DNA of 64,000 nt, from contig NZ_JAPJZK010000001.1 in the NCBI RefSeq assembly GCF_026309355.1, positions 372,001-436,000 on the forward strand. Direction: 5' to 3'. The notes below the pieces were generated by a model, which was given only the letters and a program-made list of their open reading frames with translations, did not search any database and was not told the DNA's origin. The first letter of the stretch is position 1. The number at the start of each line of letters is the position of its first letter. Source of the DNA: Spartinivicinus marinus (lineage in GTDB: Bacteria > Pseudomonadota > Gammaproteobacteria > Pseudomonadales > Zooshikellaceae). Positions 1 through 64,000 of this stretch are shown one piece after another. A program made the position numbers and the translations under genes.

Positions 1-1875
1 CACTCTTTAAGCTTTATAAAGGATGGTAACTGGTTGATACCAAATTCAATAAGAGAAAATAACATTACACTTAGAAGCCATAATTATATAGGACCAACTG
101 TCCGTAATATCTCCCATTTAACCACTGACTGGCAAAACGCCAGCATCACCATCCAAGACCGCAACAAAGATGGCCGCGATGATCTATTAATCACCCGCCC
201 TGGTGCTCCTGACTTAATCGCCTTTGCTGCTGAAGATGGCAGTTTCCCTAAAGCTGAAGTGGATACAGGTATTGGCAAATACAACGGCCCGTCGTTATAT
301 AAAAGCCGCTTTTGCAACCGCGCCTTGTTAACCCAACACCCGGATCAAAACCCATCAACGGTGTTATTTGATGATGTCTGTCGTACCGCTTATGTGAGTC
401 CTCCAGCAACGGGCACGACTGAAGTGACGGCATTAACTCCTAACCCTGACAATGCCGCCTTTTGCCCTAAATTAGCAACGGCTCAAACCAATCAAACGGA
501 ACTCCTAAAAGAACTAGGGCAAGCCAACACCAAGTTTAAAACCATTATGGGTAGCCTGCCCCATGATGACCAACTAATGACATATGAAGCTAAACGAGAG
601 CAGGCTTTTAATGATTTAGTCGCCGCCGAACAAGCCGAAGCGGCGGTGCGCAAAACGGTGTTATCGCAACGGCGGACTATAGGTCAGCTGGAATTAGACC
701 TGGAAGATTGTGCATTATTAGGTACCAACTGTAATACGGCGCAAGATCAACTTAATACTGCCAAACAAACCCTAACCCAGTTATTAACCGAATTAGATGC
801 GGCCGTCGAAGCTCGGTTAGTTAAACAACAGTTGTATGATCAAGCCTTTGATGCCTATGGCGAAGCCTTAGATAACTACTTAACCGTAGATACTGAATTA
901 GCTGCGTTAATTGAGGAATTTAAAGCCCTACAAGATAAGGAGTTAGCGTTATATCGAGAATTTGCTGGGCTGGAAGGTGCCACCGCACAAATTCACTATC
1001 AATGGGATTGGGCTGAGCAGGTTAACCGTTATAAGCAATTAAACCAACAGTTAAAAATGCAATGGCAACCCTTACCAGTGACGGGTGCAAAAATACTGGC
1101 GGAATTGCAAGAAAAACCCGAAACCCCACTGGGCGATAAAGCCATTACCCTACCGGCCGTCTTGTATACCAGCATTAATCAGCAAAATAATGATGTACAA
1201 ATCAACGGCTATGAAACAGCCCTCATGCCTAAAGGCGATACAGTAATAACCAGCACCTTACGCAAAGCGCCCTCCACCCCGATTAGTTTGCCGAGTAAAA
1301 TCAACGGCACTATTGGCCTGAGCTTAGCCGGTTATTGCCCTTTTGCACCATCAGCCGTTCAACCCCAGCCACTAGAAAACCTAGCTGCTCACTTAACCCC
1401 ACACATTCAGTATGAATACGAAGAACAAATTAAACGGGGTTATACCGCCAAATATAAACTGGATACTTTCGTCAAAACCATTGTCCGCACTAAGAAAAAG
1501 AAAAAATGGTTTAAAAAGAAGAAAAAAACCTATATCGAGCGCAAAGTCATCACCAAAGATTGGTTTGATATCAACTTCGACGCTACCAGCGGTGAATATG
1601 CCTACTCTCCTGCTGAACAGGATCAAATTACCCGCGAAGTAAAGTCTGATTTAGTGCGTCGAGTCAATACGGCTATTGGCGCCTTATATGCCGATAACAG
1701 CCAATGCCAGCAAAATACAGACTGTAGTTATGGTTACTGGTTAGGCCAACTTACTGGCAACAATGACGACACTAAAGCCATCCAACAATTTAAACAGGGT
1801 AATTCCAAGTGGGTGGAAGAAGTAGTATATGGGATTCGCTATCGACCTAAGACCGGTTGGGTGGGGTTTAGGTGA
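1..1875 (+). CDS. Array copy 1 (5'-truncated by window edge): exported FG-GAP/coiled-coil protein, C-terminal part
   Basis: The reading frame is open from base 1, so the gene starts left of the window; the TTG at 34 is not a credible start because the upstream residues resemble the end of the variable domain in sister copies. The visible 624 residues begin with about 50 residues of variable domain. DRNKDGRDD (window codons 53-61) follows, an EF-hand-like DxNxDGxxD loop of the FG-GAP/VCBS type. After it come a 90-residue Cys-containing stretch, a long helical/coiled-coil segment rich in Gln/Glu/Ala, and the Lys-rich patch KKKKKWFKKKKK. The protein ends in RYRPKTGWVGFR. It stops with TGA where most sisters use TAG, and copy 2 starts only 58 bp later. 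Role unknown; probably secreted or surface-associated by analogy with full-length copies. Confidence 0.85.
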   Translation, partial: HSLSFIKDGNWLIPNSIRENNITLRSHNYIGPTVRNISHLTTDWQNASITIQDRNKDGRDDLLITRPGAPDLIAFAAEDGSFPKAEVDTGIGKYNGPSLYKSRFCNRALLTQHPDQNPSTVLFDDVCRTAYVSPPATGTTEVTALTPNPDNAAFCPKLATAQTNQTELLKELGQANTKFKTIMGSLPHDDQLMTYEAKREQAFNDLVAAEQAEAAVRKTVLSQRRTIGQLELDLEDCALLGTNCNTAQDQLNTAKQTLTQLLTELDAAVEARLVKQQLYDQAFDAYGEALDNYLTVDTELAALIEEFKALQDKELALYREFAGLEGATAQIHYQWDWAEQVNRYKQLNQQLKMQWQPLPVTGAKILAELQEKPETPLGDKAITLPAVLYTSINQQNNDVQINGYETALMPKGDTVITSTLRKAPSTPISLPSKINGTIGLSLAGYCPFAPSAVQPQPLENLAAHLTPHIQYEYEEQIKRGYTAKYKLDTFVKTIVRTKKKKKWFKKKKKTYIERKVITKDWFDINFDATSGEYAYSPAEQDQITREVKSDLVRRVNTAIGALYADNSQCQQNTDCSYGYWLGQLTGNNDDTKAIQQFKQGNSKWVEEVVYGIRYRPKTGWVGFR

Positions 1876-1933
1876 AACTATACTCACTTATTCCCTTTAT
1901 TTTATACTTAGAATTAATAATCTAAAAAAACCT

Positions 1934-4279
1934 ATGAAAAAATTTATTATTTTGACTTTAGCTTTATTTTCAGGCTTATGTTTCTCGTCCACTGGTGATA
2001 AGAAGATTGATTTATCAAGATCAAAAATCAATCTTCTTAAACACTATAAAAGTACCGATGTACTTAGAGGCTTATGTCATAACCCTCATAAAGTAACTAG
2101 TCTTAGCACTATTGATATATACAACTTTCAAGATGGGATTGATATCAGAGTTTTCTTGGATACTACCCCTAACTCAAATAATAATTTTATAAAAGGGCTT
2201 ATTGGTACAGCATTTATGTATATAGATAAAGAAATTAATAAGTTATTTGCTGAAAAAAACCATCATACGATAATGAATAAAAAAGGCCATAGATGCCCTA
2301 CTAAGGTAGAGGATTTATCTAGCTACTTAAGACCATATTATGGCGATTTTAATGCTGATGGAAGTAGTGATTTACTTGTAGTATTTGGAAAACATAATGT
2401 TAGAGACAAACTATTAGTAGTTTTATCACAGACTCTAAACTCTAATAAATTTTACGAAATTCCACTAGGAGTATTAAATAGCAAAAAAGTAAAAATCACT
2501 AATTTCAAAATATTTATTTCTAATACTATAAAAGGCTTATATGATGCAAATATAACTATCCAAGATCGCAACAAAGACGGCCGCGATGACCTATTAATCA
2601 CCCGCCCCGGGGCCCCAGACTTAATCGCCTTCGCAGCTGAAGACGGCAGTTTCCCTAAAGCCGAAGTCGATACCGGCATAGGCAAATATAATGGCCCTTC
2701 TTTATACAAAAGCCGCTTTTGTAACCGCGCCTTGTTAACCCAACACCCCAATGAAAACCCTTCAACCGTGTTATTTGATGATGTCTGTCGTACAGCTTAT
2801 GTGAGTCCTCCAGCAACGGGCACGACTGAAGTGACGGCATTAACCCCTAACCTTAACAATGCCGCCTTTTGCCCTAAATTAGCAACGGCTCAAACGGATC
2901 AAACGGCATTATTAAAAGAGCTAGGCCAAGCCAATGCCAAATTCAAAACCATTATGGGTAGCCTGTCACACGATACCCAACTGGTGGCGTATGCGACTAA
3001 GCGGGAACAGGCTTTTAATGATTTATTAGCGACCGAACAGGCCGAAGCAGCGGTACGTAAAACGGTGTTATCCCAACGGCGCACCATTGGCCAGCTGGAA
3101 TTAGACGTGGAGGATTGTGCGTTATTAGGCACCGACTGTAATACGTCGAAAAGTGACTTAACTGCCGCCCAACAAACCTTAACCCAGTTATTAACTGAAT
3201 TAGATGCCGCTGTCGAAGCCCGGCTAGTTAAACAAAAACTCTATGACCAAGCCTATGATGCCTATGGCGAAGCCCTGGATAACTACCTAACCGTGGATAC
3301 TGAGTTAGCCGCCTTAATTGAAGAGTTTAAAGTCCTACAAGATAAAGAATTAGCCCTTTATCGTGAATTTGCAGGATTGGAGGGTGCCACCGCGCAAATT
3401 CACTATCAATGGGATTGGGCCGAACAGGTTAATCGTTATAAGCAATTAAACCAGTCATTAAAAATGCAGTGGCAGCCCTTACCAGTGACTGGTGCTAAAA
3501 TACTGGCGGAATTACAGGAAAAGTCCGAAACCCCATTAGGGGATAAAGCCATTACCTTACCGGCCGTCTTGTATACCAGCATTAATCAGCAAAATGATGT
3601 ACAAATCAACGGCTATGAAACGGCATTAATGCCTAAAGGCGATGCAATAATAACCAGCACTTTACGCAAGGAGCCATCCAACTCGATTAGTTTACCCAGT
3701 AAAATTAACGGTACTATTGGCCTGAGCTTAGCCGGTTATTGCCCCTTTGCACCCAGCGCTAATCAGCCTCAACCGGTAGAAAACTTAGCAGCTCACTTAA
3801 CCCCACACATTCAGTATGAATACGAAGAACAAATTAAACGGGGCTATACCGCGAAATATAAACTCGATACCTTCGTCAAAACCATTGTCCGCACTAAGAA
3901 AAAGAAAAAATGGTTTAAAAAGAAGAAAAAAACGTATATCGAGCGGAAGGTCATTACCAAGGATTGGTTTGATATCAACTTCGACGCAACCAGTGGTGAA
4001 TACGCCTACTCCCCCGCTGAACAGGATCAAATTACGCGGGAAGTCAAATCGGATCTAGTCAGACGAGTGAATACCGCTATTGGCGCCTTATATGCCGACA
4101 ACAGCCAATGCCAAGCAAATAAAGATTGCAGTTATGGTTATTGGTTAGGTCAGTTAACGGGTAATAACGACGACACTAAAGCCATCCAACAATTTAAACA
4201 GGGTAATTCCAAATGGGTCGAAGAAGTCGTATACGGCATTCGTTATCGTCCCAAGACCGGTTGGGTGGGGTTTAGGTAG
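1934..4279 (+). CDS. Array copy 2: exported variable-N/constant-C protein
   Basis: 781 aa. The ATG at 1934 is chosen because it begins a classic signal peptide (MKKFIILTLALFSGLCFSS); the frame stays open upstream to 1829 but that part only overlaps the end of copy 1. Residues about 25-205 are the copy-specific domain. It contains one Cys before and one inside the 'GHRC' motif, and then the FG-GAP loop GDFNADGSSD, which matches the DxNxDGxxD calcium pattern. The constant module runs from D211 (DRNKDGRDD) to the C-terminus with coiled coil, Cys pairs and the Lys patch. No SD is obvious and the shared promoter/leader of copies 4-7 is absent, so it may be read through from copy 1. Function unknown. 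Confidence 0.85.
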   Translation: MKKFIILTLALFSGLCFSSTGDKKIDLSRSKINLLKHYKSTDVLRGLCHNPHKVTSLSTIDIYNFQDGIDIRVFLDTTPNSNNNFIKGLIGTAFMYIDKEINKLFAEKNHHTIMNKKGHRCPTKVEDLSSYLRPYYGDFNADGSSDLLVVFGKHNVRDKLLVVLSQTLNSNKFYEIPLGVLNSKKVKITNFKIFISNTIKGLYDANITIQDRNKDGRDDLLITRPGAPDLIAFAAEDGSFPKAEVDTGIGKYNGPSLYKSRFCNRALLTQHPNENPSTVLFDDVCRTAYVSPPATGTTEVTALTPNLNNAAFCPKLATAQTDQTALLKELGQANAKFKTIMGSLSHDTQLVAYATKREQAFNDLLATEQAEAAVRKTVLSQRRTIGQLELDVEDCALLGTDCNTSKSDLTAAQQTLTQLLTELDAAVEARLVKQKLYDQAYDAYGEALDNYLTVDTELAALIEEFKVLQDKELALYREFAGLEGATAQIHYQWDWAEQVNRYKQLNQSLKMQWQPLPVTGAKILAELQEKSETPLGDKAITLPAVLYTSINQQNDVQINGYETALMPKGDAIITSTLRKEPSNSISLPSKINGTIGLSLAGYCPFAPSANQPQPVENLAAHLTPHIQYEYEEQIKRGYTAKYKLDTFVKTIVRTKKKKKWFKKKKKTYIERKVITKDWFDINFDATSGEYAYSPAEQDQITREVKSDLVRRVNTAIGALYADNSQCQANKDCSYGYWLGQLTGNNDDTKAIQQFKQGNSKWVEEVVYGIRYRPKTGWVGFR

Positions 4280-4303
4280 TGTAAAGCCCTAACTACAATG
4301 CTA

Positions 4304-4396
4304 TCCCCCCCTTTGACAAAGGGGGTTAGGGGGGATTTTTTACTTTGAGTAAGCTTCATGCCCCCCCTCAATCCCCTTTATTAAAGGGGGAAGCTG
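4304..4396. repeat. Palindromic intergenic element (about 95 bp), instance 1
   Basis: The left arm has a C-run, TTTGACAAA and a G-run followed by GTTAGGGGGGATTTT. A linker TACTTTGAGTAAGCTTCATG follows, and the right arm is the approximate inverse (CCCTCAATCCCC, then TTTATTAAAGGGGG). Each arm is itself a small hairpin and the two arms are inverted repeats of each other, so the element resembles a REP/BIME or tiny non-autonomous element. It fills most of the spacer between copies 2 and 3. Confidence 0.8.
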
Positions 4397-4485
4397 GATT
4401 GTGCAGCAGGAATGGTTCAGTGCAAATATTTAACATACTGCTACTGTGCTCAAATTAATGAGCACTACTCACATATAGCTCAATG

Positions 4486-4532
4486 CAAATACCCTCTACC
4501 TCAGGGTGAGGGGGTAGCGCTAGCTACAAGCC
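4486..4532. repeat. Second small intergenic repeat (CCTC-rich/GAGG-rich hairpin with AGCGCTAGC)
   Basis: ACCCTCTACCTCAGGGTGAGGGGGTAG followed by the palindrome-like AGCGCTAGC recurs in the array spacers near 16240-16305 and 16462-16580. Related CCTC/GAGG hairpins occur at 9698-9742, 9824-9865 and 16117-16157. It is a different unit from the 95-bp palindromic element but travels with it. Coding is not supported here. Confidence 0.6.
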
Positions 4533-4582
4533 GGTTACGAAATAACATTATATTAATCAATAAAGTTCAGGCTGATTCAATT

Positions 4583-6943
4583 ATGCTAAAACAAACGAAT
4601 TATAAACTTTATAGTTCATTGGTTTCTTTTTTTTCTTTATGTTTACTTTGCTGCAATACTATAGCAAGTAATCTTATTGACTTTGGTAGTGAAAATCTAA
4701 ATCTCAAGATTGAATATGTAAAAGCACATAATCTATTCAGTTGGATGGGCGATGGTGGCTGTGGAGGAACTGGAGGGCCAGTTTTTGAATTGCTAGGAAT
4801 CTCAATAAAAAAGCATGGAGACTTTGAACTCACATTAATGGATAGTAAACCTAAAGCATTTATATTTAGTTTCACTAATATGCAAAAAATAAAGAATTTA
4901 AATGAATATAATAAAATAAAAAACACATACAACAATTTAAATTTTCTATCAGAGAAAAAGCATTGCAACAAAGACATATCTATGAAAATTGATAGTTTTC
5001 TTATAAAAAAAGGAGACTTTAATGGTGATAACTTAACTGACTTAGTAGTAATTGTTACACACCCATCCTTTCTAGGGCGAGCTTTAGTTTTTCCTAGTTT
5101 TGAGTTAAATAGACATAAACTAGTTACTTCATCAATTGCATCAGACAACTACACATTAAATAACATACCTATAGATATTTCAGGGATAACAAAATTTGAT
5201 AGATTTACCAACATCACCATCCAAGACCGCAACAAAGACGGCCGCGATGACCTACTAATCACCCGCCCTGGCGCACCAGGCTTAATCGCCTTTGCCGCCC
5301 CCGACGGTAGTTTCCCTAAAGCTGAAGTCGATACTGGTATTGGCAAATACAACGGTCCGTCCTTATATAAAAGCCGCTTTTGCAACCGTGCTTTGTTAAC
5401 CCAGCACCCAGACGAAAACCCGTCAACGGTGTTATTTGATGATGTTTGTCGTACGGCTTATGTGAGCCCACCCGCCACGGGCACCACCGAAGTGACGGCA
5501 TTAACCCCTAACCCTGATAATGCCGTCTTTTGCCCTAAGTTAGCATCAGCTCAAACCAATCAAACGGAACTACTAAAAGAACTAGGGCAAGCCAACACTA
5601 AATTTAAAACCATTATGGGTAGTCTACCCCATGATACCCAACTAGTGGCGTATGCCGATAAACGAGAACAAGCTTTTAATGATTTAGTCGCCGCTGAGCA
5701 AGCCGAAGCAGCGATACGTAAAACCGTATTATCCCAACGACGAACTATTGGCCAGCTGGAATTAGACGTAGAAGATTGTGCGTTATTAGGCACTGATTGT
5801 AATACGGCGCAAGATCAACTTAATGCTGCCAAACAAACCCTAACCCAGTTATTAACCGAATTAGATGCCGCTGTCGAAGCCCGGCTAGTTAAACAGCAAT
5901 TGTATGACCAAGCCTATGATGCCTATGGCGAAGCCTTAGATAACTATTTAACTGTTGATACAGAGTTAGCTGCGTTAATTGAGGAGTTTAAAGCCCTACA
6001 AGATAAAGAATTAGCGTTATATCGAGAATTTGCGGGCTTAGAAGGCGCTACCGCACAGATTCACTATCAATGGGATTGGGCTGAACAAGTTAGTCTTTAT
6101 CAAGCTTTAAACCAACAGTTAAAAATGCAATGGCAACCCTTACCAGTGACTGGTGCTAAAATACTGGCAGAATTACAGGAAAAGCCCGAAACCCCATTAG
6201 GGGATAAAGCCATTACCCTACCGGCCGTCTTGTATACCAGCATTGATCAGCAAAATAATGATGTACAAATCAATGGCTATGAAACGGCATTAATGCCTAA
6301 AGGCGATGCAGTAATAACCAGCACTTTACGCAAAGAGCCATCCAGCCCGATTAGTTTACCCAGTAAAATTAACGGCACTATTGGTTTGAGTTTGGCGGGT
6401 TATTGTCCTTTTGCGCCCAGTGCTAATCAACCTCAACCGGTAGAAAACCTAGCCGCACACTTAACCCCACACATTCAGTATGAATACGAAGAGCAAATTA
6501 AACGAGGTTATACCGCGAAATATAAACTGGATACCTTCGTCAAAACCATTGTCCGCACCAAGAAAAAGAAAAAATGGTTTAAAAAGAAGAAAAAAACCTA
6601 TATCGAACGGAAGGTCATTACCAAGGATTGGTTTGATATCAACTTCGACGCTACCAGCGGTGAATACGCCTACTCCCCTGCTGAACAGGATCAAATTACC
6701 CGCGAAGTGAAATCGGATCTAGTCAGACGAGTGAATACCGCTATTGGCGCCTTATATGCCGATAACAGCCAATGCCAGCAAAATACAGACTGTAGTTATG
6801 GTTACTGGTTAGGTCAACTTACTGGCAACAATGACGACACTATAGCCATCCAACAATTTAAACAAGGGAATTCCAAATGGGTAGAAGAAGTCGTATACGG
6901 CATTCGTTATCGACCTAAAACAGGTTGGGTAGGGTTTAGGTAG
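4583..6943 (+). CDS. Array copy 3: exported variable-N/constant-C protein
   Basis: 786 aa from the ATG at 4583, which opens a signal-peptide-like segment (LYSSLVSFFSLCLLCCNTIAS). The in-frame extension to 4412 is rejected because it would translate the intergenic repeat. The variable domain contains an unusual Gly-rich GDGGCGGTGG run near residue 55, a Cys in KKHCNK, and the FG-GAP loop GDFNGDNLTD just before the constant module at D215. The constant module carries small differences from its sisters (GAPGLIAF for GAPDLIAF, ISLYQALNQ-type variants). There is no shared promoter/leader and no clear SD. Function unknown; predicted exported. Confidence 0.85.
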   Translation: MLKQTNYKLYSSLVSFFSLCLLCCNTIASNLIDFGSENLNLKIEYVKAHNLFSWMGDGGCGGTGGPVFELLGISIKKHGDFELTLMDSKPKAFIFSFTNMQKIKNLNEYNKIKNTYNNLNFLSEKKHCNKDISMKIDSFLIKKGDFNGDNLTDLVVIVTHPSFLGRALVFPSFELNRHKLVTSSIASDNYTLNNIPIDISGITKFDRFTNITIQDRNKDGRDDLLITRPGAPGLIAFAAPDGSFPKAEVDTGIGKYNGPSLYKSRFCNRALLTQHPDENPSTVLFDDVCRTAYVSPPATGTTEVTALTPNPDNAVFCPKLASAQTNQTELLKELGQANTKFKTIMGSLPHDTQLVAYADKREQAFNDLVAAEQAEAAIRKTVLSQRRTIGQLELDVEDCALLGTDCNTAQDQLNAAKQTLTQLLTELDAAVEARLVKQQLYDQAYDAYGEALDNYLTVDTELAALIEEFKALQDKELALYREFAGLEGATAQIHYQWDWAEQVSLYQALNQQLKMQWQPLPVTGAKILAELQEKPETPLGDKAITLPAVLYTSIDQQNNDVQINGYETALMPKGDAVITSTLRKEPSSPISLPSKINGTIGLSLAGYCPFAPSANQPQPVENLAAHLTPHIQYEYEEQIKRGYTAKYKLDTFVKTIVRTKKKKKWFKKKKKTYIERKVITKDWFDINFDATSGEYAYSPAEQDQITREVKSDLVRRVNTAIGALYADNSQCQQNTDCSYGYWLGQLTGNNDDTIAIQQFKQGNSKWVEEVVYGIRYRPKTGWVGFR

Positions 6944-6966
6944 TGTAAAACCCTCACTACAATGCT

Positions 6967-7100
6967 ATTCCCCCGTTGAAATTGGATTGAACCACAGCAC
7001 TATTCCCCCCTTTGAAAAAGGGGGGTTAGGGGGGATTTTTGGTACTTTGAGTAAGCTTCATGAAATCCCCCTCAATCCCCCTTTTATTAAAGGGGGAGGT
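6967..7100. repeat. Palindromic intergenic element, instance 2, with a partial left-arm duplicate
   Basis: The full element spans about 7004-7100: a C-run/TTTGAAAAA/G-run arm, GTTAGGGGGGATTTT, linker with TACTTTGAGTAAGCTTCATG, and the inverse right arm ending TTTTATTAAAGGGGGAGG. It is preceded at 6967-7003 by a partial arm and the string GAACCACAGCACTATTCCCC. The same partial arm precedes the instance at 16621, so the composite was duplicated as a unit. Confidence 0.8.
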
Positions 7101-7175
7101 TATTAGCTGGCTGCTCATATATCATGAGTTAATCTATAAAAAAGCACAAACCGCTAAAATAATAGCAAACAACCT

Positions 7176-7308
7176 ACAAAGTTACCACTTACTTATTTTC
7201 TAGCGAATTAATTCTACGTAAAATTACTAATAAAAATTCGACTATTCACTAAAAGGCAATTGTCTTATAATGGCCCGCCAATTTTGTCGTAATAAAAGGT
7301 GTTTATTC
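7176..7308 (+). promoter_or_regulatory. Shared array promoter/leader of copy 4
   Basis: A conserved block (GAATTAATTCTACGTAAAAT, then CTATTCACTAAAAGGCA) leads to a perfect TATAAT at 7266-7271, 37 nt before the ATG at 7309. The -35 is weak (TTCACT or TATTCA, depending on spacing). An AAAGGTG Shine-Dalgarno lies upstream of the start. Homologous blocks precede copies 5, 6, 7 and the relic. Confidence 0.65.
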
Positions 7309-9657
7309 ATGGTAAGGAAGCTTCTATTAATCATTGCCTGCTTTAACTCATTTTCTGTTTTTTCCCAAGAGATAATTTTTGACTTTAAGCCAGGAAAGTT
7401 TAACCTTAGCTTCAGGTATATCGAATTTTATGAAACAATTATAGGGAGAGGATGCTATAGCTTTCCTGCTGTTAAGCTCTCTGAAATAGCTATTGGCAAA
7501 GATATTAAAAAATTCAAGCTTACTCATGCATTTAATCCTTTCAAAAAAACATCTCCAGTTATAAACAACGCTCTTACAATTAGAAAAATTGTTAACGAAA
7601 GTTTATGGAATGAGAGTGATTGGTTGAAATCAGGACTAATTTATTCATATAAGAAATTACTATTCAGATGCGACAAAAGCAAGTACACGGAGCAAACACA
7701 CGGATTTAAGCAATATTTTGGGAATTTTAATGGAGATAATCTTGGAGATATGATAGTAGTTTATGACGATAAATTTATAAAAAATAGAGCTTATGTTTAT
7801 TTGGGGTTTAACCCCAGTCATATAAGCTACAAACCTCATCCTTTATCTGAAGGTAGTTTCGTTTATAACGAGTTAAATAACTTCTATGAGATAACAGACT
7901 TGTTTAGTGCTGGGGCTACTAATTACAACATCACCATCCAAGACCGCAACAAAGACGGCCGTGACGACCTATTAATCACCCGACCAGGTGCTCCCGATTT
8001 AATCGCCTTTGCCGCCCCTGATGGTAGTTTCCCCAAAGCCGAAGTGGATACCGGTATTGGTAAATACAACGGCCCGTCCTTGTATAAAAGCCGCTTTTGT
8101 AACCGTGCCTTCTTAACCCAGCACCCCAATGAAAACCCATCCACGGTATTATTTGATGATATTTGCCAAACCGCTTATGTGAGCCCACCGGCAACGGGCA
8201 CGACTGAAGTGACAACATTAACCCCTGATCCTGACAATGCCACCTTTTGCCCTAAATTAGCAACGGCTCAAACCAATCAAACGGAACTACTAAAAGAGCT
8301 AGGTCAAGCTAATACGAAATTTAAAACCATTATGGGTAGCTTGCCTCACGATGACCAGCTAATGACGTATGAAGCTAAACGAGAGCAGACTTTTAATGAT
8401 TTAGTCGCCGCCGAGCAAGCCGAAGCAGCGGTGCGCAAAACGGTGTTATCTCAACGACGAACTATTGGCCAGCTGGAATTAGACGTGGAAGATTGTGCGT
8501 TATTAGGCACCAACTGTAATACAGCACAGAGTCAATTAACCACAGCCCAACAAACCTTAACCCAATTATTAACTGAATTAGATGCCGCTGTCGAAGCCCG
8601 GCTAGTTAAACAAAAATTGTATGACCAAGCGTTTGATGCTTATGGCGAAGCCTTGGATAACTACTTAACCGTAGATACTAAATTAGCTGCGTTAATTGAG
8701 GAGTTTAAAGCCCTACAAGATAAAGAATTAGCGCTTTATCGGGAATTTGCTGGTTTAGAAGGCGCCACCGCGCAAATTCACTATCAATGGGATTGGGCTA
8801 ACCAGGTTAATCGCTATCAAGCTTTAAACCAGCCATTAAAAATGCAATGGCAACCCTTACCAGTGACTGGTGCTAAAATACTGGCGGAATTACAGGAAAA
8901 GTCCGAAACCCCATTAGGGGATAAAGCCATTACCTTACCGGCCGTCTTGTATACCAGCATTAATCAGCAAAATGATGTACAAATCAACGGCTATGAAACG
9001 GCATTAATGCCTAAAGGCGATGCAATAATAACCAGCACTTTACGCAAGGAGCCATCCAACCCGATTAGTTTGCCTAACAAAATTAACGGCACTGTTGGTT
9101 TGAGCTTAGCGGGTTATTGCCCTTTTGCGCCCAGTGCTAATCAGCCCCAACCGGTCGAAAACTTAGCGGCTCACTTAACCCCACACATTCAGTATGAATA
9201 CGAAGAGCAAATTAAACGAGGTTATACCGCGAAATATAAACTGGATACCTTCGTCAAAACCATTGTACGCACCAAGAAAAAGAAAAAATGGTTTAAAAAG
9301 AAGAAAAAAACCTATATTGAACGGAAAGTCATTACCAAAGATTGGTTTGATATCAACTTCGACGCTACCAGTGGTGAATACGCCTATTCCCCCGCTGAAC
9401 AGGATCAAATTACGCGTGAAGTAAAGTCTGATTTAGTGCGTCGAGTCAATACGGCTATTGGCGCCTTATATGCCGATAACAGCCAATGCCAAGCAAATAA
9501 AGACTGTAGCTATGGTTATTGGCTAGGTCAGTTAACGGGTAATAACGACGACACTAAAGCCATCCAACAATTTAAACAAGGTAATTCCAAATGGATGGAA
9601 GAAATCGTGTATGGGATTCGTTATCGTCCCAAGACCGGTTGGGTGGGGTTTAGATAA
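7309..9657 (+). CDS. Array copy 4: exported variable-N/constant-C protein
   Basis: 782 aa. The ATG at 7309 is preceded by AAAGGTG and starts the signal peptide MVRKLLLIIACFNSFSVFSQ, nearly the same as in copy 7. The variable domain has a Cys in GRGCYSF and another in LFRCDKS, probably a disulfide pair, then the FG-GAP loop GNFNGDNLGD. The constant module starts at D212. Its nucleotide sequence around 8191-8400 matches copy 6, while that around 8875-9060 matches copy 2, which is a mosaic pattern. A hairpin terminator follows at 9774. No enzymatic motif is seen; an adhesin, matrix or effector-type role is possible but unproven. Confidence 0.88.
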   Translation: MVRKLLLIIACFNSFSVFSQEIIFDFKPGKFNLSFRYIEFYETIIGRGCYSFPAVKLSEIAIGKDIKKFKLTHAFNPFKKTSPVINNALTIRKIVNESLWNESDWLKSGLIYSYKKLLFRCDKSKYTEQTHGFKQYFGNFNGDNLGDMIVVYDDKFIKNRAYVYLGFNPSHISYKPHPLSEGSFVYNELNNFYEITDLFSAGATNYNITIQDRNKDGRDDLLITRPGAPDLIAFAAPDGSFPKAEVDTGIGKYNGPSLYKSRFCNRAFLTQHPNENPSTVLFDDICQTAYVSPPATGTTEVTTLTPDPDNATFCPKLATAQTNQTELLKELGQANTKFKTIMGSLPHDDQLMTYEAKREQTFNDLVAAEQAEAAVRKTVLSQRRTIGQLELDVEDCALLGTNCNTAQSQLTTAQQTLTQLLTELDAAVEARLVKQKLYDQAFDAYGEALDNYLTVDTKLAALIEEFKALQDKELALYREFAGLEGATAQIHYQWDWANQVNRYQALNQPLKMQWQPLPVTGAKILAELQEKSETPLGDKAITLPAVLYTSINQQNDVQINGYETALMPKGDAIITSTLRKEPSNPISLPNKINGTVGLSLAGYCPFAPSANQPQPVENLAAHLTPHIQYEYEEQIKRGYTAKYKLDTFVKTIVRTKKKKKWFKKKKKTYIERKVITKDWFDINFDATSGEYAYSPAEQDQITREVKSDLVRRVNTAIGALYADNSQCQANKDCSYGYWLGQLTGNNDDTKAIQQFKQGNSKWMEEIVYGIRYRPKTGWVGFR

Positions 9658-9697
9658 TTTTTTTAATGCTATTACTAGTCTTTCAGTAGCAGACTAG

Positions 9698-9742
9698 CCC
9701 CCCTCATCCTACCCTTCTCCCCCCACAGGGTGGAGAAGGAAC
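9698..9742. repeat. CCTC/GAGG intergenic hairpin repeat
   Basis: CCTCATCCTACCCTTCTCC pairs imperfectly with the following GGGTGGAGAAGGA. It is related to the repeats at 9824-9865 and 16117-16157 and lies downstream of copy 4. Confidence 0.5.
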
Positions 9743-9773
9743 TTATTTGTGCAATATGCAAATATCGGTAATT

Positions 9774-9806
9774 AATCTTAGCATAGTAACAAAATGCTAA
9801 GATTTT
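9774..9806 (+). terminator. Probable Rho-independent terminator after copy 4
   Basis: Perfect 11-bp inverted repeat AATCTTAGCAT / ATGCTAAGATT with a 9-nt loop (AGTAACAAA), followed by a short T-run. The A/T-rich flanks allow function on either strand. Confidence 0.6.
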
Positions 9807-9876
9807 AACCCATACTACACAAACAGTCCCCTCTCCCTTCGGGAAAAGGCTAGACTGAGGGGCTTACAAAACAAGT

Positions 9877-10284
9877 CTATACTGGCGTAATTAAACTCAC
9901 GGTAGGAAAGTAAGTTGTAAATCGCCCCTTATCTCTGGAAATTAGCGAATAGCCTTTCACTGCTGCATGTGCACCAATAAAAAAATCAGGTAATACATTA
10001 CTTTTATTGCCACCTTTGCGACGATATTGTAGAAAAGCTTTACCAGCTAAAAACAACGCCTCGCGAGGAACTTCCAGTATTTCAAATTGGCAGTGGCTGA
10101 TAAACTCCTCGTATTCTTCAATTTTATTAAAACCAATGGACACTTCCGCATAAACAGTTGAGTTAATTGCCAATGTATAGTGTTCATCTAATTTTTCTAA
10201 GGTGCTTGCTGACCACTCATACCAATCAGAGTCTGGTTTGGCTAAATCAAGTAAAATATTGCTATCAACTAAAGCAACCGACAT
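9877..10284 (-). CDS. vapC: PIN-domain ribonuclease toxin, VapC family
   Basis: 135 aa, the usual VapC size. PIN-domain acidic residues are visible: D7 in VDSNILLD, E47 in TVYAEVSIGF, D100 in LPDFFIGAHA and D118 in LISRDKGRF; together they would bind the divalent metal for RNA cleavage. The ATG overlaps the stop of the upstream antitoxin by one base (TAATG), so the two are translationally coupled. VapC toxins are Mg-dependent endoribonucleases, often cutting tRNA, and are neutralised by the partner. The pair lies antisense to the flanking array genes and accounts for the extra length of this spacer, which suggests insertion after the array formed. Confidence 0.9.
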   Translation of the reverse strand: MSVALVDSNILLDLAKPDSDWYEWSASTLEKLDEHYTLAINSTVYAEVSIGFNKIEEYEEFISHCQFEILEVPREALFLAGKAFLQYRRKGGNKSNVLPDFFIGAHAAVKGYSLISRDKGRFTTYFPTVSLITPV

Positions 10285-10511
10285 TAATTATCGCCTCTCG
10301 TCAGTGCCATAATTTCATCAGTTGACATCATGACACTAGCTACTTTATGGGCTGTTCGAAAGCGGCTTTTCTTAGTCGCTGGCTTAATCACTTCTATATA
10401 AATGCGACCATCCGGGCTTTCAATGAACTCGATTTCAGTGTCAGCCGTAATGCCTTTTTTGTCTCGAATGGCTTGGGGAATAGTGACTTGCCCCTTAGTC
10501 GTAACTTTCAT
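10284..10511 (-). CDS. vapB: AbrB/SpoVT-type antitoxin, VapB family
   Basis: 75 aa from the ATG at 10511. This start is chosen over the in-frame alternatives at 10571 and 10535 because AAGGAG sits 6 nt upstream and because the protein then opens directly with the AbrB swapped-hairpin fold (MKVTTKGQVTIPQAIRDKKGI-like start). The AbrB half (residues 1-45) would bind operator DNA. The C-terminal tail (ATKKSRFRTAHKVASVM..) is the likely toxin-binding part. The stop overlaps the toxin start. Autoregulation of the pair is expected from the family, but no operator was identified. Confidence 0.9.
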   Translation of the reverse strand: MKVTTKGQVTIPQAIRDKKGITADTEIEFIESPDGRIYIEVIKPATKKSRFRTAHKVASVMMSTDEIMALTRGDN

Positions 10512-10671
10512 GTGCTGCTCCTTGGTATTACTCATACTGGTAAGAGTAATACTTTTATGTAGCTGTAGCAAGTAACAGTGTCGAAGTCCTTGATATGGCC
10601 TAAGCTGCCACTTCTTTCACAGCATTACAGCGATAGACAAAACGACTATATCCTTGAGTAGCTGTTCATTA

Positions 10672-10762
10672 AATCCCCCTTAGTCCGCCTTTTCACCGAT
10701 TTTTGCCTTGTCTTTGCTGCGCTCCTGACCTTTTGCAACACCCTCTTAAAGGGAGAGGTTGA
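10672..10762. repeat. Degenerate palindromic intergenic element, instance 3
   Basis: AAATCCCCCTTAGTCCGCC at the left and CTCTTAAAGGGAGAGGTTGATTGG at the right match the arm ends of the 95-bp elements. The middle differs (ACCGATTTTTGCCTTGTC...TTTTGCAACACCC) and resembles the divergent instance at 29594. It fills the gap between vapB and the copy 5 promoter; no gene is seen in 10512-10985. Confidence 0.55.
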
Positions 10763-10854
10763 TTGGTAAAAAATGCTAACCGGGGAGAATATGGGGGGGC
10801 TCATGCAGTGAGTTAATCAAAAAAATAGATAAGGCAAGAATAAATAATCAACAA

Positions 10855-10985
10855 AGTTACTACTCACTTTATTTTCATCCCTTTTATTCCCTATAAAATA
10901 CTCAGTCAGACTTCACCCTACTCAATACAATCCAAATGTCTTATAATGGCCCGCCAATTTTAGTTGTAATAAAAGGTGTTTACCT
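10855..10985 (+). promoter_or_regulatory. Shared array promoter/leader of copy 5
   Basis: TATAAT at 10942-10947 inside the shared TGTCTTATAATGGCCCGCC block, with AAAAGGTG 7 nt before the ATG at 10986. The upstream AAAGTTACTACTCACTTTAT block is shared with other copies, but the GAATTAATTCTACG block of copies 4, 6 and 7 is replaced. Confidence 0.65.
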
Positions 10986-13394
10986 ATGGTAAGGAAGCTT
11001 GTTGTATTACTTAGTTTGACTTTATTTTTCTCTTCTAAAACCGCTGCTAGTACAGATCATATTATTGATTTCCAACCATCTTCAATTAATATTTATGAAA
11101 GATATAAACTGAGTTACTGGTACACTTCTCCTCTTTCTGGTAGCCCAGGGCCATGCATGAATAACCCAGAACACTGGGGTACATATTCTAATATTTATAT
11201 CACACAAGAAAATACAAACTTCAACTATGTAATACAAACAACTTCTATGGGACCGCCTGGAAATTTATTGAGTGGATATTATTCATTTTATATTTTTGAA
11301 GGCAACACTTATTTTAATGAAAGCTTGAAGCTTTGGAAGATAAATAATACTGGAACCATATATAATGAGAAATGCAATGGGGATATAGATGAAGTCAAAA
11401 AAAATCCAGGCAAGTCATACTATGCCGACTTTAATGGAGATAACATAACAGATCTCCTATACATAACGAAACATAGCTCACACCACCAAAAAGCACTGAC
11501 TTTTTATAGCCAAAAACTTAATAACATAGAGTTAAAAAAGTTTCCTGCTGGGCATAGTTTTATCTCTATAGGACACCAGCATCATGAAAATGTTAAGAGA
11601 AACTACCAAGGTCCTGTAGTACTTGATATTTCTAAATTAATAACTGATTGGTCAAATGTTACTATTAATATCATAGATCGCAACAAAGACGGCCGCGATG
11701 ACCTATTAATCACCCGCCCTGGCGCTCCTGATTTAATTGCCTTTGCTGCCCCCGATGGTAGTTTCCCTAAAGCCGAAGTCGACACTGGCATAGGCAAATA
11801 CAACGGCCCTTCTCTATATAAAAGCCGCTTTTGTAACCGCGCCTTGTTAACCCAGCACCCAGAGCAAAACCCTTCAACCGTGTTATTTGATGATGTCTGT
11901 CGTACGGCTTATGTGAGCCCGCCTGCCACCGGCACCACCAACGTCACAACCTTAACCCCTAATCCTGATAATGCCGCCTTTTGCCCTAAATTAGCAACGG
12001 CTCAAACCAATCAAACGGAATTATTAAAAGAACTGGGCCAAGCCAATACTAAATTTAAAACTATTATGGGTAGCCTGCCTCACGATACCCAACTGGTGAC
12101 GTATGCTACTAAGCGGGAACAGGCTTTTAATGATTTATTAGCTGCTGAGCAAGCCGAAGCGGCGGTGCGAAAAACGGTATTATCTCAGCGACGAACTATT
12201 GGCCAGTTGGAATTGGATGTGGAAGATTGCGCCTTATTAGGCACTGATTGTAATACGGCACAAAATCAACTCAATGCAGCCCAACAAGCCTTAACTCAGT
12301 TATTAACTGAATTAGATGCCGCTGTCGAAGCCCGGCTAGTTAAACAACAATTGTATGACCAAGCCTATGATGCCTATGGCGAAGCCTTAGATAACTATTT
12401 AACGGTGGATACGGAGTTAGCTGCCTTAATTGAGGAATTTAAAACCCTGCAAGATAAGGAGTTAGCGCTTTATCGAGAATTTGCGGGGTTGGAAGGTGCT
12501 ACCGCGCAGATTCAATATCAATGGGATTGGGCTGAGCAGGTTAATCGTTATAAGCAATTAAACCAGCCATTAAAAATGCAGTGGCAGCCCTTACCGGTGA
12601 CTAGTGCAAAAATACTGGCGGAACTACAGGAAAAACCTGAAACCCCTCTCGGGGATAAATCCATTACCCTACCTGCCGTCTTGTATACCAGCATTAATCA
12701 GCAAAATAATGATGTACAAATCAATGGTTATGAAACCACTCTCATGCCTAAAGGCGATGCAATAATAACCAGCACTTTACGCAAAGCGCCCTCCACCCCG
12801 ATTAGTTTGCCGAGTAAAATCAACGGCACTATTGGCCTGAGCTTAGCCGGTTATTGCCCTTTTGCACCATCAGCCGTTCAACCCCAGCCACTAGAAAACC
12901 TAGCTGCTCACTTAACCCCACACATTCAGTATGAATACGAAGAACAAATTAAACGGGGTTATACCGCCAAATATAAACTCGATACTTTCGTCAAAACCAT
13001 TGTCCGCACTAAGAAAAAGAAAAAATGGTTTAAAAAGAAGAAAAAAACCTATATCGAACGCAAAGTCATCACCAAAGATTGGTTCGATATCAACTTCGAC
13101 GCCACCAGTGGTGAATACGCCTACTCCCCTGCTGAACAGGATCAAATTACGCGAGAAGTGAAATCGGATCTAGTCAGACGAGTGAATACCGCGATTGGTG
13201 CCTTATATGCGGATAACAGCCAATGCCAAGCAAATAAAGACTGTAGCTATGGTTATTGGCTAGGTCAGTTAACGGGTAATAACGACGACACTAAAGCCAT
13301 CCAACAATTTAAACAAGGCAACTCCAAATGGGTGGAAGAAACCGTGTATGGCATACGGTATCGACCTAAGACCGGTTGGGTGGGGTTTAGGTAG
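10986..13394 (+). CDS. Array copy 5: exported variable-N/constant-C protein
   Basis: 802 aa, the longest copy. The signal peptide is MVRKLVVLLSLTLFFSSKTAAS, with an SD 7 nt upstream of the ATG. The variable domain (about 23-228) is Tyr/Ser/Asn-rich with Cys in GPCMNN and NEKCNG. The first FG-GAP loop is ADFNGDNITD and the constant module starts at D231. The Lys patch is at about 676-690. The 3' half shares an essentially identical stretch with copy 1 (12780-12980 versus 1261-1461). Another block (12594 onward, with GTGACTAGTGCAAAAATACT) is shared only with copy 7. Role unknown; architecture suggests a secreted calcium-binding fibrous protein. Confidence 0.88.
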   Translation: MVRKLVVLLSLTLFFSSKTAASTDHIIDFQPSSINIYERYKLSYWYTSPLSGSPGPCMNNPEHWGTYSNIYITQENTNFNYVIQTTSMGPPGNLLSGYYSFYIFEGNTYFNESLKLWKINNTGTIYNEKCNGDIDEVKKNPGKSYYADFNGDNITDLLYITKHSSHHQKALTFYSQKLNNIELKKFPAGHSFISIGHQHHENVKRNYQGPVVLDISKLITDWSNVTINIIDRNKDGRDDLLITRPGAPDLIAFAAPDGSFPKAEVDTGIGKYNGPSLYKSRFCNRALLTQHPEQNPSTVLFDDVCRTAYVSPPATGTTNVTTLTPNPDNAAFCPKLATAQTNQTELLKELGQANTKFKTIMGSLPHDTQLVTYATKREQAFNDLLAAEQAEAAVRKTVLSQRRTIGQLELDVEDCALLGTDCNTAQNQLNAAQQALTQLLTELDAAVEARLVKQQLYDQAYDAYGEALDNYLTVDTELAALIEEFKTLQDKELALYREFAGLEGATAQIQYQWDWAEQVNRYKQLNQPLKMQWQPLPVTSAKILAELQEKPETPLGDKSITLPAVLYTSINQQNNDVQINGYETTLMPKGDAIITSTLRKAPSTPISLPSKINGTIGLSLAGYCPFAPSAVQPQPLENLAAHLTPHIQYEYEEQIKRGYTAKYKLDTFVKTIVRTKKKKKWFKKKKKTYIERKVITKDWFDINFDATSGEYAYSPAEQDQITREVKSDLVRRVNTAIGALYADNSQCQANKDCSYGYWLGQLTGNNDDTKAIQQFKQGNSKWVEETVYGIRYRPKTGWVGFR

Positions 13395-13418
13395 TGTAAA
13401 ACTCTCACTACAATGCTA

Positions 13419-13515
13419 TTCCCCCCTTTGAAAAAGGGGGGTTAGGGGGGATTTTCTTAGATACTTTGAGTAGGCTTCATGAAATCCCCCCCTTTCATTA
13501 AAGGGGGAAGTTGAT
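13419..13515. repeat. Palindromic intergenic element, instance 4
   Basis: Both arms are complete: C-run/TTTGAAAAA/G-run with TTAGGGGGGATTTTC, linker GATACTTTGAGTAGGCTTCATG, and right arm AAATCCCCCCCTTTCATTAAAGGGGG. It lies 25 bp after the copy 5 stop and could also act as a terminator hairpin. Confidence 0.8.
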
Positions 13516-13589
13516 TGCTGAAAAATGCCAACTGATTATATGTATTGAGTTATTAAAAAGGCTAAATAGAAATAATAGGAACAAAAAAA

Positions 13590-13728
13590 TCACAAAGTTA
13601 TCACTCACTTTATTTCTAACGAATTAATTCTACGTAAAATTACTAACAAAAACCCACCTATTCACTAAAAGGCATTTGTCTTATAATGGAACGATAATTT
13701 TAGACGTAATAATAAAAGGTGTTTACCT
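13590..13728 (+). promoter_or_regulatory. Shared array promoter/leader of copy 6
   Basis: Contains the GAATTAATTCTACGTAAAAT block, CTATTCACTAAAAGGCATTT and TATAAT at 13682-13687, then AAAAGGTG before the ATG at 13729. The segment after TATAAT (GGAACGATAATTTTAGACG) differs from that of copies 4, 5 and 7. Confidence 0.65.
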
Positions 13729-16110
13729 ATGCTAAGGAAGCTTGTTGTATTGTTTAGTGCAACCTTATTTTTCTCTTCTCAAATTATAGCAAACACAGAT
13801 GATGTCATTGAGTTTTTGCCTGGAAATCAAAAATTTACTTCTTCTTATTTTAAGGGTCGAATGAAAGATCCTTTGAGTAGTCTATCTGCATATGAAGAGT
13901 GTGTTTTAGGCTTAAAAGAAAGTGGTATGTTGAGCATGGGAGTTCGTCCTTATACTATCGTTAGTTATGATCTGGAACTGCTTCCAGTAAAGGAGAAAAG
14001 ATTTAGAATCGGTGAAATATTGAATTCTAATTCGCGAATAACCCCACTAGCCCACTTATTTAAAGTTACTCGCAATTATATGACAGAAAAAGAGCATAAA
14101 GAGCTCTATCCAAATACTCCAGAGCTATTCTGTGATGGGTACACATTCGAGCAGTCTAACTCAGAGGGTTTTTTTGGTGATTTTAATAATGATGGCCTAG
14201 GAGATGTCATATACCAAATAAAATATGATTATTCCCCTTACTCATTACTTATATTTTATGGTACTCAAAGTGAAATCAAAACAACTAATCTTCTTGGAGT
14301 AGGTCCAGCAAAATATGGCAAATACCCATTTGCAAAAGCACTAGAAACCATAGATGGAATATCATTAAAAAACGTAACGATTAAAGTACAAGACCGCAAC
14401 AAAGACGGCCGTGACGACCTTTTAATCACCCGCCCTGGCGCTCCCGATTTAATCGCCTTTGCTGCCCCCGACGGTAGTTTCCCTAAAGCCGAAGTCGATA
14501 CCGGTATTGGTAAATACAACGGCCCTTCTCTAGACAAAAGCCGCTTTTGTAACCGCGCCTTGTTAACCCAGCACCCAGACGAAAATCCGTCAACGGTGTT
14601 ATTTGATGATGTCTGTCGTACGGCTTATGTGAGCCCACCGGCAACGGGCACGACTGAAGTGACAACATTAACCCCTGATCCTGACAATGCCACCTTTTGC
14701 CCTAAATTAGCAACGGCTCAAACCAATCAAACGGAACTACTAAAAGAGCTAGGTCAAGCTAATACGAAATTTAAAACCATTATGGGTAGCTTGCCTCACG
14801 ATGACCAGCTAATGACGTATGAAGCTAAACGAGAGCAGGCTTTTAATGATTTAGTCGCCGCCGAACAAGCCGAAGCGGCGGTGCGAAAAACGGTATTATC
14901 TCAGCGACGAACTATTGGCCAGTTGGAATTGGATGTGGAAGATTGCGCCTTATTAGGCACTGATTGTAATACGGCGCAAAATCAACTCAATGCAGCCCAA
15001 CAAGCCTTAACTCAGTTATTAACTGAATTAGATGCCGCTGTCGAAGCCCGGCTAGTTAAACAACAATTGTATGACCAAGCCTATGATGCCTATGGCGAAG
15101 CCTTGGATAATTATTTAACAGTAGATACGGAGTTAGCCGCCTTAATTGAGGAATTTAAAACCCTGCAAGATAAGGAGTTAGCGCTTTATCGAGAATTTGC
15201 GGGCTTGGAAGGCGCCACCGCGCAAATTCAATATCAATGGGATTGGACTGAGCAGGTTAATCGTTATAAGCAAGTCAACCAACAATTAAAAATGCAATGG
15301 CAACCCTTGCCAGTGACCGGGGCTAAAATCCTCGCCGAATTGCAGGAAAAACCCGAAACCCCTCTAGGTGATAAAGCCATTACCCTACCGGCCGTCTTGT
15401 ATACCAGCATTGATGACCAAGCGGCTAACGTAAAAATTAATGGTTATGAAACAGCGTTAATGCCTAAAGGCGATGCAGTAATAACCAGCACTTTACGCAA
15501 AGAGCCATCCAACCCGATTAGTTTACCCAGTAAAATTAACGGCACTGTTGGTTTGAGCTTAGCGGGTTATTGTCCGTTTGCACCTAGTGCCAATCAACCC
15601 CAGCCGGTAGAAAATTTAGCCGCCCATTTAACCCCACACATTCAGTATGAATACGAAGAGCAAATTAAACGGGGTTATACAGCTAAATATAAACTGGATA
15701 CCTTCGTCAAAACCATTGTGCGTACTAAGAAAAAGAAAAAATGGTTTAAAAAGAAGAAAAAAACCTATATCGAACGCAAAGTCATCACCAAAGATTGGTT
15801 TGATATCAACTTCGACGCTACCAGTGGTGAGTACGCTTATTCCCCCGCTGAACAGGATCAAATTACTCGCGAGGTAAAGTCTGATTTAGTCAGGCGAGTC
15901 AATACGGCTATTGGTGCCCTATATGCTGATAACAGCCAGTGCCAACAAAATAAAGATTGCAGTTATGGCTATTGGTTAGGTCAACTTACTGGCAACAATG
16001 ACGACACTAAAGCCATCCAACAATTTAAACAAGGTAATTCCAAATGGGTGGAAGAAATCGTGTATGGGATTCGTTATCGACCTAAAACAGGTTGGGTGGG
16101 GTTTAGGTAG
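13729..16110 (+). CDS. Array copy 6: exported variable-N/constant-C protein
   Basis: 793 aa. The signal peptide MLRKLVVLFSATLFFSSQIIAN resembles that of copy 5 and an AAAAGGTG SD precedes the ATG. The variable domain has Cys in YEECVLG and ELFCDGY and ends with the FG-GAP loop GDFNNDGLGD. The constant module starts at D222. It carries a private variant (SIDDQAANVKINGYE in place of SINQQNNDVQINGYE) and a D for Y change in PSLDKSRFC. Its sequence is identical or nearly so to copy 4 around 14641-14840 and to copy 5 around 14878-15110. Function unknown, predicted exported. Confidence 0.88.
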   Translation: MLRKLVVLFSATLFFSSQIIANTDDVIEFLPGNQKFTSSYFKGRMKDPLSSLSAYEECVLGLKESGMLSMGVRPYTIVSYDLELLPVKEKRFRIGEILNSNSRITPLAHLFKVTRNYMTEKEHKELYPNTPELFCDGYTFEQSNSEGFFGDFNNDGLGDVIYQIKYDYSPYSLLIFYGTQSEIKTTNLLGVGPAKYGKYPFAKALETIDGISLKNVTIKVQDRNKDGRDDLLITRPGAPDLIAFAAPDGSFPKAEVDTGIGKYNGPSLDKSRFCNRALLTQHPDENPSTVLFDDVCRTAYVSPPATGTTEVTTLTPDPDNATFCPKLATAQTNQTELLKELGQANTKFKTIMGSLPHDDQLMTYEAKREQAFNDLVAAEQAEAAVRKTVLSQRRTIGQLELDVEDCALLGTDCNTAQNQLNAAQQALTQLLTELDAAVEARLVKQQLYDQAYDAYGEALDNYLTVDTELAALIEEFKTLQDKELALYREFAGLEGATAQIQYQWDWTEQVNRYKQVNQQLKMQWQPLPVTGAKILAELQEKPETPLGDKAITLPAVLYTSIDDQAANVKINGYETALMPKGDAVITSTLRKEPSNPISLPSKINGTVGLSLAGYCPFAPSANQPQPVENLAAHLTPHIQYEYEEQIKRGYTAKYKLDTFVKTIVRTKKKKKWFKKKKKTYIERKVITKDWFDINFDATSGEYAYSPAEQDQITREVKSDLVRRVNTAIGALYADNSQCQQNKDCSYGYWLGQLTGNNDDTKAIQQFKQGNSKWVEEIVYGIRYRPKTGWVGFR

Positions 16111-16310
16111 TGTAAAACCCTCACCCTACCCCTCTCCCAATTTTGGGAGAGGGAACTGCTAAGTGCAGCATGTATAATACAGTTTAAATATTTAATATAG
16201 TGTGTTTATGATAGAGCCTTTTACCATGACTTGCATATTGCACGGACAAGTCCCTTCGCCCCCCCCTGGGAGAGAAGGCTAGGATGAGGGGGTAGCGCTA
16301 GCCACAATTC
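16111..16310. repeat. Spacer with two CCTC/GAGG hairpin repeats
   Basis: CCCTACCCCTCTCCCAATTTTGGGAGAGGGAAC at 16125-16157 is a near-perfect hairpin described here by position. A related unit at 16240-16305 ends in GGATGAGGGGGTAGCGCTAGC. The stretch between them shows no gene. This is the longest spacer in the array (815 bp to copy 7) and consists almost entirely of repeats. Confidence 0.55.
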
Positions 16311-16312
16311 TA

Positions 16313-16415
16313 TTCCCCCCTTTGAAAAAGGGGGGCTAGGGGGGATTTTCTTAGATACTTTGAGTAGGCTTCATGAAATCCCCCTCAATCCCCCTTTTAT
16401 TAAAGGGGGAGGTTG
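16313..16415. repeat. Palindromic intergenic element, instance 5
   Basis: Complete element: left arm C-run/TTTGAAAAA/G-run with CTAGGGGGGATTTTC, linker GATACTTTGAGTAGGCTTCATG, and right arm AAATCCCCCTCAATCCCCC then TTTTATTAAAGGGGGAGG. It is one of two copies in the same spacer. Confidence 0.8.
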
Positions 16416-16582
16416 GATTGTGCAGCATGTATAATACAGTTTAAACATTTAACATATTGCTCAATGAAAATCACCTCTACCTCAGAGAGAGGCTCATTAA
16501 CTACTACATAATGAGCGATAGCAGCATTAATTGCAAAAAACGCTAGCCGGGGAGGATGAGGGGATAGCGCTAGCCACAATTC

Positions 16583-16723
16583 TATTCCCCCGTTGAAACT
16601 GGATTGAACCACAGCACTATTCCCCCCTTTTTCAAAGGGGGGTTAGGGGGGATTTTCTTAGATACTCTGAGTAAACTTCATGAAATCCCCCTCAGTCCCC
16701 CTTTCATTAAAGGGGGATGTTGA
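16583..16723. repeat. Palindromic intergenic element, instance 6, with partial left-arm duplicate
   Basis: The main element is at 16621-16723 (CCCCCCTTTTTCAAAGGGGGG, and right arm CCCTCAGTCCCCCTTTCATT ending in AAAGGGGG). The partial arm TTCCCCCGTTGAAACTGG plus GAACCACAGCAC at 16583-16620 is the same arrangement as at 6967. This suggests the spacer itself was duplicated along with a gene. Confidence 0.75.
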
Positions 16724-16789
16724 TTGGTGAAAAATACTGGCTGATCATATGTAATAAGTTATTTAAAAAACCAAAATAGGAACAAAAAA

Positions 16790-16925
16790 CCACAAAGTTA
16801 CCACTCACTTGTTTTTTAGCGAATTAATTCTACGTAAAATTACTAACAAAAATTCACCTATTCACTAAAAGGCATTTGTCTTATAATGGCCCGCCAATTT
16901 TAGTTGTAATAAAAGGTGTTTACCT
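16790..16925 (+). promoter_or_regulatory. Shared array promoter/leader of copy 7
   Basis: CACAAAGTTACCACTCACTT and GAATTAATTCTACGTAAAAT blocks, TATAAT at 16882-16887 within TGTCTTATAATGGCCCGCC, and AAAAGGTG 7 nt before the ATG at 16926. It is closest to the copy 4 leader, matching the near-identical signal peptides of these two genes. Confidence 0.65.
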
Positions 16926-19262
16926 ATGGTAAGGAAGCTTCTATTAATTATTGCTTGCCTCAACTCATTTTCTATTTATGCACAAGAGGTGATTTTTGAC
17001 TATAATACAGAAAAACTAGAAATATCATTTTTATACGAAAAAACATACTCTTCACTCTTTAGAGATCGTTGTACCTCATTCGCTAGCGAGAATACAATAG
17101 TTCAGTTTATCAAGAGAACTGATAGCCATATTTATCGGTTTGGTGCTTGGTTTGATGGCCCATTTAAACCATCTAGCACTCCTTTCTTTATTAAAAACAC
17201 AACAGATTATTATGATAAAATACAGCCAAATGCAAATATTACTGTAGGAATTACAAAAAACACTCACTGTTTGGGAGATATTAAAGAAGTAACAAACTCA
17301 CTAAACAAAGTGATGTTTGGTGATTTTAATGGCGATGAATTTCAGGATATGTTGTTTAAACCACAACATTCAGCACTAAAAAACAAAATTTATGTATTTA
17401 ATAGTTTTAAAGTAAATAATCTAAAATATACAGAAATAGTACCCAGTAAAGCTTGGTTTGTCCCCGTACCTAAGTTTACCTATTTCCATGATATTTCCTC
17501 AATTGTTCCCTCCGGCTGGCAAAACGCCAACATCACCATCCAAGATCGCAACAAAGACGGCCGTGACGACCTACTAATCACCCGCCCTGGTGCCCCAGAC
17601 TTAATCGCCTTTGCTGCCCCCGATGGTAGTTTCCCTAAAGCCGAAGTCGACACTGGCATAGGCAAATACAACGGCCCTTCTCTATATAAAAGCCGCTTTT
17701 GTAACCGCGCCTTGTTAACCCAGCACCCAGAGCAAAACCCTTCAACCGTGTTATTTGATGATGTCTGTCGTACAGCTTATGTGAGCCCACCCGCCACGGG
17801 CACCACCGAAGTGACGGCATTAACCCCTAACCCTGATAATGCCGCCTTTTGCCCTAAATTAGCAACGGCTCAAACCAATCAAACGGAACTCCTAAAAGAA
17901 CTAGGGCAAGCCAACACCAAGTTTAAAACCATTATGGGTAGCCTGCCTCACGATGATCAGCTAATGACATATGAAGCTAAACGAGAGCAGGCTTTTAATG
18001 ATTTAGTCGCCGCCGAACAAGCGGAAGCCGCGGTACGTAAAACGGTGTTATCGCAACGGCGGACTATAGGTCAGCTGGAATTAGACGTAGAAGATTGTGC
18101 ATTATTAGGCACGGATTGTAATACCGCGCAAAACCAATTAACTGCCGCCCAACAAACATTAATCCAGCTATTAACTGAATTAGATGCGGCCGTTGAAGCC
18201 CGGCTAGTTAAACAACAGTTGTATGACCAAGCGTTTGATGCCTATGGCGAAGCTTTAGATAACTATTTAACCGTGGATACTGAACTTGCCGATTTAATTG
18301 AAGAGTTTAAAGCCCTACAAGATAAGGAGTTAGCGCTTTATCGAGAATTTGCTGGGTTGGAAGGTGCTACCGCGCAGATTCAATATCAATGGGATTGGGC
18401 TGAGCAGGTTAATCGTTATAAGCAATTAAACCAGCCATTAAAAATGCAGTGGCAGCCCTTACCGGTGACTAGTGCAAAAATACTGGCGGAACTACAGGAA
18501 AAACCTGAAACCCCTCTCGGGGATAAATCCATTACCCTACCTGCCGTCTTGTATACCAGCATTAATCAGCAAAATAATGATGTACAAATCAATGGTTATG
18601 AAACCACTCTCATGCCTAAAGGCGATACAGTAATAACCAGCACTTTACGCAAAGCGCCCTCCACCCCGATTAGTTTGCCGAGTAAAATCAACGGCACTAT
18701 TGGTTTGAGCTTGGCGGGTTATTGTCCTTTTGCGCCTAGTGCCAATCAACCACAACCGGTAGAAAACTTAGCCGCCCATTTAACCCCACACATTCAGTAT
18801 GAATACGAAGAACAGATTAAACGGGGCTATACGGCTAAATATAAACTGGATACCTTCGTCAAAACCATTGTTCGCACCAAGAAAAAGAAAAAATGGTTTA
18901 AAAAGAAGAAAAAAACCTATATCGAGCGCAAAGTCATCACCAAAGATTGGTTTGATATCAACTTCGACGCTACCAGCGGTGAATATGCCTACTCCCCTGC
19001 TGAACAGGATCAAATTACCCGCGAAGTAAAGTCTGATTTAGTCAGGCGAGTCAATACCGCCATTGGGGCTTTATATGCGGATAATAGCCAATGCCAGCAA
19101 AATAAAGATTGCAGCTATGGCTATTGGCTAGGTCAGTTAACGGGTAATAACGACGACACTAAAGCCATCCAACAATTTAAACAAGGGAATTCCAAATGGG
19201 TGGAAGAAGTCGTGTATGGTATTCGTTATCGACCTAAGACAGGTTGGGTGGGGTTTAGATAG
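16926..19262 (+). CDS. Array copy 7: exported variable-N/constant-C protein
   Basis: 778 aa. The signal peptide MVRKLLLIIACLNSFSIYAQ is almost that of copy 4 and a good SD is present. The variable domain has Cys in RDRCTSF and NTHCLGD, then the FG-GAP loop GDFNGDEFQD. The constant module starts at D207. The stretch just before it (SGWQNANITIQDR) resembles copy 1 (DWQNASITIQDR). The 3' half mixes blocks shared with copy 5 (around 18464-18640) and with other copies. It is the last intact copy; a decayed start of another follows at 19517. Function unknown. Confidence 0.88.
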   Translation: MVRKLLLIIACLNSFSIYAQEVIFDYNTEKLEISFLYEKTYSSLFRDRCTSFASENTIVQFIKRTDSHIYRFGAWFDGPFKPSSTPFFIKNTTDYYDKIQPNANITVGITKNTHCLGDIKEVTNSLNKVMFGDFNGDEFQDMLFKPQHSALKNKIYVFNSFKVNNLKYTEIVPSKAWFVPVPKFTYFHDISSIVPSGWQNANITIQDRNKDGRDDLLITRPGAPDLIAFAAPDGSFPKAEVDTGIGKYNGPSLYKSRFCNRALLTQHPEQNPSTVLFDDVCRTAYVSPPATGTTEVTALTPNPDNAAFCPKLATAQTNQTELLKELGQANTKFKTIMGSLPHDDQLMTYEAKREQAFNDLVAAEQAEAAVRKTVLSQRRTIGQLELDVEDCALLGTDCNTAQNQLTAAQQTLIQLLTELDAAVEARLVKQQLYDQAFDAYGEALDNYLTVDTELADLIEEFKALQDKELALYREFAGLEGATAQIQYQWDWAEQVNRYKQLNQPLKMQWQPLPVTSAKILAELQEKPETPLGDKSITLPAVLYTSINQQNNDVQINGYETTLMPKGDTVITSTLRKAPSTPISLPSKINGTIGLSLAGYCPFAPSANQPQPVENLAAHLTPHIQYEYEEQIKRGYTAKYKLDTFVKTIVRTKKKKKWFKKKKKTYIERKVITKDWFDINFDATSGEYAYSPAEQDQITREVKSDLVRRVNTAIGALYADNSQCQQNKDCSYGYWLGQLTGNNDDTKAIQQFKQGNSKWVEEVVYGIRYRPKTGWVGFR

Positions 19263-19286
19263 TGTAAAACACTAGCCACAGCTCTA

Positions 19287-19312
19287 TTCCCCCCTTTGAA
19301 AAAGGGGGAAGT
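19287..19312. repeat. Half palindromic element (deleted form)
   Basis: CCCCCCTTTGAAAAAGGGGG followed directly by AAGTTCATTG. The left arm is joined to the right end of the 95-bp element with the middle missing, as if by internal deletion. Confidence 0.65.
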
Positions 19313-19399
19313 TCATTGATAATGAAATGCTGGCCGATCATGTATAATGAGTTATTTAAAAAATCAAATAGGAATGAAAAAACACCGAGAGTTATTACT

Positions 19400-19617
19400 T
19401 ACTTTCACCTTACTCCCTAACAACTTATTACACTCAGTTTAAAATAACCCTACCCATTAGCCATCATATGTATTATAATGGCGAACTAGCTTTGTTGTGA
19501 CCAAAGGTGTTTAATAATGGTAAGGAAGCTTCTTGTTGTATATTATCAATACTCCTCGTTTTATTTGCCGCAGCAAAACTTCTAGCACTACAAATAATAT
19601 TATTTGAGTTTACCTGA
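19400..19617 (+). pseudogene. Decayed promoter, leader and signal peptide of an eighth array copy
   Basis: TATAAT at 19474-19479 within TATTATAATGGCGAAC, then CCAAAGGTGTTTAATAATGG and ATGGTAAGGAAGCTTCTTG from 19517, reproduce the shared leader and MVRKLL start. The ATG frame ends at a TAG near 19583. In a shifted frame AGCAAAACTTCTAGCACTAC reads SKTSSTTNNII, matching SKTAASTDHIID of copy 5, so a small deletion has broken the signal peptide and the rest of the gene is gone. 19263-19675 holds no intact gene. Confidence 0.7.
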
Positions 19618-19675
19618 TGTATAACTTTTTTAATTGAGCTAGTAAGACAAGAATTAATTAGAAGGATTTTATGGA

Positions 19676-20713
19676 ATGAATAAGCTTATCGCATCTGTAA
19701 TTGCTCTAAGTATCCAGCAATCATACGCTGTATCGACTACAAATAATCAGCCTGACATACCAACCTATTGTGAGCAAAATTTTACTCAATGCGTCTATGA
19801 TTCAAATGGCCGAGTTCAGTTTTACACAAATGAATATGATGAAGAAGTTTCTATCCAATATAATGAATTAAATCAAGTTAGCTCTATCACTAATTCCAAA
19901 AAGGGTATTGTATCTTTCAAATACAATACAGAAGGGTTAAGAACCGAGAAAAAGATTGGTACCGATCGCACTATAGAGTATCAATATGATAATTTAGGTC
20001 GAGTCACCAGCCGGCTTGAAAATGGCTTACTTGTATATAAATATACCTATGATGAGTGCAAATATGGTGACGGTCAACTTTGCTCAGTTCGAGGTAATCA
20101 ATATTCATCTGCATATTCATATAAAGCAGATGGCTCACTTGAGAAGGTAACTAAAAGAATTCATCAGAACATTGTGACAAAAACTGGTTTATCATCTTTT
20201 AATTCACGCGTTCGACGTTCTATTTCAGATAATAATCTATCTGCGAATAATGATGATGGTATCATTTCTGTCAACGCCGATGGCGTGCCTTCTTTTGATG
20301 AAACACACCCTGATTTCCATCATTATTTTTTATCAAATTTCTGTGATAATAGCAGTTCCTGGTGTAATTATAGGAATGCAAAGCAAGGTTTGTTGCGCTT
20401 TCCCGCTCCAGGTGGTAATGGTTCACCTATTAGAGACGAACAAGTTTCTGTTGTAAAATCTCTTGGTTATACAATAGGTTCAGTACGGCATGAAGTATAT
20501 AACCAAGGTGAAACTGTTATTAATGTTACACTTAAAAACCATGACCTTTACCCAGGTATTGTCAAACGGTGGGTAACCAATGCTAGTAATGTAACTACAA
20601 CTAATACTTATGGCGAAGGAACTGGTGCTTATGGTGGTCCCAACGTTTGGCTTGCCGACACACTATGGAACTCTGTTGATAAAGATCTTTTTAATTACAT
20701 GAAAAAACTATAG
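19676..20713 (+). CDS. Exported RHS/YD-repeat protein, possible small polymorphic effector
   Basis: 345 aa with a Sec-type signal peptide (MNKLIASVIALSIQQSYA). The start is supported by AAGGA 9 nt upstream, while the ATG 6 bp earlier runs into a stop at once. Residues about 35-160 contain degenerate YD repeats (YDSNGRVQFY, YNTEGLRTEK, YDNLGRVTSR, YSYKADGSLE), the hallmark of RHS proteins. After residue about 175 the sequence changes character and ends in a domain containing LYPGIVKRWVTN, YGEGTGAYGGPNVWLAD and LWNSVDKDL; I do not recognise its activity. It is far shorter than a classical RHS shell. Its stop overlaps the next small membrane gene by one base, as in effector/immunity pairs, so a toxin role is possible but inferred. 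Confidence 0.7.
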   Translation: MNKLIASVIALSIQQSYAVSTTNNQPDIPTYCEQNFTQCVYDSNGRVQFYTNEYDEEVSIQYNELNQVSSITNSKKGIVSFKYNTEGLRTEKKIGTDRTIEYQYDNLGRVTSRLENGLLVYKYTYDECKYGDGQLCSVRGNQYSSAYSYKADGSLEKVTKRIHQNIVTKTGLSSFNSRVRRSISDNNLSANNDDGIISVNADGVPSFDETHPDFHHYFLSNFCDNSSSWCNYRNAKQGLLRFPAPGGNGSPIRDEQVSVVKSLGYTIGSVRHEVYNQGETVINVTLKNHDLYPGIVKRWVTNASNVTTTNTYGEGTGAYGGPNVWLADTLWNSVDKDLFNYMKKL

Positions 20714-21030
20714 TGATAAGCACTATGAGAGACAATAATTTTAGAATAGTCACTTTACGCTGGATAACTGATATTATTTGTCTCTCAGTAATACTAGCCA
20801 CGATCACTTATTTTGCAGATGAAGTGGTAAATTTTATTGCCCTTAATAATAAACAAGAAATGATTATCTTTGGTATAATCATAATAGGAGCTCCTTGTGC
20901 TTTAATACTATCAACCGTCTCTTTATTCATTAACAAGAAAACCAGAGATATTTTTTATTTGTGTATAAGCAGTGTTAGTGCAATATGGGCAATTATGATT
21001 ATAGGAATTGTACTGAAGGGGATGATTTGA
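20713..21030 (+). CDS. Small membrane protein, candidate immunity protein for the RHS protein
   Basis: 105 aa from GTG at 20713, sharing one base with the TAG of the upstream gene (an ATG at 20725 would give 101 aa). No SD is seen, consistent with coupling to upstream translation. Three hydrophobic segments are apparent: about 17-35 (DIICLSVILATITYF), 48-70 (MIIFGIIIIGAPCALILSTVSLF) and 78-102 (IFYLCISSVSAIWAIMIIGIVL). No family is recognised. Position immediately behind a secreted YD-repeat protein suggests immunity against a membrane- or periplasm-acting toxin, but there is no sequence proof. Confidence 0.6.
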   Translation: MISTMRDNNFRIVTLRWITDIICLSVILATITYFADEVVNFIALNNKQEMIIFGIIIIGAPCALILSTVSLFINKKTRDIFYLCISSVSAIWAIMIIGIVLKGMI

Positions 21031-21146
21031 TTATTTTCACTCATTAATCATCAACTACCATTTAAGAAAAAATGATTGTCATAGTATTATTTTTTTCTTA
21101 CTAAAAAACAACTTTAAAACCATTAAATGCATCAAGGAAACTATTT

Positions 21147-22130
21147 ATGAAAAAATTGTTAGCACCACTTACTCTAGCAGTTTTAGCAACCCACAGCACA
21201 ATAGGTTCTGCTGATGAGATATCTTTTTCTTACGAAGGCTTTTACCAACCTATAAAAGCTAATGTTGACAGCTATGGCAATATCTCTTTGCTCAATTACC
21301 CTACTGAATTCATAGGTAAACTTGAGTATAAGGTAATTAATTCCCCTTTATTTACCAAGGGAAAGCTTAACGCTGAAACCTGTGCTGATGTAGCAGAAAA
21401 AATAGACGTATATGAGCACTACTCAAGTGTTCCTATGCTTCAAAAGAATATTTTGAATAATATCAGAAACAACAATACACTATTACTTCATGTAACAGCA
21501 GCGCCATTCTTAACTGACCCTAAATTACATAAAACAGCTAGTCAGGCTGCTGTTAATGCCGGCATAATAAGATCAAGCTACCATATACAAAATAATATTA
21601 GTTTCAATCATTATGATGTATCTTTTGATATTGCAGATGATGCAAATATTAAACGACTAGGTAATGAGGAAGCTACTCTAAACTCATTTTCAGCCAGCAT
21701 TAATGATAACATATTGTTTGGTGGAACCAGTGCAACAGAGTTAAATGCTCTGGACTTGGCTTGCGATATATTCAATGAGAAAGTCAAGGTATCAATTGAA
21801 CTGAAAGGTTATGAGAGTAATCCTAACTTAAAAGAAACTATTCTTAGCTCAGCAGATATATACTCTATTAAAAGCTATATTGAAAGTCACCCAATTGAAG
21901 GCATTAAAGACAATAAAGCTAAGTCATATTTTCAATTAGGCCGAGCATTTGAAAATGCGGCAATCACATTATCAAACAAGGCTGACACCACCATTATTTT
22001 TAACAAACTAGTCAGCCAGGAAACGCAAACTTTAGACCTAGATAATGAGGATTTATTGGCTAATGGTATTACCAAGAAAGTGCCTGCACAACCTTATCAA
22101 GGTGAATCCTTATTAAAATATATAAAATAA
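21147..22130 (+). CDS. Exported protein of unknown function
   Basis: 327 aa with a clear signal peptide (MKKLLAPLTLAVLATHSTIGSADE) and AAGGA 8 nt before the ATG. The mature part is soluble-looking and Asn/Ser/Ile-rich, with Cys in AETCADVAEK and LACDIFNE that could form a disulfide. No domain is recognised. It is the first of three same-strand exported or anchored proteins (21147, 22224, 22809) spaced 93 and 24 bp apart, probably one operon whose last member is related to the tandem array. A linked role with the array family is inferred from position only. Confidence 0.65.
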   Translation: MKKLLAPLTLAVLATHSTIGSADEISFSYEGFYQPIKANVDSYGNISLLNYPTEFIGKLEYKVINSPLFTKGKLNAETCADVAEKIDVYEHYSSVPMLQKNILNNIRNNNTLLLHVTAAPFLTDPKLHKTASQAAVNAGIIRSSYHIQNNISFNHYDVSFDIADDANIKRLGNEEATLNSFSASINDNILFGGTSATELNALDLACDIFNEKVKVSIELKGYESNPNLKETILSSADIYSIKSYIESHPIEGIKDNKAKSYFQLGRAFENAAITLSNKADTTIIFNKLVSQETQTLDLDNEDLLANGITKKVPAQPYQGESLLKYIK

Positions 22131-22170
22131 AACCACTTTTATAGACACCCTATACTTTATGTATCAGAGA

Positions 22171-22205
22171 CTGTCTTTCAAAAGCAGCCTGCATTTGAAA
22201 GACAG
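22171..22205 (+). promoter_or_regulatory. Hairpin between two exported-protein genes
   Basis: Perfect 10-bp inverted repeat CTGTCTTTCA / TGAAAGACAG with a 15-nt loop, ending 18 bp before the ATG at 22224. It lacks a T-run, so it is more likely an mRNA processing, stability or attenuation hairpin than a terminator. Confidence 0.5.
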
Positions 22206-22223
22206 GTAGTTTACAGGTTTATT

Positions 22224-22784
22224 ATGAATAAATTTTTCACTAGTTTTGGTGTTCTTTCAGTAAGTATTGCAGTAGGTGTTATAGCATATACAGAACTATC
22301 AGAACAAAAAGAAAAGCCGCTTGCTTCCTATAAGACGCAAGCATCAACTACCATAAAACTGCAAAACACCAAAGAAAGCCTAAACCAAGTAAAACAAACT
22401 CAAGAAGCTATTACTGACCAGAGATCCAAATCTGAGACAGTTGAAAAAAAACAACAGAAAAAAACTGAGCATATAGTTTTTGATTACGATATTTCTACCC
22501 CAGCTTCTAACATGACAGTCACAGAGCTTCGTTCTGAAATTGAAGATTTAGAGAAAATTGTTGCTGATAGCAATTTAATCAATCGACTTAACAATGGATT
22601 AGCGATAGAGGAGGAACGAACACAAGCAGGTGAACTATTTAAGCGATTAACCAGCCTGCGTTCAGCAGAACTTAAAATATTAGTAAAAGATTTTGAGAAA
22701 AAAATGGCAAAGTACGAACAAGAACATAAAGAAAGACTGGAGCGATATAAAAATAGTCCTCTAGGTGAGTACGAAGAAATATAA
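22224..22784 (+). CDS. Single-pass membrane-anchored coiled-coil protein of unknown function
   Basis: 186 aa. An N-terminal hydrophobic segment (residues 4-24, FFTSFGVLSVSIAVGVIAYTE) could be a signal anchor. A Lys/Gln/Glu-rich region and a helical stretch (TVTELRSEIEDLEKIVADS and on to the C-terminus) with heptad-like spacing predict a coiled coil. It is positioned between an exported unknown and the array-related 660-aa protein, 24 bp from the latter. No family is recognised. It might be a periplasmic scaffold for its neighbours; that is inference. Confidence 0.6.
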   Translation: MNKFFTSFGVLSVSIAVGVIAYTELSEQKEKPLASYKTQASTTIKLQNTKESLNQVKQTQEAITDQRSKSETVEKKQQKKTEHIVFDYDISTPASNMTVTELRSEIEDLEKIVADSNLINRLNNGLAIEEERTQAGELFKRLTSLRSAELKILVKDFEKKMAKYEQEHKERLERYKNSPLGEYEEI

Positions 22785-22808
22785 CTTTTTGGGGAAATAT
22801 ACTAAACA

Positions 22809-24791
22809 ATGAAAAAATTAGCTTTAGCCACATTAGTTGCTGCCGCCACACAAACAGCAATGGCAGTACCAACATTTAAAACTTGCGATACTAAAATCAA
22901 AGCACCGGAGCTGGGGACTGGGGTGCTTTTTGGAAACTCCTGTGACCATGCATATGTGCTTCCACCTGCGATAGGAGACGTTACTGTAACCTCTGTTGCT
23001 CCTAATGCAAACCTTGAGTTTTGTAATAGCATAGACAGCTTAACTGAAAGCAATAAAATTCTTGTCAGTTATATTGAAGATGAGGTAAAAAATTATAAAG
23101 AAAATCAAAATGAAATAGAAAAAATAGTTCATGAAAAAATGTTCGTAATTGCTAAAGAGTTAGCACCACTAGAAGCTCAAAATGAGATTATTACTAGTAA
23201 GCTTGAAGAGCAAGAAAAACTACGCACCGAAATATTGAAGGCGATAAGAACGGCAAAAACAGAATATATAGACTGTAAGGAGTCTAGTGTAGATGCCGCA
23301 ACAGAGTGTAAAGAAGAGTTAGCTATTTTTAAAGAAGAACGTAGCAAACTAAGAGATGTTAGGCGTAAAGAAACGACATTAATTAATGAAAGCTATGATA
23401 TTTCATTACAAATTAAAACTCTCACTAAAAAGATGCAAGCTGAACAGGATAAAGCTGATCAATTAAAATCCACCTCAGTTAAGTCTTTAGCTGAAATAAA
23501 CTCTTTACGTAAAATAATAATGGATACCTATAAAGAGTTTGCCTTGAAAGAAGGAATGACAGCAGGTATCACTTATGCATTACCCTGGAATGAGTTAGTT
23601 AACGAATATCAACGACTAAACCCTGGCATTAACTTCCAGGCAATACCTATCAAAGACAGTAGCTTTAAGTTTAACACCTTACAAGCAAGTTCCTTAGAAA
23701 CAGCTTTTAGGGAACTACCAGGTGCTTTGTCAGTGAGTGTTGCGGGTAAACACAGTGGTTTATTTGTGGAGCCAAATACTTTAGAAGCTCCACAAAAACT
23801 CGGTGATCAGTCTGATAAAAATATACCCTTTACTGACTCTATTTCTGGGCAAGTAAGATTAAGTTTGATGGGAGCATGTCCTCTACTTGATGATGAAGGT
23901 AATATAAAAGAGAATGCAAGCAAAGAACTACATAGCTATTTAATGCCCAATGCAGTTTTAGAATATGAGGTAAAAGTTAACAGAGGCTATAAAGCTGAGT
24001 ATAACTTATACAGAATGTATGAAAAATACATGAAAACCAAAACAAAAGGCGGTGGTTTTATCAGGCACAAGAAAAAAACTAAAGGATATGAAAACAAAAT
24101 TGTTGAAGAAGGTTTTACCATAGAATTTTTAGCTGATGGAGGTGAATTCAATTACACACCAGAGGAGCAAGCGCGTATTGCCTCAGAAGTAAAAAGCACA
24201 CTAATAAATCGGGCTGTAAAACATATTGCCACTTTTGTCGATATTCGTAAGATGGTTCCCGAGCTGCAAGAAACTACCATCACAGGTGCAGGCGTTTTTG
24301 CACAAACCTTAGCTAAAAACTGTAAATTCAAAGGGAGCGAGCCAAAAGATAAAACAGAAGAAACAACACCTGAAACTACAACAAATGGTACTGCTGAACT
24401 GGTAGCAACGCCCTCTGGTGAAACCTCAACAACAAATAACTCAGAAACCACACCCGATTCAATTAGTGAAAAGAATAAAGCTGGCTATGAATTAGCCTGT
24501 CAAGATGCTGAAAACACACCTCCTAACACTGCAGCTGGAAATAACAACGAAGCAGCTGGTGAAGTAGCAGGAGAGCTTGCTAAAACTGCAGCTTCAGCAT
24601 TAGCCTCAGGTAATTATTACGCTGCTGCTGGTGCAGCTGCTGCAGCTATTTTTATTGATACTTTTGCTTCATCTTCAACCAAAGTTTACTTCAAAGAAAC
24701 CTTAGATGTAAATTTGAAAGAAGATATTAAGGGTGTATCGTTTATTGATAGAGTAAAAACTGTCAGTTTTGCCCCTAAACTTGAGCAATAA
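22809..24791 (+). CDS. Divergent relative of the array constant module (exported coiled-coil protein)
   Basis: 660 aa with signal peptide MKKLALATLVAAATQTAMA. It matches the constant module in order: CDHAYVLPPAIGDVTVTSVAP versus CRTAYVSPPATGTTEVTALTP by position, a following coiled-coil with two Cys, YKEFALKEGMTAGITYALPW versus YREFAGLEGATAQIHYQWDW, VRLSLMGACP versus IGLSLAGYCP, LEYEVKVNRGYKAEYNLYRM versus YEYEEQIKRGYTAKYKLDTF, a basic patch (RHKKKTKG), and GGEFNYTPEEQARIASEVKS versus SGEYAYSPAEQDQITREVKS. It lacks the variable domain and DRNKDG loop and has its own Thr/Glu-rich and Ala-rich C-terminal extension (about 500-640, with a hydrophobic AAAGAAAAAIFIDTF). Identity is low, so divergence is old. 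Confidence 0.8.
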   Translation: MKKLALATLVAAATQTAMAVPTFKTCDTKIKAPELGTGVLFGNSCDHAYVLPPAIGDVTVTSVAPNANLEFCNSIDSLTESNKILVSYIEDEVKNYKENQNEIEKIVHEKMFVIAKELAPLEAQNEIITSKLEEQEKLRTEILKAIRTAKTEYIDCKESSVDAATECKEELAIFKEERSKLRDVRRKETTLINESYDISLQIKTLTKKMQAEQDKADQLKSTSVKSLAEINSLRKIIMDTYKEFALKEGMTAGITYALPWNELVNEYQRLNPGINFQAIPIKDSSFKFNTLQASSLETAFRELPGALSVSVAGKHSGLFVEPNTLEAPQKLGDQSDKNIPFTDSISGQVRLSLMGACPLLDDEGNIKENASKELHSYLMPNAVLEYEVKVNRGYKAEYNLYRMYEKYMKTKTKGGGFIRHKKKTKGYENKIVEEGFTIEFLADGGEFNYTPEEQARIASEVKSTLINRAVKHIATFVDIRKMVPELQETTITGAGVFAQTLAKNCKFKGSEPKDKTEETTPETTTNGTAELVATPSGETSTTNNSETTPDSISEKNKAGYELACQDAENTPPNTAAGNNNEAAGEVAGELAKTAASALASGNYYAAAGAAAAAIFIDTFASSSTKVYFKETLDVNLKEDIKGVSFIDRVKTVSFAPKLEQ

Positions 24792-24802
24792 AATGATATA
24801 TA

Positions 24803-24825
24803 GGCAGCCTCATGGCTGCCTTTTT
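24803..24825 (+). terminator. Rho-independent terminator after the 660-aa gene
   Basis: GGCAGCC / GGCTGCC stem with a TCAT loop followed by TTTTT. It ends only 8 bp before the next ATG at 24834, so that gene either uses an internal promoter within this hairpin region or depends on read-through. Confidence 0.85.
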
Positions 24826-24833
24826 GGTGTGTT

Positions 24834-25886
24834 ATGAATACAACTGTAGTATCTAAAACTAGTCATATTGATAATTCTTTTATCGTCAACCCAATTTATG
24901 ACTCATTTTTCTTTATCTTTTCACCCCTTATTGCATTAACACTTGGCTATTTGATCTACAAAACTGGCTGGGGTGATATTACTTTTATCTATGAAGGGGA
25001 AGAACGCTCTTTCACTAACACTTTTATTGGCAGTTTAATCATGGCTCATTTAGTGATTGTGTTTTTTAGAAGCCATGGCAACAACAGCATTGTGAAACAA
25101 TTTCCTGTTCGATTTTTTCTGATTCCTGTTATTTTATATATCAGTATGGTGTCTTCTTTATGGGTGTTGGTATGTATGAGCGTGTTAGCAACCTGGTGGG
25201 ATGTTTATCATTCGGGATTACAAACTTTTGGTTTAGGCCGTATCTATGATGCTAAGATTGGCAACAAAGCCACTGTTGGACGCAGGTTAGATTATTTTTT
25301 AAATTTATATCTTTACGCTGGCCCTATTTTAGCGGGGATCACATTAATTGATCATATTGAAGACTTTGAGGAGTTCCAAGCTGTTGGCAGTATATTTTTT
25401 ACTGCAGTTCCTGCCTATACGATGCACTATCAACGCTACCTTTTATACTTTGTTGTTGGTACTGGTATACCCTTCTTTATCTATTATTTATATGCTTACT
25501 GGCGTTATACCAAACAAGGCTATGCTGTTTCGCCACAAAAGGTCATGTTATTAGTCTCAACCGGTTTATGTTCTATTTATAGTTGGGGGTTTAATAGTTT
25601 TGGTGAAGCCTTTTTCATTATGAATTTTTTCCATGCCATCCAGTATTTTGCTATTGTCTGGCACAATGAAAAGCATAATATGAGTCGCTTATTTAGAGTA
25701 CAGAATTTGCCACTACCAAAGCTTTTTACATTAATTATATTTTTAGGATTAGCTTTTGCTTATGGTACTTGGGCTGAATTTACGTTAGCAGACAGTGATT
25801 ATATTTATGCCCTACTGATTTTAATTTCGATTTTACATTTTTGGTATGATGGGTTTATTTGGTCGGTGAGAAAAAAGCAGGTGTAA
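24834..25886 (+). CDS. Polytopic inner-membrane protein of unknown function, His/Trp-rich loops
   Basis: 350 aa with about eight to nine hydrophobic segments (for example FFFIFSPLIALTLGYLIY, FFLIPVILYISMVSSLWVL, LFTLIIFLGLAFAYG). Conserved-looking His/Trp motifs lie at membrane edges: WWDVYHSGLQTFGLGRIYD, FFHAIQYFAIVWHNEKHN and ILHFWYDGFIW. Such spaced histidines could coordinate a metal, as in membrane di-iron enzymes or Brp/Blh-like proteins, but I cannot assign a family. The start abuts a terminator and no strong SD is seen; a downstream ATG is not available early, so this start is kept. It is followed by a hairpin shared with convergent pepN. Confidence 0.6.
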   Translation: MNTTVVSKTSHIDNSFIVNPIYDSFFFIFSPLIALTLGYLIYKTGWGDITFIYEGEERSFTNTFIGSLIMAHLVIVFFRSHGNNSIVKQFPVRFFLIPVILYISMVSSLWVLVCMSVLATWWDVYHSGLQTFGLGRIYDAKIGNKATVGRRLDYFLNLYLYAGPILAGITLIDHIEDFEEFQAVGSIFFTAVPAYTMHYQRYLLYFVVGTGIPFFIYYLYAYWRYTKQGYAVSPQKVMLLVSTGLCSIYSWGFNSFGEAFFIMNFFHAIQYFAIVWHNEKHNMSRLFRVQNLPLPKLFTLIIFLGLAFAYGTWAEFTLADSDYIYALLILISILHFWYDGFIWSVRKKQV

Positions 25887-25893
25887 GGTTCTT

Positions 25894-25934
25894 TTCCCCT
25901 TAGCCCCTTTTCAAAAAAAGGGGCTAAGGGGGAG
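25894..25934. terminator. Bidirectional hairpin terminator between convergent genes
   Basis: CCCCTTAGCCCCTTTTTC-like arm pairs with AAAAGGGGCTAAGGGG through an A-rich centre, forming a long GC-rich stem between the stop at 25886 and the pepN stop at 25954. The sequence resembles one arm of the palindromic intergenic element found in the array. Confidence 0.7.
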
Positions 25935-25953
25935 AATAAATAGGTAAGTGCAA

Positions 25954-28599
25954 CTAAGCCTTCAAACTCTTTTCCACTATTTCGTACACATCCTTCGATA
26001 GCTCTGGCTGTTTTCTTATCCTGACTAGCTCAGCTTTCATTTGCGCTTGATGGGGTTCGCCATAGCGTTTCCAGCGAGTTAGTGGGGTTAATAAACGGGA
26101 GGCTATTTGTGGGTTCACGATATTGAGTTTAATCACATAGTCTGCCAATAGTTTATACCCTACTCCTGTTTCCTGATGAAAGTGTACGGCATTATTCATG
26201 GCAAACTGGCCTATTAAAGAACGAATTTTGTTAGGGTTTGTAATATCAAATGCTTCATGCTCCTGTAAGCTGAGTATGTGTTCAAAGGCTCCAGGTAAAC
26301 TACAATTGGCTTGTACTGCCAACCACTGTTCCATTACCTGTACATCCTCTTGCCAACGTTGATAAAAATCAGCTAAGGCTGTTTTCGCTATTGGTTTAGC
26401 AGGCTCTGCTGGAGCGTTGACTAAGCAACTTAAGGCTGCGTATTTATCCGTCATATTGGTAGCGGTTTGATATTGCTTTTCTAATAGCGCCAGCTGTTGT
26501 TCGCCTAATTGGGATAAATAACTTAAACAGGTGTTTTTCAGGCTTCGTTCTGCTATATCTGCTGCCGTAGGCTGATAGGCTTTATCCGACTGGAGTCGTT
26601 GATAAACGGCCAACCAATCTTCTGACAGCGCTTCTGCCAATTGTTGTTTGGCAAACTCTCTCGCTTGATGAATAGCCAAGGGATATATAGTTTCTGCTTG
26701 CTCTGCTAAATAACCTTCAGAAGGTAATGCTAGCATTTTAGCTGCTACTGCCGGGTCTAGTTGTTCATCTTGTAATACTGCTCGATAGGCTTGAATTAAT
26801 CGGTCATCTAAGGTTAATGACTGATTTTTTCGTGCTTTTTCGGCTAATTCTTCCAAGATATCCACAGCTAATTGCTGGCCCGCCTCCCAGCGATTAAAAC
26901 CATCACTGTCATGAGATGCTAAAAATAACAATTGATCCCGACTATAGGGATATTTTACTTTCACTGGCGCTGAAAAGCCCCTTAATAATGACGGTAATGG
27001 TTGTTGAGCAATATTTTTAAAGGTAAAGGTTTGCTGCTGTTCGGTGACATCCAATACTTGGGTTGTGTCTCCAGCGTTATTAAGCGCAATATCATGTCCC
27101 TCTGGATCTAACAGACCAATCGCTACTGGAATATGAAAAGGTTTTTTATCAGTTTGGCCTGGCGTTGCTGGGCAATGTTGTTTAACCGTTAACTGATATT
27201 GCTGATTATTGTTGTCGTATTGATCCGTGACAGTAATTACCGGGGTACCTGCCTGGCTATACCAACGTCGAAATTGGATTAAGTCAACCTGATTAGCATC
27301 TTCCATGGCTTTTACAAATTCTTCGGTGGTGACAGCCTGGCCATCATGACGCTCAAAGTATAAATCACTACCTTTTCTAAAGCCTTCTTTACCCACAATG
27401 TTGTGGATCATTCGGACGACTTCGGCCCCTTTTTCATACACCGTCAGGGTATAAAAGTTAGATATTTCTATATAAGAATCTGGGCGAATGGGGTGAGCAG
27501 TTGGGCCTGCATCTTCAGCAAATTGCGCGGTACGTAAAAAATTGGCATCTTCAATACGCTTGACTGGTCGCGAATTCATATCAGCAGAAAATTCTGCATC
27601 ACGAAACACGGTAAAGCCTTCTTTTAGACTGAGTTGAAACCAATCACGACAAGTTACTCGGTTTCCTGACCAATTATGAAAATACTCATGCCCCACAATC
27701 GCTTCAATCCGTTGATAGGCATTATCCGTTGCAGTATCAGGCTTGGCTAACACACAGGATGAATTAAAAATATTCAGCCCTTTATTTTCCATTGCCCCCA
27801 TATTAAAGTGATCAACAGCCACTATCATAAAAATATCCAGGTCATATTCTCGGCCATAGACGTCTTCATCCCATTTCATCGATTTTTTCAACGAAGTCAT
27901 GGCATGATCACATTTATCAATATTTTTATGTTCAGTAAATATTTTTAAGGTAATTTCCCGACCGGAACAGGTGGTGTATTTATCAGTAATGTTGGATAAA
28001 TCACCTGCCACTAAAGCAAATAAGTAACTGGGCTTTTTAAATGGGTCTTCCCAGGTAACCCACTGTTTACCATCTTCTCGCTCCCCTTTGGCAATATCAT
28101 TACCATTAGATAACATCACAGGGTATTGTTTAGGATCTGCAATAATGGTGGTTTTAAATTTGGCCATGACATCTGGCCGGTCCAGATAATAGGTTATTTT
28201 ACGAAAGCCTTCCGCCTCACACTGGGTACAAAACATACCATTTGACTTATACAGCCCTTCTAGCGAGGTATTTTCCTGTGGTTTAATTTCGGTAGTTACT
28301 TCTACGATAAATGTCTTCTGAGTAACAGGAAGCGCTAGGGTTTCATCAGTCAGTTTATATTGGCCTGGTTCTATTGTTTTACCATCAACCAGTACCTGCT
28401 TAAGTACCTGATCAGTGCCATCTAACACCAAAGGAGGTAAGTTGTTATGGGTTTTGTTTTCATTCAAACGCAGCGACAGCTTTGACTGCACGACAGTTAT
28501 CTCTTCGCCTAAGTCAAAGCTCAGTTCGGTATTGTCGATCCAGTAGTCAGGCTCTTGATAGTCTTTTAAGTAGATTGTTTTTGGTTGTGCGTCTTTCAT
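25954..28599 (-). CDS. pepN: Aminopeptidase N (M1 family zinc metalloprotease)
   Basis: 881 aa, the usual length for proteobacterial PepN. The M1 signatures are intact: GAMEN at 268-272 (substrate N-terminus recognition), HEYFH at 304-308 with the third zinc ligand E327 in LKEGFT. The N-terminal beta domain precedes the catalytic domain and the helical C-terminal domain (from about 550) is complete. It removes N-terminal residues from peptides in the cytosol during protein turnover. It is monocistronic, ends at a shared hairpin with the convergent membrane gene, and is divergent from the solute-binding protein at 28820. Nothing odd is seen. Confidence 0.97.
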
Positions 28600-28819
28600 T
28601 CAATTAGTTACTCGTGAGTTGTAGGCTAGTAAGAATTGTCTGGTCATATATACATTTATAAACAATCTTTATAGCATATCCTCCCAATATAAATCAGTCC
28701 CCCCTCACCTCACTTCGTCAAAGTTGTCGCAAGCTTATTTTTCGCAGCAGATAACCTGCCCTGTGGCTATACTGAAACCAACTTGTCACAATCATGCAGT
28801 AATAGAAGGGGTAATGACT

Positions 28820-29548
28820 ATGAAACAGCTTTTGTCCATTTGGCTTTGGCTGCTGGCAAGCATTTGTTACGGTGAAAAAATAACCGGGGCAGGTGATCCC
28901 TGGCCTCCCTTCCTCTCTCCTGACTTACCCGGCCAAGGTGTCGCTTTGGAAATTGTTACCGAAGCCTTTAAACGAGAAGGTTATGAGCTAGACATGAATT
29001 TTGTACCTTGGGCAAGGGCGATTGATGGCGTAAAAAAAGGTAGCTATGACGTATTAGTTGGCACCTGGTGGACAGAAGAGCGCACTAAATTTTTACATTA
29101 CAGTGACTCTTACTTGGAAAATCAGATCAAGTTTATTAAGCGCAAAGGAGACGATTTTGAGTTTAATGGGTTAGCAAGCTTAGATGGTAAAAAAGTAGGT
29201 ATTATTAGAGGTTATGGGTATGGAGATGAGTTCTTAAGTGCAACCAACTTTAGCCGCCCTGAAACCAGTGACTTAATAAAAAACCTAAAAAAACTAGTAG
29301 CCAAACGTATTGATATAACACTAGAAGATGAAATCGTTGCAAGAGCCTTAATTGCGGACAAAGAACCCAAGCTAATTGAACAAATAGAATTTACAAACAA
29401 TGCCTTATCTATTAACAAGCTTCATGTAACCTCTGGCTTAAAGAATAAAAAACACAAAGCTATTATTGACGCATTTAATAAGGGATTAAAAGCAATTAAG
29501 GAAGATGGTACTTTTGATAAGATCTTACAAAAGCATAAGCTGAAGTAG
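28820..29548 (+). CDS. Periplasmic amino-acid-type solute-binding protein (SBP_bac_3 family)
   Basis: 242 aa. The ATG at 28820 is preferred because AAGGGG lies 8 nt upstream and the signal peptide MKQLLSIWLWLLASICYG starts there; the frame stays open upstream to 28724. The mature part has family-3 features: GDPWPPFLSPD near the N-terminus, GVALEIVTEAFKREGYE, the WARAIDGVKKGSYDVLVGTW lobe 1 segment, and a C-terminal GLKAIKEDGTFDKILQKH helix. Proteins of this short, orphan type in marine gammaproteobacteria bind amino acids or related ligands; no permease genes are adjacent, so the ligand is unknown. Confidence 0.85.
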   Translation: MKQLLSIWLWLLASICYGEKITGAGDPWPPFLSPDLPGQGVALEIVTEAFKREGYELDMNFVPWARAIDGVKKGSYDVLVGTWWTEERTKFLHYSDSYLENQIKFIKRKGDDFEFNGLASLDGKKVGIIRGYGYGDEFLSATNFSRPETSDLIKNLKKLVAKRIDITLEDEIVARALIADKEPKLIEQIEFTNNALSINKLHVTSGLKNKKHKAIIDAFNKGLKAIKEDGTFDKILQKHKLK

Positions 29549-29593
29549 TCCCTTACCCTAACCTTCCCTCCTAACAGGCTGCCGCAAAAGCTG

Positions 29594-29695
29594 ATTCCCC
29601 TCTTTAAAAAAGGGAGGGCTAGGGGGGATTGAAAGTAACTGGAGTTTTTGAGCCATATCCACTAAGTTTTGCAACACCCTTCAAAGGGGGGAGGT
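29594..29695. repeat. Divergent palindromic intergenic element, instance 7
   Basis: TTCCCCTCTTTAAAAAAGGG with AGGGCTAGGGGGGATTG forms the left arm and CACCCTTCAAAGGGGGGAGG the right. The middle (GAGCCATATCCACTAAGTTTTGCAACA) differs from the array elements but shares TTTTGCAACACCC with the instance at 10672. It sits between convergent genes and may also terminate transcription. Confidence 0.6.
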
Positions 29696-29725
29696 TGACT
29701 TCAGCCCCCAACTTTTACGACAGTT

Positions 29726-30565
29726 TTACCAGCTCATTTTTACATTATAAGCCGTAAACTTTCGGATATTTAATACACCCGTATCCAGGATTAAATACTG
29801 TCCTTTAATTCCCATCAATTTGCCATTTACCAGCGGATTTTTGTCAAAATTATGGGTGGTGATTTTGCTGGGATACGCATTAACTGGGTAACCGATTGAT
29901 ACCACTTCACTATTCGTCAAGGGTTGTACTGCTTGAATACCAAATTTTTCCTGTAACTCAGCAATTGCTTGGTCAAGTAATGGTGCTAGTTTATCCCGCT
30001 CTTGTTGTAAGTCTATTAGCTCAGCATTGCCTTTTAAAAGTGCACGCCAGTTCGTTTTATCGTTTAGCTGTTGCTTTAATGCCTTTTCTAATAACCCTGA
30101 TTGTTGCCGTGTGGATACTTTTACAATCGGTAAGGCTTGGACAGCTCCTTGATCTAACCAGCGGGTGGGTATTTGATTTACCCGAGTAATCCCTACTTTC
30201 AAGCCTGTGGAATTAGCCAGATAGACGATATGATCCGCCATACAAAATTGATCAGCCCATTGGCTGTCTCGACAAGTCCCTTCGTGATAATGGCATTTTT
30301 CTGGGCTCATAATACAGGTGTCGCACTGAGGCAGCTTTTTAAAACAAGGGTAGCAATACCCCTGGCTAAAGCTTTTTTTGGAACGACGACCACAGTGGAT
30401 ACAGTGGATTTCACCCAAATACTCCAGCTGAATCGGTTGGTTAATTAAGTGATTTAACTCAACCATTTGCTCGCCAATCGGCAGCTGATAACTGACTGGC
30501 TCTACCAGCTGGGCATGCATTTTTCGTAAGTCACCCACCATTGAGTGCTCAAACTGATAACTCAT
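29726..30565 (-). CDS. DUF2797 family zinc-binding protein
   Basis: 279 aa. The N-terminal third carries a dense Cys/His set (IHCIHCGRRSKKSF, GYCYPCFKKLPQCDTC, EKCHYHEGTCRD) typical of DUF2797 proteins and likely to hold two zinc ions. This is followed by VYLANSTGLKVGITR, a GIY-YIG-like motif reported for this family, and RWLDQGA. The C-terminal part is soluble. Biochemical function is not established. The gene lies 14 bp downstream of the yeaC-like gene on the same strand, forming a two-gene unit also seen in related bacteria. Confidence 0.85.
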   Translation of the reverse strand: MSYQFEHSMVGDLRKMHAQLVEPVSYQLPIGEQMVELNHLINQPIQLEYLGEIHCIHCGRRSKKSFSQGYCYPCFKKLPQCDTCIMSPEKCHYHEGTCRDSQWADQFCMADHIVYLANSTGLKVGITRVNQIPTRWLDQGAVQALPIVKVSTRQQSGLLEKALKQQLNDKTNWRALLKGNAELIDLQQERDKLAPLLDQAIAELQEKFGIQAVQPLTNSEVVSIGYPVNAYPSKITTHNFDKNPLVNGKLMGIKGQYLILDTGVLNIRKFTAYNVKMSW

Positions 30566-30579
30566 TTGGCTATGATACC

Positions 30580-30825
30580 TTACTGGGTGATTTTAATCGT
30601 GTCAGCACTTGTCAATTGCTGGCTTTTGCACGCGACAGGCATAAACCCCGTCCGTTGATCTTCAGGTAAGTGCTTGGCTTCATACGCGATAACTGCCTGC
30701 AATGACAGCTCACGCTGCTCACTGGTCAAGCTCTGCCCATTAGGCCAGCGACCAATTTCTACCGCTTGTTTAAGGTTTTGATAAATATCAGGGGTAATCT
30801 GGCTAATTAATTTTTCAAACTGCAT
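30580..30825 (-). CDS. yeaC: DUF1315 family protein, YeaC-like
   Basis: 81 aa, the normal size for this family. The pattern MQFEKLISQITPDIYQNLKQ and VEIGRWPNGQSLTSEQRELS matches E. coli YeaC (MTPEVYQRL, AVELGKWPDG, LTEEQK) from memory of the family. Small helical cytosolic protein, function unknown. Its stop is 14 bp before the DUF2797 start, so the two are probably co-transcribed. Confidence 0.88.
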   Translation of the reverse strand: MQFEKLISQITPDIYQNLKQAVEIGRWPNGQSLTSEQRELSLQAVIAYEAKHLPEDQRTGFMPVACKSQQLTSADTIKITQ

Positions 30826-30959
30826 GGGCTAATCACATCACATCTAGGCTAATGTCACTTATTATGTTGCTAATCATAACCTATTCTGGAGACATCGTTT
30901 AGCCTGTTGGTTAGTTATAGAAATGCTTAGTCGCAGCAAAGTGGTTAATTTTTCTACGA

Positions 30960-31946
30960 CTAAAAATTGAGTGTGGTAGTAAATGGCGCTTTTTGCTCAA
31001 CATTCACCCAAACAAAATTTTTGGCCTGCAACTGTTGCTCACCATTGAAGCGATAGGCGACTAATTTCCCGTACTTGACTGCACTGTAATCCAAGCAGGC
31101 AATATTGGGTTTGATAGGTTTTGGGTCACCCATTCGCCAGTAATGCCCAATAAATAGAGGCTTTTCTTTAGAGCTGTAGTAACAGAGCTTGGCTTTTTGC
31201 TCGGCAGGTAGTTTTCGGGTGGCTACTTCTGGTGGTAATGGGTCTGGTTGAAACACCACATCCTGATAGTAGGTGGGTGATTTAGTCCAAAAGTCTGCCC
31301 GAAACAGATGTCGTTCATAACCATCTTTAGCACGCATAATGATGCCATCAGGCAATGGTAAATTAATACCCCGCATCAGTCGGTTAATCATACGCCCCGG
31401 TAACGCGTGGCGATCCATCGTTTGAAGCAAACCTTCATCAGTTAATTGATTGTGGCCATATTCTTTCAAATAGTCATCAATCAGTGACTGATCCCAGCAA
31501 GCATGAACCACACGAAAGCTTTCAAGCTCCAGGAATAGTGGCATGGCTTTAAACCAGGCTAAAAAATCTTGCCAATCTTGCGGGTGATTAGCAAACTGAT
31601 CGAGGGTTTCTTGAATAATACGAGTATGACGAGCCGTTCGCTCACGCAAATAGCTTCTACCTGAATGTGCTGGCATGGGAGTGAAATAACTCAACGCATT
31701 AAACTCGTGATTACCCATTACAATCTGTGCACCCGCACGGTCTACCATATCATGCACAATATGTAATGACTCACGTATTCTAGGACCGCGATCAACAATA
31801 TCCCCGACAAACACCGCTTGTCGGCTTTTATGCTGCCAAACTCCACGCTTTTTCGTGTAGCCTAGCCGCTCAAGTAGCATTTTTAGTGCAATTGCACACC
31901 CATGCACATCGCCAATTACATCATAACCTTGCTGAGGTAACATCAC
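30960..31946 (-). CDS. Calcineurin-like metallophosphoesterase
   Basis: 328 aa. Metallophosphoesterase motifs in order: GDVHG at 12-16, GDIVDRGP at 48-55 and GNHE at 78-81, supplying ligands for a two-metal centre; later His residues (VVHACW, FIGHYWRMG) complete the set. It resembles PrpE/ApaH-like serine/threonine phosphatase-type proteins; the substrate cannot be told. An ATGATG start gives a one-residue ambiguity. It begins 11 bp after the nadK stop, so it is likely co-transcribed with nadK, and this pairing occurs in several gammaproteobacteria. Confidence 0.88.
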   Translation of the reverse strand: MMLPQQGYDVIGDVHGCAIALKMLLERLGYTKKRGVWQHKSRQAVFVGDIVDRGPRIRESLHIVHDMVDRAGAQIVMGNHEFNALSYFTPMPAHSGRSYLRERTARHTRIIQETLDQFANHPQDWQDFLAWFKAMPLFLELESFRVVHACWDQSLIDDYLKEYGHNQLTDEGLLQTMDRHALPGRMINRLMRGINLPLPDGIIMRAKDGYERHLFRADFWTKSPTYYQDVVFQPDPLPPEVATRKLPAEQKAKLCYYSSKEKPLFIGHYWRMGDPKPIKPNIACLDYSAVKYGKLVAYRFNGEQQLQAKNFVWVNVEQKAPFTTTLNF

Positions 31947-31957
31947 TTACTTCGCTC

Positions 31958-32839
31958 TCATTGATCTAACCGATTACCCCAACCCAGCTTGTTGCGGCAG
32001 ACTTCGTAATAATTATGATTTAACGGATGAATAAGCTTGAGCTTTTGCGGCTTTTTATAAATGGTAACCGTATCACCAGGTGCAGCAGGAATATTCACCT
32101 GCCCATCACAACTAATTTGCGGGTAAGTGCCAATTTGGCTACTCACAATGATTTTAATCTCACTATTACCATCAATAACTACCGGTCGACTGCTGAGAGT
32201 GTGAGGAAACATGGGCACTAATACAATCGCATCAAGCTTGGGGTGCATAATTGGTCCACCACCCGACAAAGAGTAAGCTGTCGATCCTGTTGGAGTGGCA
32301 ATAATTAATCCATCAGAACGCTGGCTATATACAAACTGTCCTTCAATGTATAGCTCAAACTCAATCATTCGAGTTGCTTTACCTGGATGTAGCACCACAT
32401 CATTTAGCGCATCAGCTTGTCCAATAGGCACACCATCGCGCTTAACAACTGCTTCCAACAAGAACCGACTTTCAATAATATACTTGCCGTCTAACACTTC
32501 CCCCATTCGGGCTTCAATTTCATCTGGTGAAATATCAGTTAGAAAGCCGAGTCTGCCACGATTAACCCCTACCACAGGCACCTGTGATTTAGCCAGTGCC
32601 CGAGCCGCACCCAATAAACTGCCATCACCACCAATTACAATCACCAGATCGCAGATCTCTCCCATCATTCTGGGTGTACAGGTTTGTAACCGATGCCCTG
32701 GCAACACTTCTGACAGTTCTTGATCTAGGATGACATGACAGCCACGGCTTAATAAAAAGCGTTTAAGCTGCTTTAAGGTATCAACAACCTTAGCAGACCC
32801 CAAGCGACCGATGACCCCAATGTTTCTAAATTGCTCCAT
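31958..32839 (-). CDS. nadK: NAD kinase
   Basis: 293 aa, typical length. It phosphorylates NAD to NADP with ATP in the cytosol. The signature GGDG is at 70-73 within VIGGDGSLLGAAR, followed by VNRGRLGFLTDI (93-103) and the substrate-binding TPTGSTAYSLSGGGPI. The last residues (NKLGWGNRLDQ) match the usual C-terminus of proteobacterial NadK. No SD is obvious. It is upstream of and probably co-transcribed with the metallophosphoesterase; recN or grpE, frequent neighbours elsewhere, are not present. Confidence 0.97.
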   Translation of the reverse strand: MEQFRNIGVIGRLGSAKVVDTLKQLKRFLLSRGCHVILDQELSEVLPGHRLQTCTPRMMGEICDLVIVIGGDGSLLGAARALAKSQVPVVGVNRGRLGFLTDISPDEIEARMGEVLDGKYIIESRFLLEAVVKRDGVPIGQADALNDVVLHPGKATRMIEFELYIEGQFVYSQRSDGLIIATPTGSTAYSLSGGGPIMHPKLDAIVLVPMFPHTLSSRPVVIDGNSEIKIIVSSQIGTYPQISCDGQVNIPAAPGDTVTIYKKPQKLKLIHPLNHNYYEVCRNKLGWGNRLDQ

Positions 32840-33130
32840 AGTATAAAATAAACTTAATAATGGTAGCTGAATGAAGAGCTAGACATAAAATGTATGTCAG
32901 ACCAAGCCCTATTATAACCAATATCTTTAGGGCACCTCTAATAATTGTTGACACTCTCTGCGTTTTGGTAAATTCGCAATCAAGACGTTGGTTTGAAAAG
33001 ATGCTGGAGACCTGTTGAAAAGTAACAACTCTAAGTGCGGGTTTACCAGATTTTCATTCGGTATGATGATATAACCGGCAGTGCATTCTGACCGCCAACA
33101 GCTAACTGTAAACTACTAACTGAATGTTTT

Positions 33131-34084
33131 ATGACAAGCCTGCCATTAACCCTTGATCAGTTACATCGAGACCTGCTCTGGATAGCAAATAGTCCTGTTA
33201 TGCTTAATTTAAACTATTTACCTGCAGGTTACTGGCTAACCAGCCCACTCCATCAATATGCTCAATTTGCTGTCGATCAGTATGACTTAAAAAAAGTAAC
33301 TGATTGTTTAGCTTCTAGAAAAAGTCACTTATTGGGGATTTATTATGAAACCCTATGGCATTATTTATTAGCCGCAAAGCTGAATTGTAAACTACAAACA
33401 ACCAATTTACAGGTTAAATCCAACCAAGGCACATTGGGTGAATTTGATTTAATTTATCAAGCTAGCTCATCAGAACAGCCATTTCACCGTGAACTTGCCG
33501 TTAAGTATTATTTGGGGTTACCCTGCGATTCTAGTGAAGCTCATTCTCCTTGGTCTTACTGGGTTGGGCCAGGATTAAAAGATCGGCTGGATTTAAAAGT
33601 CAATAAATTAATAAATAAACAAGGGCGCCTAAGCCAATCAATTGAAGGACAAGCCTTACTACAACAACACCAGTTATTTCCAGTCACTGCTGAGATTTTA
33701 TTACAAGGCTACCTATTTTATCCTTTTGCAGCTCACTGCCCTGCTCCTCAGCATGCTTGTATAGATCATTTAACGGGTTATTGGCTAACCACTTCTCAGC
33801 TGGCAGAATTTATTGAGCATAACCAATTAACAGATGAGTTTGTGCTGCTAGCTAAACATGAGTGGCTATCAGCTTTTAGCAACACGACAAGTGCCATACA
33901 ACATCGGCTGTTTTCTTCAGCAGCACTTAATCACTATGCCACCCAGCACTTTACCACCAGCGCTTACCCCTACCCCTTGTTGATTGCCAGTGGTTCAAGC
34001 AATCATCAATTTTGGCAAGAGACACTCCGCTTTTTTCTAGTACCTGATGACTGGTTAGAGAAAGCCAAAAAAACTATTCCATAA
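33131..34084 (+). CDS. DUF1853 family protein
   Basis: 317 aa. Family features include DLLWIANSPVML near the N-terminus, RKSHLLGIYYETLWHYLL, the GEFDLIY and ELAVKYYLGL strands resembling a nuclease-like fold, and WYWVGPGLKDRLDLKV-type wording around residue 140-155 (SYWVGPGLKDRLDLKV). The ATG follows an AT-rich stretch with no clear SD. DUF1853 proteins often sit near nadK/metallophosphoesterase genes in marine gammaproteobacteria, and here the gene is divergent from nadK. Function not established; the GEFDL/KYYL pattern hints at a PD-(D/E)XK relation, which is inference. Confidence 0.8.
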   Translation: MTSLPLTLDQLHRDLLWIANSPVMLNLNYLPAGYWLTSPLHQYAQFAVDQYDLKKVTDCLASRKSHLLGIYYETLWHYLLAAKLNCKLQTTNLQVKSNQGTLGEFDLIYQASSSEQPFHRELAVKYYLGLPCDSSEAHSPWSYWVGPGLKDRLDLKVNKLINKQGRLSQSIEGQALLQQHQLFPVTAEILLQGYLFYPFAAHCPAPQHACIDHLTGYWLTTSQLAEFIEHNQLTDEFVLLAKHEWLSAFSNTTSAIQHRLFSSAALNHYATQHFTTSAYPYPLLIASGSSNHQFWQETLRFFLVPDDWLEKAKKTIP

Positions 34085-34139
34085 CTTAGTTAACCCTGAA
34101 TATAACTAGGCCCAAATCTTAGCTAGCCCGAATATTACA

Positions 34140-35117
34140 CTAGGACGTATGAAAATGCCCCGAGACCTGATGAAGTAGTCGGGCTAGCTGCCGCTCCATT
34201 CCTCGGCAACCTTGTAAGCCCCCTGTATGCACCACTAAAACACGACTACCACTGGCTATTTTTTTATTCTTAACTTGCTCTACCACCGCTTTCATCATTT
34301 TGGCTGTATAAATAGGATCTAAAGGAATATTAGTGATTTTAAAAAAATCATCCATGAATGCCACTAGCGCTGCTGATAATTTCGCATAGCCACCCTCATG
34401 AAAATTGCTAAGCAATTTCCACTGAGCACCCTGGCAATCCAACTTGGCCAACCAATCTTGAATGGTTTGCTGTAACCATTGCTCTGCTTTTAATACTGGT
34501 ACTCCAAGCACCTGCTGGTGTGGTTTAGCAACTGAAATCATCCCTGCTAATGTCGCCCCTGTACCACAAGCAGCTACAATCGTGTCAAACTGCTGATAGT
34601 TTGGCACTTCAAGCAATATATCCTGGCAACCTTGCACACCAGGTAAATTCGAGCCACCTTCAGGAATCCAATACACAGGCTTAGCCAATGAAAAATGCTC
34701 CTTTAACTCTTGCCAATATTCCTGCTCATCACGGCGTTGATAGTCGAGCCGATTTAAGTAATGGAGTTGCATCCCCCACTCAGAAGCATCAAGTAAGGTT
34801 GGGGTAAGTGGCTGACTGGCATATCCACGAATAAAACCTACTGTTTCTATATTTAGTAGTTTACCTGCTGCCGCTAGAGCATGAATATGATTAGAGTGAG
34901 CACCACCAAAACTCGCCAATGATTGGCAGCCCTGCTGCAAAGCTATCTGTAAATTATTCTTTAATTTATACCATTTATTCCCAGACAATAATGAATGCAC
35001 TACATCTAGTCTTAATATGCTAGCCTGTACATTCATTTGCTCAAATAATGGGTAATTAACAGTTTGTAGTTGTGGTCTAGCGACTGCTGTACTCAGTGCC
35101 TGCCATCGATCATTCAT
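34140..35117 (-). CDS. PLP-dependent 1-aminocyclopropane-1-carboxylate deaminase/D-cysteine desulfhydrase family enzyme
   Basis: 325 aa from ATG at 35117, which has GGGG 5 nt upstream and gives a normal N-terminus; an in-frame ATG at 35150 would add 11 residues. The fold-II PLP enzyme marks are GNKWYKLKN (Schiff-base lysine region, residues 46-54), FGGAHSNHIHALAAAG (the SNH phosphate/substrate loop), VAACGTGATLAGM (phosphate-binding glycine loop) and VVHTGGLQG near the C-terminus. Members cleave D-cysteine, ACC or similar amino acids to a keto acid and ammonia; the exact substrate cannot be read from sequence. Monocistronic on the minus strand. Confidence 0.88.
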   Translation of the reverse strand: MNDRWQALSTAVARPQLQTVNYPLFEQMNVQASILRLDVVHSLLSGNKWYKLKNNLQIALQQGCQSLASFGGAHSNHIHALAAAGKLLNIETVGFIRGYASQPLTPTLLDASEWGMQLHYLNRLDYQRRDEQEYWQELKEHFSLAKPVYWIPEGGSNLPGVQGCQDILLEVPNYQQFDTIVAACGTGATLAGMISVAKPHQQVLGVPVLKAEQWLQQTIQDWLAKLDCQGAQWKLLSNFHEGGYAKLSAALVAFMDDFFKITNIPLDPIYTAKMMKAVVEQVKNKKIASGSRVLVVHTGGLQGCRGMERQLARLLHQVSGHFHTS

Positions 35118-35246
35118 AAATACCCCAGTTTTAATAAGTAATGCATACACACCAATAGTGGTATTTTATACTTGTAAACTGTAGTAGTTGAATAGCGTTA
35201 ATGCTGTCTGGAGGAAGCTTATAAGCCTGTAAAAAGGTTAGCTCAA

Positions 35247-35294
35247 GCAAAAAAATGGTGAAAGCACTTTGTGAATTCACTACTTTCACCATTT
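35247..35294 (-). terminator. Rho-independent terminator for the 434-aa coiled-coil gene
   Basis: Perfect 12-bp inverted repeat AAATGGTGAAAG / CTTTCACCATTT with an 18-nt loop that itself contains GTGAATTCAC. Read on the minus strand the stem ends in a run of seven T. A second hairpin, ATTAATAC/GTATTAAT, lies at 35303-35323. Confidence 0.85.
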
Positions 35295-35344
35295 GATATT
35301 TTATTAATACCAGAAGTATTAATAAATTTTAAGATTTATTCAGA

Positions 35345-36649
35345 TTATCGCGATACTTTTAGCTGTGGAGGTTGCCCACTTTCCACCTGCTCAGCTTTTT
35401 CAGCTTTCTGGTGATCAACACACATATTTGACTTGTCTGCCTCAAACTCTCTAGGTACCTCAACCCTAGCAATGGGTTGACCACAACGCTTGCCACTAAC
35501 TGTTGCATCACAAGTTGCATTTTCATAATGCCTGCGCCAACTCAAATAATGCTCTTTCGATACAAAACAGCGTTTGGCTACATAAGCAATATTATCTGCT
35601 AAATACTCATCAACATCTTTAACTGGAATGGTCACATGACCCACCCCAGGATGATAGGCCATAAACATAACACCTTTAGCTGCCAGTTGAGCTAATACAT
35701 CACCAGGATGGGTGATTTTTAGTTGTTTATTTTCTTGCTGTAACCTTTCAAGCTCTAACTGCTGCTGCTTATCAATATCTTCTAAATAGCTGATTTCAAC
35801 ATCTTTTGCTTTGACTAAGTCACGTAGCTCATTAAGTTGACTACGATACTTAGCCTCTACTTTTTTTGTGATCGACTCTTTCAGGTCTGCCAAACGATTT
35901 TGGTTTTGCGCCTCAATATCTTGGAGTAGCCGTGTCATTTCTTTTCTGCTGGTTTGATATTCTTGATTCTTTTGAACCAACTGCTGCCGATACTGCTTCG
36001 CTTCATGCTCAGCTTTTTTTAGTTGCGATTTTAATTCCATTAACTCTAAGTCAAGCTTCGCTACACTATTTTCATGCTTAAGCTGTTGGTTTTCAATACG
36101 TTGATCCAATTGATCACGTAATGCTTGCAATTGCTGTTGATAACCTTGCACTGATGACAGCTGCTTAGCTGCTGGTTTTTGTTGTGGTTGCTGAGGGGGC
36201 GATGGCTCTACATAGTCTTCATAGAACCGAAGCTTATTTCTTTTAAGAGCAGCTTTAATTAATACCAACTCATTAATAGCTGATGGCTTTGGGTCCCATA
36301 ATAATCGCTGATGCCAACTCACTGGACACTGAGTACGACAAGCAATGCGGATATGTCCATCCCCCAAGTCAGGACCTCTTCCAGCTACTTCTGCCATATG
36401 CTGAACTGGAATATTCCATTTACAATCAGCTCGACCTTCTTCATTGAAGGTTAAGTAAAACAGCACAACGGACTGAATAGTTAACGAAGGGGCTACTCTG
36501 ACATAAGCGCCTTTAACCGTTTGTGAAGCAAACTCCTGCACTAACACGATACCATCCAAAATAGCATCAAACTCTGAATACAGCATTTGCTTACAGAGCC
36601 CATGACTATTAAAGAACATGATGGCTTCTTCAAAGGATTTGTGTCCCAA
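35345..36649 (-). CDS. Conserved coiled-coil protein of unknown function
   Basis: 434 aa starting at TTG (36649); AAGGAG lies 6 nt upstream, which decides this start. Residues 1-140 form a globular domain (GHKSFEEAIMFFNSHGL, CKWNIPVQHMAEVAGRGPDLG, IACRTQCPVSWHQRLLWDP). Residues about 150-320 are a long Gln/Glu/Lys/Leu coiled coil, and the C-terminal domain contains Cys motifs (KRCFVSKEHY, CDATVSGKRCGQPI, NMCVDHQK) that could bind zinc. Homologues I recall in Pseudomonas-type genomes are conserved but uncharacterised and sometimes misnamed as chromosome partitioning proteins because of the coiled coil. A strong terminator follows. Confidence 0.8.
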   Translation of the reverse strand: MGHKSFEEAIMFFNSHGLCKQMLYSEFDAILDGIVLVQEFASQTVKGAYVRVAPSLTIQSVVLFYLTFNEEGRADCKWNIPVQHMAEVAGRGPDLGDGHIRIACRTQCPVSWHQRLLWDPKPSAINELVLIKAALKRNKLRFYEDYVEPSPPQQPQQKPAAKQLSSVQGYQQQLQALRDQLDQRIENQQLKHENSVAKLDLELMELKSQLKKAEHEAKQYRQQLVQKNQEYQTSRKEMTRLLQDIEAQNQNRLADLKESITKKVEAKYRSQLNELRDLVKAKDVEISYLEDIDKQQQLELERLQQENKQLKITHPGDVLAQLAAKGVMFMAYHPGVGHVTIPVKDVDEYLADNIAYVAKRCFVSKEHYLSWRRHYENATCDATVSGKRCGQPIARVEVPREFEADKSNMCVDHQKAEKAEQVESGQPPQLKVSR

Positions 36650-37460
36650 GGTCTACTCCTTTTACCTTACAACAAGGTAACTAAGTGTCGTTTATGCTGA
36701 AAATATGATCAATAGAAAGTGGTTGATCTATTGTCATCTCCCCCCAATACTGTCAGCGCAGCTATTCGATGCTCTCATTAAACTACTGGGAGAGTGATCG
36801 AATCTTTAATTTTGTTATCAACTTATCTGAAAACAAGCTGAAAACTCAAGCTGCTTCAGTTGTGTCTATTTATAAAAAATAAAACACCAACTTTTCATAG
36901 ATGAACGAGGCTCTCAATCTGTCGGTTTTATTATTCACTGTTTATTAATAGCAGTTACTAAGTTACTGCTAGCTTTTATAGCGGCTATAACCGATCAAAA
37001 AAAGCACACCTTGCATTCGACATATATTTTATTGAATTGCCATCCCCTCTAATGTGAAGGAATCACCATTAGCTAGATCAAAATTCGATCATAGATAAAT
37101 TCCTTCGCGCATTAAAAAATACATCAACGTTTTACTTGCGAGTACCTCAAACCAATCTCGCTGAATCAATCACAGTTTGTGAAAACCCAGTAATAAAAAC
37201 TATCTAAAGACGATGTGATTTTTAGCAAATAACTATGAATACAGGATGTAAGAACAGACAAAACGTACATTTTTTAAACAAAACCAACTATACCGCAAGC
37301 AATAACAGAACTGAAGTTAGATTAGGAGGGATAACCAAGAAAGAATTTTAATACAGAAAAACCGACTAGCTCTGCTGCTTTAGGAACAGCCATAAAACAG
37401 GTCAATTAATAAACTCACTTGCTTTCCAGTGAGTTAAAATTTCGATAGTGTTGTTATTCT
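36650..37460. other. Intergenic stretch with one weak hairpin
   Basis: About 810 bp with no convincing coding frame. ATTCGAT-CTCTC pairs with GAGAG-ATCGAAT at 36764-36803 and is followed by a T-rich run (CTTTAATTTTGTT), which looks like a weak plus-strand terminator with no gene in front of it. An undetected small RNA ending there is possible but unsupported otherwise. Confidence 0.35.
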
Positions 37461-37547
37461 TTACAGCTCAAATGCATCATCAATATCATCATCATCAAAC
37501 TCAACAGGCTCATTTGACTCCAACAGCTCTTCTAAATAGTCTTCCAT
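37461..37547 (-). CDS. 28-residue acidic micropeptide
   Basis: An ATG at 37547 opens a 28-codon frame: MEDYLEELLESNEPVEF, then DDDDIDDAFEL and TAA. AGGAG lies 8 nt upstream, an excellent SD. The peptide has 15 Asp/Glu and no Lys or Arg, and an amphipathic start followed by a poly-Asp core. It stands alone in the AT-rich gap upstream of the coiled-coil gene and just after the tRNA pair. No homologue is recognised with certainty. The combination of good SD, strong acidity and isolated position makes translation likely; function unknown. Confidence 0.65.
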   Translation of the reverse strand: MEDYLEELLESNEPVEFDDDDIDDAFEL

Positions 37548-37660
37548 AGATTACACTCCTAGCTTTATTGATTTTTATTAAGACTACACAAGGCAAATAA
37601 TATACCAAACTGATGTATATTCAATGAATTAAAGAATGATAGGGATATCAAGAAGGGAGT

Positions 37661-37737
37661 TGGCGGAGCGGACGGGACTCGAACCCGCGACCCCCGGCGT
37701 GACAGGCCGGTATTCTAACCAACTGAACTACCGCTCC
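37661..37737 (-). tRNA. tRNA-Asp (anticodon GTC)
   Basis: 77 nt including an encoded CCA. The acceptor GGAGCGG pairs with CCGCTCC, the TTCGAGTCC T-loop is present, and the anticodon GTC is at 37701-37703 on the complement, in the context CCTGTCACG. It lies 95 bp from tRNA-Val on the same strand, likely co-transcribed. Confidence 0.97.
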
Positions 37738-37832
37738 ATTTGACTACTTATCAAGCAATCAATAATTGAGCTACTACTCTAGCTAGCATCACTAACTCTT
37801 ATTTGTAGCTTTAAACTGCTAACTGTCGATAA

Positions 37833-37908
37833 TGGTGGGCAGAGAGGGGTTCGAACCCCCGACCCTCGCCTTGTAAGGGCGATGCTCTCCCAGCTGAGCT
37901 ATCTGCCC
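37833..37908 (-). tRNA. tRNA-Val (anticodon TAC)
   Basis: 76 nt including CCA. Acceptor GGGCAGA with TCTGCCC, D-loop AGCTCAGCTGGGAGAGC, T-loop GTTCGAACC, and anticodon TAC at 37873-37875 on the complement, in the context CTTACAA. It is upstream of tRNA-Asp in the direction of transcription. Confidence 0.97.
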
Positions 37909-38167
37909 GACAGTTGAAGCGTATTCTAATGATAATCCGTAAGCTGTCAAGTTTTTTCAAATACGATGATATAAACTATTTCCACACTGACGATAATGTA
38001 GACAGTTACTATTGATAACCATCATTCTGTCAACTAGCTTCTATGCTTCGGTAATAAAAACTGCGCCCAAAATATTACACTTCATTAATGCACTGAGTTA
38101 GGGCATTCCTATGGTTTAATAGCACAGTACAGGGCGCTTATATTCTAGTAAGCACTCTATCCCTAAT

Positions 38168-38686
38168 TTACGCTGTCACACTCACATAAACCCGAACAAC
38201 ACCAGGTTCATCTTGAGCATCAATACGAATCTTATCAACTGACAGTTGATATTGATTACGCAAATAGACTAGCCACTCTAAGAGTTTCTGATAAGGCACT
38301 TTTTCAGCCCAAACAGTAACTCCCTGACTACCAGGCTGCACTCGGCTCAGCTTAATACCACTACGCCGAGCAGCGCTGGTAACAACGGCCGAAATTTTAT
38401 CTTTACTAAACTGCTGCCCTCTAGACTGACTGGCTTGCACCTGCTTAGCAATAGGTGCATTCACCTCTAGCCAGGCCAAGGTTTCTTGCTCACGAAAATA
38501 ACCAGACTGAGAATCATTTGCCCATTGTGCTAACGGTTTCCAAACCATGACATAAAACAGTACACAAGTTAAAAAGCCAATCATTAATAGCAGCGCTTTT
38601 CGATCACGCTCATTTAATGCCTGATATTTGTTGTGGAGTTGCTTAAATGCCCCTGACTGCTGTAACTGCTCAGATAACGCTTTCAT
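38168..38686 (-). CDS. gspM: Type II secretion system protein GspM
   Basis: 172 aa, usual GspM size. One inner-membrane segment (about 31-50, ALLLMIGFLTCVLFYVMVW) after a short cytoplasmic part, then a periplasmic ferredoxin-like domain ending in VRVYVSVTA. GspM pairs with GspL to anchor the GspE ATPase to the assembly platform. It is the last gene of the leftward gsp operon, 6 bp after gspL. No gspN follows. Confidence 0.9.
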   Translation of the reverse strand: MKALSEQLQQSGAFKQLHNKYQALNERDRKALLLMIGFLTCVLFYVMVWKPLAQWANDSQSGYFREQETLAWLEVNAPIAKQVQASQSRGQQFSKDKISAVVTSAARRSGIKLSRVQPGSQGVTVWAEKVPYQKLLEWLVYLRNQYQLSVDKIRIDAQDEPGVVRVYVSVTA

Positions 38687-38692
38687 ATTTTA

Positions 38693-40030
38693 CTAAACCT
38701 TGATACTGATACGCGCCAGAACGCTAGCTTTCTCTTGGTTAGCTGTTTCCAAATTAGCTGAAAGGCCACTACCCTTTAGCTTTTGTACATAGTTATCCAA
38801 AATTTCATAACTTTTTGCATGCACTTCGATAGTGAGCGAGCCTGCTGACTGGTTAAAATCCAAACTCTTCGGTTTGATTTGTTGCCCTCCCAGTTGCTGG
38901 GTTACAGAGGAAACATTCACCAGCATATCCATAAATGGACTTTCCTGTTTGCCACCACCAGCTGCCTTTAAGCGGCTAACCATCCTTTCTTGCAACTCTT
39001 CTTCTGCATCATCATTGGGATATACACCCTGATAAAGAGAAATGCTTTGCTGTTTCAGCTTGTTGGTTTGCAGATCAAAATAAACCCCTTGACCAACATT
39101 TAAGCCGACAGCCAGTACTAACCAGCCAGCAACTAAACCAACCAGTGGTTTCCAGATACTCAATCCAGTACTGTCAGAACTAACACCATAGGGCTCTTGA
39201 AACAAGTTAATAAAAGCAGAATAATCCGTTCGCTGTAAAAAACTACGGCATAAGTAGTGAAAAATAGTGCCTTTCAATGCCGAATATTCCAAGCTAATTT
39301 GGTGGCTTGCCAGCTGAGTTTCCAGCTGCTTCAGTAACTTTTTCACCTCAGTGGTTAAAGGCTTAGCTACTGTTACTTTGATTTGCTTAAATTCTGCAGC
39401 AATTGCTGCACTTGGGTCATCCTCCACATCTATTTGTCGATATTCAGAAGGATTTTCTAAAACCGTCATTAGCGTTGATGGCAATGCATGCATATCCAGA
39501 CCAAAAAAGCAGTTTGGTGGAATCGCCAACAAGGAGCGATCACCATCGATAATGGCCTGAATAGTGTCATCTTTTGTAGAAACCAGTTGTGACTCAGAAA
39601 TACACAGCATTGGTACTAAACCAATTGCATGAATAGCCTCATAGAGGGGTGCTATATATTCATGATTAACTGCCGCCACAGGTAACATTTCATTGGCAAC
39701 CTGCCGGTTGGTCACTATATGCATGTCGTCAATATCATTAATCAGATACTCTTCCAACATAAAGGGCAGGGCTTGCTTTAAGTGCTTCAATTGGCCTGTA
39801 TTCACTGGCACATTTATCATGAGCACATGGTCAGCAGGCACTACCACGACCACTTTTACTTTATTGACCCCTTCCTGCTCAGCTAATGTTTTCTCAAGGG
39901 CAGTCAACTGTCCCCGGGAAGGGCCAAAATGCAGCTCACCTTCTGAATTGCACCCAAGCCATTCAGCGCTTATCTGATCAGGCTCTGAGCCAGATACATC
40001 TGTAACGCGGATAAAAAGATACCCTTCCAT
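38693..40030 (-). CDS. gspL: Type II secretion system protein GspL
   Basis: 445 aa. The N-terminal actin-like cytoplasmic domain (about 1-285; VVVVPADHVLMINVPVNTG, FMLEEYLINDIDDMHI) would recruit GspE. A transmembrane segment lies at about 291-313 (PLVGLVAGWLVLAVGLNVGQG), and the periplasmic ferredoxin-like domain that dimerises with GspM is at the C-terminus. No strong SD; the gene follows gspK after 21 bp and is probably translated from the same operon mRNA. Confidence 0.93.
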   Translation of the reverse strand: MEGYLFIRVTDVSGSEPDQISAEWLGCNSEGELHFGPSRGQLTALEKTLAEQEGVNKVKVVVVVPADHVLMINVPVNTGQLKHLKQALPFMLEEYLINDIDDMHIVTNRQVANEMLPVAAVNHEYIAPLYEAIHAIGLVPMLCISESQLVSTKDDTIQAIIDGDRSLLAIPPNCFFGLDMHALPSTLMTVLENPSEYRQIDVEDDPSAAIAAEFKQIKVTVAKPLTTEVKKLLKQLETQLASHQISLEYSALKGTIFHYLCRSFLQRTDYSAFINLFQEPYGVSSDSTGLSIWKPLVGLVAGWLVLAVGLNVGQGVYFDLQTNKLKQQSISLYQGVYPNDDAEEELQERMVSRLKAAGGGKQESPFMDMLVNVSSVTQQLGGQQIKPKSLDFNQSAGSLTIEVHAKSYEILDNYVQKLKGSGLSANLETANQEKASVLARISIKV

Positions 40031-40051
40031 AACAACAGTGACCTACCTACG

Positions 40052-41158
40052 TTAGTCTTTTTTTACTTTGGGTTTAGCCAATCGAATTAATGGTTGTCCT
40101 TCTTGCCGTGAGATCACACTCACACCCTGTTTAGGACTCCGATGAAAATAACTCACTAAGTAATATTCTGCATCGGCAAACTTGGTTTTTATGACAGCCT
40201 TAAAATAATCACTTTTGATGTCGATACTACCTTTAGGTATCTGCTTACCAGTTAAGACACCCAGCTCCTCAAAATCTTTAGCCTCTTTAAATCCCTCTTT
40301 ACCTCTAGCTTTAATAATGGCTTCTGCAGAGCGCTTATCAAGCCCACTGATCATGGCCTGAAACACTTCAACTGGAGCTGTATTAACATTAATTTTAGTA
40401 TCTCCTGACACAGCAGGGATAACCGTTACAAAAGGTGCCAGTTTGCGATAAATTTTATAGTCCATATTGGCCAGTAGCATCAGCTCTGATACAGAGGCCA
40501 TTTGATCATTGGCAGTGCGGTAAGGGTTGTCACCTAATAAATAATCATCATCTTCAGCACCACCAGCGCTAACCTGCTGATTAGAGTCAACCCAGTCTGT
40601 AATTTGGCTGATAATTTGCCTAGCTTTATCAGCTTCTATACCTTGTAAGCTCAATAGCCTTTGAAGAACAGCCTTACTGTCTAAAGAGTCGCCCTTGTTA
40701 TTAGTATTGTCTCTCGGGTTATTTCCTCCTGAATTATTTGGAGGGTTACCGCCTGGAGGCTGACCATTATTAGTTGTGCCAGTTGCAGCTAAGCTGTTTA
40801 GGTTAATAAACCCTTGCAGATCAAATACATCAATTTCTATTTTGCCAATATCACCGGTATCGATTTTCAACTCTTCTTGCTGATAATGCCAGGCTTCAAA
40901 ATAATGGTCTTTAACCGCTTTATTTCGCTCATCATTTTCCTTATCAGCTCGCAGTAACTCAGCAACTAATTGCTCAGCAGAATAAGCATATTGTTTTGCT
41001 TGCTGGCGCATCAGCAAGTGGCTAGTGCGCTCAGTTTCTAACCGGATATTGGTGACAATTTTTGCAGCTAACACAGTGACTAAACTAAAAATCACCATGA
41101 TAAAAATAAGGGCTACCCCTGTTTGTTTATTTAGCTGTTTATAACTCATCCAGTTCAT
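40052..41158 (-). CDS. gspK: Type II secretion minor pseudopilin GspK
   Basis: 368 aa. Prepilin-type N-terminus with a positively charged leader (MNWMSYKQLNKQTG) and processing before VALIFIMVIFSLVTVLAA; the residue after the cleavage site is V and the usual Glu+5 is absent, as is normal for GspK. It caps the pseudopilus tip with GspI and GspJ. A low-complexity Asn/Gly/Pro insert (about 124-150, NNGQPPGGNPPNNSGG) interrupts the globular region. An ATG three codons downstream is an alternative start. Confidence 0.93.
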   Translation of the reverse strand: MNWMSYKQLNKQTGVALIFIMVIFSLVTVLAAKIVTNIRLETERTSHLLMRQQAKQYAYSAEQLVAELLRADKENDERNKAVKDHYFEAWHYQQEELKIDTGDIGKIEIDVFDLQGFINLNSLAATGTTNNGQPPGGNPPNNSGGNNPRDNTNNKGDSLDSKAVLQRLLSLQGIEADKARQIISQITDWVDSNQQVSAGGAEDDDYLLGDNPYRTANDQMASVSELMLLANMDYKIYRKLAPFVTVIPAVSGDTKINVNTAPVEVFQAMISGLDKRSAEAIIKARGKEGFKEAKDFEELGVLTGKQIPKGSIDIKSDYFKAVIKTKFADAEYYLVSYFHRSPKQGVSVISRQEGQPLIRLAKPKVKKD

Positions 41159-41188
41159 CTACTTCGCTATTTTAATCAACAAGGCTAA

Positions 41189-41920
41189 TTAAGTCTGTGG
41201 CGGTTTTGGTAACCCTTGGGTATTACTACTTCCCTGCTGATCAGGCTGTGGAATAGTAATACCCATAATAATTTTATTAACCTGACCATAACGTGGGTCA
41301 GTTAAGGTAATCTCAATGCCTAAAGGTACCTTTTTATTAGGGTCTTGTTTCTGACCACCACCAGGAAGGCCCTGAACTTGCTGGCTACTTGCAGGCGTTG
41401 ACCATTCGGTTTTCCATTTTCGGTCTTGATCTAAAAAGCGTACAGAGACATTTTGCAGCTTTTCAATTAACACTTGCTGTTTTGGCTTGATTTCTCCTGG
41501 ACGGTCTAAAGCTAACCAATACTGACGTATTAACTGGCCATCAGAAGCTTCAAAAATATAAGCCACCCGTTGGATATTACTTCGCTTAGCATAGCTAGGA
41601 TTTCGCCAACCTGCTTTGCTAAACTCAATTAAAAAGCCATCTTTATTAGCAATAAATGCAGGCTGTTTATCACCCAATTCATTACGAATAGGACGAGGCG
41701 TTATTTGACTGAGGTCTTTTTCAATAATTAGTAGTGCTCGTTGCAATTGATTAATGCGCGTTAAACTTTTTTCTGTAGCCTGTTTAGTATTGGCAACTGT
41801 ATCAAATAAACGAAAAGCGGCAATGCTCACGATTGAAAATAGCGCAATGGCAATAAGCAACTCTAATAGAGTAAAGCCGTTTTGTTTAAAATATTTTCCA
41901 GGCACGACTGTACACTTCAT
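41189..41920 (-). CDS. gspJ: Type II secretion minor pseudopilin GspJ
   Basis: 243 aa. The prepilin motif NGFTLLELLIAIALFSIVSIAAF gives cleavage after G15 (FTLLE with Glu+5); the part shown is the helix that anchors the subunit. The start overlaps the gspI stop by one base (TAATG). The C-terminus is Pro/Gln-rich (IPQPDQQGSSNTQG). It belongs to the tip complex with GspI, GspK and GspH. Confidence 0.93.
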   Translation of the reverse strand: MKCTVVPGKYFKQNGFTLLELLIAIALFSIVSIAAFRLFDTVANTKQATEKSLTRINQLQRALLIIEKDLSQITPRPIRNELGDKQPAFIANKDGFLIEFSKAGWRNPSYAKRSNIQRVAYIFEASDGQLIRQYWLALDRPGEIKPKQQVLIEKLQNVSVRFLDQDRKWKTEWSTPASSQQVQGLPGGGQKQDPNKKVPLGIEITLTDPRYGQVNKIIMGITIPQPDQQGSSNTQGLPKPPQT

Positions 41921-42312
41921 TAAGACTGTTTCCTTAAATACCCCGTTAAGGTAAACAATACATTATCTTCCGCTGATTTAGTTTGCTCTTGTCGTGAAAT
42001 GGTTAACTCTACTTTATTAAAATTTTCTTGAGAGGTTTTTGATACTTCAGTTACCACCTTCCAATTACGCTGGGCAAAACTAACAGTACCTTCTTTTTTA
42101 CCCAGCTCAGGCCACTGAGCCTCTAATTGCATTCGCGCTAACTGGTTTTCGGCAATCCAACTGGCAAGAATTTTTTCTTCTAAATAAATCGTTTGCTTAA
42201 TGGCACTGCCATCAGAAATAACTAACACAGCAGCTGCGCTGGCAAAAATAGCCAACGCCACCATTACCTCTAGCAAGGTAAACCCTTTAGTCTTGCTTTT
42301 TAACTTCAACAC
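41920..42312 (-). CDS. gspI: Type II secretion minor pseudopilin GspI
   Basis: 130 aa. It starts at GTG, overlapping the end of gspH by 26 bp and touching gspJ at TAATG, so translation is tightly coupled. The prepilin motif TKGFTLLEVMVALAIFASAAA with Glu+5 is followed by the short globular domain typical of GspI (ASWIAENQLARMQLEAQWP). It nucleates the tip complex. Confidence 0.93.
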   Translation of the reverse strand: MLKLKSKTKGFTLLEVMVALAIFASAAAVLVISDGSAIKQTIYLEEKILASWIAENQLARMQLEAQWPELGKKEGTVSFAQRNWKVVTEVSKTSQENFNKVELTISRQEQTKSAEDNVLFTLTGYLRKQS

Positions 42313-42877
42313 GGTTAATTCCGTCTGCTACTAGCTTTTTGGGTTTGTCATGGTACTCACTATCAATCGTGAGTTCGAAAGGCGTCACTTGAGTATCTGT
42401 ATAAATGACAACTTGAGGTTTTAACTTAGACTTTTTCTGCTTTTTATCCTTATTGCTATCACTTTCAAGGCTAAAGCTGGTTAAGTCGTCTTCATCCTCA
42501 TCAAACAGTTTAAACTTGGTAAATTTATCGTCTTCTGCACTTAAAATCAGGCTATAACCCTCAGGTAATTGGTGAGGGCGAAATGAGCCTTCTTTTAGCT
42601 CTAGCCATTGGTTTTCTACTTGATCATATCGCAGCCAGCTATAGCCAGAAGGCTCAGCCTTAAACCCTAGCTCATAACCTTTGACCAGTGCTTGATCAAC
42701 TGCCAATTCAAACAGTTTGGTTATACGTAGCGCCTCATCATCCAGTCGCTTACTTTTATCACCAAGTAGAGGGCTTAGTACTGTTATACCAATCAAGGCG
42801 CCCATGATGACCACCACCACCAGCACCTCAACGAGTGTAAAGCCCTGTTGTCTTGGTAAACGAGACAACACCTGCAT
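42287..42877 (-). CDS. gspH: Type II secretion minor pseudopilin GspH
   Basis: 196 aa. Prepilin motif QQGFTLVEVLVVVVIMGAL with Glu+5. The globular domain carries an acidic-then-basic insert at about 135-165 (DEDEDDLTSFSLES, then SNKDKKQKKSKLK) that is more charged than usual. GspH links the tip to the GspG shaft. It follows gspG by 3 bp and overlaps gspI. Confidence 0.92.
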   Translation of the reverse strand: MQVLSRLPRQQGFTLVEVLVVVVIMGALIGITVLSPLLGDKSKRLDDEALRITKLFELAVDQALVKGYELGFKAEPSGYSWLRYDQVENQWLELKEGSFRPHQLPEGYSLILSAEDDKFTKFKLFDEDEDDLTSFSLESDSNKDKKQKKSKLKPQVVIYTDTQVTPFELTIDSEYHDKPKKLVADGINRVEVKKQD

Positions 42878-42880
42878 TAA

Positions 42881-43318
42881 TTACTCTTCCCAGTTAGTAA
42901 TATCAGCGTTGAAACCTTCACCACCTTTCTTGCCATCAGCACCGTAGGAGTATAAATCAAACGGACCATGTACACCGGGAGACAAGTATTTATATGCATT
43001 ACCCCATGGATCAACAGGGACTTTTTTCAGGTAAGGATTATTCCACCCTTTCGGTTCTGGCGAGCCACTAGGTTTTTTCACTAGCGCATCTAACCCCTGG
43101 TCAGTACTGGGGTAATTAAAGTTATCTAATTTGTACATATCCAGTGCCGATGCAATCGCTCGTACGTCTCCTTTTGCAACAGTTACTTTGGCCTGATCTG
43201 GCTTACTCATGATATTAGGTACTACTAGTGCTCCTAGAATCCCTAAGATAACCACTACAACCATAATTTCTATTAAGGTAAACCCTTGCTGCGCTGACTT
43301 AGCAATCACCTTTTTCAC
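42881..43318 (-). CDS. gspG: Type II secretion major pseudopilin GspG
   Basis: 145 aa, the usual length. GTG start with AAGGA about 9 nt upstream. The prepilin motif [20 protein letters not shown] with Glu+5 is followed by the conserved [19 protein letters not shown] and the C-terminal calcium-binding loop region ([25 protein letters not shown]). It polymerises into the periplasmic pseudopilus that pushes substrates through GspD. Confidence 0.97.
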
Positions 43319-43345
43319 TCTTTCGTTCCTTTTTAATACTTACCA

Positions 43346-44569
43346 TTAATTCAATAGCTGGTTCATGTTTAAAATTGGTAATAAAATTGCCAATACAATC
43401 ACCAACACAATCCCCCCCATAAGCATCAGGGTGAGCGGCTCAAATAAGCCCACTATTACTGACATTCTATTCTCAAGATCAGTTTCCTGACTGAGGGCTG
43501 TTCGTTCTAACATATCATCAAGCTCACCGGTGGCTTCACCACTTGCGATCATGTGCATCATCATCGGTGAGAAGTGACCCGTTTGTTCTAGCGCTTTAGT
43601 TAAACTCAAGCCTTCACTTACTTGCTGGGCAACATCACCCACACTGGCTTTTATATAAAGGTTTGAGACAACTTCTGTTGCTATCTTTAGGGCCTCTACT
43701 AGCGGCACACCACTGCGCGTCAAAATACTTAAGGTACTGGCGAAACGTGCCGTATTCATCTGACGATTAAATCGACCAATTAAGGGCACCCGTAACAGGC
43801 CTCGGTGAAACCGCAGTTTGATTGGGGGTTTGCTTAACAAAACGCGGGTAATATAAATAAACCCAATCACCCCAAGCAACATAAAATACCAGTAGTTTTG
43901 AAATAAGTTACTTAAATCAATGAGGCCTTGAGTTAAAGCGGGCAATTCCTGACCACTATCAATAAAGACTTTAACTATATCTGGCACTACAAACCCTAAT
44001 AAAAAGCTGACAATAGCAATCGAAGCAACTACCAATAAAATTGGGTACACTAGTGCCATTTTAATTTTTTGCTGTGACTGCTGACGGTTCTCAGAATAAT
44101 CGGCAAGTTGGTTAAGCACTTTATCCAGAAAGCCTGCATGTTCACCTGCAGCAACAGTTGCACAATACATAGAAGGAAATACACCAGGAAAGCTTTCCAT
44201 ACTTTGCGCCAGAGTATAACCCTCTAACACTTTAGAGCGCACTGCTTGAAATATTTTCTTTATTTTTTGTTTTTCTTGCTGCTCAGCAACTGCTCGTAGC
44301 GCTTCTTCAATAGGCAGCGAAGCCTGAATCAGAGTCGCTAATTGGCGAATAACCATTGAGAGGTCGCTGGTAGAAATACTTCGAGAAAATAACCCTCCCC
44401 CAGCTTTGCTGTTTGCCTGTTTCTGCTTTTGTGCAACCAGCTCCACATCTAAAGGCGACATGCGCTTTTCACGCAACATCTGCCGTACTTGCCTTGCACT
44501 ATCAGCTTCTAATGTGCCTTTTTGCTGTTTTCCCCTAGCATCAAGCGCTACAAATTCGTAAACCGCCAC
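43346..44569 (-). CDS. gspF: Type II secretion inner-membrane platform protein GspF
   Basis: 407 aa. GTG start with AAGGGG upstream. Two homologous cytoplasmic helical domains (LAQSMESFPGVFPSMYCATVAAGEHAG-type pattern and its repeat SLTKALEQTGHFSPMMMHMIASGEATG by position) alternate with three transmembrane segments (about 170-190, 220-240 and 375-400). GspF works with GspE and GspL/M at the platform base. It starts 10 bp after gspE. Confidence 0.96.
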   Translation of the reverse strand: MAVYEFVALDARGKQQKGTLEADSARQVRQMLREKRMSPLDVELVAQKQKQANSKAGGGLFSRSISTSDLSMVIRQLATLIQASLPIEEALRAVAEQQEKQKIKKIFQAVRSKVLEGYTLAQSMESFPGVFPSMYCATVAAGEHAGFLDKVLNQLADYSENRQQSQQKIKMALVYPILLVVASIAIVSFLLGFVVPDIVKVFIDSGQELPALTQGLIDLSNLFQNYWYFMLLGVIGFIYITRVLLSKPPIKLRFHRGLLRVPLIGRFNRQMNTARFASTLSILTRSGVPLVEALKIATEVVSNLYIKASVGDVAQQVSEGLSLTKALEQTGHFSPMMMHMIASGEATGELDDMLERTALSQETDLENRMSVIVGLFEPLTLMLMGGIVLVIVLAILLPILNMNQLLN

Positions 44570-44579
44570 GACTTACCCC

Positions 44580-46130
44580 TTAATCATCCTGAGTTACTCT
44601 AAGTACTTCTTCAAGGGTGGTCTGCCCAGCTAGCACCTTACGACGACCATCAGCACGAATACTGGGTCTGCCAAGACGGATATACTCAATAATTTCCTGT
44701 TCTCCTGCATTATTATGAATCAATCTGCGCATCTCGTTATCTATTGGAATAATTTCATAAATTCCCATCCGGCCTCGATAGCCCTGTTGGTTACAGCTAG
44801 GACAACCTTTAGCATGATAAATTTCAGGTGGCGCATCAGGGTTTAAGTGAAGTCGTAAACACTCTGCTTCATCTGGCCGGTAAGGCTCTTTACAGTCATC
44901 ACAAAGTCGACGTACCAATCGCTGGGCTAACACCCCTACTAGACTGGAGGAAAGTAAGAAAGGTTCAACCCCCATATCTTGTAATCGGGTAATTGCACCG
45001 ACAGCAGTATTGGTGTGTAAGGTTGATAACACCAAGTGACCCGTTAAACTGGCTTGGACAGCTATTTGAGCGGTTTCGACATCTCGAATCTCCCCTACCA
45101 TCACCACATCCGGATCTTGCCGCAAGATAGCACGCAGCCCTCGAGCAAAAGTCATGTCCACCTTGGGGTTTACCTGGGTTTGACCAATACCTTCCAGGTT
45201 GTACTCAATAGGGTCTTCGACCGTAAGAATGTTACGACTTTGGTCATTTAGGGTAGCAAGTGATGCATATAGACTGGTGGTTTTACCAGAGCCAGTAGGC
45301 CCTGTAACAAGGATAATGCCATGAGGTTTATGAAGGATACCTTTAAGCAGCTTGGTATCATCAATAGACATACCTAAGTGATTCAGATCCAAGCGACCCG
45401 CTGCTTTATCCAAGAGTCGCATAACCACCCGTTCACTGTTGGTTGAGGGTAATGTCGACACCCGTACATCTACTTCTTTACCTGCTACTCGTAAGGAAAT
45501 ACGACCATCCTGAGGCACCCGCTTTTCAGCAATATCCAGCTTAGACATTACTTTAATCCGAGAAATCAACAAAGCAGCCAACTGTCGTTTGAGTCTTAAC
45601 TTTTCTCTCAGAACACCATCAACCCGAAATCGTACTACTAGGTTTTTTTCAAAGGTTTCAATATGAATATCTGACGTGTTTTCCTTAATGCCTTCAGTAA
45701 AAATGGCATTGATCAGACGAATTACAGGCGCATCATCAGCTTGTTCAAGCAAGTCTTCAGACTCAGGTACTGCATCAGCCAGGCTGGCCAGGTCCATATC
45801 ATCACTAATACCAATGGCATCCTGAAATGCTTCAGAACCATCATTTTGGTAAGTCTCTGACAACAGCTCCGAAAACTGGCTTTCATCGACTAACTCATAA
45901 GGCAACGCCCCGCCTGCAAAGCGTCTGATTTCAGACGCTACAACAGGTGTAAGTCCTTGCTTATGACAAACCTTAGCACTACCATCGCTCTGCCGATAGA
46001 TAAGCACACCATATTTCTTGGCAAAGGCAAATGGCAGCCTTTTCTCTGCAGGCGAGCCTTTATGTATATGCGACTCAGACTGCGGACTAGTACTTCCTGC
46101 TTCACCATTTGCAACCGCTGGCACGTTCAA
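44580..46130 (-). CDS. gspE: Type II secretion ATPase GspE
   Basis: 516 aa starting at TTG (46130), with AGAGGT 9 nt upstream; no better ATG fits. Walker A GPTGSGKT is at 277-284, the Asp/His boxes and Walker [13 protein letters not shown] at about 339-350, and the tetracysteine zinc site is C410/C413/C443/C446 (CDDC, CPSC). The N-terminal GspL-binding domain is present. It powers pseudopilus assembly in the cytoplasm. First gene of the leftward gsp operon; the divergent partner genes gspC-D lie across a 0.85 kb gap. Confidence 0.96.
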
Positions 46131-46751
46131 TGTTCTGCTACCTCTTTTCAGCTGAAAGACTGGTTAGAGAAAAAGTTTCTTTCACTTATACTGACTCATG
46201 CGAAATACTTTTTAACCACCATTCAAGCCATATATTCCCCAAACAACCGTGTTTTTTCACAGTTGCCACAGCTTTTAAACAACAGTATTCTTGGATAAGA
46301 GTACTTGTTTATAACTGTTTTCTTCTCGTAAATACTTGAATGCTTCTAGCAAGTTTTATTTATGCACATTCACTTATAAGCCGCCAAGTAATTCTCTACC
46401 TACACCTACCTATTATCTACTGTAACAATCCACTTATTAACTATTATTCACCTAATAGCTTCGTTCAATAGATATTGTTCAACAACACATGTTACTGAAA
46501 GTAAAAATCTCTATTTTATGTTTATTTCTGCAAAGCCAATGCTTGATATAGCTACAAAAACTTAAGGCAAAGATCATTTAACTATTAGTTAGTTTCTGGG
46601 TCGTTAGTTCCCTTACTTTATCCTCATTTTGTTTATTAGCTGAGCAACTATCTGGAACCAACTGGATACAGTACAGTCATACTGTCGAAAAGCCCAATTT
46701 AGCCTAGAGTTATAAAGTGTGAAATTTAAACTTAGGTTAATTGTCGTTTTC

Positions 46752-46799
46752 ATGGTGCTATGTACATGGTGCTATGTATTAGTTTGATGGTGCCTTGTA
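46752..46799 (+). repeat. Three-fold 13-bp direct repeat in the gsp control region
   Basis: ATGGTGCTATGTA at 46752-46764 and 46766-46778, then ATGGTGCCTTGTA at 46787-46799 with one mismatch. Spacing is 14 and 21 bp between starts, so successive copies lie about 1.3 and 2 helical turns apart. It could be a cluster of regulator binding sites. Confidence 0.6.
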
Positions 46800-46855
46800 T
46801 TAATAGGCATCAGTTTTACAGTATTTTTTTACAAATTTCACACTCTTAAGGCAAT

Positions 46856-46890
46856 TTGCTTGACCCATTTCAAGCAATAATTGTTATTAT
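46856..46890 (+). promoter_or_regulatory. Candidate gspC promoter with overlapping operator-like palindrome
   Basis: TTGCTTGA / TCAAGCAA form perfect 8-bp inverted arms around CCCATT at 46856-46877. TTGACC (46860-46865) inside it and TATTAT (46885-46890) could be -35 and -10 with a rather long 19-bp spacer. A protein binding the palindrome would block this promoter. No known regulator consensus is claimed. Confidence 0.4.
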
Positions 46891-46988
46891 GGCAGCCGAC
46901 GTTTAGCCAAGGGTACGTTGGACTTTCGCTCAGTTTTTTAGGCATTTATTCAATAAGGAATAGCTTACAAGCAGCTTTCAATTATCTT

Positions 46989-47639
46989 ATGAACTCAACA
47001 GCATTATCGCCTTATCTAACACTAGGGCATAAAAAAAATATCTCTGCTTTTTGTCTTATTGTCCTAGTGCTTATAGGTATGACTTTAGCGACCAAAGGTA
47101 TGCAACTTTACCAAGCATTGACAGCGCCTAAACCTCAGGTAGAGGCTATCCGGGATGTGGCACAAACTAAGCCCCGATCCCAATACAATGCACAAAGTAT
47201 TGCCTTACTGTTTGGCAAAGGAGTAAGTGAGCAGCCTGTGGCACAAAAGCATATTCCTAAAACGAACTTAAGACTGGTATTAAAAGGCGCCTTTGCTAAC
47301 CAAAATGACAGGCTGTCCAGCGCCATAATAGAAGGCAGCAACCGTCAGGCTATACTCTACCAAGTCGGAGACACTTTACCCGGCCAAGCAACTTTACATA
47401 AAGTGAAAAAAGATCATGTCATTATTTCAAGAAATGGAGTCCTAGAGACGCTCTACTTTCCAGAAGCCAATAGCCCTAACCGAATTGAAGAATATAAAGG
47501 TCCTCACCAATTACCTAAACCACCCGAACCTGTTTCTGTTACTTCTCCAGAACCATTAGAAAATGCATCAGCACAGCAACGAATGAAAGAGCTGCAAGCA
47601 CGTATGAAGCAGTTAGACAAGGGCGCCGGAGGAGGCTAA
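46989..47639 (+). CDS. gspC: Type II secretion protein GspC (short form)
   Basis: 216 aa from the ATG at 46989; the frame extends upstream to 46881 but that part has no SD and lacks GspC character. A cytoplasmic N-terminus and one membrane segment (about 18-38, FCLIVLVLIGMTLATKGMQ) precede the periplasmic homology region (IALLFGKGVSE, NLRLVLKGAFAN, SSAIIEGSNRQAILYQVGDTL), which contacts GspD. The usual C-terminal PDZ or coiled-coil domain is replaced by a Pro-rich linker and a short helix (AQQRMKELQARMKQLDKG). It links the inner-membrane platform to the secretin; gspD follows 6 bp later. Confidence 0.9.
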   Translation: MNSTALSPYLTLGHKKNISAFCLIVLVLIGMTLATKGMQLYQALTAPKPQVEAIRDVAQTKPRSQYNAQSIALLFGKGVSEQPVAQKHIPKTNLRLVLKGAFANQNDRLSSAIIEGSNRQAILYQVGDTLPGQATLHKVKKDHVIISRNGVLETLYFPEANSPNRIEEYKGPHQLPKPPEPVSVTSPEPLENASAQQRMKELQARMKQLDKGAGGG

Positions 47640-47645
47640 CCAATA

Positions 47646-50060
47646 ATGCAAAACGCCCTACAACAAGCAGCCATTCACCAGGATAATAAGCAGGATTCTT
47701 GGAATAATAATCACATGTCTTACCAACAACAACGCTTTACTATGGCCAGATTGACCAAACTTTTTCATGCATCAGTGCTTTGTCTGTGCTTTTCAGTCAC
47801 ACCTGTGACACTGGCAGAAACCAATGCCGATGATGGTAAACGCTGGACAATTAACCAGAAAAATGCCGATATAAGAGAGTTTATCGCCCAAGTTGCTTCT
47901 ATTACAGGTGAAACTATCATTGTTGACCCTCGCATAAAAGGACCAAACAATGTAACCGTCGTATCAGCCTCCCCACTATCAAAAGAAGAAATATACGATG
48001 TATTTCTATCCGTGCTTCATGCCAATGGTTTCACTGCAGTGCCCAATGGCAAAACCATCAATATAGTGCCCACTAATAAAGCAAAGAGTGATGTTCCCAT
48101 TTTTAATGGCAAATCAGGGCCTCGCAGTGGTCATATGATAACTAAAGTGGTTCCCCTGGTTAACTTATCTGCAGTAGAGCTGATTCCTGTCATTCGCCCT
48201 TTAATACCACAATATGGTCATGCTGCAGCTATCGCCTCCAGTAATTCGATCATTATTAGCGACCACAGTGCTAATGTAAAACGTCTAGCAAAACTCATCA
48301 GAGAAATGGACTTAGCTGAAAATGCTGACCATGATGTGATTAAACTTGAACATGCCTGGGTAGGAGATGTCGTTAAAGTCATTAAAGAAGGACTTTTAGG
48401 TGGCCAACAACAACGTAAGCCCGCAGGTCAGATTATTGCTGACGAGCGTACCAACCGATTAATTATTACTGGGAAACCCGCTTTTCGTAACAAAGTGAAG
48501 CGAATGGCACGCTCTATGGATGTGGAAGCTGACAGCGCCTCCTCAACTCGAGTAATCCACCTACGTCACGCCGATGCCAAAAACCTTGCAGAAGCACTTT
48601 CAGAACTGTCTAAATCTCTTACTGTACAGTCTGGCAAAGATAAAAAAGATGCAAAACAGTCGATTATTAAGGCAGATGAATCACAAAATGCTTTGATCAT
48701 TGCAGCCGAGCCAGAAATGATCAGAGAGCTGGAAAATATCGTTCGACAGCTGGATGTCCGCCGAGCTCAGGTACTTATCGAGTCTGCAATTGTTGAGGTT
48801 TCTGGAGATATTTCAGAACAGTTGGGTATTCAGTGGGGTATTACTGGTAAAGATACCAAAACAGGAGGAGATAAAAATGGCTCTGGTATAAGCTCCATCA
48901 TTGGCGCCACTATAAAAAACACAGAAATTCCCATCGGCCAGCTGGCCTTGCGCAATAGCAACTTTGGCATACTACTCAATGCTATTACCCAACAAAGTAA
49001 TAGCAACTTATTATCAACCCCAAGCCTGATGACAATGGATAATGAAGAAGCTGAGATTTTGGTGGGTCAAGAAGTCCCCTTCCAAACCGGCCAATATACA
49101 ACAGGCTCAGATGGAGCCAACAACCCCTTTACCACTGTAGAGCGTAAAGATGTCGGCTTAAAACTAAAGGTAACTCCTCATATTAATGAAGGCGATACCA
49201 TGCGCCTCGAAATTGATCAAGAAATCTCCAACGTTATTACGTCTGCAGAAAGCAGCAACAACCTTAATCAGGTAACCAGTAAACGGCAAATTAAAAGTAC
49301 CATTCTGGTTGATGACTCAAAAATCATTGTTTTAGGTGGTCTTTTACAAGATGATGTTGTCCAGGGTGAATCATCTGTTCCTATTTTGAGCCGCATTCCC
49401 TTAGTGGGTCGTTTATTTGAAAATGACAACAACTCGCACAAAAAACGGAATTTAATGGTATTTATCAAGCCCACTATTATCCGTAATGCCAATGAAGTGA
49501 ACGGCTTAACTCGAGATAAATACTCAAGCATCAAACTAATCAAAAGCGCAGTAGACAAACGTACAGAAAAATACGACATTGAGCGAGCCAGGCCTGATGA
49601 TGCTAATAAGTTATTTACTGCAACAACTCATACGAATGCACAAAAAGCGCTTCGCGCCCAAGCTCCAACCAATACCAGTGATAGTTACGGCTCCCGTAAT
49701 AGTCAGCCAAACAGCTATAGCAAACCAGTTACACCTCAGCCGGTACAAACATCTTATACACGCCCTACTAACAACGTTGCCCGAACATCAACAGCAACTC
49801 CAGTTAGTTCTGCTCGCTGGGCTGTACAGTTAGCCTCTTATAAGTCCGCAACTGCTGCTGACCAAGCAATAAGCAATATTCAGAAGCGTCATGGAAGCCT
49901 ATTAAATGGACTACAGCCCAAGGTTAAGTCAGCCAATTATGGTAAACGAGGTACCTATTATCGAGTGCTATTTACAGGCATTGAAAAGCAGTCTACAGCG
50001 ATGGATATCTGTCGCAAACTAAAGGCTGTCAAGCAAGGCTGCTTGGATACCCGGCAATAA
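47646..50060 (+). CDS. gspD: Type II secretion secretin GspD with C-terminal SPOR-like domain
   Basis: 804 aa from ATG at 47646 (GGAGG about 11 nt upstream). The hydrophobic signal starts only at residue 33 (MARLTKLFHASVLCLCF), so ATGs at 47715 or 47742 are alternatives. Domains: N0 (about 67-145), N1 (165-225), N2 (232-295), N3 (300-380) and the secretin core to about 620, including VPFQTGQYTTG and VLGGLLQDDVVQGESSVPILSRIPLVGRLF by position. After a Ser/Thr/Pro/Asn linker, residues 724-804 (RWAVQLASYKSATAADQAI, YYRVLFTGIEKQSTAMDICRKL) look like a peptidoglycan-binding SPOR domain in place of the usual pilotin-binding S domain. It forms the outer-membrane channel. Confidence 0.92.
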   Translation: MQNALQQAAIHQDNKQDSWNNNHMSYQQQRFTMARLTKLFHASVLCLCFSVTPVTLAETNADDGKRWTINQKNADIREFIAQVASITGETIIVDPRIKGPNNVTVVSASPLSKEEIYDVFLSVLHANGFTAVPNGKTINIVPTNKAKSDVPIFNGKSGPRSGHMITKVVPLVNLSAVELIPVIRPLIPQYGHAAAIASSNSIIISDHSANVKRLAKLIREMDLAENADHDVIKLEHAWVGDVVKVIKEGLLGGQQQRKPAGQIIADERTNRLIITGKPAFRNKVKRMARSMDVEADSASSTRVIHLRHADAKNLAEALSELSKSLTVQSGKDKKDAKQSIIKADESQNALIIAAEPEMIRELENIVRQLDVRRAQVLIESAIVEVSGDISEQLGIQWGITGKDTKTGGDKNGSGISSIIGATIKNTEIPIGQLALRNSNFGILLNAITQQSNSNLLSTPSLMTMDNEEAEILVGQEVPFQTGQYTTGSDGANNPFTTVERKDVGLKLKVTPHINEGDTMRLEIDQEISNVITSAESSNNLNQVTSKRQIKSTILVDDSKIIVLGGLLQDDVVQGESSVPILSRIPLVGRLFENDNNSHKKRNLMVFIKPTIIRNANEVNGLTRDKYSSIKLIKSAVDKRTEKYDIERARPDDANKLFTATTHTNAQKALRAQAPTNTSDSYGSRNSQPNSYSKPVTPQPVQTSYTRPTNNVARTSTATPVSSARWAVQLASYKSATAADQAISNIQKRHGSLLNGLQPKVKSANYGKRGTYYRVLFTGIEKQSTAMDICRKLKAVKQGCLDTRQ

Positions 50061-50113
50061 AGCTAAAAAAACAATGACAATAATAAGCACTTAAAAATGA
50101 GCTAAACTCCAGT

Positions 50114-50148
50114 GTTGGCTGTAGAACAAACAGCCAACTGCTTTCTTT
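50114..50148 (+). terminator. Rho-independent terminator after gspD
   Basis: GTTGGCTG / CAGCCAAC 8-bp stem with a 9-nt loop followed by the pyrimidine run TGCTTTCTTTTC. It ends the gspC-gspD unit. Confidence 0.75.
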
Positions 50149-50270
50149 TCTTCTATCCTCTATTCCATCATCACCAAAGGCCTGTAACTAACTAGAAGTT
50201 GATTCTATTAGCTAAAAGCTATCTAATAGCAGCTCTTTATTTATGTCACATACTTAAGTCATATCTACCC

Positions 50271-51191
50271 ATGAATACAACCAGCCAAAGCACACCGTGG
50301 TTTGCGTATAGCATTTTAGTTTTAGCAATGCTGCTTTGGGGTAGTTCCTTTATTGCTTTAAAAATAGCCTTTAGTCACTATTCTATGTGGCTGGTTATTT
50401 TTGCTCGAATGCTAATTGCAACCCTCTGTTTTCTAGCCTGTTTCCGTCGCATTTCATTTCGCCAATACCAACCTGGTGATCTTAAGCTATTTTTTATAAT
50501 GGTACTTTGTGAACCATGCCTGTATTTTATTTTTGAAAGTCTCGCCTTAGAGCATACCAGTGCAGCTCAGGCAGGAGCAGTTACAGCTTTATATCCAGCA
50601 CTTGTAACTATAGGTGCTTGGTTATTCTTAAAAGAAAAGCCGTCCAAACTTTTGCTGACAGGGTTAGTGATTGCATTTATAGGCGCACTTTGGTTAACTT
50701 TTTTATCAGAAAAGAGTGAACATGCGCCAAATCCGCTGCTAGGTAATTTTTTAGAATTAATTGCAATGGTCCTGGCAGCTTTTTATACCATAGCGCTGAA
50801 AAAACTAGCTTTTCGTTATAACGCAATAACATTGACTGCTGTTCAGTCTGTTGCAGGAACCTTGTTTTTCTTGCCTTTTGCTTTAAGTAGTGATTTACCT
50901 ACACAAATTGAATTAGAACCAACCCTAGCTATTATTTATCTGGGTAGTATTGTTACATGTGGTGCTTATGGGCTTTATAACTACGGTGTTAGTCAGTTGT
51001 CTGCTAATAGTGCATCAACATTTGTTAATCTAATCCCTGTGTTCACAGTTATTTTAGCCGCCATCATTTTAGACGAATGGCTAACAACCACACAGTTAGT
51101 GGCAGTCATATTAATTCTGACCGGTGTTATTATTGGTCAACAGAAATGGCAAATTAAAGCTCAGCGCAAACCAGAGACTGATTTAACCTAA
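50271..51191 (+). CDS. EamA/DMT-superfamily permease
   Basis: 306 aa from ATG at 50271; an upstream frame extension to 50199 is not needed because the first membrane helix begins right after this start. Ten hydrophobic segments in two homologous five-helix halves are seen (for example LVLAMLLWGSSFIALKIAF near residue 15 and AYGLYNYGVSQLSANSASTFV in the second half). The LWGSSF motif is typical of EamA proteins, which export metabolites or amino acids across the inner membrane. Substrate unknown. No SD is visible. It stands between the T2SS and the polysaccharide genes and is not obviously part of either. Confidence 0.88.
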   Translation: MNTTSQSTPWFAYSILVLAMLLWGSSFIALKIAFSHYSMWLVIFARMLIATLCFLACFRRISFRQYQPGDLKLFFIMVLCEPCLYFIFESLALEHTSAAQAGAVTALYPALVTIGAWLFLKEKPSKLLLTGLVIAFIGALWLTFLSEKSEHAPNPLLGNFLELIAMVLAAFYTIALKKLAFRYNAITLTAVQSVAGTLFFLPFALSSDLPTQIELEPTLAIIYLGSIVTCGAYGLYNYGVSQLSANSASTFVNLIPVFTVILAAIILDEWLTTTQLVAVILILTGVIIGQQKWQIKAQRKPETDLT

Positions 51192-51232
51192 TAACAGTTA
51201 AGTTTCAAAAAACATTAAATATGTTGAAGTAA

Positions 51233-51294
51233 TTAACTGACATTAAAAGCCTCTTATAATAAATTAGCGCGCTAGCTCTAGGGGACGTGCCCCT
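51233..51294 (+). promoter_or_regulatory. Candidate promoter and leader hairpin of the polysaccharide sugar transferase gene
   Basis: TTAACT (51233-51238) and a perfect TATAAT (51255-51260) are separated by 16 bp. A short hairpin AGGGG/CCCCT lies in the leader at 51280-51294, and the GTG start is at 51367 with GGGAG 5-6 nt upstream. The long leader could allow post-transcriptional control. Confidence 0.4.
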
Positions 51295-51366
51295 TTACAC
51301 GGAAGCAGAAGTTATCTATATGCACACGGGAAGCCATAGCCATATTTAAGGATAAAGGGAGTTTCA

Positions 51367-52773
51367 GTGAGCAGTATTCGTATTTTCAAACACCATATAA
51401 GAGTACCCTATTTAATACTGGGGCTATTTGAGCTTTGTGCCTTCATTGCTGCGACCCACATTGGTGCCCTCATACGCTTCGGAACACTTGAGCCTACTGG
51501 CCAGGACCCTGCCAGCCCTTTAATCATTCGGGCATTAGTACTTGGTGCTGCCTTTATCATTAGTATGATAGCAATGGGCCTCTACCAGGCTCGACTAAGA
51601 GAAGGACTCACTGGTATGCTGATACGCTCAGCTATTAGCTTTCTTCTTGGCAGCATCATTCTTTCTCTTTGCTTTTTCCTTTTCCCTACATTACTAATTG
51701 GCCGCGGTGTTTTTATTGTCACTATTACTATTGCCTTCTTAAGTATTGTCTGTATCCGCTGGTGCTTCACCAGACTTGTGGACGAGAAAATCTTAAAGCG
51801 CCGCGTGTTAGTGTTAGGAGCCGGCAGAAGGGCAAACAACATTTGTCAGCGATTACGTCGGAAAAGTGATCGTCGCGGTTTTAGTGTTATTGGCTTTATG
51901 CATATCTCAAGCGAAGCCGATATTGTTTCTAATGAACTTATCATTAGTCATCAAGGCTCATTACTGGAATATGCCGTTGATAACAAGATTGATGAAATAG
52001 TTGTTGCCGTTGATGATCGCAGAAAAAACTTTCCAATTAATGAGCTATTAGACTGCAAACTAAGCGGCATTGAAGTTGTTGATATTCTGACTTTTTTTGA
52101 AAGAGAAACAGGCAAGATCGAACTTGAACTGCTTCACCCAAGTTGGATGGTATTTTCTGATGGCTTTAGCCAAAGTAACCTGAGAACCTATTCTGAACGC
52201 TTATTTGATATTGTCGCTAGCTTAACCCTACTTTGCTTTGCCTGGCCCTTAATGGCTTTTGCAATACTAGGTATTTGGCTAGAAGAAGGGTTTAAAGCAC
52301 CTATTTTTTATCGCCAACGTCGAGTTGGTCTTAATGGAGAAGTTTTTGATGTCCTCAAATTCCGTAGCATGAGAATTGATGCGGAAAAAAGTGGTCAGGC
52401 ACAGTGGGCCACCCAAAATGACCCTCGAATCACTCAAACAGGCCGAATTATTAGAAAATACCGAATTGATGAGTTACCCCAAATCCTGAATGTATTAAAA
52501 GGTGATATGGGCTTTGTTGGACCAAGGCCAGAACGGCCAGAGTTTGTGGCTAACCTGAAAGAAAAAATTTCTTATTATGATGAGCGCCATCGAATCAAAC
52601 CAGGTATCGCAGGCTGGGCACAGCTTTGCTACCCTTATGGCGCTTCTGATAACGATGCCAAACATAAACTTGAATATGATCTTTACTACGTAAAGAATCA
52701 TAGTCTATTTCTAGATATTCTTATTTTAATTCAAACCGTTGAAGTGATCTTATTTGGTAAAGGGGCTCGTTAA
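51367..52773 (+). CDS. Polyprenyl-phosphate sugar-1-phosphate transferase (exosortase-A-associated EPS initiation)
   Basis: 468 aa from GTG at 51367 (GGGAG SD). Four N-terminal membrane segments, a Rossmann-like central domain (VLVLGAGRRANNICQRL), a fifth hydrophobic segment (about 283-303) and the C-terminal bacterial sugar transferase domain with RQRRVGLNGEVFDVLKFRSM, DELPQILNVLKGDMGFVGPRPE and RHRIKPGIAGWAQ. It transfers a hexose-1-phosphate to undecaprenyl phosphate to start exopolysaccharide assembly. The architecture matches the PEP-CTERM-system-associated sugar transferases (TIGR03013 type, from memory). A hairpin overlaps its stop codon. Confidence 0.9.
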   Translation: MSSIRIFKHHIRVPYLILGLFELCAFIAATHIGALIRFGTLEPTGQDPASPLIIRALVLGAAFIISMIAMGLYQARLREGLTGMLIRSAISFLLGSIILSLCFFLFPTLLIGRGVFIVTITIAFLSIVCIRWCFTRLVDEKILKRRVLVLGAGRRANNICQRLRRKSDRRGFSVIGFMHISSEADIVSNELIISHQGSLLEYAVDNKIDEIVVAVDDRRKNFPINELLDCKLSGIEVVDILTFFERETGKIELELLHPSWMVFSDGFSQSNLRTYSERLFDIVASLTLLCFAWPLMAFAILGIWLEEGFKAPIFYRQRRVGLNGEVFDVLKFRSMRIDAEKSGQAQWATQNDPRITQTGRIIRKYRIDELPQILNVLKGDMGFVGPRPERPEFVANLKEKISYYDERHRIKPGIAGWAQLCYPYGASDNDAKHKLEYDLYYVKNHSLFLDILILIQTVEVILFGKGAR

Positions 52774-52787
52774 GAGCCAGCCCCTTT
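52759..52787 (+). terminator. Hairpin overlapping the sugar transferase stop codon
   Basis: AAAGGGGCT / AGCCCCTTT perfect 9-bp arms with an 11-nt loop containing the TAA stop. The downstream U-run is poor (ATGTTTG), so termination strength is uncertain. Confidence 0.55.
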
Positions 52788-52836
52788 ATGTTTGAGCCAG
52801 CAACTAGACTGGCTTAGCCTTCAAAAGTATAACTAG

Positions 52837-53172
52837 TCAAAAGCCCAGTCGCTTACTGAATCTTAGTGGTTTGCCCTTATTGGTACAAACCTGTACACAG
52901 CGATCATCCCATAGTTCAATCATTCTGAAGTCCTTCACGTTAGTTATCTCTAACCCAGCTAAACCGTTTTCAGTTAGCCACTTTTCTACATAGGGAAGAT
53001 ACTCAGGAACAGAAGCCCTGGCCGTAAATATTTTTACTTCCTGTCCTTGCAATACCCAATTTTTTACTCGATCCAGCATGGGTTTGATCGGCTCACCTAT
53101 ATGCTCAGGCCCTCGCCACTTATCATAACGTGCCAAGGTGCCATCTAAATCGACCCCAATCCATCCAGGCAT
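52837..53172 (-). CDS. Small HAD-superfamily hydrolase-like protein
   Basis: 111 aa. HAD motif I is VDLDGTLARYD (D8, D10), the phosphate-binding Thr motif is IFTARAS, and motif IV-like acidic residues appear in ELWDDRC. GAGGGG lies just upstream of the ATG. Proteins of this size and pattern are small cap-less HAD phosphatases or polynucleotide-kinase-3'-phosphatase-like proteins often of phage or plasmid origin. Antisense to the polysaccharide genes and not obviously linked. Substrate unknown. Confidence 0.8.
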   Translation of the reverse strand: MPGWIGVDLDGTLARYDKWRGPEHIGEPIKPMLDRVKNWVLQGQEVKIFTARASVPEYLPYVEKWLTENGLAGLEITNVKDFRMIELWDDRCVQVCTNKGKPLRFSKRLGF

Positions 53173-53341
53173 ATGCCCCTCAACTGTATAAATGTCACAA
53201 AAGCGTCAAAAAATATTACAACTTAATGAGCGTGAGGGCTAATAATAAATATAACCGTTTGATAATCAATAAATTAGACGGGTAAGGCTCACATTTTGCA
53301 AAAAATGTTCAACATTAAAATATAAAATGAGGGGTGTGCCA

Positions 53342-53590
53342 ATGATAAGTGTATGGCTGCTACTCATCACCATTGTCATTATTGGCTGTATGGCAATTAT
53401 AGTTTTTAACTCTGCGGCTAAACGTTACGCTTCAAATAAGCAAGTAACTGACTGCCTTCAACGTAATAAATACTACGATCGCCGTAAAAATAGCAAACCT
53501 ATTTACTATCCGTTCACTGATTCAGAAGGGAACCTAGTAACCTCAGATAGAAGAAACCATAAAGAGCGAAGGCTAACCCCTTATTACTAG
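53342..53590 (+). CDS. Small single-pass membrane protein of unknown function
   Basis: 82 aa from ATG at 53342, chosen over an ATG at 53327 because GAGGGGT lies 6-8 nt upstream. One N-terminal transmembrane helix (MISVWLLLITIVIIGCMAII) is followed by a very basic, Tyr/Asn-rich cytoplasmic or periplasmic tail (RRKNSKPIYYPFTDSEG, DRRNHKERRLTPYY). No family recognised. Lies between a HAD gene and the protease gene. Confidence 0.65.
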   Translation: MISVWLLLITIVIIGCMAIIVFNSAAKRYASNKQVTDCLQRNKYYDRRKNSKPIYYPFTDSEGNLVTSDRRNHKERRLTPYY

Positions 53591-53629
53591 TTTTTACTAC
53601 TTATTTTTTATACTACGTTGCCACAGTTA

Positions 53630-54409
53630 TTATTTTCGCTGAATTAACGCTTTAACATGACTGATTGGAATAGCATAGGTAATACCACTCGGTTTTGCTA
53701 ATACAGACTCTTTTGTTTGCTTAACAAATACTTTGTTTACTATGCCAATCACCTCACCAGTAGCAGCTAAAAATACTGGGCTACCACTATTACCAGGATA
53801 AGCAGTTGCATCCAGTTGAAACACATTATAAGGGCTTCGTAAGCGTTGGATATGAGGAACATCCAACTCTTTTGCAGACATAACAGGAATAGCAACGGGC
53901 GTAATGCTCGCTACAATGCCATGATGGGTTGCAGGATATAACCCTAGCACCAACCCAATTGGAAACCCAGTAAAAGCAATTTGATTACCTTCTCGCACCT
54001 TACTGGAATCCCCCAACGTTAATGGTTTTAAGGTAGATCCTTTTAGCCGTAATAACGCAAGATCATGGGGCTCATCTGTCTTAAAAACTCTTGCTTCTCT
54101 CACAGAAGGTTTATTACCCTGCCCATATAAAACGACAAGACGTTCCTTTTTTTCTAGATTCAATTTAGTAGGAATAACATGAGCATTAGTCACCACATGA
54201 TAGCCATCATCCACAACAAACCCTGTGCCTAATAAACTCACAGGAGGGCTTCTAGTAGGTAAATAAGTAGCCACCCCCACCACACTGGGCTTGATTTGTT
54301 GTATAGAATCCGCTAATGATTTAGCAAAACCATCAGACACAGTCACAACAAAGGCTAAGATGAACCAACTACTCATATTAAAAGATCGTGAATTACCCCA
54401 CATCACCAT
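53630..54409 (-). CDS. Trypsin-like serine protease (S1C/DegP-like, no PDZ)
   Basis: 259 aa. The N-terminus is hydrophobic (MSSWFILAFVVTVSDGFA from residue 12, which may be the true start) and predicts export. The catalytic triad is H77 (VTNAHVI), D116 (EPHDLALLRL) and S208 (GNSGSPVF). No PDZ domain follows, unlike DegP/DegS. It lies within a polysaccharide cluster of the exosortase-A type, in which a trypsin-like protein is often encoded, so envelope quality control or processing linked to that locus is a reasonable inference. Divergent from the acyl-CoA ligase gene. Confidence 0.85.
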   Translation of the reverse strand: MVMWGNSRSFNMSSWFILAFVVTVSDGFAKSLADSIQQIKPSVVGVATYLPTRSPPVSLLGTGFVVDDGYHVVTNAHVIPTKLNLEKKERLVVLYGQGNKPSVREARVFKTDEPHDLALLRLKGSTLKPLTLGDSSKVREGNQIAFTGFPIGLVLGLYPATHHGIVASITPVAIPVMSAKELDVPHIQRLRSPYNVFQLDATAYPGNSGSPVFLAATGEVIGIVNKVFVKQTKESVLAKPSGITYAIPISHVKALIQRK

Positions 54410-54563
54410 TAAGATTCCGTTCGTTAATACAATAAAAAAATCATAATATTAATTAATAGCCATTGTCATCATCCAGAGCATTTAAAAACTTAAGATTACC
54501 AATAACTGTTTACGTTTTTTATAATTATTGCAACCGCCAAACCACTTAAGGACGAGCTATTCA

Positions 54564-56135
54564 ATGAGCCAACTTTTACATGAGTTAGCAATCAAACAAA
54601 GCGCTATAACACCTAAGGCTGTAGCACTAGGTTATAAAGAACAAGTTTATACATATCAGGAAGTGGTTGATAATATTTGGCAAGTCGCCAATGGCCTGGC
54701 CAAACAAGGGCTTAGCCGCCACGAAAGAGTGGCTATTTACCTACCTAAACTACCCGAAACTGTTTTTAGCATGATGGGCACATCCGCGGCAGGAGGTGTA
54801 TTTGTTCCAGTTAACCCCATATTAAAACCGGAGCAGGTCCGTTATATATTACAAGACTGTAATGTCAGAATATTAATCACCAATGCGGCTCGCTTAAAGC
54901 AACTCTCCTCAGAGTTATCTCAGTGCCACGACCTAAGGCAAGTAGTGTTAATTGATGAGATGACCATAGAGCCTAACAACACTCTGCCAATAATCTCATG
55001 GCAAGCACTACTGGATAGCTCTCATCAACGACTTGCTACTCATTCAATTGATATGGACATGGCGGCCATTTTATATACATCCGGCAGCACTGGACGCCCT
55101 AAAGGTGTCGTGTTATCGCATCGTAATATGGTAACTGGCGCCCATAGTGTGGCAGAGTATTTAGATAACACCCCTCAAGACAAAATATTAGCAGTCCTTC
55201 CGTTTAGTTTTGATTATGGGTTAAGCCAATTAACAACCGCTTTTTCTGTTGGGGCTTGCTGTTATTTAATGGACTACTTACTACCTAGAGATGTCATCAA
55301 GGCGGTTAATAAATACAAAATCACCGGCTTAGCGGCAGTGCCTCCCTTATGGGTTCAGCTGGCTGACTTATCCTGGCCAGAGGCTACCACCAAGCATTTG
55401 CGTTATATCACCAACTCTGGTGGGGCAATGCCCACCGCAACTCTTACCAAGTTACAACAACAACTGCCGAATACTGCCCCTTATTTAATGTATGGCTTAA
55501 CAGAGGCCTTTCGCTCTAGTTACTTACCTCCCAATGAATTAGCTAAACGCCCTACTTCAATGGGCAAAGCCATCCCCAATGCAGAGCTCCTGGTTATTAA
55601 TGAAGCGGGGGAAGAGTGTGAAGCTAATGAGCCTGGAGAACTAGTCCATCGAGGTAGCTTAGTTGCTCTGGGTTATTGGAGTGATCAAGCCAGAACACAG
55701 GAACGCTTCAAGCCCATACCCAACCCAATTAGCGGTATTCCCATCACAGAAATTGCTGTTTGGTCTGGTGATCTTGTCAAAAAAGATGAAGAAGGCTTCT
55801 TATACTTTATAGGTCGCAATGACGACATGATTAAAACCTCAGGATATCGAGTCAGCCCCACAGAAGTCGAGGAAGTCGTTTATGCCTCTAACTTAGTTGG
55901 TGAAGTCGCTGCTCTAGGGGTGCCCCACCCACAATTAGGCCAAGCCATTGTACTGGCTGTTACACCTCGAGATACAACCCCTATTGATGAAGTTGCTATC
56001 ACCAACATATGTAAACAGAAACTACCAGGGTTTATGGTTCCACAACAGATTGCCCGTTTCCAAACTCTACCTAGAAACCCCAATGGCAAAATCGATCGAA
56101 AGGCGTTAATTAGTGAGTTATCGAATGATGGATAG
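54564..56135 (+). CDS. Acyl-CoA ligase (AMP-forming), exosortase-A-associated type
   Basis: 523 aa from ATG at 54564; AAGGA lies 11 nt upstream, whereas the in-frame TTG at 54528 has no SD. ANL-superfamily motifs: YTSGSTGRPKG (about 171-181, P-loop), YGLTEAFRSSYLP (A5 motif), GDLVKKDEEGFLYFIGRNDDMIKTSGYRV (A7/A8, by position) and PNGKIDRK with the catalytic lysine near the C-terminus. It adenylates a carboxylate and loads CoA or the nearby acyl carrier protein. It starts the run ligase - PLP decarboxylase, the usual order in exosortase-A polysaccharide loci. Confidence 0.93.
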   Translation: MSQLLHELAIKQSAITPKAVALGYKEQVYTYQEVVDNIWQVANGLAKQGLSRHERVAIYLPKLPETVFSMMGTSAAGGVFVPVNPILKPEQVRYILQDCNVRILITNAARLKQLSSELSQCHDLRQVVLIDEMTIEPNNTLPIISWQALLDSSHQRLATHSIDMDMAAILYTSGSTGRPKGVVLSHRNMVTGAHSVAEYLDNTPQDKILAVLPFSFDYGLSQLTTAFSVGACCYLMDYLLPRDVIKAVNKYKITGLAAVPPLWVQLADLSWPEATTKHLRYITNSGGAMPTATLTKLQQQLPNTAPYLMYGLTEAFRSSYLPPNELAKRPTSMGKAIPNAELLVINEAGEECEANEPGELVHRGSLVALGYWSDQARTQERFKPIPNPISGIPITEIAVWSGDLVKKDEEGFLYFIGRNDDMIKTSGYRVSPTEVEEVVYASNLVGEVAALGVPHPQLGQAIVLAVTPRDTTPIDEVAITNICKQKLPGFMVPQQIARFQTLPRNPNGKIDRKALISELSNDG

Positions 56136-56187
56136 GGGCATAACCTGCTTTTTTTAGTACTGATTAAGATTATACAACGAGTCAATT

Positions 56188-57420
56188 ATGCAAAATAAAC
56201 CTGTTCATACACCATTAAAAGGTTTTACGGTAACCGACAACTGTTTACAAATAGCCGGTAAATCGCTTCCCCAAATAGCCAGTATTGTGGGTAGCACCCC
56301 TTTTTATTGCTATGACCGGCAATTGCTTAGCCAGCGAGTTAACCAATTAAAACAAGCACTACCTGAGCCAATTAAACTTCACTATGCCATCAAGGCAAAT
56401 CCAATGCCGGCCGTGGTTGACCATATGGCCACCTTAGTTGATGGATTAGATGTAGCTTCCATCAAAGAATTACATACTGCACTAAACAGCGGAATGAATA
56501 GTAGTAATATCAGTTTTGCAGGCCCAGGCAAAACTAACCAAGAGCTGACTGCTGCCATTGCATCAGCCATTACCATTAATGTGGAGTCTACTGGCGAGTT
56601 ACATCGTATTGAAGCAATTGGCCAACGGCTCAAGCTTAAGCCCAACATTGCTTTTCGAGTTAACCCTAACTACGAACTAAAAACCTCTGGAATGAAAATG
56701 TCGGGAGGCCCCAAGCAGTTTGGCATAGATGCAGAGCAATTACCTGATATCTTAAACAGCCTGAATACAGACCTGATTAATCTGCAAGGTTTTCATATTT
56801 TTTCAGGTTCACAAAATTTAAAAGTAGAAGCTCTCATTGAAGCTCATAACAAAACATTTGCTTTAGCAACCGAATTAGCCGCTGTTTCTCCAGTACCATT
56901 AATTAAACTCAATATTGGTGGAGGGCTAGGCATCCCCTACTTCCCAGGTGAAACAGACTTAGAGTTAACTCCTATTTGTCATAACCTCTCTCAACTTATT
57001 AGCCGATATCACTCAACATTAAGTCACTGTGAATTAGTTATTGAACTAGGCCGTTATTTAGTAGGAGAAGCTGGTGTTTATGTAGCAGAAATTATCGATA
57101 TTAAGCAGTCTCGTGGTCAGACGTTTTTAATCACCAATGGCGGACTCCATCACCACTTGGCTAATTCAGGTAACTTTGGCCAGGTTATTCGCAAAAACTA
57201 CCCCGTTTATCTAGGTAACAAAATGAACAAAGCTGACTATGAGCCGGTTCAAATCGTTGGGCCTTTGTGCACGCCCTTGGATACCCTAGGTGATAAAGTC
57301 ATGTTACCTAAAGCTGATACTGGCGATCTAATAGTGATCACTCAATCTGGTGCGTATGGGCCAACAGCAAGTCCTGCAGAATTTTTAAGTCACCCCCCTG
57401 TAAAGGAAATATTACTTTAA
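56188..57420 (+). CDS. PLP-dependent decarboxylase, exosortase-A-associated type
   Basis: 410 aa. Fold-III decarboxylase related to diaminopimelate/ornithine decarboxylase: LHYAIKANP with the PLP lysine K69, FAGPGKTNQEL, the glycine loop LNIGGGLGIPYFPGE, ELGRYLVGEAG, and the late active-site cysteine in GPLCTPLDTLGD. In exosortase-A clusters this enzyme accompanies the acyl-CoA ligase and is thought to supply an amine or modified group for the polysaccharide; the substrate is not known. It follows the ligase by 52 bp, same strand, probably one operon. Confidence 0.93.
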   Translation: MQNKPVHTPLKGFTVTDNCLQIAGKSLPQIASIVGSTPFYCYDRQLLSQRVNQLKQALPEPIKLHYAIKANPMPAVVDHMATLVDGLDVASIKELHTALNSGMNSSNISFAGPGKTNQELTAAIASAITINVESTGELHRIEAIGQRLKLKPNIAFRVNPNYELKTSGMKMSGGPKQFGIDAEQLPDILNSLNTDLINLQGFHIFSGSQNLKVEALIEAHNKTFALATELAAVSPVPLIKLNIGGGLGIPYFPGETDLELTPICHNLSQLISRYHSTLSHCELVIELGRYLVGEAGVYVAEIIDIKQSRGQTFLITNGGLHHHLANSGNFGQVIRKNYPVYLGNKMNKADYEPVQIVGPLCTPLDTLGDKVMLPKADTGDLIVITQSGAYGPTASPAEFLSHPPVKEILL

Positions 57421-57446
57421 CGATTAAAAACCCTACGCTAGTTGCT

Positions 57447-59960
57447 TTATTTATAGGATAGGGCACTAGTTGCTAACTTTTTTAGCAGGCCAATTTGTAC
57501 ATGGGTTGTTTGTGGTGATATTGTCATAACCGCAGTACCTTGCAAATTAGCTACAACTTTCTGGACAGGTACACTATTAGTAATGGACGACTGCCCTTTC
57601 ACCTCTAGTTGTTGTTTCGGTGCCAGCCCTACTAGATAGATTTTTTTCAATGGTGCCTTCCAGTCTAAATCCAGTTGATTAATCGTAGAATCAGCCAAAA
57701 ATACGACAACAGAAGACTTCATTTGCACAGCATAATAGTTTTTTTCTGCCTTCAGAACCTTAATGTCACTTTGATTAACCGTTTTTTTACCAATACGAGG
57801 CGTTAAAACAACCAAAAACTGCTCTACTTCTTTTGGCTCTGTTGATGTTAGCTCTAAACGCCAGAAACCAGAATCAAACCACTTTTTATCAGATGCTCCC
57901 TGATCAAAGTTAATCCCATCCCAAGTATGGCCATCGCCATCAATATCAACATAATAACGATAATTAGGCCCACCAATCACATTTAACTTGCCATTAACTG
58001 GTAATAATTTTTTCAAAAATAAACGGCTGTTACCATTGGTGATAATAGCTTCTGAGGCATCTGAAGTTGAAATACCATTGTGAGCTTTACCTTTTATTAA
58101 CTTCAATCCCTTAACTGCAGGTTGATAAACGCTATGTAATAACCACTTTTTTATATAAGCAGGGCTGGTTGCTGCAATCGTGTCATATATCAACAATTGA
58201 TCTTGTTCCCGCAAATAAAAAAGCTCTCTAGTAACCTTGTTGACTTTACCTAAATCACCATTATCGTCGTACTCACTGTTATTATAAGCACCTGTTAAGT
58301 CTGCATAGAGGTAACTATAAGCTGGGGATAAGTCTGCTCTAGCGATGGTTCCTCCCTCTAAATGCTTCCCTTTATAAAGGTTTTTATACCAATGACTCAC
58401 TGAAGGAATAGAACTTCCAGTCGGCTGAATAATCCGCTGCCCACCATCTGCCACATTATTTTGAAAAAACTTATTTGGTCTTACCTTTTCCCCAGGGCGC
58501 ATAATCAACAAGGTATTTTTAGCCACAGAGCGAATTGCATAATTAAGACGATGAGGGGCATCGTAACGACCATAAGTACTACTGTTGATGGCTAAAGGCA
58601 GCTGCTTATGAATAGTAAAGTGACCTGCATCATAGTGACCATGATGACTGAATTGGTGCCCAGCACGGAAGCTAATTAAAGTATCTTGATCTGACCAGCC
58701 AGAACGAATATATGCCTGATTAAATGCACCTTTACCAAAAATATCTGCAGTAGGGAGATTATTACGAGCGAAAACCAGTTGCTTTGAGTTAACTGGCTGC
58801 CTCACAAGTTGAGGATCATTAAATATGCGAAAAGCCCATCGCCACCCATCATAGTAGCTTTGCCCTTCATGGACTTGATACAAATACTCAGAAAACTCAG
58901 CTAGTTCACTGTCCTGAGTCAGTTGGGCAATAAAATCAATATAAGGCCGCGAGATATCTTTTAAGTCAATTCGAGAGCCCTCATCACCAAGCCCCTCTAT
59001 TTTATCATCTGGACGTGTAGCGTAAATTACCCAATAACCTGCTCGGCGAATAATTTCTCGAATTTTTTCTGCCTGCTGACTATGTCGTAAACCATTCACA
59101 TAGGCCGCTGCAGCCAACGCTATAGGGATAGCTCGGTTCTGAATCCAGTAATTATACCCCTCCGGCCAGGCTTCAGTTAAATCCAGAGCTGCCATCAAGT
59201 CCAAAAAGTAAGCTTGACTCCGTTTTAATAATTCTTGCCGGCGCTCACTACTATGGTCCAATACCATGGCCAATAAAAAGGCTTGGGACGCAACTGAAGC
59301 ACGACCATGCCACATCGATAACCCATCTTCTTCCAGCACATCCAACAAATCTTCAAGTTGCTTTTCTAACCGTTTTTCTATAGCTGCACGGTCTTTTTGA
59401 CTAAATCCAGGGTATGTACAGGCTAAATCATAAGCCAATGCCAACTTCCATGCATTACCATAATAACCACTGGATTTTGGTGGCATTAAATAAAAATTAA
59501 ACAAACTCTTAACCAGTTGTTCGCCTATTTCCTTTTCAGGCTTGGTTACCCAACAACCGGCATTTGCTAATACTGACTTATAAACACAAGGATTGACAGA
59601 AACAGTTTTGCGCTGTTTAAACAGTGCCATGCGTTCTTGAAAAACAGGGTGTACAGACCTCCCTTGCCAGTTTTGTAAAAAAGTTAAAAAAATGCGGGGA
59701 TGTTGTGTAACAGGCTGTCCATCAAGCTTATGACTATCAAGATCAGTGGTTAGCTGCTTTGTGGCAAATTCAGAAAGTTGTTTGGTCACAACTCTTGTCG
59801 CTTTACTATTTTCATCTTGCGTACTGAGATGGTTATCAACCTGTATCCCACCATAGGCGGCCAAACTCAGTAATACTAACCCCAAAACAAACTTTTTCTT
59901 ATCTCTAAAGAAGTGCATACGTTTTTCTAGCCCTGAAGGAATACCTTTTTTATAAGGCAA
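57447..59960 (-). CDS. Heparinase II/III-like polysaccharide lyase-type protein
   Basis: 837 aa from TTG at 59960 (GAGGT 7 nt upstream); the ATG at 59918, which begins a hydrophobic segment (KKFVLGLVLLSLAAYGGI), is an alternative. The N-terminus is a signal anchor or signal peptide. The middle is an alpha/alpha toroid (about 180-400, WPEGYNYWIQNRAIPIALA), followed by the heparinase II/III signature region GHQFSHHGHYDAGHFTIHK and NSSTYGRYDAPHRLNYA with catalytic-type His/Tyr residues, and a beta-sandwich C-terminus. Such proteins cut uronic-acid polysaccharides in the periplasm, here probably trimming the exopolysaccharide made by this cluster. Confidence 0.85.
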   Translation of the reverse strand: MPYKKGIPSGLEKRMHFFRDKKKFVLGLVLLSLAAYGGIQVDNHLSTQDENSKATRVVTKQLSEFATKQLTTDLDSHKLDGQPVTQHPRIFLTFLQNWQGRSVHPVFQERMALFKQRKTVSVNPCVYKSVLANAGCWVTKPEKEIGEQLVKSLFNFYLMPPKSSGYYGNAWKLALAYDLACTYPGFSQKDRAAIEKRLEKQLEDLLDVLEEDGLSMWHGRASVASQAFLLAMVLDHSSERRQELLKRSQAYFLDLMAALDLTEAWPEGYNYWIQNRAIPIALAAAAYVNGLRHSQQAEKIREIIRRAGYWVIYATRPDDKIEGLGDEGSRIDLKDISRPYIDFIAQLTQDSELAEFSEYLYQVHEGQSYYDGWRWAFRIFNDPQLVRQPVNSKQLVFARNNLPTADIFGKGAFNQAYIRSGWSDQDTLISFRAGHQFSHHGHYDAGHFTIHKQLPLAINSSTYGRYDAPHRLNYAIRSVAKNTLLIMRPGEKVRPNKFFQNNVADGGQRIIQPTGSSIPSVSHWYKNLYKGKHLEGGTIARADLSPAYSYLYADLTGAYNNSEYDDNGDLGKVNKVTRELFYLREQDQLLIYDTIAATSPAYIKKWLLHSVYQPAVKGLKLIKGKAHNGISTSDASEAIITNGNSRLFLKKLLPVNGKLNVIGGPNYRYYVDIDGDGHTWDGINFDQGASDKKWFDSGFWRLELTSTEPKEVEQFLVVLTPRIGKKTVNQSDIKVLKAEKNYYAVQMKSSVVVFLADSTINQLDLDWKAPLKKIYLVGLAPKQQLEVKGQSSITNSVPVQKVVANLQGTAVMTISPQTTHVQIGLLKKLATSALSYK

Positions 59961-60027
59961 CTACCATACCTCTTCAGCAATTTACTGATTGATGATGGGC
60001 TGCTCAGACAAACTCACCTGCTCTACT

Positions 60028-60912
60028 TTAACCACCAACCACATGGTTAATAATCCATTCCACTGTTTGCTGCTCTACCTGGTTACGCCATTTGCCTGTC
60101 GAAAAAGTATGATTAGCCTCTGCACAGTGCCATTGGGTAACTGTCGATTTATTTAGCAACTGTCGCCAATGAGGATGGCTTTGAGTAAGCTGAACAAACT
60201 CAGCAGCGGTAAGATCATTTCCACTTAATAGTAATAAGGTCTTTCCTGAAAACTTATCCCACCCATAACGCATACGATCTATAAAGTGGCTGGGTTCAAC
60301 AGGCTTATCAGCCGTTACTTCCTGCTCGTTTCCTTTTAATATTTTTTTACGAGTAACTATAAGTTTGGTGATATTTTGATAAAAATCAGAAGCCACTTGT
60401 TTTATTTTCAACTGACCTCGAAACGCCTTGAGCCAGAAATGCTTATCAAATAGCCGCGACCAGTAATAATTTTTCACATATACCTGCGCCAAGCCTGCTT
60501 CTGAACGAACCCAAGGATTGGCTAATACCAGGCCTTTTACTCTAGAGTCTCGCCAACCGTAAAACAATGCTGCTGATGCAGCATCACATAGTCCCCACAA
60601 CACCACCTGTTGTAGCTTGGGTTGTTGATTAAAAAACTCATCTACTGCCGCTTTAATATCATCATTAATGGTTTCAAACCCTTGCAACTCACCAGTACTG
60701 TCTCCCATTCCCCGGTAGTCAAAGCGCATGACGGCAATACTCTGCTTGACCAGCGCCCGAGCCAATAGGACAAACTGACGATGACTACCTGATTTCATCT
60801 GAGGGCCACCCACTATGATTAATACACCAGTATCAACCGGCTCTGTTGGTTGGTGAATTACACCTATAAGCCTTTCATTTAAACAGGGGAAAATAACAGG
60901 TTGTTCATTCAT
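60028..60912 (-). CDS. Alpha/beta hydrolase, exosortase-A-associated hydrolase 1 type
   Basis: 294 aa. Alpha/beta-hydrolase fold: oxyanion region IVGGPQMKSGSHRQF, MRFDYRGMGDSTGELQGFE, nucleophile elbow LWGLCDAASAALFY and late His in EANHTFSTGKW. The elbow holds Cys instead of Ser (GLCDAA), a variant characteristic of this subfamily. It is 32 bp downstream of the hydrolase 2 gene, in the run acyl carrier protein - hydrolase 2 - hydrolase 1 on the minus strand. Likely cleaves or transfers an acyl group in polysaccharide modification; substrate unknown. Confidence 0.88.
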   Translation of the reverse strand: MNEQPVIFPCLNERLIGVIHQPTEPVDTGVLIIVGGPQMKSGSHRQFVLLARALVKQSIAVMRFDYRGMGDSTGELQGFETINDDIKAAVDEFFNQQPKLQQVVLWGLCDAASAALFYGWRDSRVKGLVLANPWVRSEAGLAQVYVKNYYWSRLFDKHFWLKAFRGQLKIKQVASDFYQNITKLIVTRKKILKGNEQEVTADKPVEPSHFIDRMRYGWDKFSGKTLLLLSGNDLTAAEFVQLTQSHPHWRQLLNKSTVTQWHCAEANHTFSTGKWRNQVEQQTVEWIINHVVGG

Positions 60913-60944
60913 GGCATTATTGATTCAACATTGAAACCAGTAAA

Positions 60945-61829
60945 CTAGCTTTCCATACTGACTACGGATTGCTTTAGGGCAGACTTAATCAACAGTTGAG
61001 GTAGATAATGAAGGGTCTGCTCAATAAACCCATCACCTGTCGTCAACTCCTGTGTAGACCAAAAAGGGTCTGTCACAATATTCGTTTGATGTAATTTATT
61101 ATGATTCTGTTGCCAAGCAGCTATTGTTTTTTGACTGGGTAAAGATAAAGATGCTCCCGTTTCACGAATCATTTCCAGCCAAACCACCTGAGCTGTTAAC
61201 GGCAGTAACTGTTGAGTTAAGTCTATTTGGTCAATGGCACTGGTTAGTTGATTAGGAAGTAAATAACCTGCTACCTCTAAGCTGCCTTCTTTTACCAGCT
61301 GTTCACGTAATAATTTAACCGTTTCACCGGTTTGCTTGTCTAATAAGTCAGCGGCTAATCGCATTCTTAAAAATTGCTGTAAAAATGGCTGACCTTTAAT
61401 GATGGGTTGCCATAACAATAAATGAGTATTTTCCGGCGATGGTAAGCGATTAAGATAATCAACCGCTAAACAAGCACCTAACCGCAACCCCCATAGTACA
61501 ACGGGCAGTGGTTCAGTCATTAGCCAATCCATAACTGCCTGGATATTGTTAAGCCAAGTTGGCCAGTCAACATCAACTAACAGTCCTTCGCTATCCCCAG
61601 TCCCAGATAAGTCAAAAACGACTACCTGCCAGCCTTGTTCCGCCATCAGCCTAGCTTGCTTACTAATTATGTGACGGGATTTATTCATCTCTTCAGCAAA
61701 TGCCGGAATATGAACGATATAGCCTTTGGTAGAGATTGCTGATGGCGGTACATAATGCACCGCATACAAGTGCCCCGCTGGGGTTGAGAGGAAGTGAGGT
61801 GAAATTTGCAGCCTATCCATGGCAATCAA
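60945..61829 (-). CDS. Alpha/beta hydrolase, exosortase-A-associated hydrolase 2 type
   Basis: 294 aa. Fold marks: VHIPAFAEEMNKSRHII, VVFDLSGTGDSEGLL and the elbow LWGLRLGACLAVDYL, in which the position of the nucleophile is Arg (GLRLG). The usual catalytic Ser/Cys is therefore absent, so the protein may be a non-catalytic acyl-binding partner or use another residue. The ATG is ambiguous by two codons (MIAMDRLQ). It starts one base before the acyl carrier protein stop ends, that is, directly adjacent (61829/61830), and is certainly co-transcribed with it. Confidence 0.88.
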   Translation of the reverse strand: MIAMDRLQISPHFLSTPAGHLYAVHYVPPSAISTKGYIVHIPAFAEEMNKSRHIISKQARLMAEQGWQVVVFDLSGTGDSEGLLVDVDWPTWLNNIQAVMDWLMTEPLPVVLWGLRLGACLAVDYLNRLPSPENTHLLLWQPIIKGQPFLQQFLRMRLAADLLDKQTGETVKLLREQLVKEGSLEVAGYLLPNQLTSAIDQIDLTQQLLPLTAQVVWLEMIRETGASLSLPSQKTIAAWQQNHNKLHQTNIVTDPFWSTQELTTGDGFIEQTLHYLPQLLIKSALKQSVVSMES

Positions 61830-62075
61830 CTAGGCTTTTGCTTGAACAAATTCACATAGGCTGCCTAAGGACTCAAATACCTCAGCACTGATTTCATCAT
61901 CATCAACCACAAACCCAAATTGCTCTTCTAGTGCAGTGATAACGGTGACGACAGCCATCGAATCAAACTCTGGTATTGCACCCAGTAGCGGCGTTTCTTC
62001 ATTAGCTGCTGACAACTGATCTCCCAGCTGCAACTGGCTAACCAGAATTTGTTTCACATCATTAATCACATCCAT
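61830..62075 (-). CDS. Acyl carrier protein, exosortase-A-associated type
   Basis: 81 aa from ATG at 62075, preferred over ATG at 62090 because GGAG lies 9 nt upstream and the family normally starts MDVxxxVK. The phosphopantetheine serine is in PEFDSMAVVTVI. The rest is an acidic four-helix ACP (ALEEQFGFVVDDDEISAEVFESLGSL by position). It should carry the acyl group activated by the ligase at 54564 and used by the hydrolases behind it. Its first codon lies about 150 bp from the divergent acyltransferase-like gene at 62224, with an intervening AT-rich promoter region. Confidence 0.9.
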   Translation of the reverse strand: MDVINDVKQILVSQLQLGDQLSAANEETPLLGAIPEFDSMAVVTVITALEEQFGFVVDDDEISAEVFESLGSLCEFVQAKA

Positions 62076-62223
62076 TACCAATAACTCCATGGTTTTTATA
62101 TGCTATAGGGTATTAAAAACTGAGTGCTAGAATGTTAGCACCAACATTATTTTAAAAACATAATGTTTAACTATATTTTTTAACTATTTATCAGCTTATC
62201 AGCAATTACATCTGGGAAGATAT

Positions 62224-62949
62224 ATGCTCACCAAGCTTCGCAAACTAACCCAGGAATTAGGTTGGCTAAACGGCTTACTTTATCTGTTACACACCAGTTT
62301 AAACAAGTTGACTCGGGGACACTTCCGAATCATAAAGTACTATTTGTATTATCAACCTATCCCTGAAACCCCTTTACTCCCTCCTAATCGGGGCAAGCAG
62401 ATAGAAATCAAAACAATCACTGCCAATGATACCACCTGTTTTGCAGACTTCCCTCGGCCTTTAACAGTAATTAAGCGTCGCTTTGACCAGCAAGGTCAAT
62501 GCTTTGCCGCTTATCTTAAAGATAACTTTGTAGGCTATATCTGGATTAGTCAAGTAGACTACCAAGAAGACGAAGTGAAGTGTTTATTTTCACCACGACC
62601 AGCTGAACAAACGGCCTGGGATTATGATGTTTACATTACCCCTGCTGCTCGGCTTGGCTTTACTTTTCCTAAACTTTGGCAAACGGTTAATGAGTACCTG
62701 GCTCTACAAGGCGTTAAGTGGACCCTATGCCGAATCTCAGCATTTAACATCGGCTCCTTAGCGTCTCACCAACGTTTAGGAGCGACTCGTATGGGAGCTG
62801 CCACATTCATTTGTGTTGGCTCTTGGCAATTAATGCTAGCCAGCCATGCGCCTTATATACACTTATCAATAACACAAAAGCACACTCCACAACTATTATT
62901 ACCAATCAAGTCGATTGCATCCTCTGTTGAGCCAGTTCAGCCATCTTAG
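62224..62949 (+). CDS. GNAT-type acyltransferase-like protein of the polysaccharide cluster
   Basis: 241 aa. The core has GNAT-like strand and loop patterns: CFAAYLKDNFVGYIWISQVDY, WDYDVYITPAARLGFTFPKLW and a FNIGSLASHQRLGATRMG segment resembling the acetyl-CoA-binding/N-ACETYLTRANSFERASE motif (SLASHQRLGA). The N-terminus includes a short helical stretch. Proteins of this type are found near the ACP and ligase genes in exosortase-A loci. It is divergent from the ACP gene and 18 bp before the asparagine-synthase-like gene, so those two form an operon. Acyl donor and acceptor unknown. Confidence 0.75.
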   Translation: MLTKLRKLTQELGWLNGLLYLLHTSLNKLTRGHFRIIKYYLYYQPIPETPLLPPNRGKQIEIKTITANDTTCFADFPRPLTVIKRRFDQQGQCFAAYLKDNFVGYIWISQVDYQEDEVKCLFSPRPAEQTAWDYDVYITPAARLGFTFPKLWQTVNEYLALQGVKWTLCRISAFNIGSLASHQRLGATRMGAATFICVGSWQLMLASHAPYIHLSITQKHTPQLLLPIKSIASSVEPVQPS

Positions 62950-62967
62950 CCAGAAAGGGAAATCTAT

Positions 62968-64000
62968 ATGGGTGCCTTTGCCTTGATAAAGGAGTCAGCC
63001 TTTAATTTTATTGAGCCTATTAAACAATCATTACAGCAGCAAGGTTTTCAACAGCCAATATCACTGAGCCGGAAGGGTTTTGAGCTTATTATTTGCCCCA
63101 AGCAGGTTAACCCCGTTACCAATTACTATGAAAATAGTGAGGGGAGTTTCTGTGTCGGTCTTGGTACCCTTATGTACCAAGGCTTACATGGTGAGCCTGC
63201 ATTACAAACATTGCTTGATGATTTCAACAAGCGTCCAATCCCTCATAACCGTTTTTACGGCACTTTCAGTGTACTCATTTATAAGGCAGGTCAGTTATTT
63301 TGTTTTACTGACAGTCTTGGTTTATACAAGGTCTACCATAATTTAGAGCAATCTATCCTATCATCCTCTTTCCTAACCCTTCTCACCACAACCCAGCAAC
63401 CTACCATTAACACACAAGGGGTATATGAATATATCTTTCAAGGCGCCACCTTTGGTACAGAAACAGTTATCAACCAAATAGCCACCTTAGAACCTCACTG
63501 GCTTTACCAGCTAACACCAACCCCTAAAACAGACTACCGGGCTTGTCACCCCCGATTTAAAGCAGCCTATGGGCCACTGGATATTTTGGTTGAAGATAGT
63601 GTTGCTAATCTTAGGGAACAGTTCTCTGTGATTAATCAATGCTTTGGTAACAAAATTGACACTGCCTTAGCAGGGGGCTATGACTCCCGACTAATATTAG
63701 CCTTACTAAGAGAACAAGGCACTAACCCCCATCTGTATGTTTATGGAAAAAGTACAGACGTGCATACTCAAATTGCGAGAGCAATTTGCGAACAAGAAGG
63801 TTTGCCCTTACAACAAATAGATAAGCAACAGTCACCACCACTTTCACCGGCAGATTTGGCTGAGCAGGTCAGTCAAGCATTTTATTTATTCGATGGCTAC
63901 CCTATTGACGGTGTATGGGGCAATGGTCAGGACTTAGCTACCCGTAAGCAGCGTAGCGAAGGGGGAAGATTAACACTCAATGGTGATGGTGGTGAAATCT
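62968..64000 (+). CDS. Asparagine-synthase-like amidotransferase, C-terminus cut by window edge
   Basis: The ATG at 62968 has AAAGGG 6-9 nt upstream and the frame is open through base 64000 (344 codons so far). Residues 1-205 form an N-terminal beta-rich domain of the glutaminase-like type but begin MGAFALIKES, without the catalytic Cys at position 2, so ammonia release from glutamine is not expected. The synthase domain has the ATP pyrophosphatase P-loop ALAGGYDSRLILALLRE (A235 to R241 core, variant of SGGxDS) and, at the edge, LNGDGGE matching the GDGGDE motif. Members in exosortase-A loci probably amidate a uronic acid or amino sugar in the polysaccharide. Confidence 0.85.
   Translation, partial: MGAFALIKESAFNFIEPIKQSLQQQGFQQPISLSRKGFELIICPKQVNPVTNYYENSEGSFCVGLGTLMYQGLHGEPALQTLLDDFNKRPIPHNRFYGTFSVLIYKAGQLFCFTDSLGLYKVYHNLEQSILSSSFLTLLTTTQQPTINTQGVYEYIFQGATFGTETVINQIATLEPHWLYQLTPTPKTDYRACHPRFKAAYGPLDILVEDSVANLREQFSVINQCFGNKIDTALAGGYDSRLILALLREQGTNPHLYVYGKSTDVHTQIARAICEQEGLPLQQIDKQQSPPLSPADLAEQVSQAFYLFDGYPIDGVWGNGQDLATRKQRSEGGRLTLNGDGGEI

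Follow-up and report, generated by a model that had tools for sequence, protein, structure and literature searches.

A stand-alone form of the constant module of a tandem protein array in Spartinivicinus marinus, most likely the older form of an orphan family of exported proteins

Several described systems resemble parts of the locus reported here. Polymorphic toxin systems join a constant front to a variable C-terminal toxin domain, FG-GAP / VCBS-type repeat proteins carry the repeats after which they are named, and an antiparallel helical hairpin occurs both in the B subunits of alpha-pore-forming toxins (AhlB, SmhB) and in membrane-fusion adaptors (HlyD, EmrA). We analyzed a stretch of 64,000 nucleotides from Spartinivicinus marinus (contig NZ_JAPJZK010000001.1, positions 372,001 to 436,000; hereafter the window), which contains a tandem array of proteins with the layout of polymorphic toxins reversed, the N-terminus being variable and the C-terminus constant. 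It also contains a stand-alone form of the constant module, here called the lone protein. In 10 other genomes of the order, the FG-GAP stretch of the array proteins matches open reading frames (ORFs) 330 to 3252 aa long, a likeness that is restricted to the array N-terminal region and has no counterpart in the lone protein. In the lone protein, an antiparallel hairpin similar in length to those of the toxin B subunits and of the membrane-fusion adaptors is predicted, and its head is matched in neither group. The lone and array proteins together constitute a new orphan family, for which none of the four profile libraries consulted (Pfam, NCBIfam, PHROGs, and PADLOC) has a name. Our literature search returned no publication on this family; PMC12632345 and PMC9317898 name Spartinivicinus, and neither, in the text available, bears on the lone gene.

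Seven array copies are encoded on the forward strand of the window, at 34..1875 (true start outside the window), 1829..4279 (ORF start as listed, the real start probably being an internal ATG), 4412..6943, 7270..9657, 10986..13394, 13729..16110, and 16926..19262. The variable/FG-GAP region of these proteins lies between the signal peptide and the segment that we call the N segment, and Pfam detected FG-GAP or FG-GAP_3 in all three array proteins scanned (E 1.6e-5 to 0.0074, one above the cut-off). Altogether 19 copies were found: seven in the window's own genome (G000), eight in G002 of the same genus, and four in Zooshikella harenae (G003). One of the G002 copies is broken, being split over two reading frames (L032:11528-13462 and 13488-13880). 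The constant parts of the intact copies of G000 and G002 are 89-99% identical; their variable parts, compared with the signal peptide included and the start taken from the ORF table, are 17-53% identical except for one cross-genome pair at 96%. The G003 cores are less even (65-95%). Array copies can disperse, as two of the Z. harenae copies lie on separate contigs (L043 and L044), away from the lone gene. Between the array copies of the window, the only ORF of at least 100 aa is a PIN-domain gene on the opposite strand (9877-10284, −; Pfam PF01850, E 1.7e-10), which by eye appears to be preceded by a small antitoxin-type ORF; ORFs starting like the PIN-domain protein occur twice between the G002 array copies (L032:10483-10890 and L033:4606-5013).

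The lone gene (22809..24791, +) has an ATG start and encodes an exported protein of 660 aa. Residues 1-20 (22809..22868, +) form a signal-peptide-like stretch that includes the most hydrophobic window of the protein, with a putative cleavage site. The N segment (residues 21-72; 22869..23024, +) contains the motif AYVLPPA and Cys 26, 45, and 72 and is homologous to the array; it is followed by a predicted helical hairpin arm (residues 73-247; 23025..23549, +), in which Cys 156 and 167 flank the midpoint, and by the head (residues 248-473; 23550..24227, +), the main homologous part. The tail (24228..24788, +) comprises a low-confidence, partly low-complexity stretch, an Ala-rich hydrophobic segment at about residues 598-616, and a predicted C-terminal beta hairpin at 635-656. 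Directly 3' of the gene lies a terminator-like hairpin of eight pairs, six of them G-C, followed by TTTT (24802..24821, +); the region holds four terminator-like sites against 3.2 expected in shuffles. Upstream on the same strand are genes for a 327-aa exported-type protein (21147..22130; hereafter 21147) and a 186-aa protein with one N-terminal hydrophobic helix and a charged region (22224..22784; hereafter 22224); the three genes are separated by gaps of 93 and 24 nt and are followed by the terminator-like site. Profile searches placed the lone protein in no family of Pfam, NCBIfam, PHROGs, or PADLOC, the weak matches, absent from PHROGs altogether, being mainly to coiled coil and reaching E 0.0033 at best. 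A hidden FG-GAP region was found neither by Pfam nor by alignment to the array, as the preliminary description had claimed in stating that variable domain and FG-GAP loop are absent; lacking both, the lone protein is related to the array proteins but does not belong to the array.

That description had also claimed that the 660-aa ORF is homologous to and colinear with the array constant module, and the searches bear this out. In tblastn, the lone protein matched all seven array copies of its own genome at 28-30% identity over residues 36/37-473 (E 7.8e-33 to 4.8e-31), and hhalign of four lone against 10 array proteins gave a colinear alignment of 424 columns with a probability of 100 and E 7.4e-40. 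The motifs named earlier align as well, apart from two slips: the array has GEY where the lone protein has GEF, and the Pro of LSLxGxCP is off by one column. The location of the signal was examined in 28 pairs (four lone proteins by seven of the 19 array copies), cut at common landmarks, with 300 shuffles each. All 28 pairs scored in the N segment (about 50 aa; z 8.5-15.5) and in the head (about 230 aa; z 27.6-53.1), for which hhalign gave a probability of 99.9 and E 1.9e-31 over 225 columns. The arm stayed below z 2 in 25 of the 28 pairs, with an hhalign probability of 0.3%; the exceptions were z 6.9 and 3.6 with one Zooshikella array copy and 2.3 with another. The tail reached z of at least 3 in 12 of the pairs (hhalign 11.6% and E 0.0026 over the last 30 columns). 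A first region comparison of a single pair agreed with this result. Since it is the N segment and the head, rather than the arm, that carry the signal, coincidental coiled-coil similarity was rejected as its source. Profile-profile comparison, suggested earlier as a check, thus links the two forms as wholes; it does not link their coiled coils, and it links the C-terminal tails weakly.

The arm is nevertheless close to constant in size. Between common landmarks it spans 175-176 residues in the four lone proteins and 169-173 in six array proteins, and its Cys pair is centered at 0.486-0.506 of the arm length in all 10. Judged from these sequence comparisons, what the lone and array coiled coils share is position and length, and not sequence. 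Over 60 residues counted from the [KE]YNL-type motif, K+R and D+E number 15-17 and 5-8 in the six array proteins, 11-12 and 10-15 in the four lone proteins, and 10 and 14 in a distant relative from Sinorhizobium meliloti introduced below. By this count a strongly basic patch is an array trait, and of the basic patch previously described as common to both forms, there remains in the window's lone protein a short lysine-rich run at the same site, which the Zooshikella lone proteins do not have. The array constant part and the lone protein therefore have in common a homologous N segment and head and an arm of near-equal length with a Cys pair at its midpoint; the array adds the variable/FG-GAP region, the basic patch, and a short tail (65-69 aa, against 161-187 aa in the lone proteins), and its arm cannot be aligned with that of the lone protein.

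The family was present in five of the 56 genomes searched, the own genome included; all five are Zooshikellaceae and belong to two genera. Absences are provisional in G001, G003, and G004, whose draft assemblies comprise about 160 to 410 contigs. Among 390 genomes of the order, we found five family members and 10 further matches confined to the FG-GAP part of the profile. The sample collections yielded the own genome only among 398 genomes of the phylum, the own genome and one coiled-coil-only match (G956, E 2.7e-4) among 369 genomes of the class, and no family match among phages and viral contigs. A plasmid collection searched with the array core or 21147 returned nothing further, and a genome contig collection gave no match to the single lone protein and only Z. 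harenae to an alignment query. We discounted a match to a tyrosine autokinase on a Proteus plasmid (E 0.05, residues 129-199) as due to coiled coil.

The only relative found outside Zooshikellaceae is WP_198868902.1, a 436-aa hypothetical protein encoded on the S. meliloti plasmid pAK76 (NZ_CP066360.1), which was matched by the window's lone protein (E 8e-4) and independently by a Zooshikella lone protein (E 2e-4). Like the lone protein, it has a signal-like start, a YVTPP segment, and the head (pairwise E 4e-11), and it has no variable domain. Its head compared with the lone family profile at 97.8% and E 1e-12, against 27% and 7e-4 with the array family profile, and BLAST with one array protein as query gave no match to it; four profile comparisons of unrelated pairs gave 0.1-0.2%. 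An Ala-rich stretch near its end resembles the tail of the window's lone protein (z 5.5) and not that of a Zooshikella lone protein (z 0.2), and it differs from the lone protein in its arm, which is 85 aa long and is without the Cys pair. Two hypothetical proteins with signal-like starts are encoded almost without gap after it (pAK76, L065:8801-9781 and 9792-11048); their products are unrelated to 21147 or to the lone family and are possibly partners of the plasmid form. A 418-aa neighbor was first suggested as a family member by its coiled coil and was dismissed on its profile (0.1%). Plasmids searched with the relative and this neighbor returned only the two themselves.

These comparisons bear on which form came first. 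In a tree of 16 proteins (five lone, that of G001 being partial, 10 array, and the S. meliloti outlier), the arrays form one clade (100/100) spanning both genera, and the lone and array forms are separate lineages, each present in both genera. The outlier falls on the lone side; this placement is unsure, given the weak support (66/56) and the very long branch of the outlier (2.8). The S. meliloti relative, likewise without a variable domain, supports the claim that the core came first, and the lone gene is most likely the older, single-copy form of the exported family. The earlier proposal that the variable domain was added to the core is thus supported, not proven, by a relative that lacks this domain and stands nearer to the lone proteins; the lone-core-first root rests on one very divergent protein. 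In the simplest course of events, an old lone gene would have undergone one duplication, with the variable/FG-GAP region being acquired immediately after the signal peptide; the array would then have grown and its cores would have been evened out. The reverse, in which the lone gene would be an array copy reduced by loss of the variable domain, would agree with the fast divergence of lone proteins and draws on the same weakly supported branching of the outlier; it is the least probable of the readings we considered, being at odds with a relative that is closer to the lone form and without the domain, with the separateness of two lineages that each span both genera, and with a lone gene neighborhood that is the same in all five genomes.

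This neighborhood was established by BLAST of the ORFs flanking the lone gene in G000, on one side only for G003. G001 and G002 have in common with G000 a large left gene (84% and 83%, respectively) and an aminopeptidase-like right gene (96% and 91%); G004 retains a left pair (66-78%) and a right gene (69%) in changed order; and G003 retains three genes on one side (48-74%), its contig ending before the other side. The constancy of the place, an intact lone gene without an array in G004, and changes that are mostly silent (dN/dS 0.09 for G000-G002 and 0.28 for G003-G004, the latter at a dS close to saturation) speak for the claim that the constant module is a functional unit. Against it, the G001 lone gene ends at two contig ends (L030 and L031) that have a 10-base inverted match and what appears to be the start of a transposase ORF, and it looks interrupted by an insertion element.

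The two upstream genes had been put forward as partners of the whole family, and here the evidence divides. Relatives of 21147 occur only in the three array-bearing genomes (3/3, and 0/2 without an array), and relatives of 22224 in all four genomes with an intact lone gene and not in G001; 21147 thus follows the array and 22224 the intact lone gene, in a profile of five genomes that are too few for statistics. The gene order 21147, 22224, lone gene is found in G000 and G002. In G003, 21147 lies directly upstream of the lone gene and 22224, encoded on the opposite strand, beyond it; from the side opposite 21147, two array copies point toward the lone gene. G004 has the intact lone gene and 22224, with 21147 absent and no array found; G001 lacks 21147, 22224, and the array. 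Beside the S. meliloti relative, none of the 78 surrounding ORFs matches 21147 or 22224 at E 0.1. Homology of 21147 to the lone family was rejected (hhalign 0.2%), as was homology to the S. meliloti neighbors (none found). Past the terminator-like site, gene 24834 is present only in G000 and G002 among the five genomes.

Between the array and these genes, the window encodes a 345-aa exported RHS/YD-repeat protein with a non-RHS C-terminus (19676-20713, +; RHS_core E 2.7e-4, phrog_10385 E 6.5e-7) and, directly after it, a hydrophobic 105-aa ORF (20713-21030, +); the two look like a toxin-immunity type pair. Among the five genomes, a full-length copy of the RHS-like gene is found elsewhere only in G002. 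Its synonymous distance between G000 and G002 is 0.12 against 0.52-0.73 for its neighbors, which suggests recent exchange.

The lone gene and its flanks differ in their divergence. Between G000 and G001, five flanking genes have dS 0.11-0.66 and protein identities of 87-98%, and the lone gene has dS 1.76 and 48% identity (N-terminal part only). Between G003 and G004, two flanking genes have dS 0.60-0.98 (88-95%), the 22224 relative has dS 0.71 (77%), and the lone gene dS 1.65 (48%). Between the array-bearing G000 and G002, the lone gene has dS 0.52 and 91% identity, with dS 0.40-0.70 on the left flank and 1.45-1.87 on the right. The G000-G002 (L033) divergence jumps between gene 24834 (dS 0.69) and 25954 (dS 1.45), in the span 24834-28599, and a recombination border is probably located there. 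In each genus, then, the array-bearing and the array-less genome differ by about 50% in the lone protein. The high dS suggests an exchange of old alleles through recombination, and not just fast protein change; such exchange would make the histories of gene and species differ, and the discordance with the flanks rules out a quiet, slowly evolving resident gene. The data, two contrasts only, fit a lone allele that travels with its array, and the missing array of G001 and G004 may reflect a further allelic state of the locus instead of simple loss.

A rival reading gives the lone protein an independent role, in which it is an exported or envelope protein on its own and the array arose from its copy, took up a different job, and no longer cooperates with it. 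The intact lone gene and 22224 of G004, where no array was found, would agree with this, as would the array's own tail and strongly basic patch and the lower likeness between genera of the lone proteins (28-31%) than of the constant parts of intact array copies (42-46%). However, the array at least partly adjoins the lone gene in all three genomes that have it (two of the four G003 copies being elsewhere), both forms retain the length of the arm and the place of its Cys pair, and the lone allele changes with array presence, which makes independence somewhat less likely; we regard it as a possible but secondary explanation.

An AlphaFold model of the lone protein, built on 13 sequences, has a mean pLDDT of 58.5 and a pTM of 0.41. 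It comprises a small beta segment (39-65), long helices at 67-159 and 168-245, a low-confidence region at 474-633, and the C-terminal beta hairpin. The arm helices reach pLDDT 80-93 in every ten-residue block of 91-230, suggesting an antiparallel helical hairpin that would be about 13 nm long by estimate, its tip probably capped by a disulphide (Cys156-Cys167). In the head, 17 of 22 ten-residue blocks have pLDDT 54-85 and five have 31-39; predicted alone, the head (pLDDT 48.4) was too poor for structure search. Foldseek of the whole model against PDB gave no match reaching E 0.001, and the superpositions obtained rest on the hairpin (SMC arms, chemoreceptors, the dynein stalk, HlyD, and SmhB). 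A profile search of solved structures gave coiled-coil-type matches only (best E 0.063), and the whole-model searches of PDB and viral folds yielded matches that were generic hairpins or low in TM, among them a viral one at E 8e-4 (TM 0.24, 46 Å rmsd).

Superposition of the hairpin on the B subunits of tripartite alpha-pore-forming toxins (SmhB 7a0g: Z 12.9, 3.4 Å over 172 residues; AhlB 6grj_B and 6h2f_D: 3.9 and 3.2 Å over 183 and 179 alignment columns, E 0.07-0.11) raises the idea that the array proteins are exported helical-hairpin pore-forming toxins with variable targeting, to which the lone protein, perhaps with 22224 and 21147, would be an antagonist or immunity-like factor. Variable N-terminal domains would fit changing targets, and the allelic exchange at the locus and the adjoining RHS-like gene would fit a conflict system. 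But other long coiled coils reach similar Z, with SMC arms, chemoreceptors, the dynein stalk, and HlyD superposing about equally, as is usual for long helices; the lone gene persists in G004 without an array; and a simple scan revealed no membrane-type segment in the arm, the 19-residue hydropathy windows reaching at most 0.79 in the lone protein and 0.81 in array copy 7. We consider a toxin-antagonist relationship quite unlikely.

As an explanation of the whole, we tentatively favor, at a probability of roughly 0.45, that the lone protein is an invariant envelope subunit that co-assembles with the array display proteins. The arm may act as a spacer or packing rod, since its length is nearly equal in both forms and its sequence is not kept; constant length together with midpoint Cys residues is the pattern expected of a spacer with a disulphide-capped tip. 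The shared head would be an assembly or docking domain. At the cell envelope, the lone protein would be the invariant subunit and would cooperate with 22224, a membrane-anchored protein. The array proteins would be display subunits that dock as the lone protein does and present varied ligand-binding N-terminal domains, and 21147 would serve them as an exported helper. The disulphide, docking through the head, co-assembly of the two forms, and the roles of 22224 and 21147 are what we infer from homology of the N segment and head, the kept arm length and Cys residues, the confidently predicted hairpin, linkage, mostly silent change, and lone proteins that are 91% alike between the array-bearing G000 and G002 and 48% alike between array-bearing and array-less genomes in each genus. 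Against co-assembly stand the retention of the lone gene without an array in G004, the apparent interruption of the G001 gene, arms without common sequence, which could pack differently, and the lack of a known homologue. A more specific form of the idea, which we hold to be unlikely, is a common-chain / variable-chain system in which the lone core is shared, any one of several array proteins with homogenised cores and variable fronts docks on it via arms of matched length, the product is an exported or surface complex whose recognition domains can be exchanged, 22224 and 21147 carry out the assembly, and the lone gene is swapped between strains together with the array.

Collectively, these observations turn a tandem array into a testable pair, consisting of an older core and its diversified offspring. 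If the lone and array proteins co-assemble, the locus would be an uncommon bacterial case in which exchangeable recognition domains are combined with a shared subunit; if they do not, it would illustrate cleanly how a domain was gained after a signal peptide and an array then grew.
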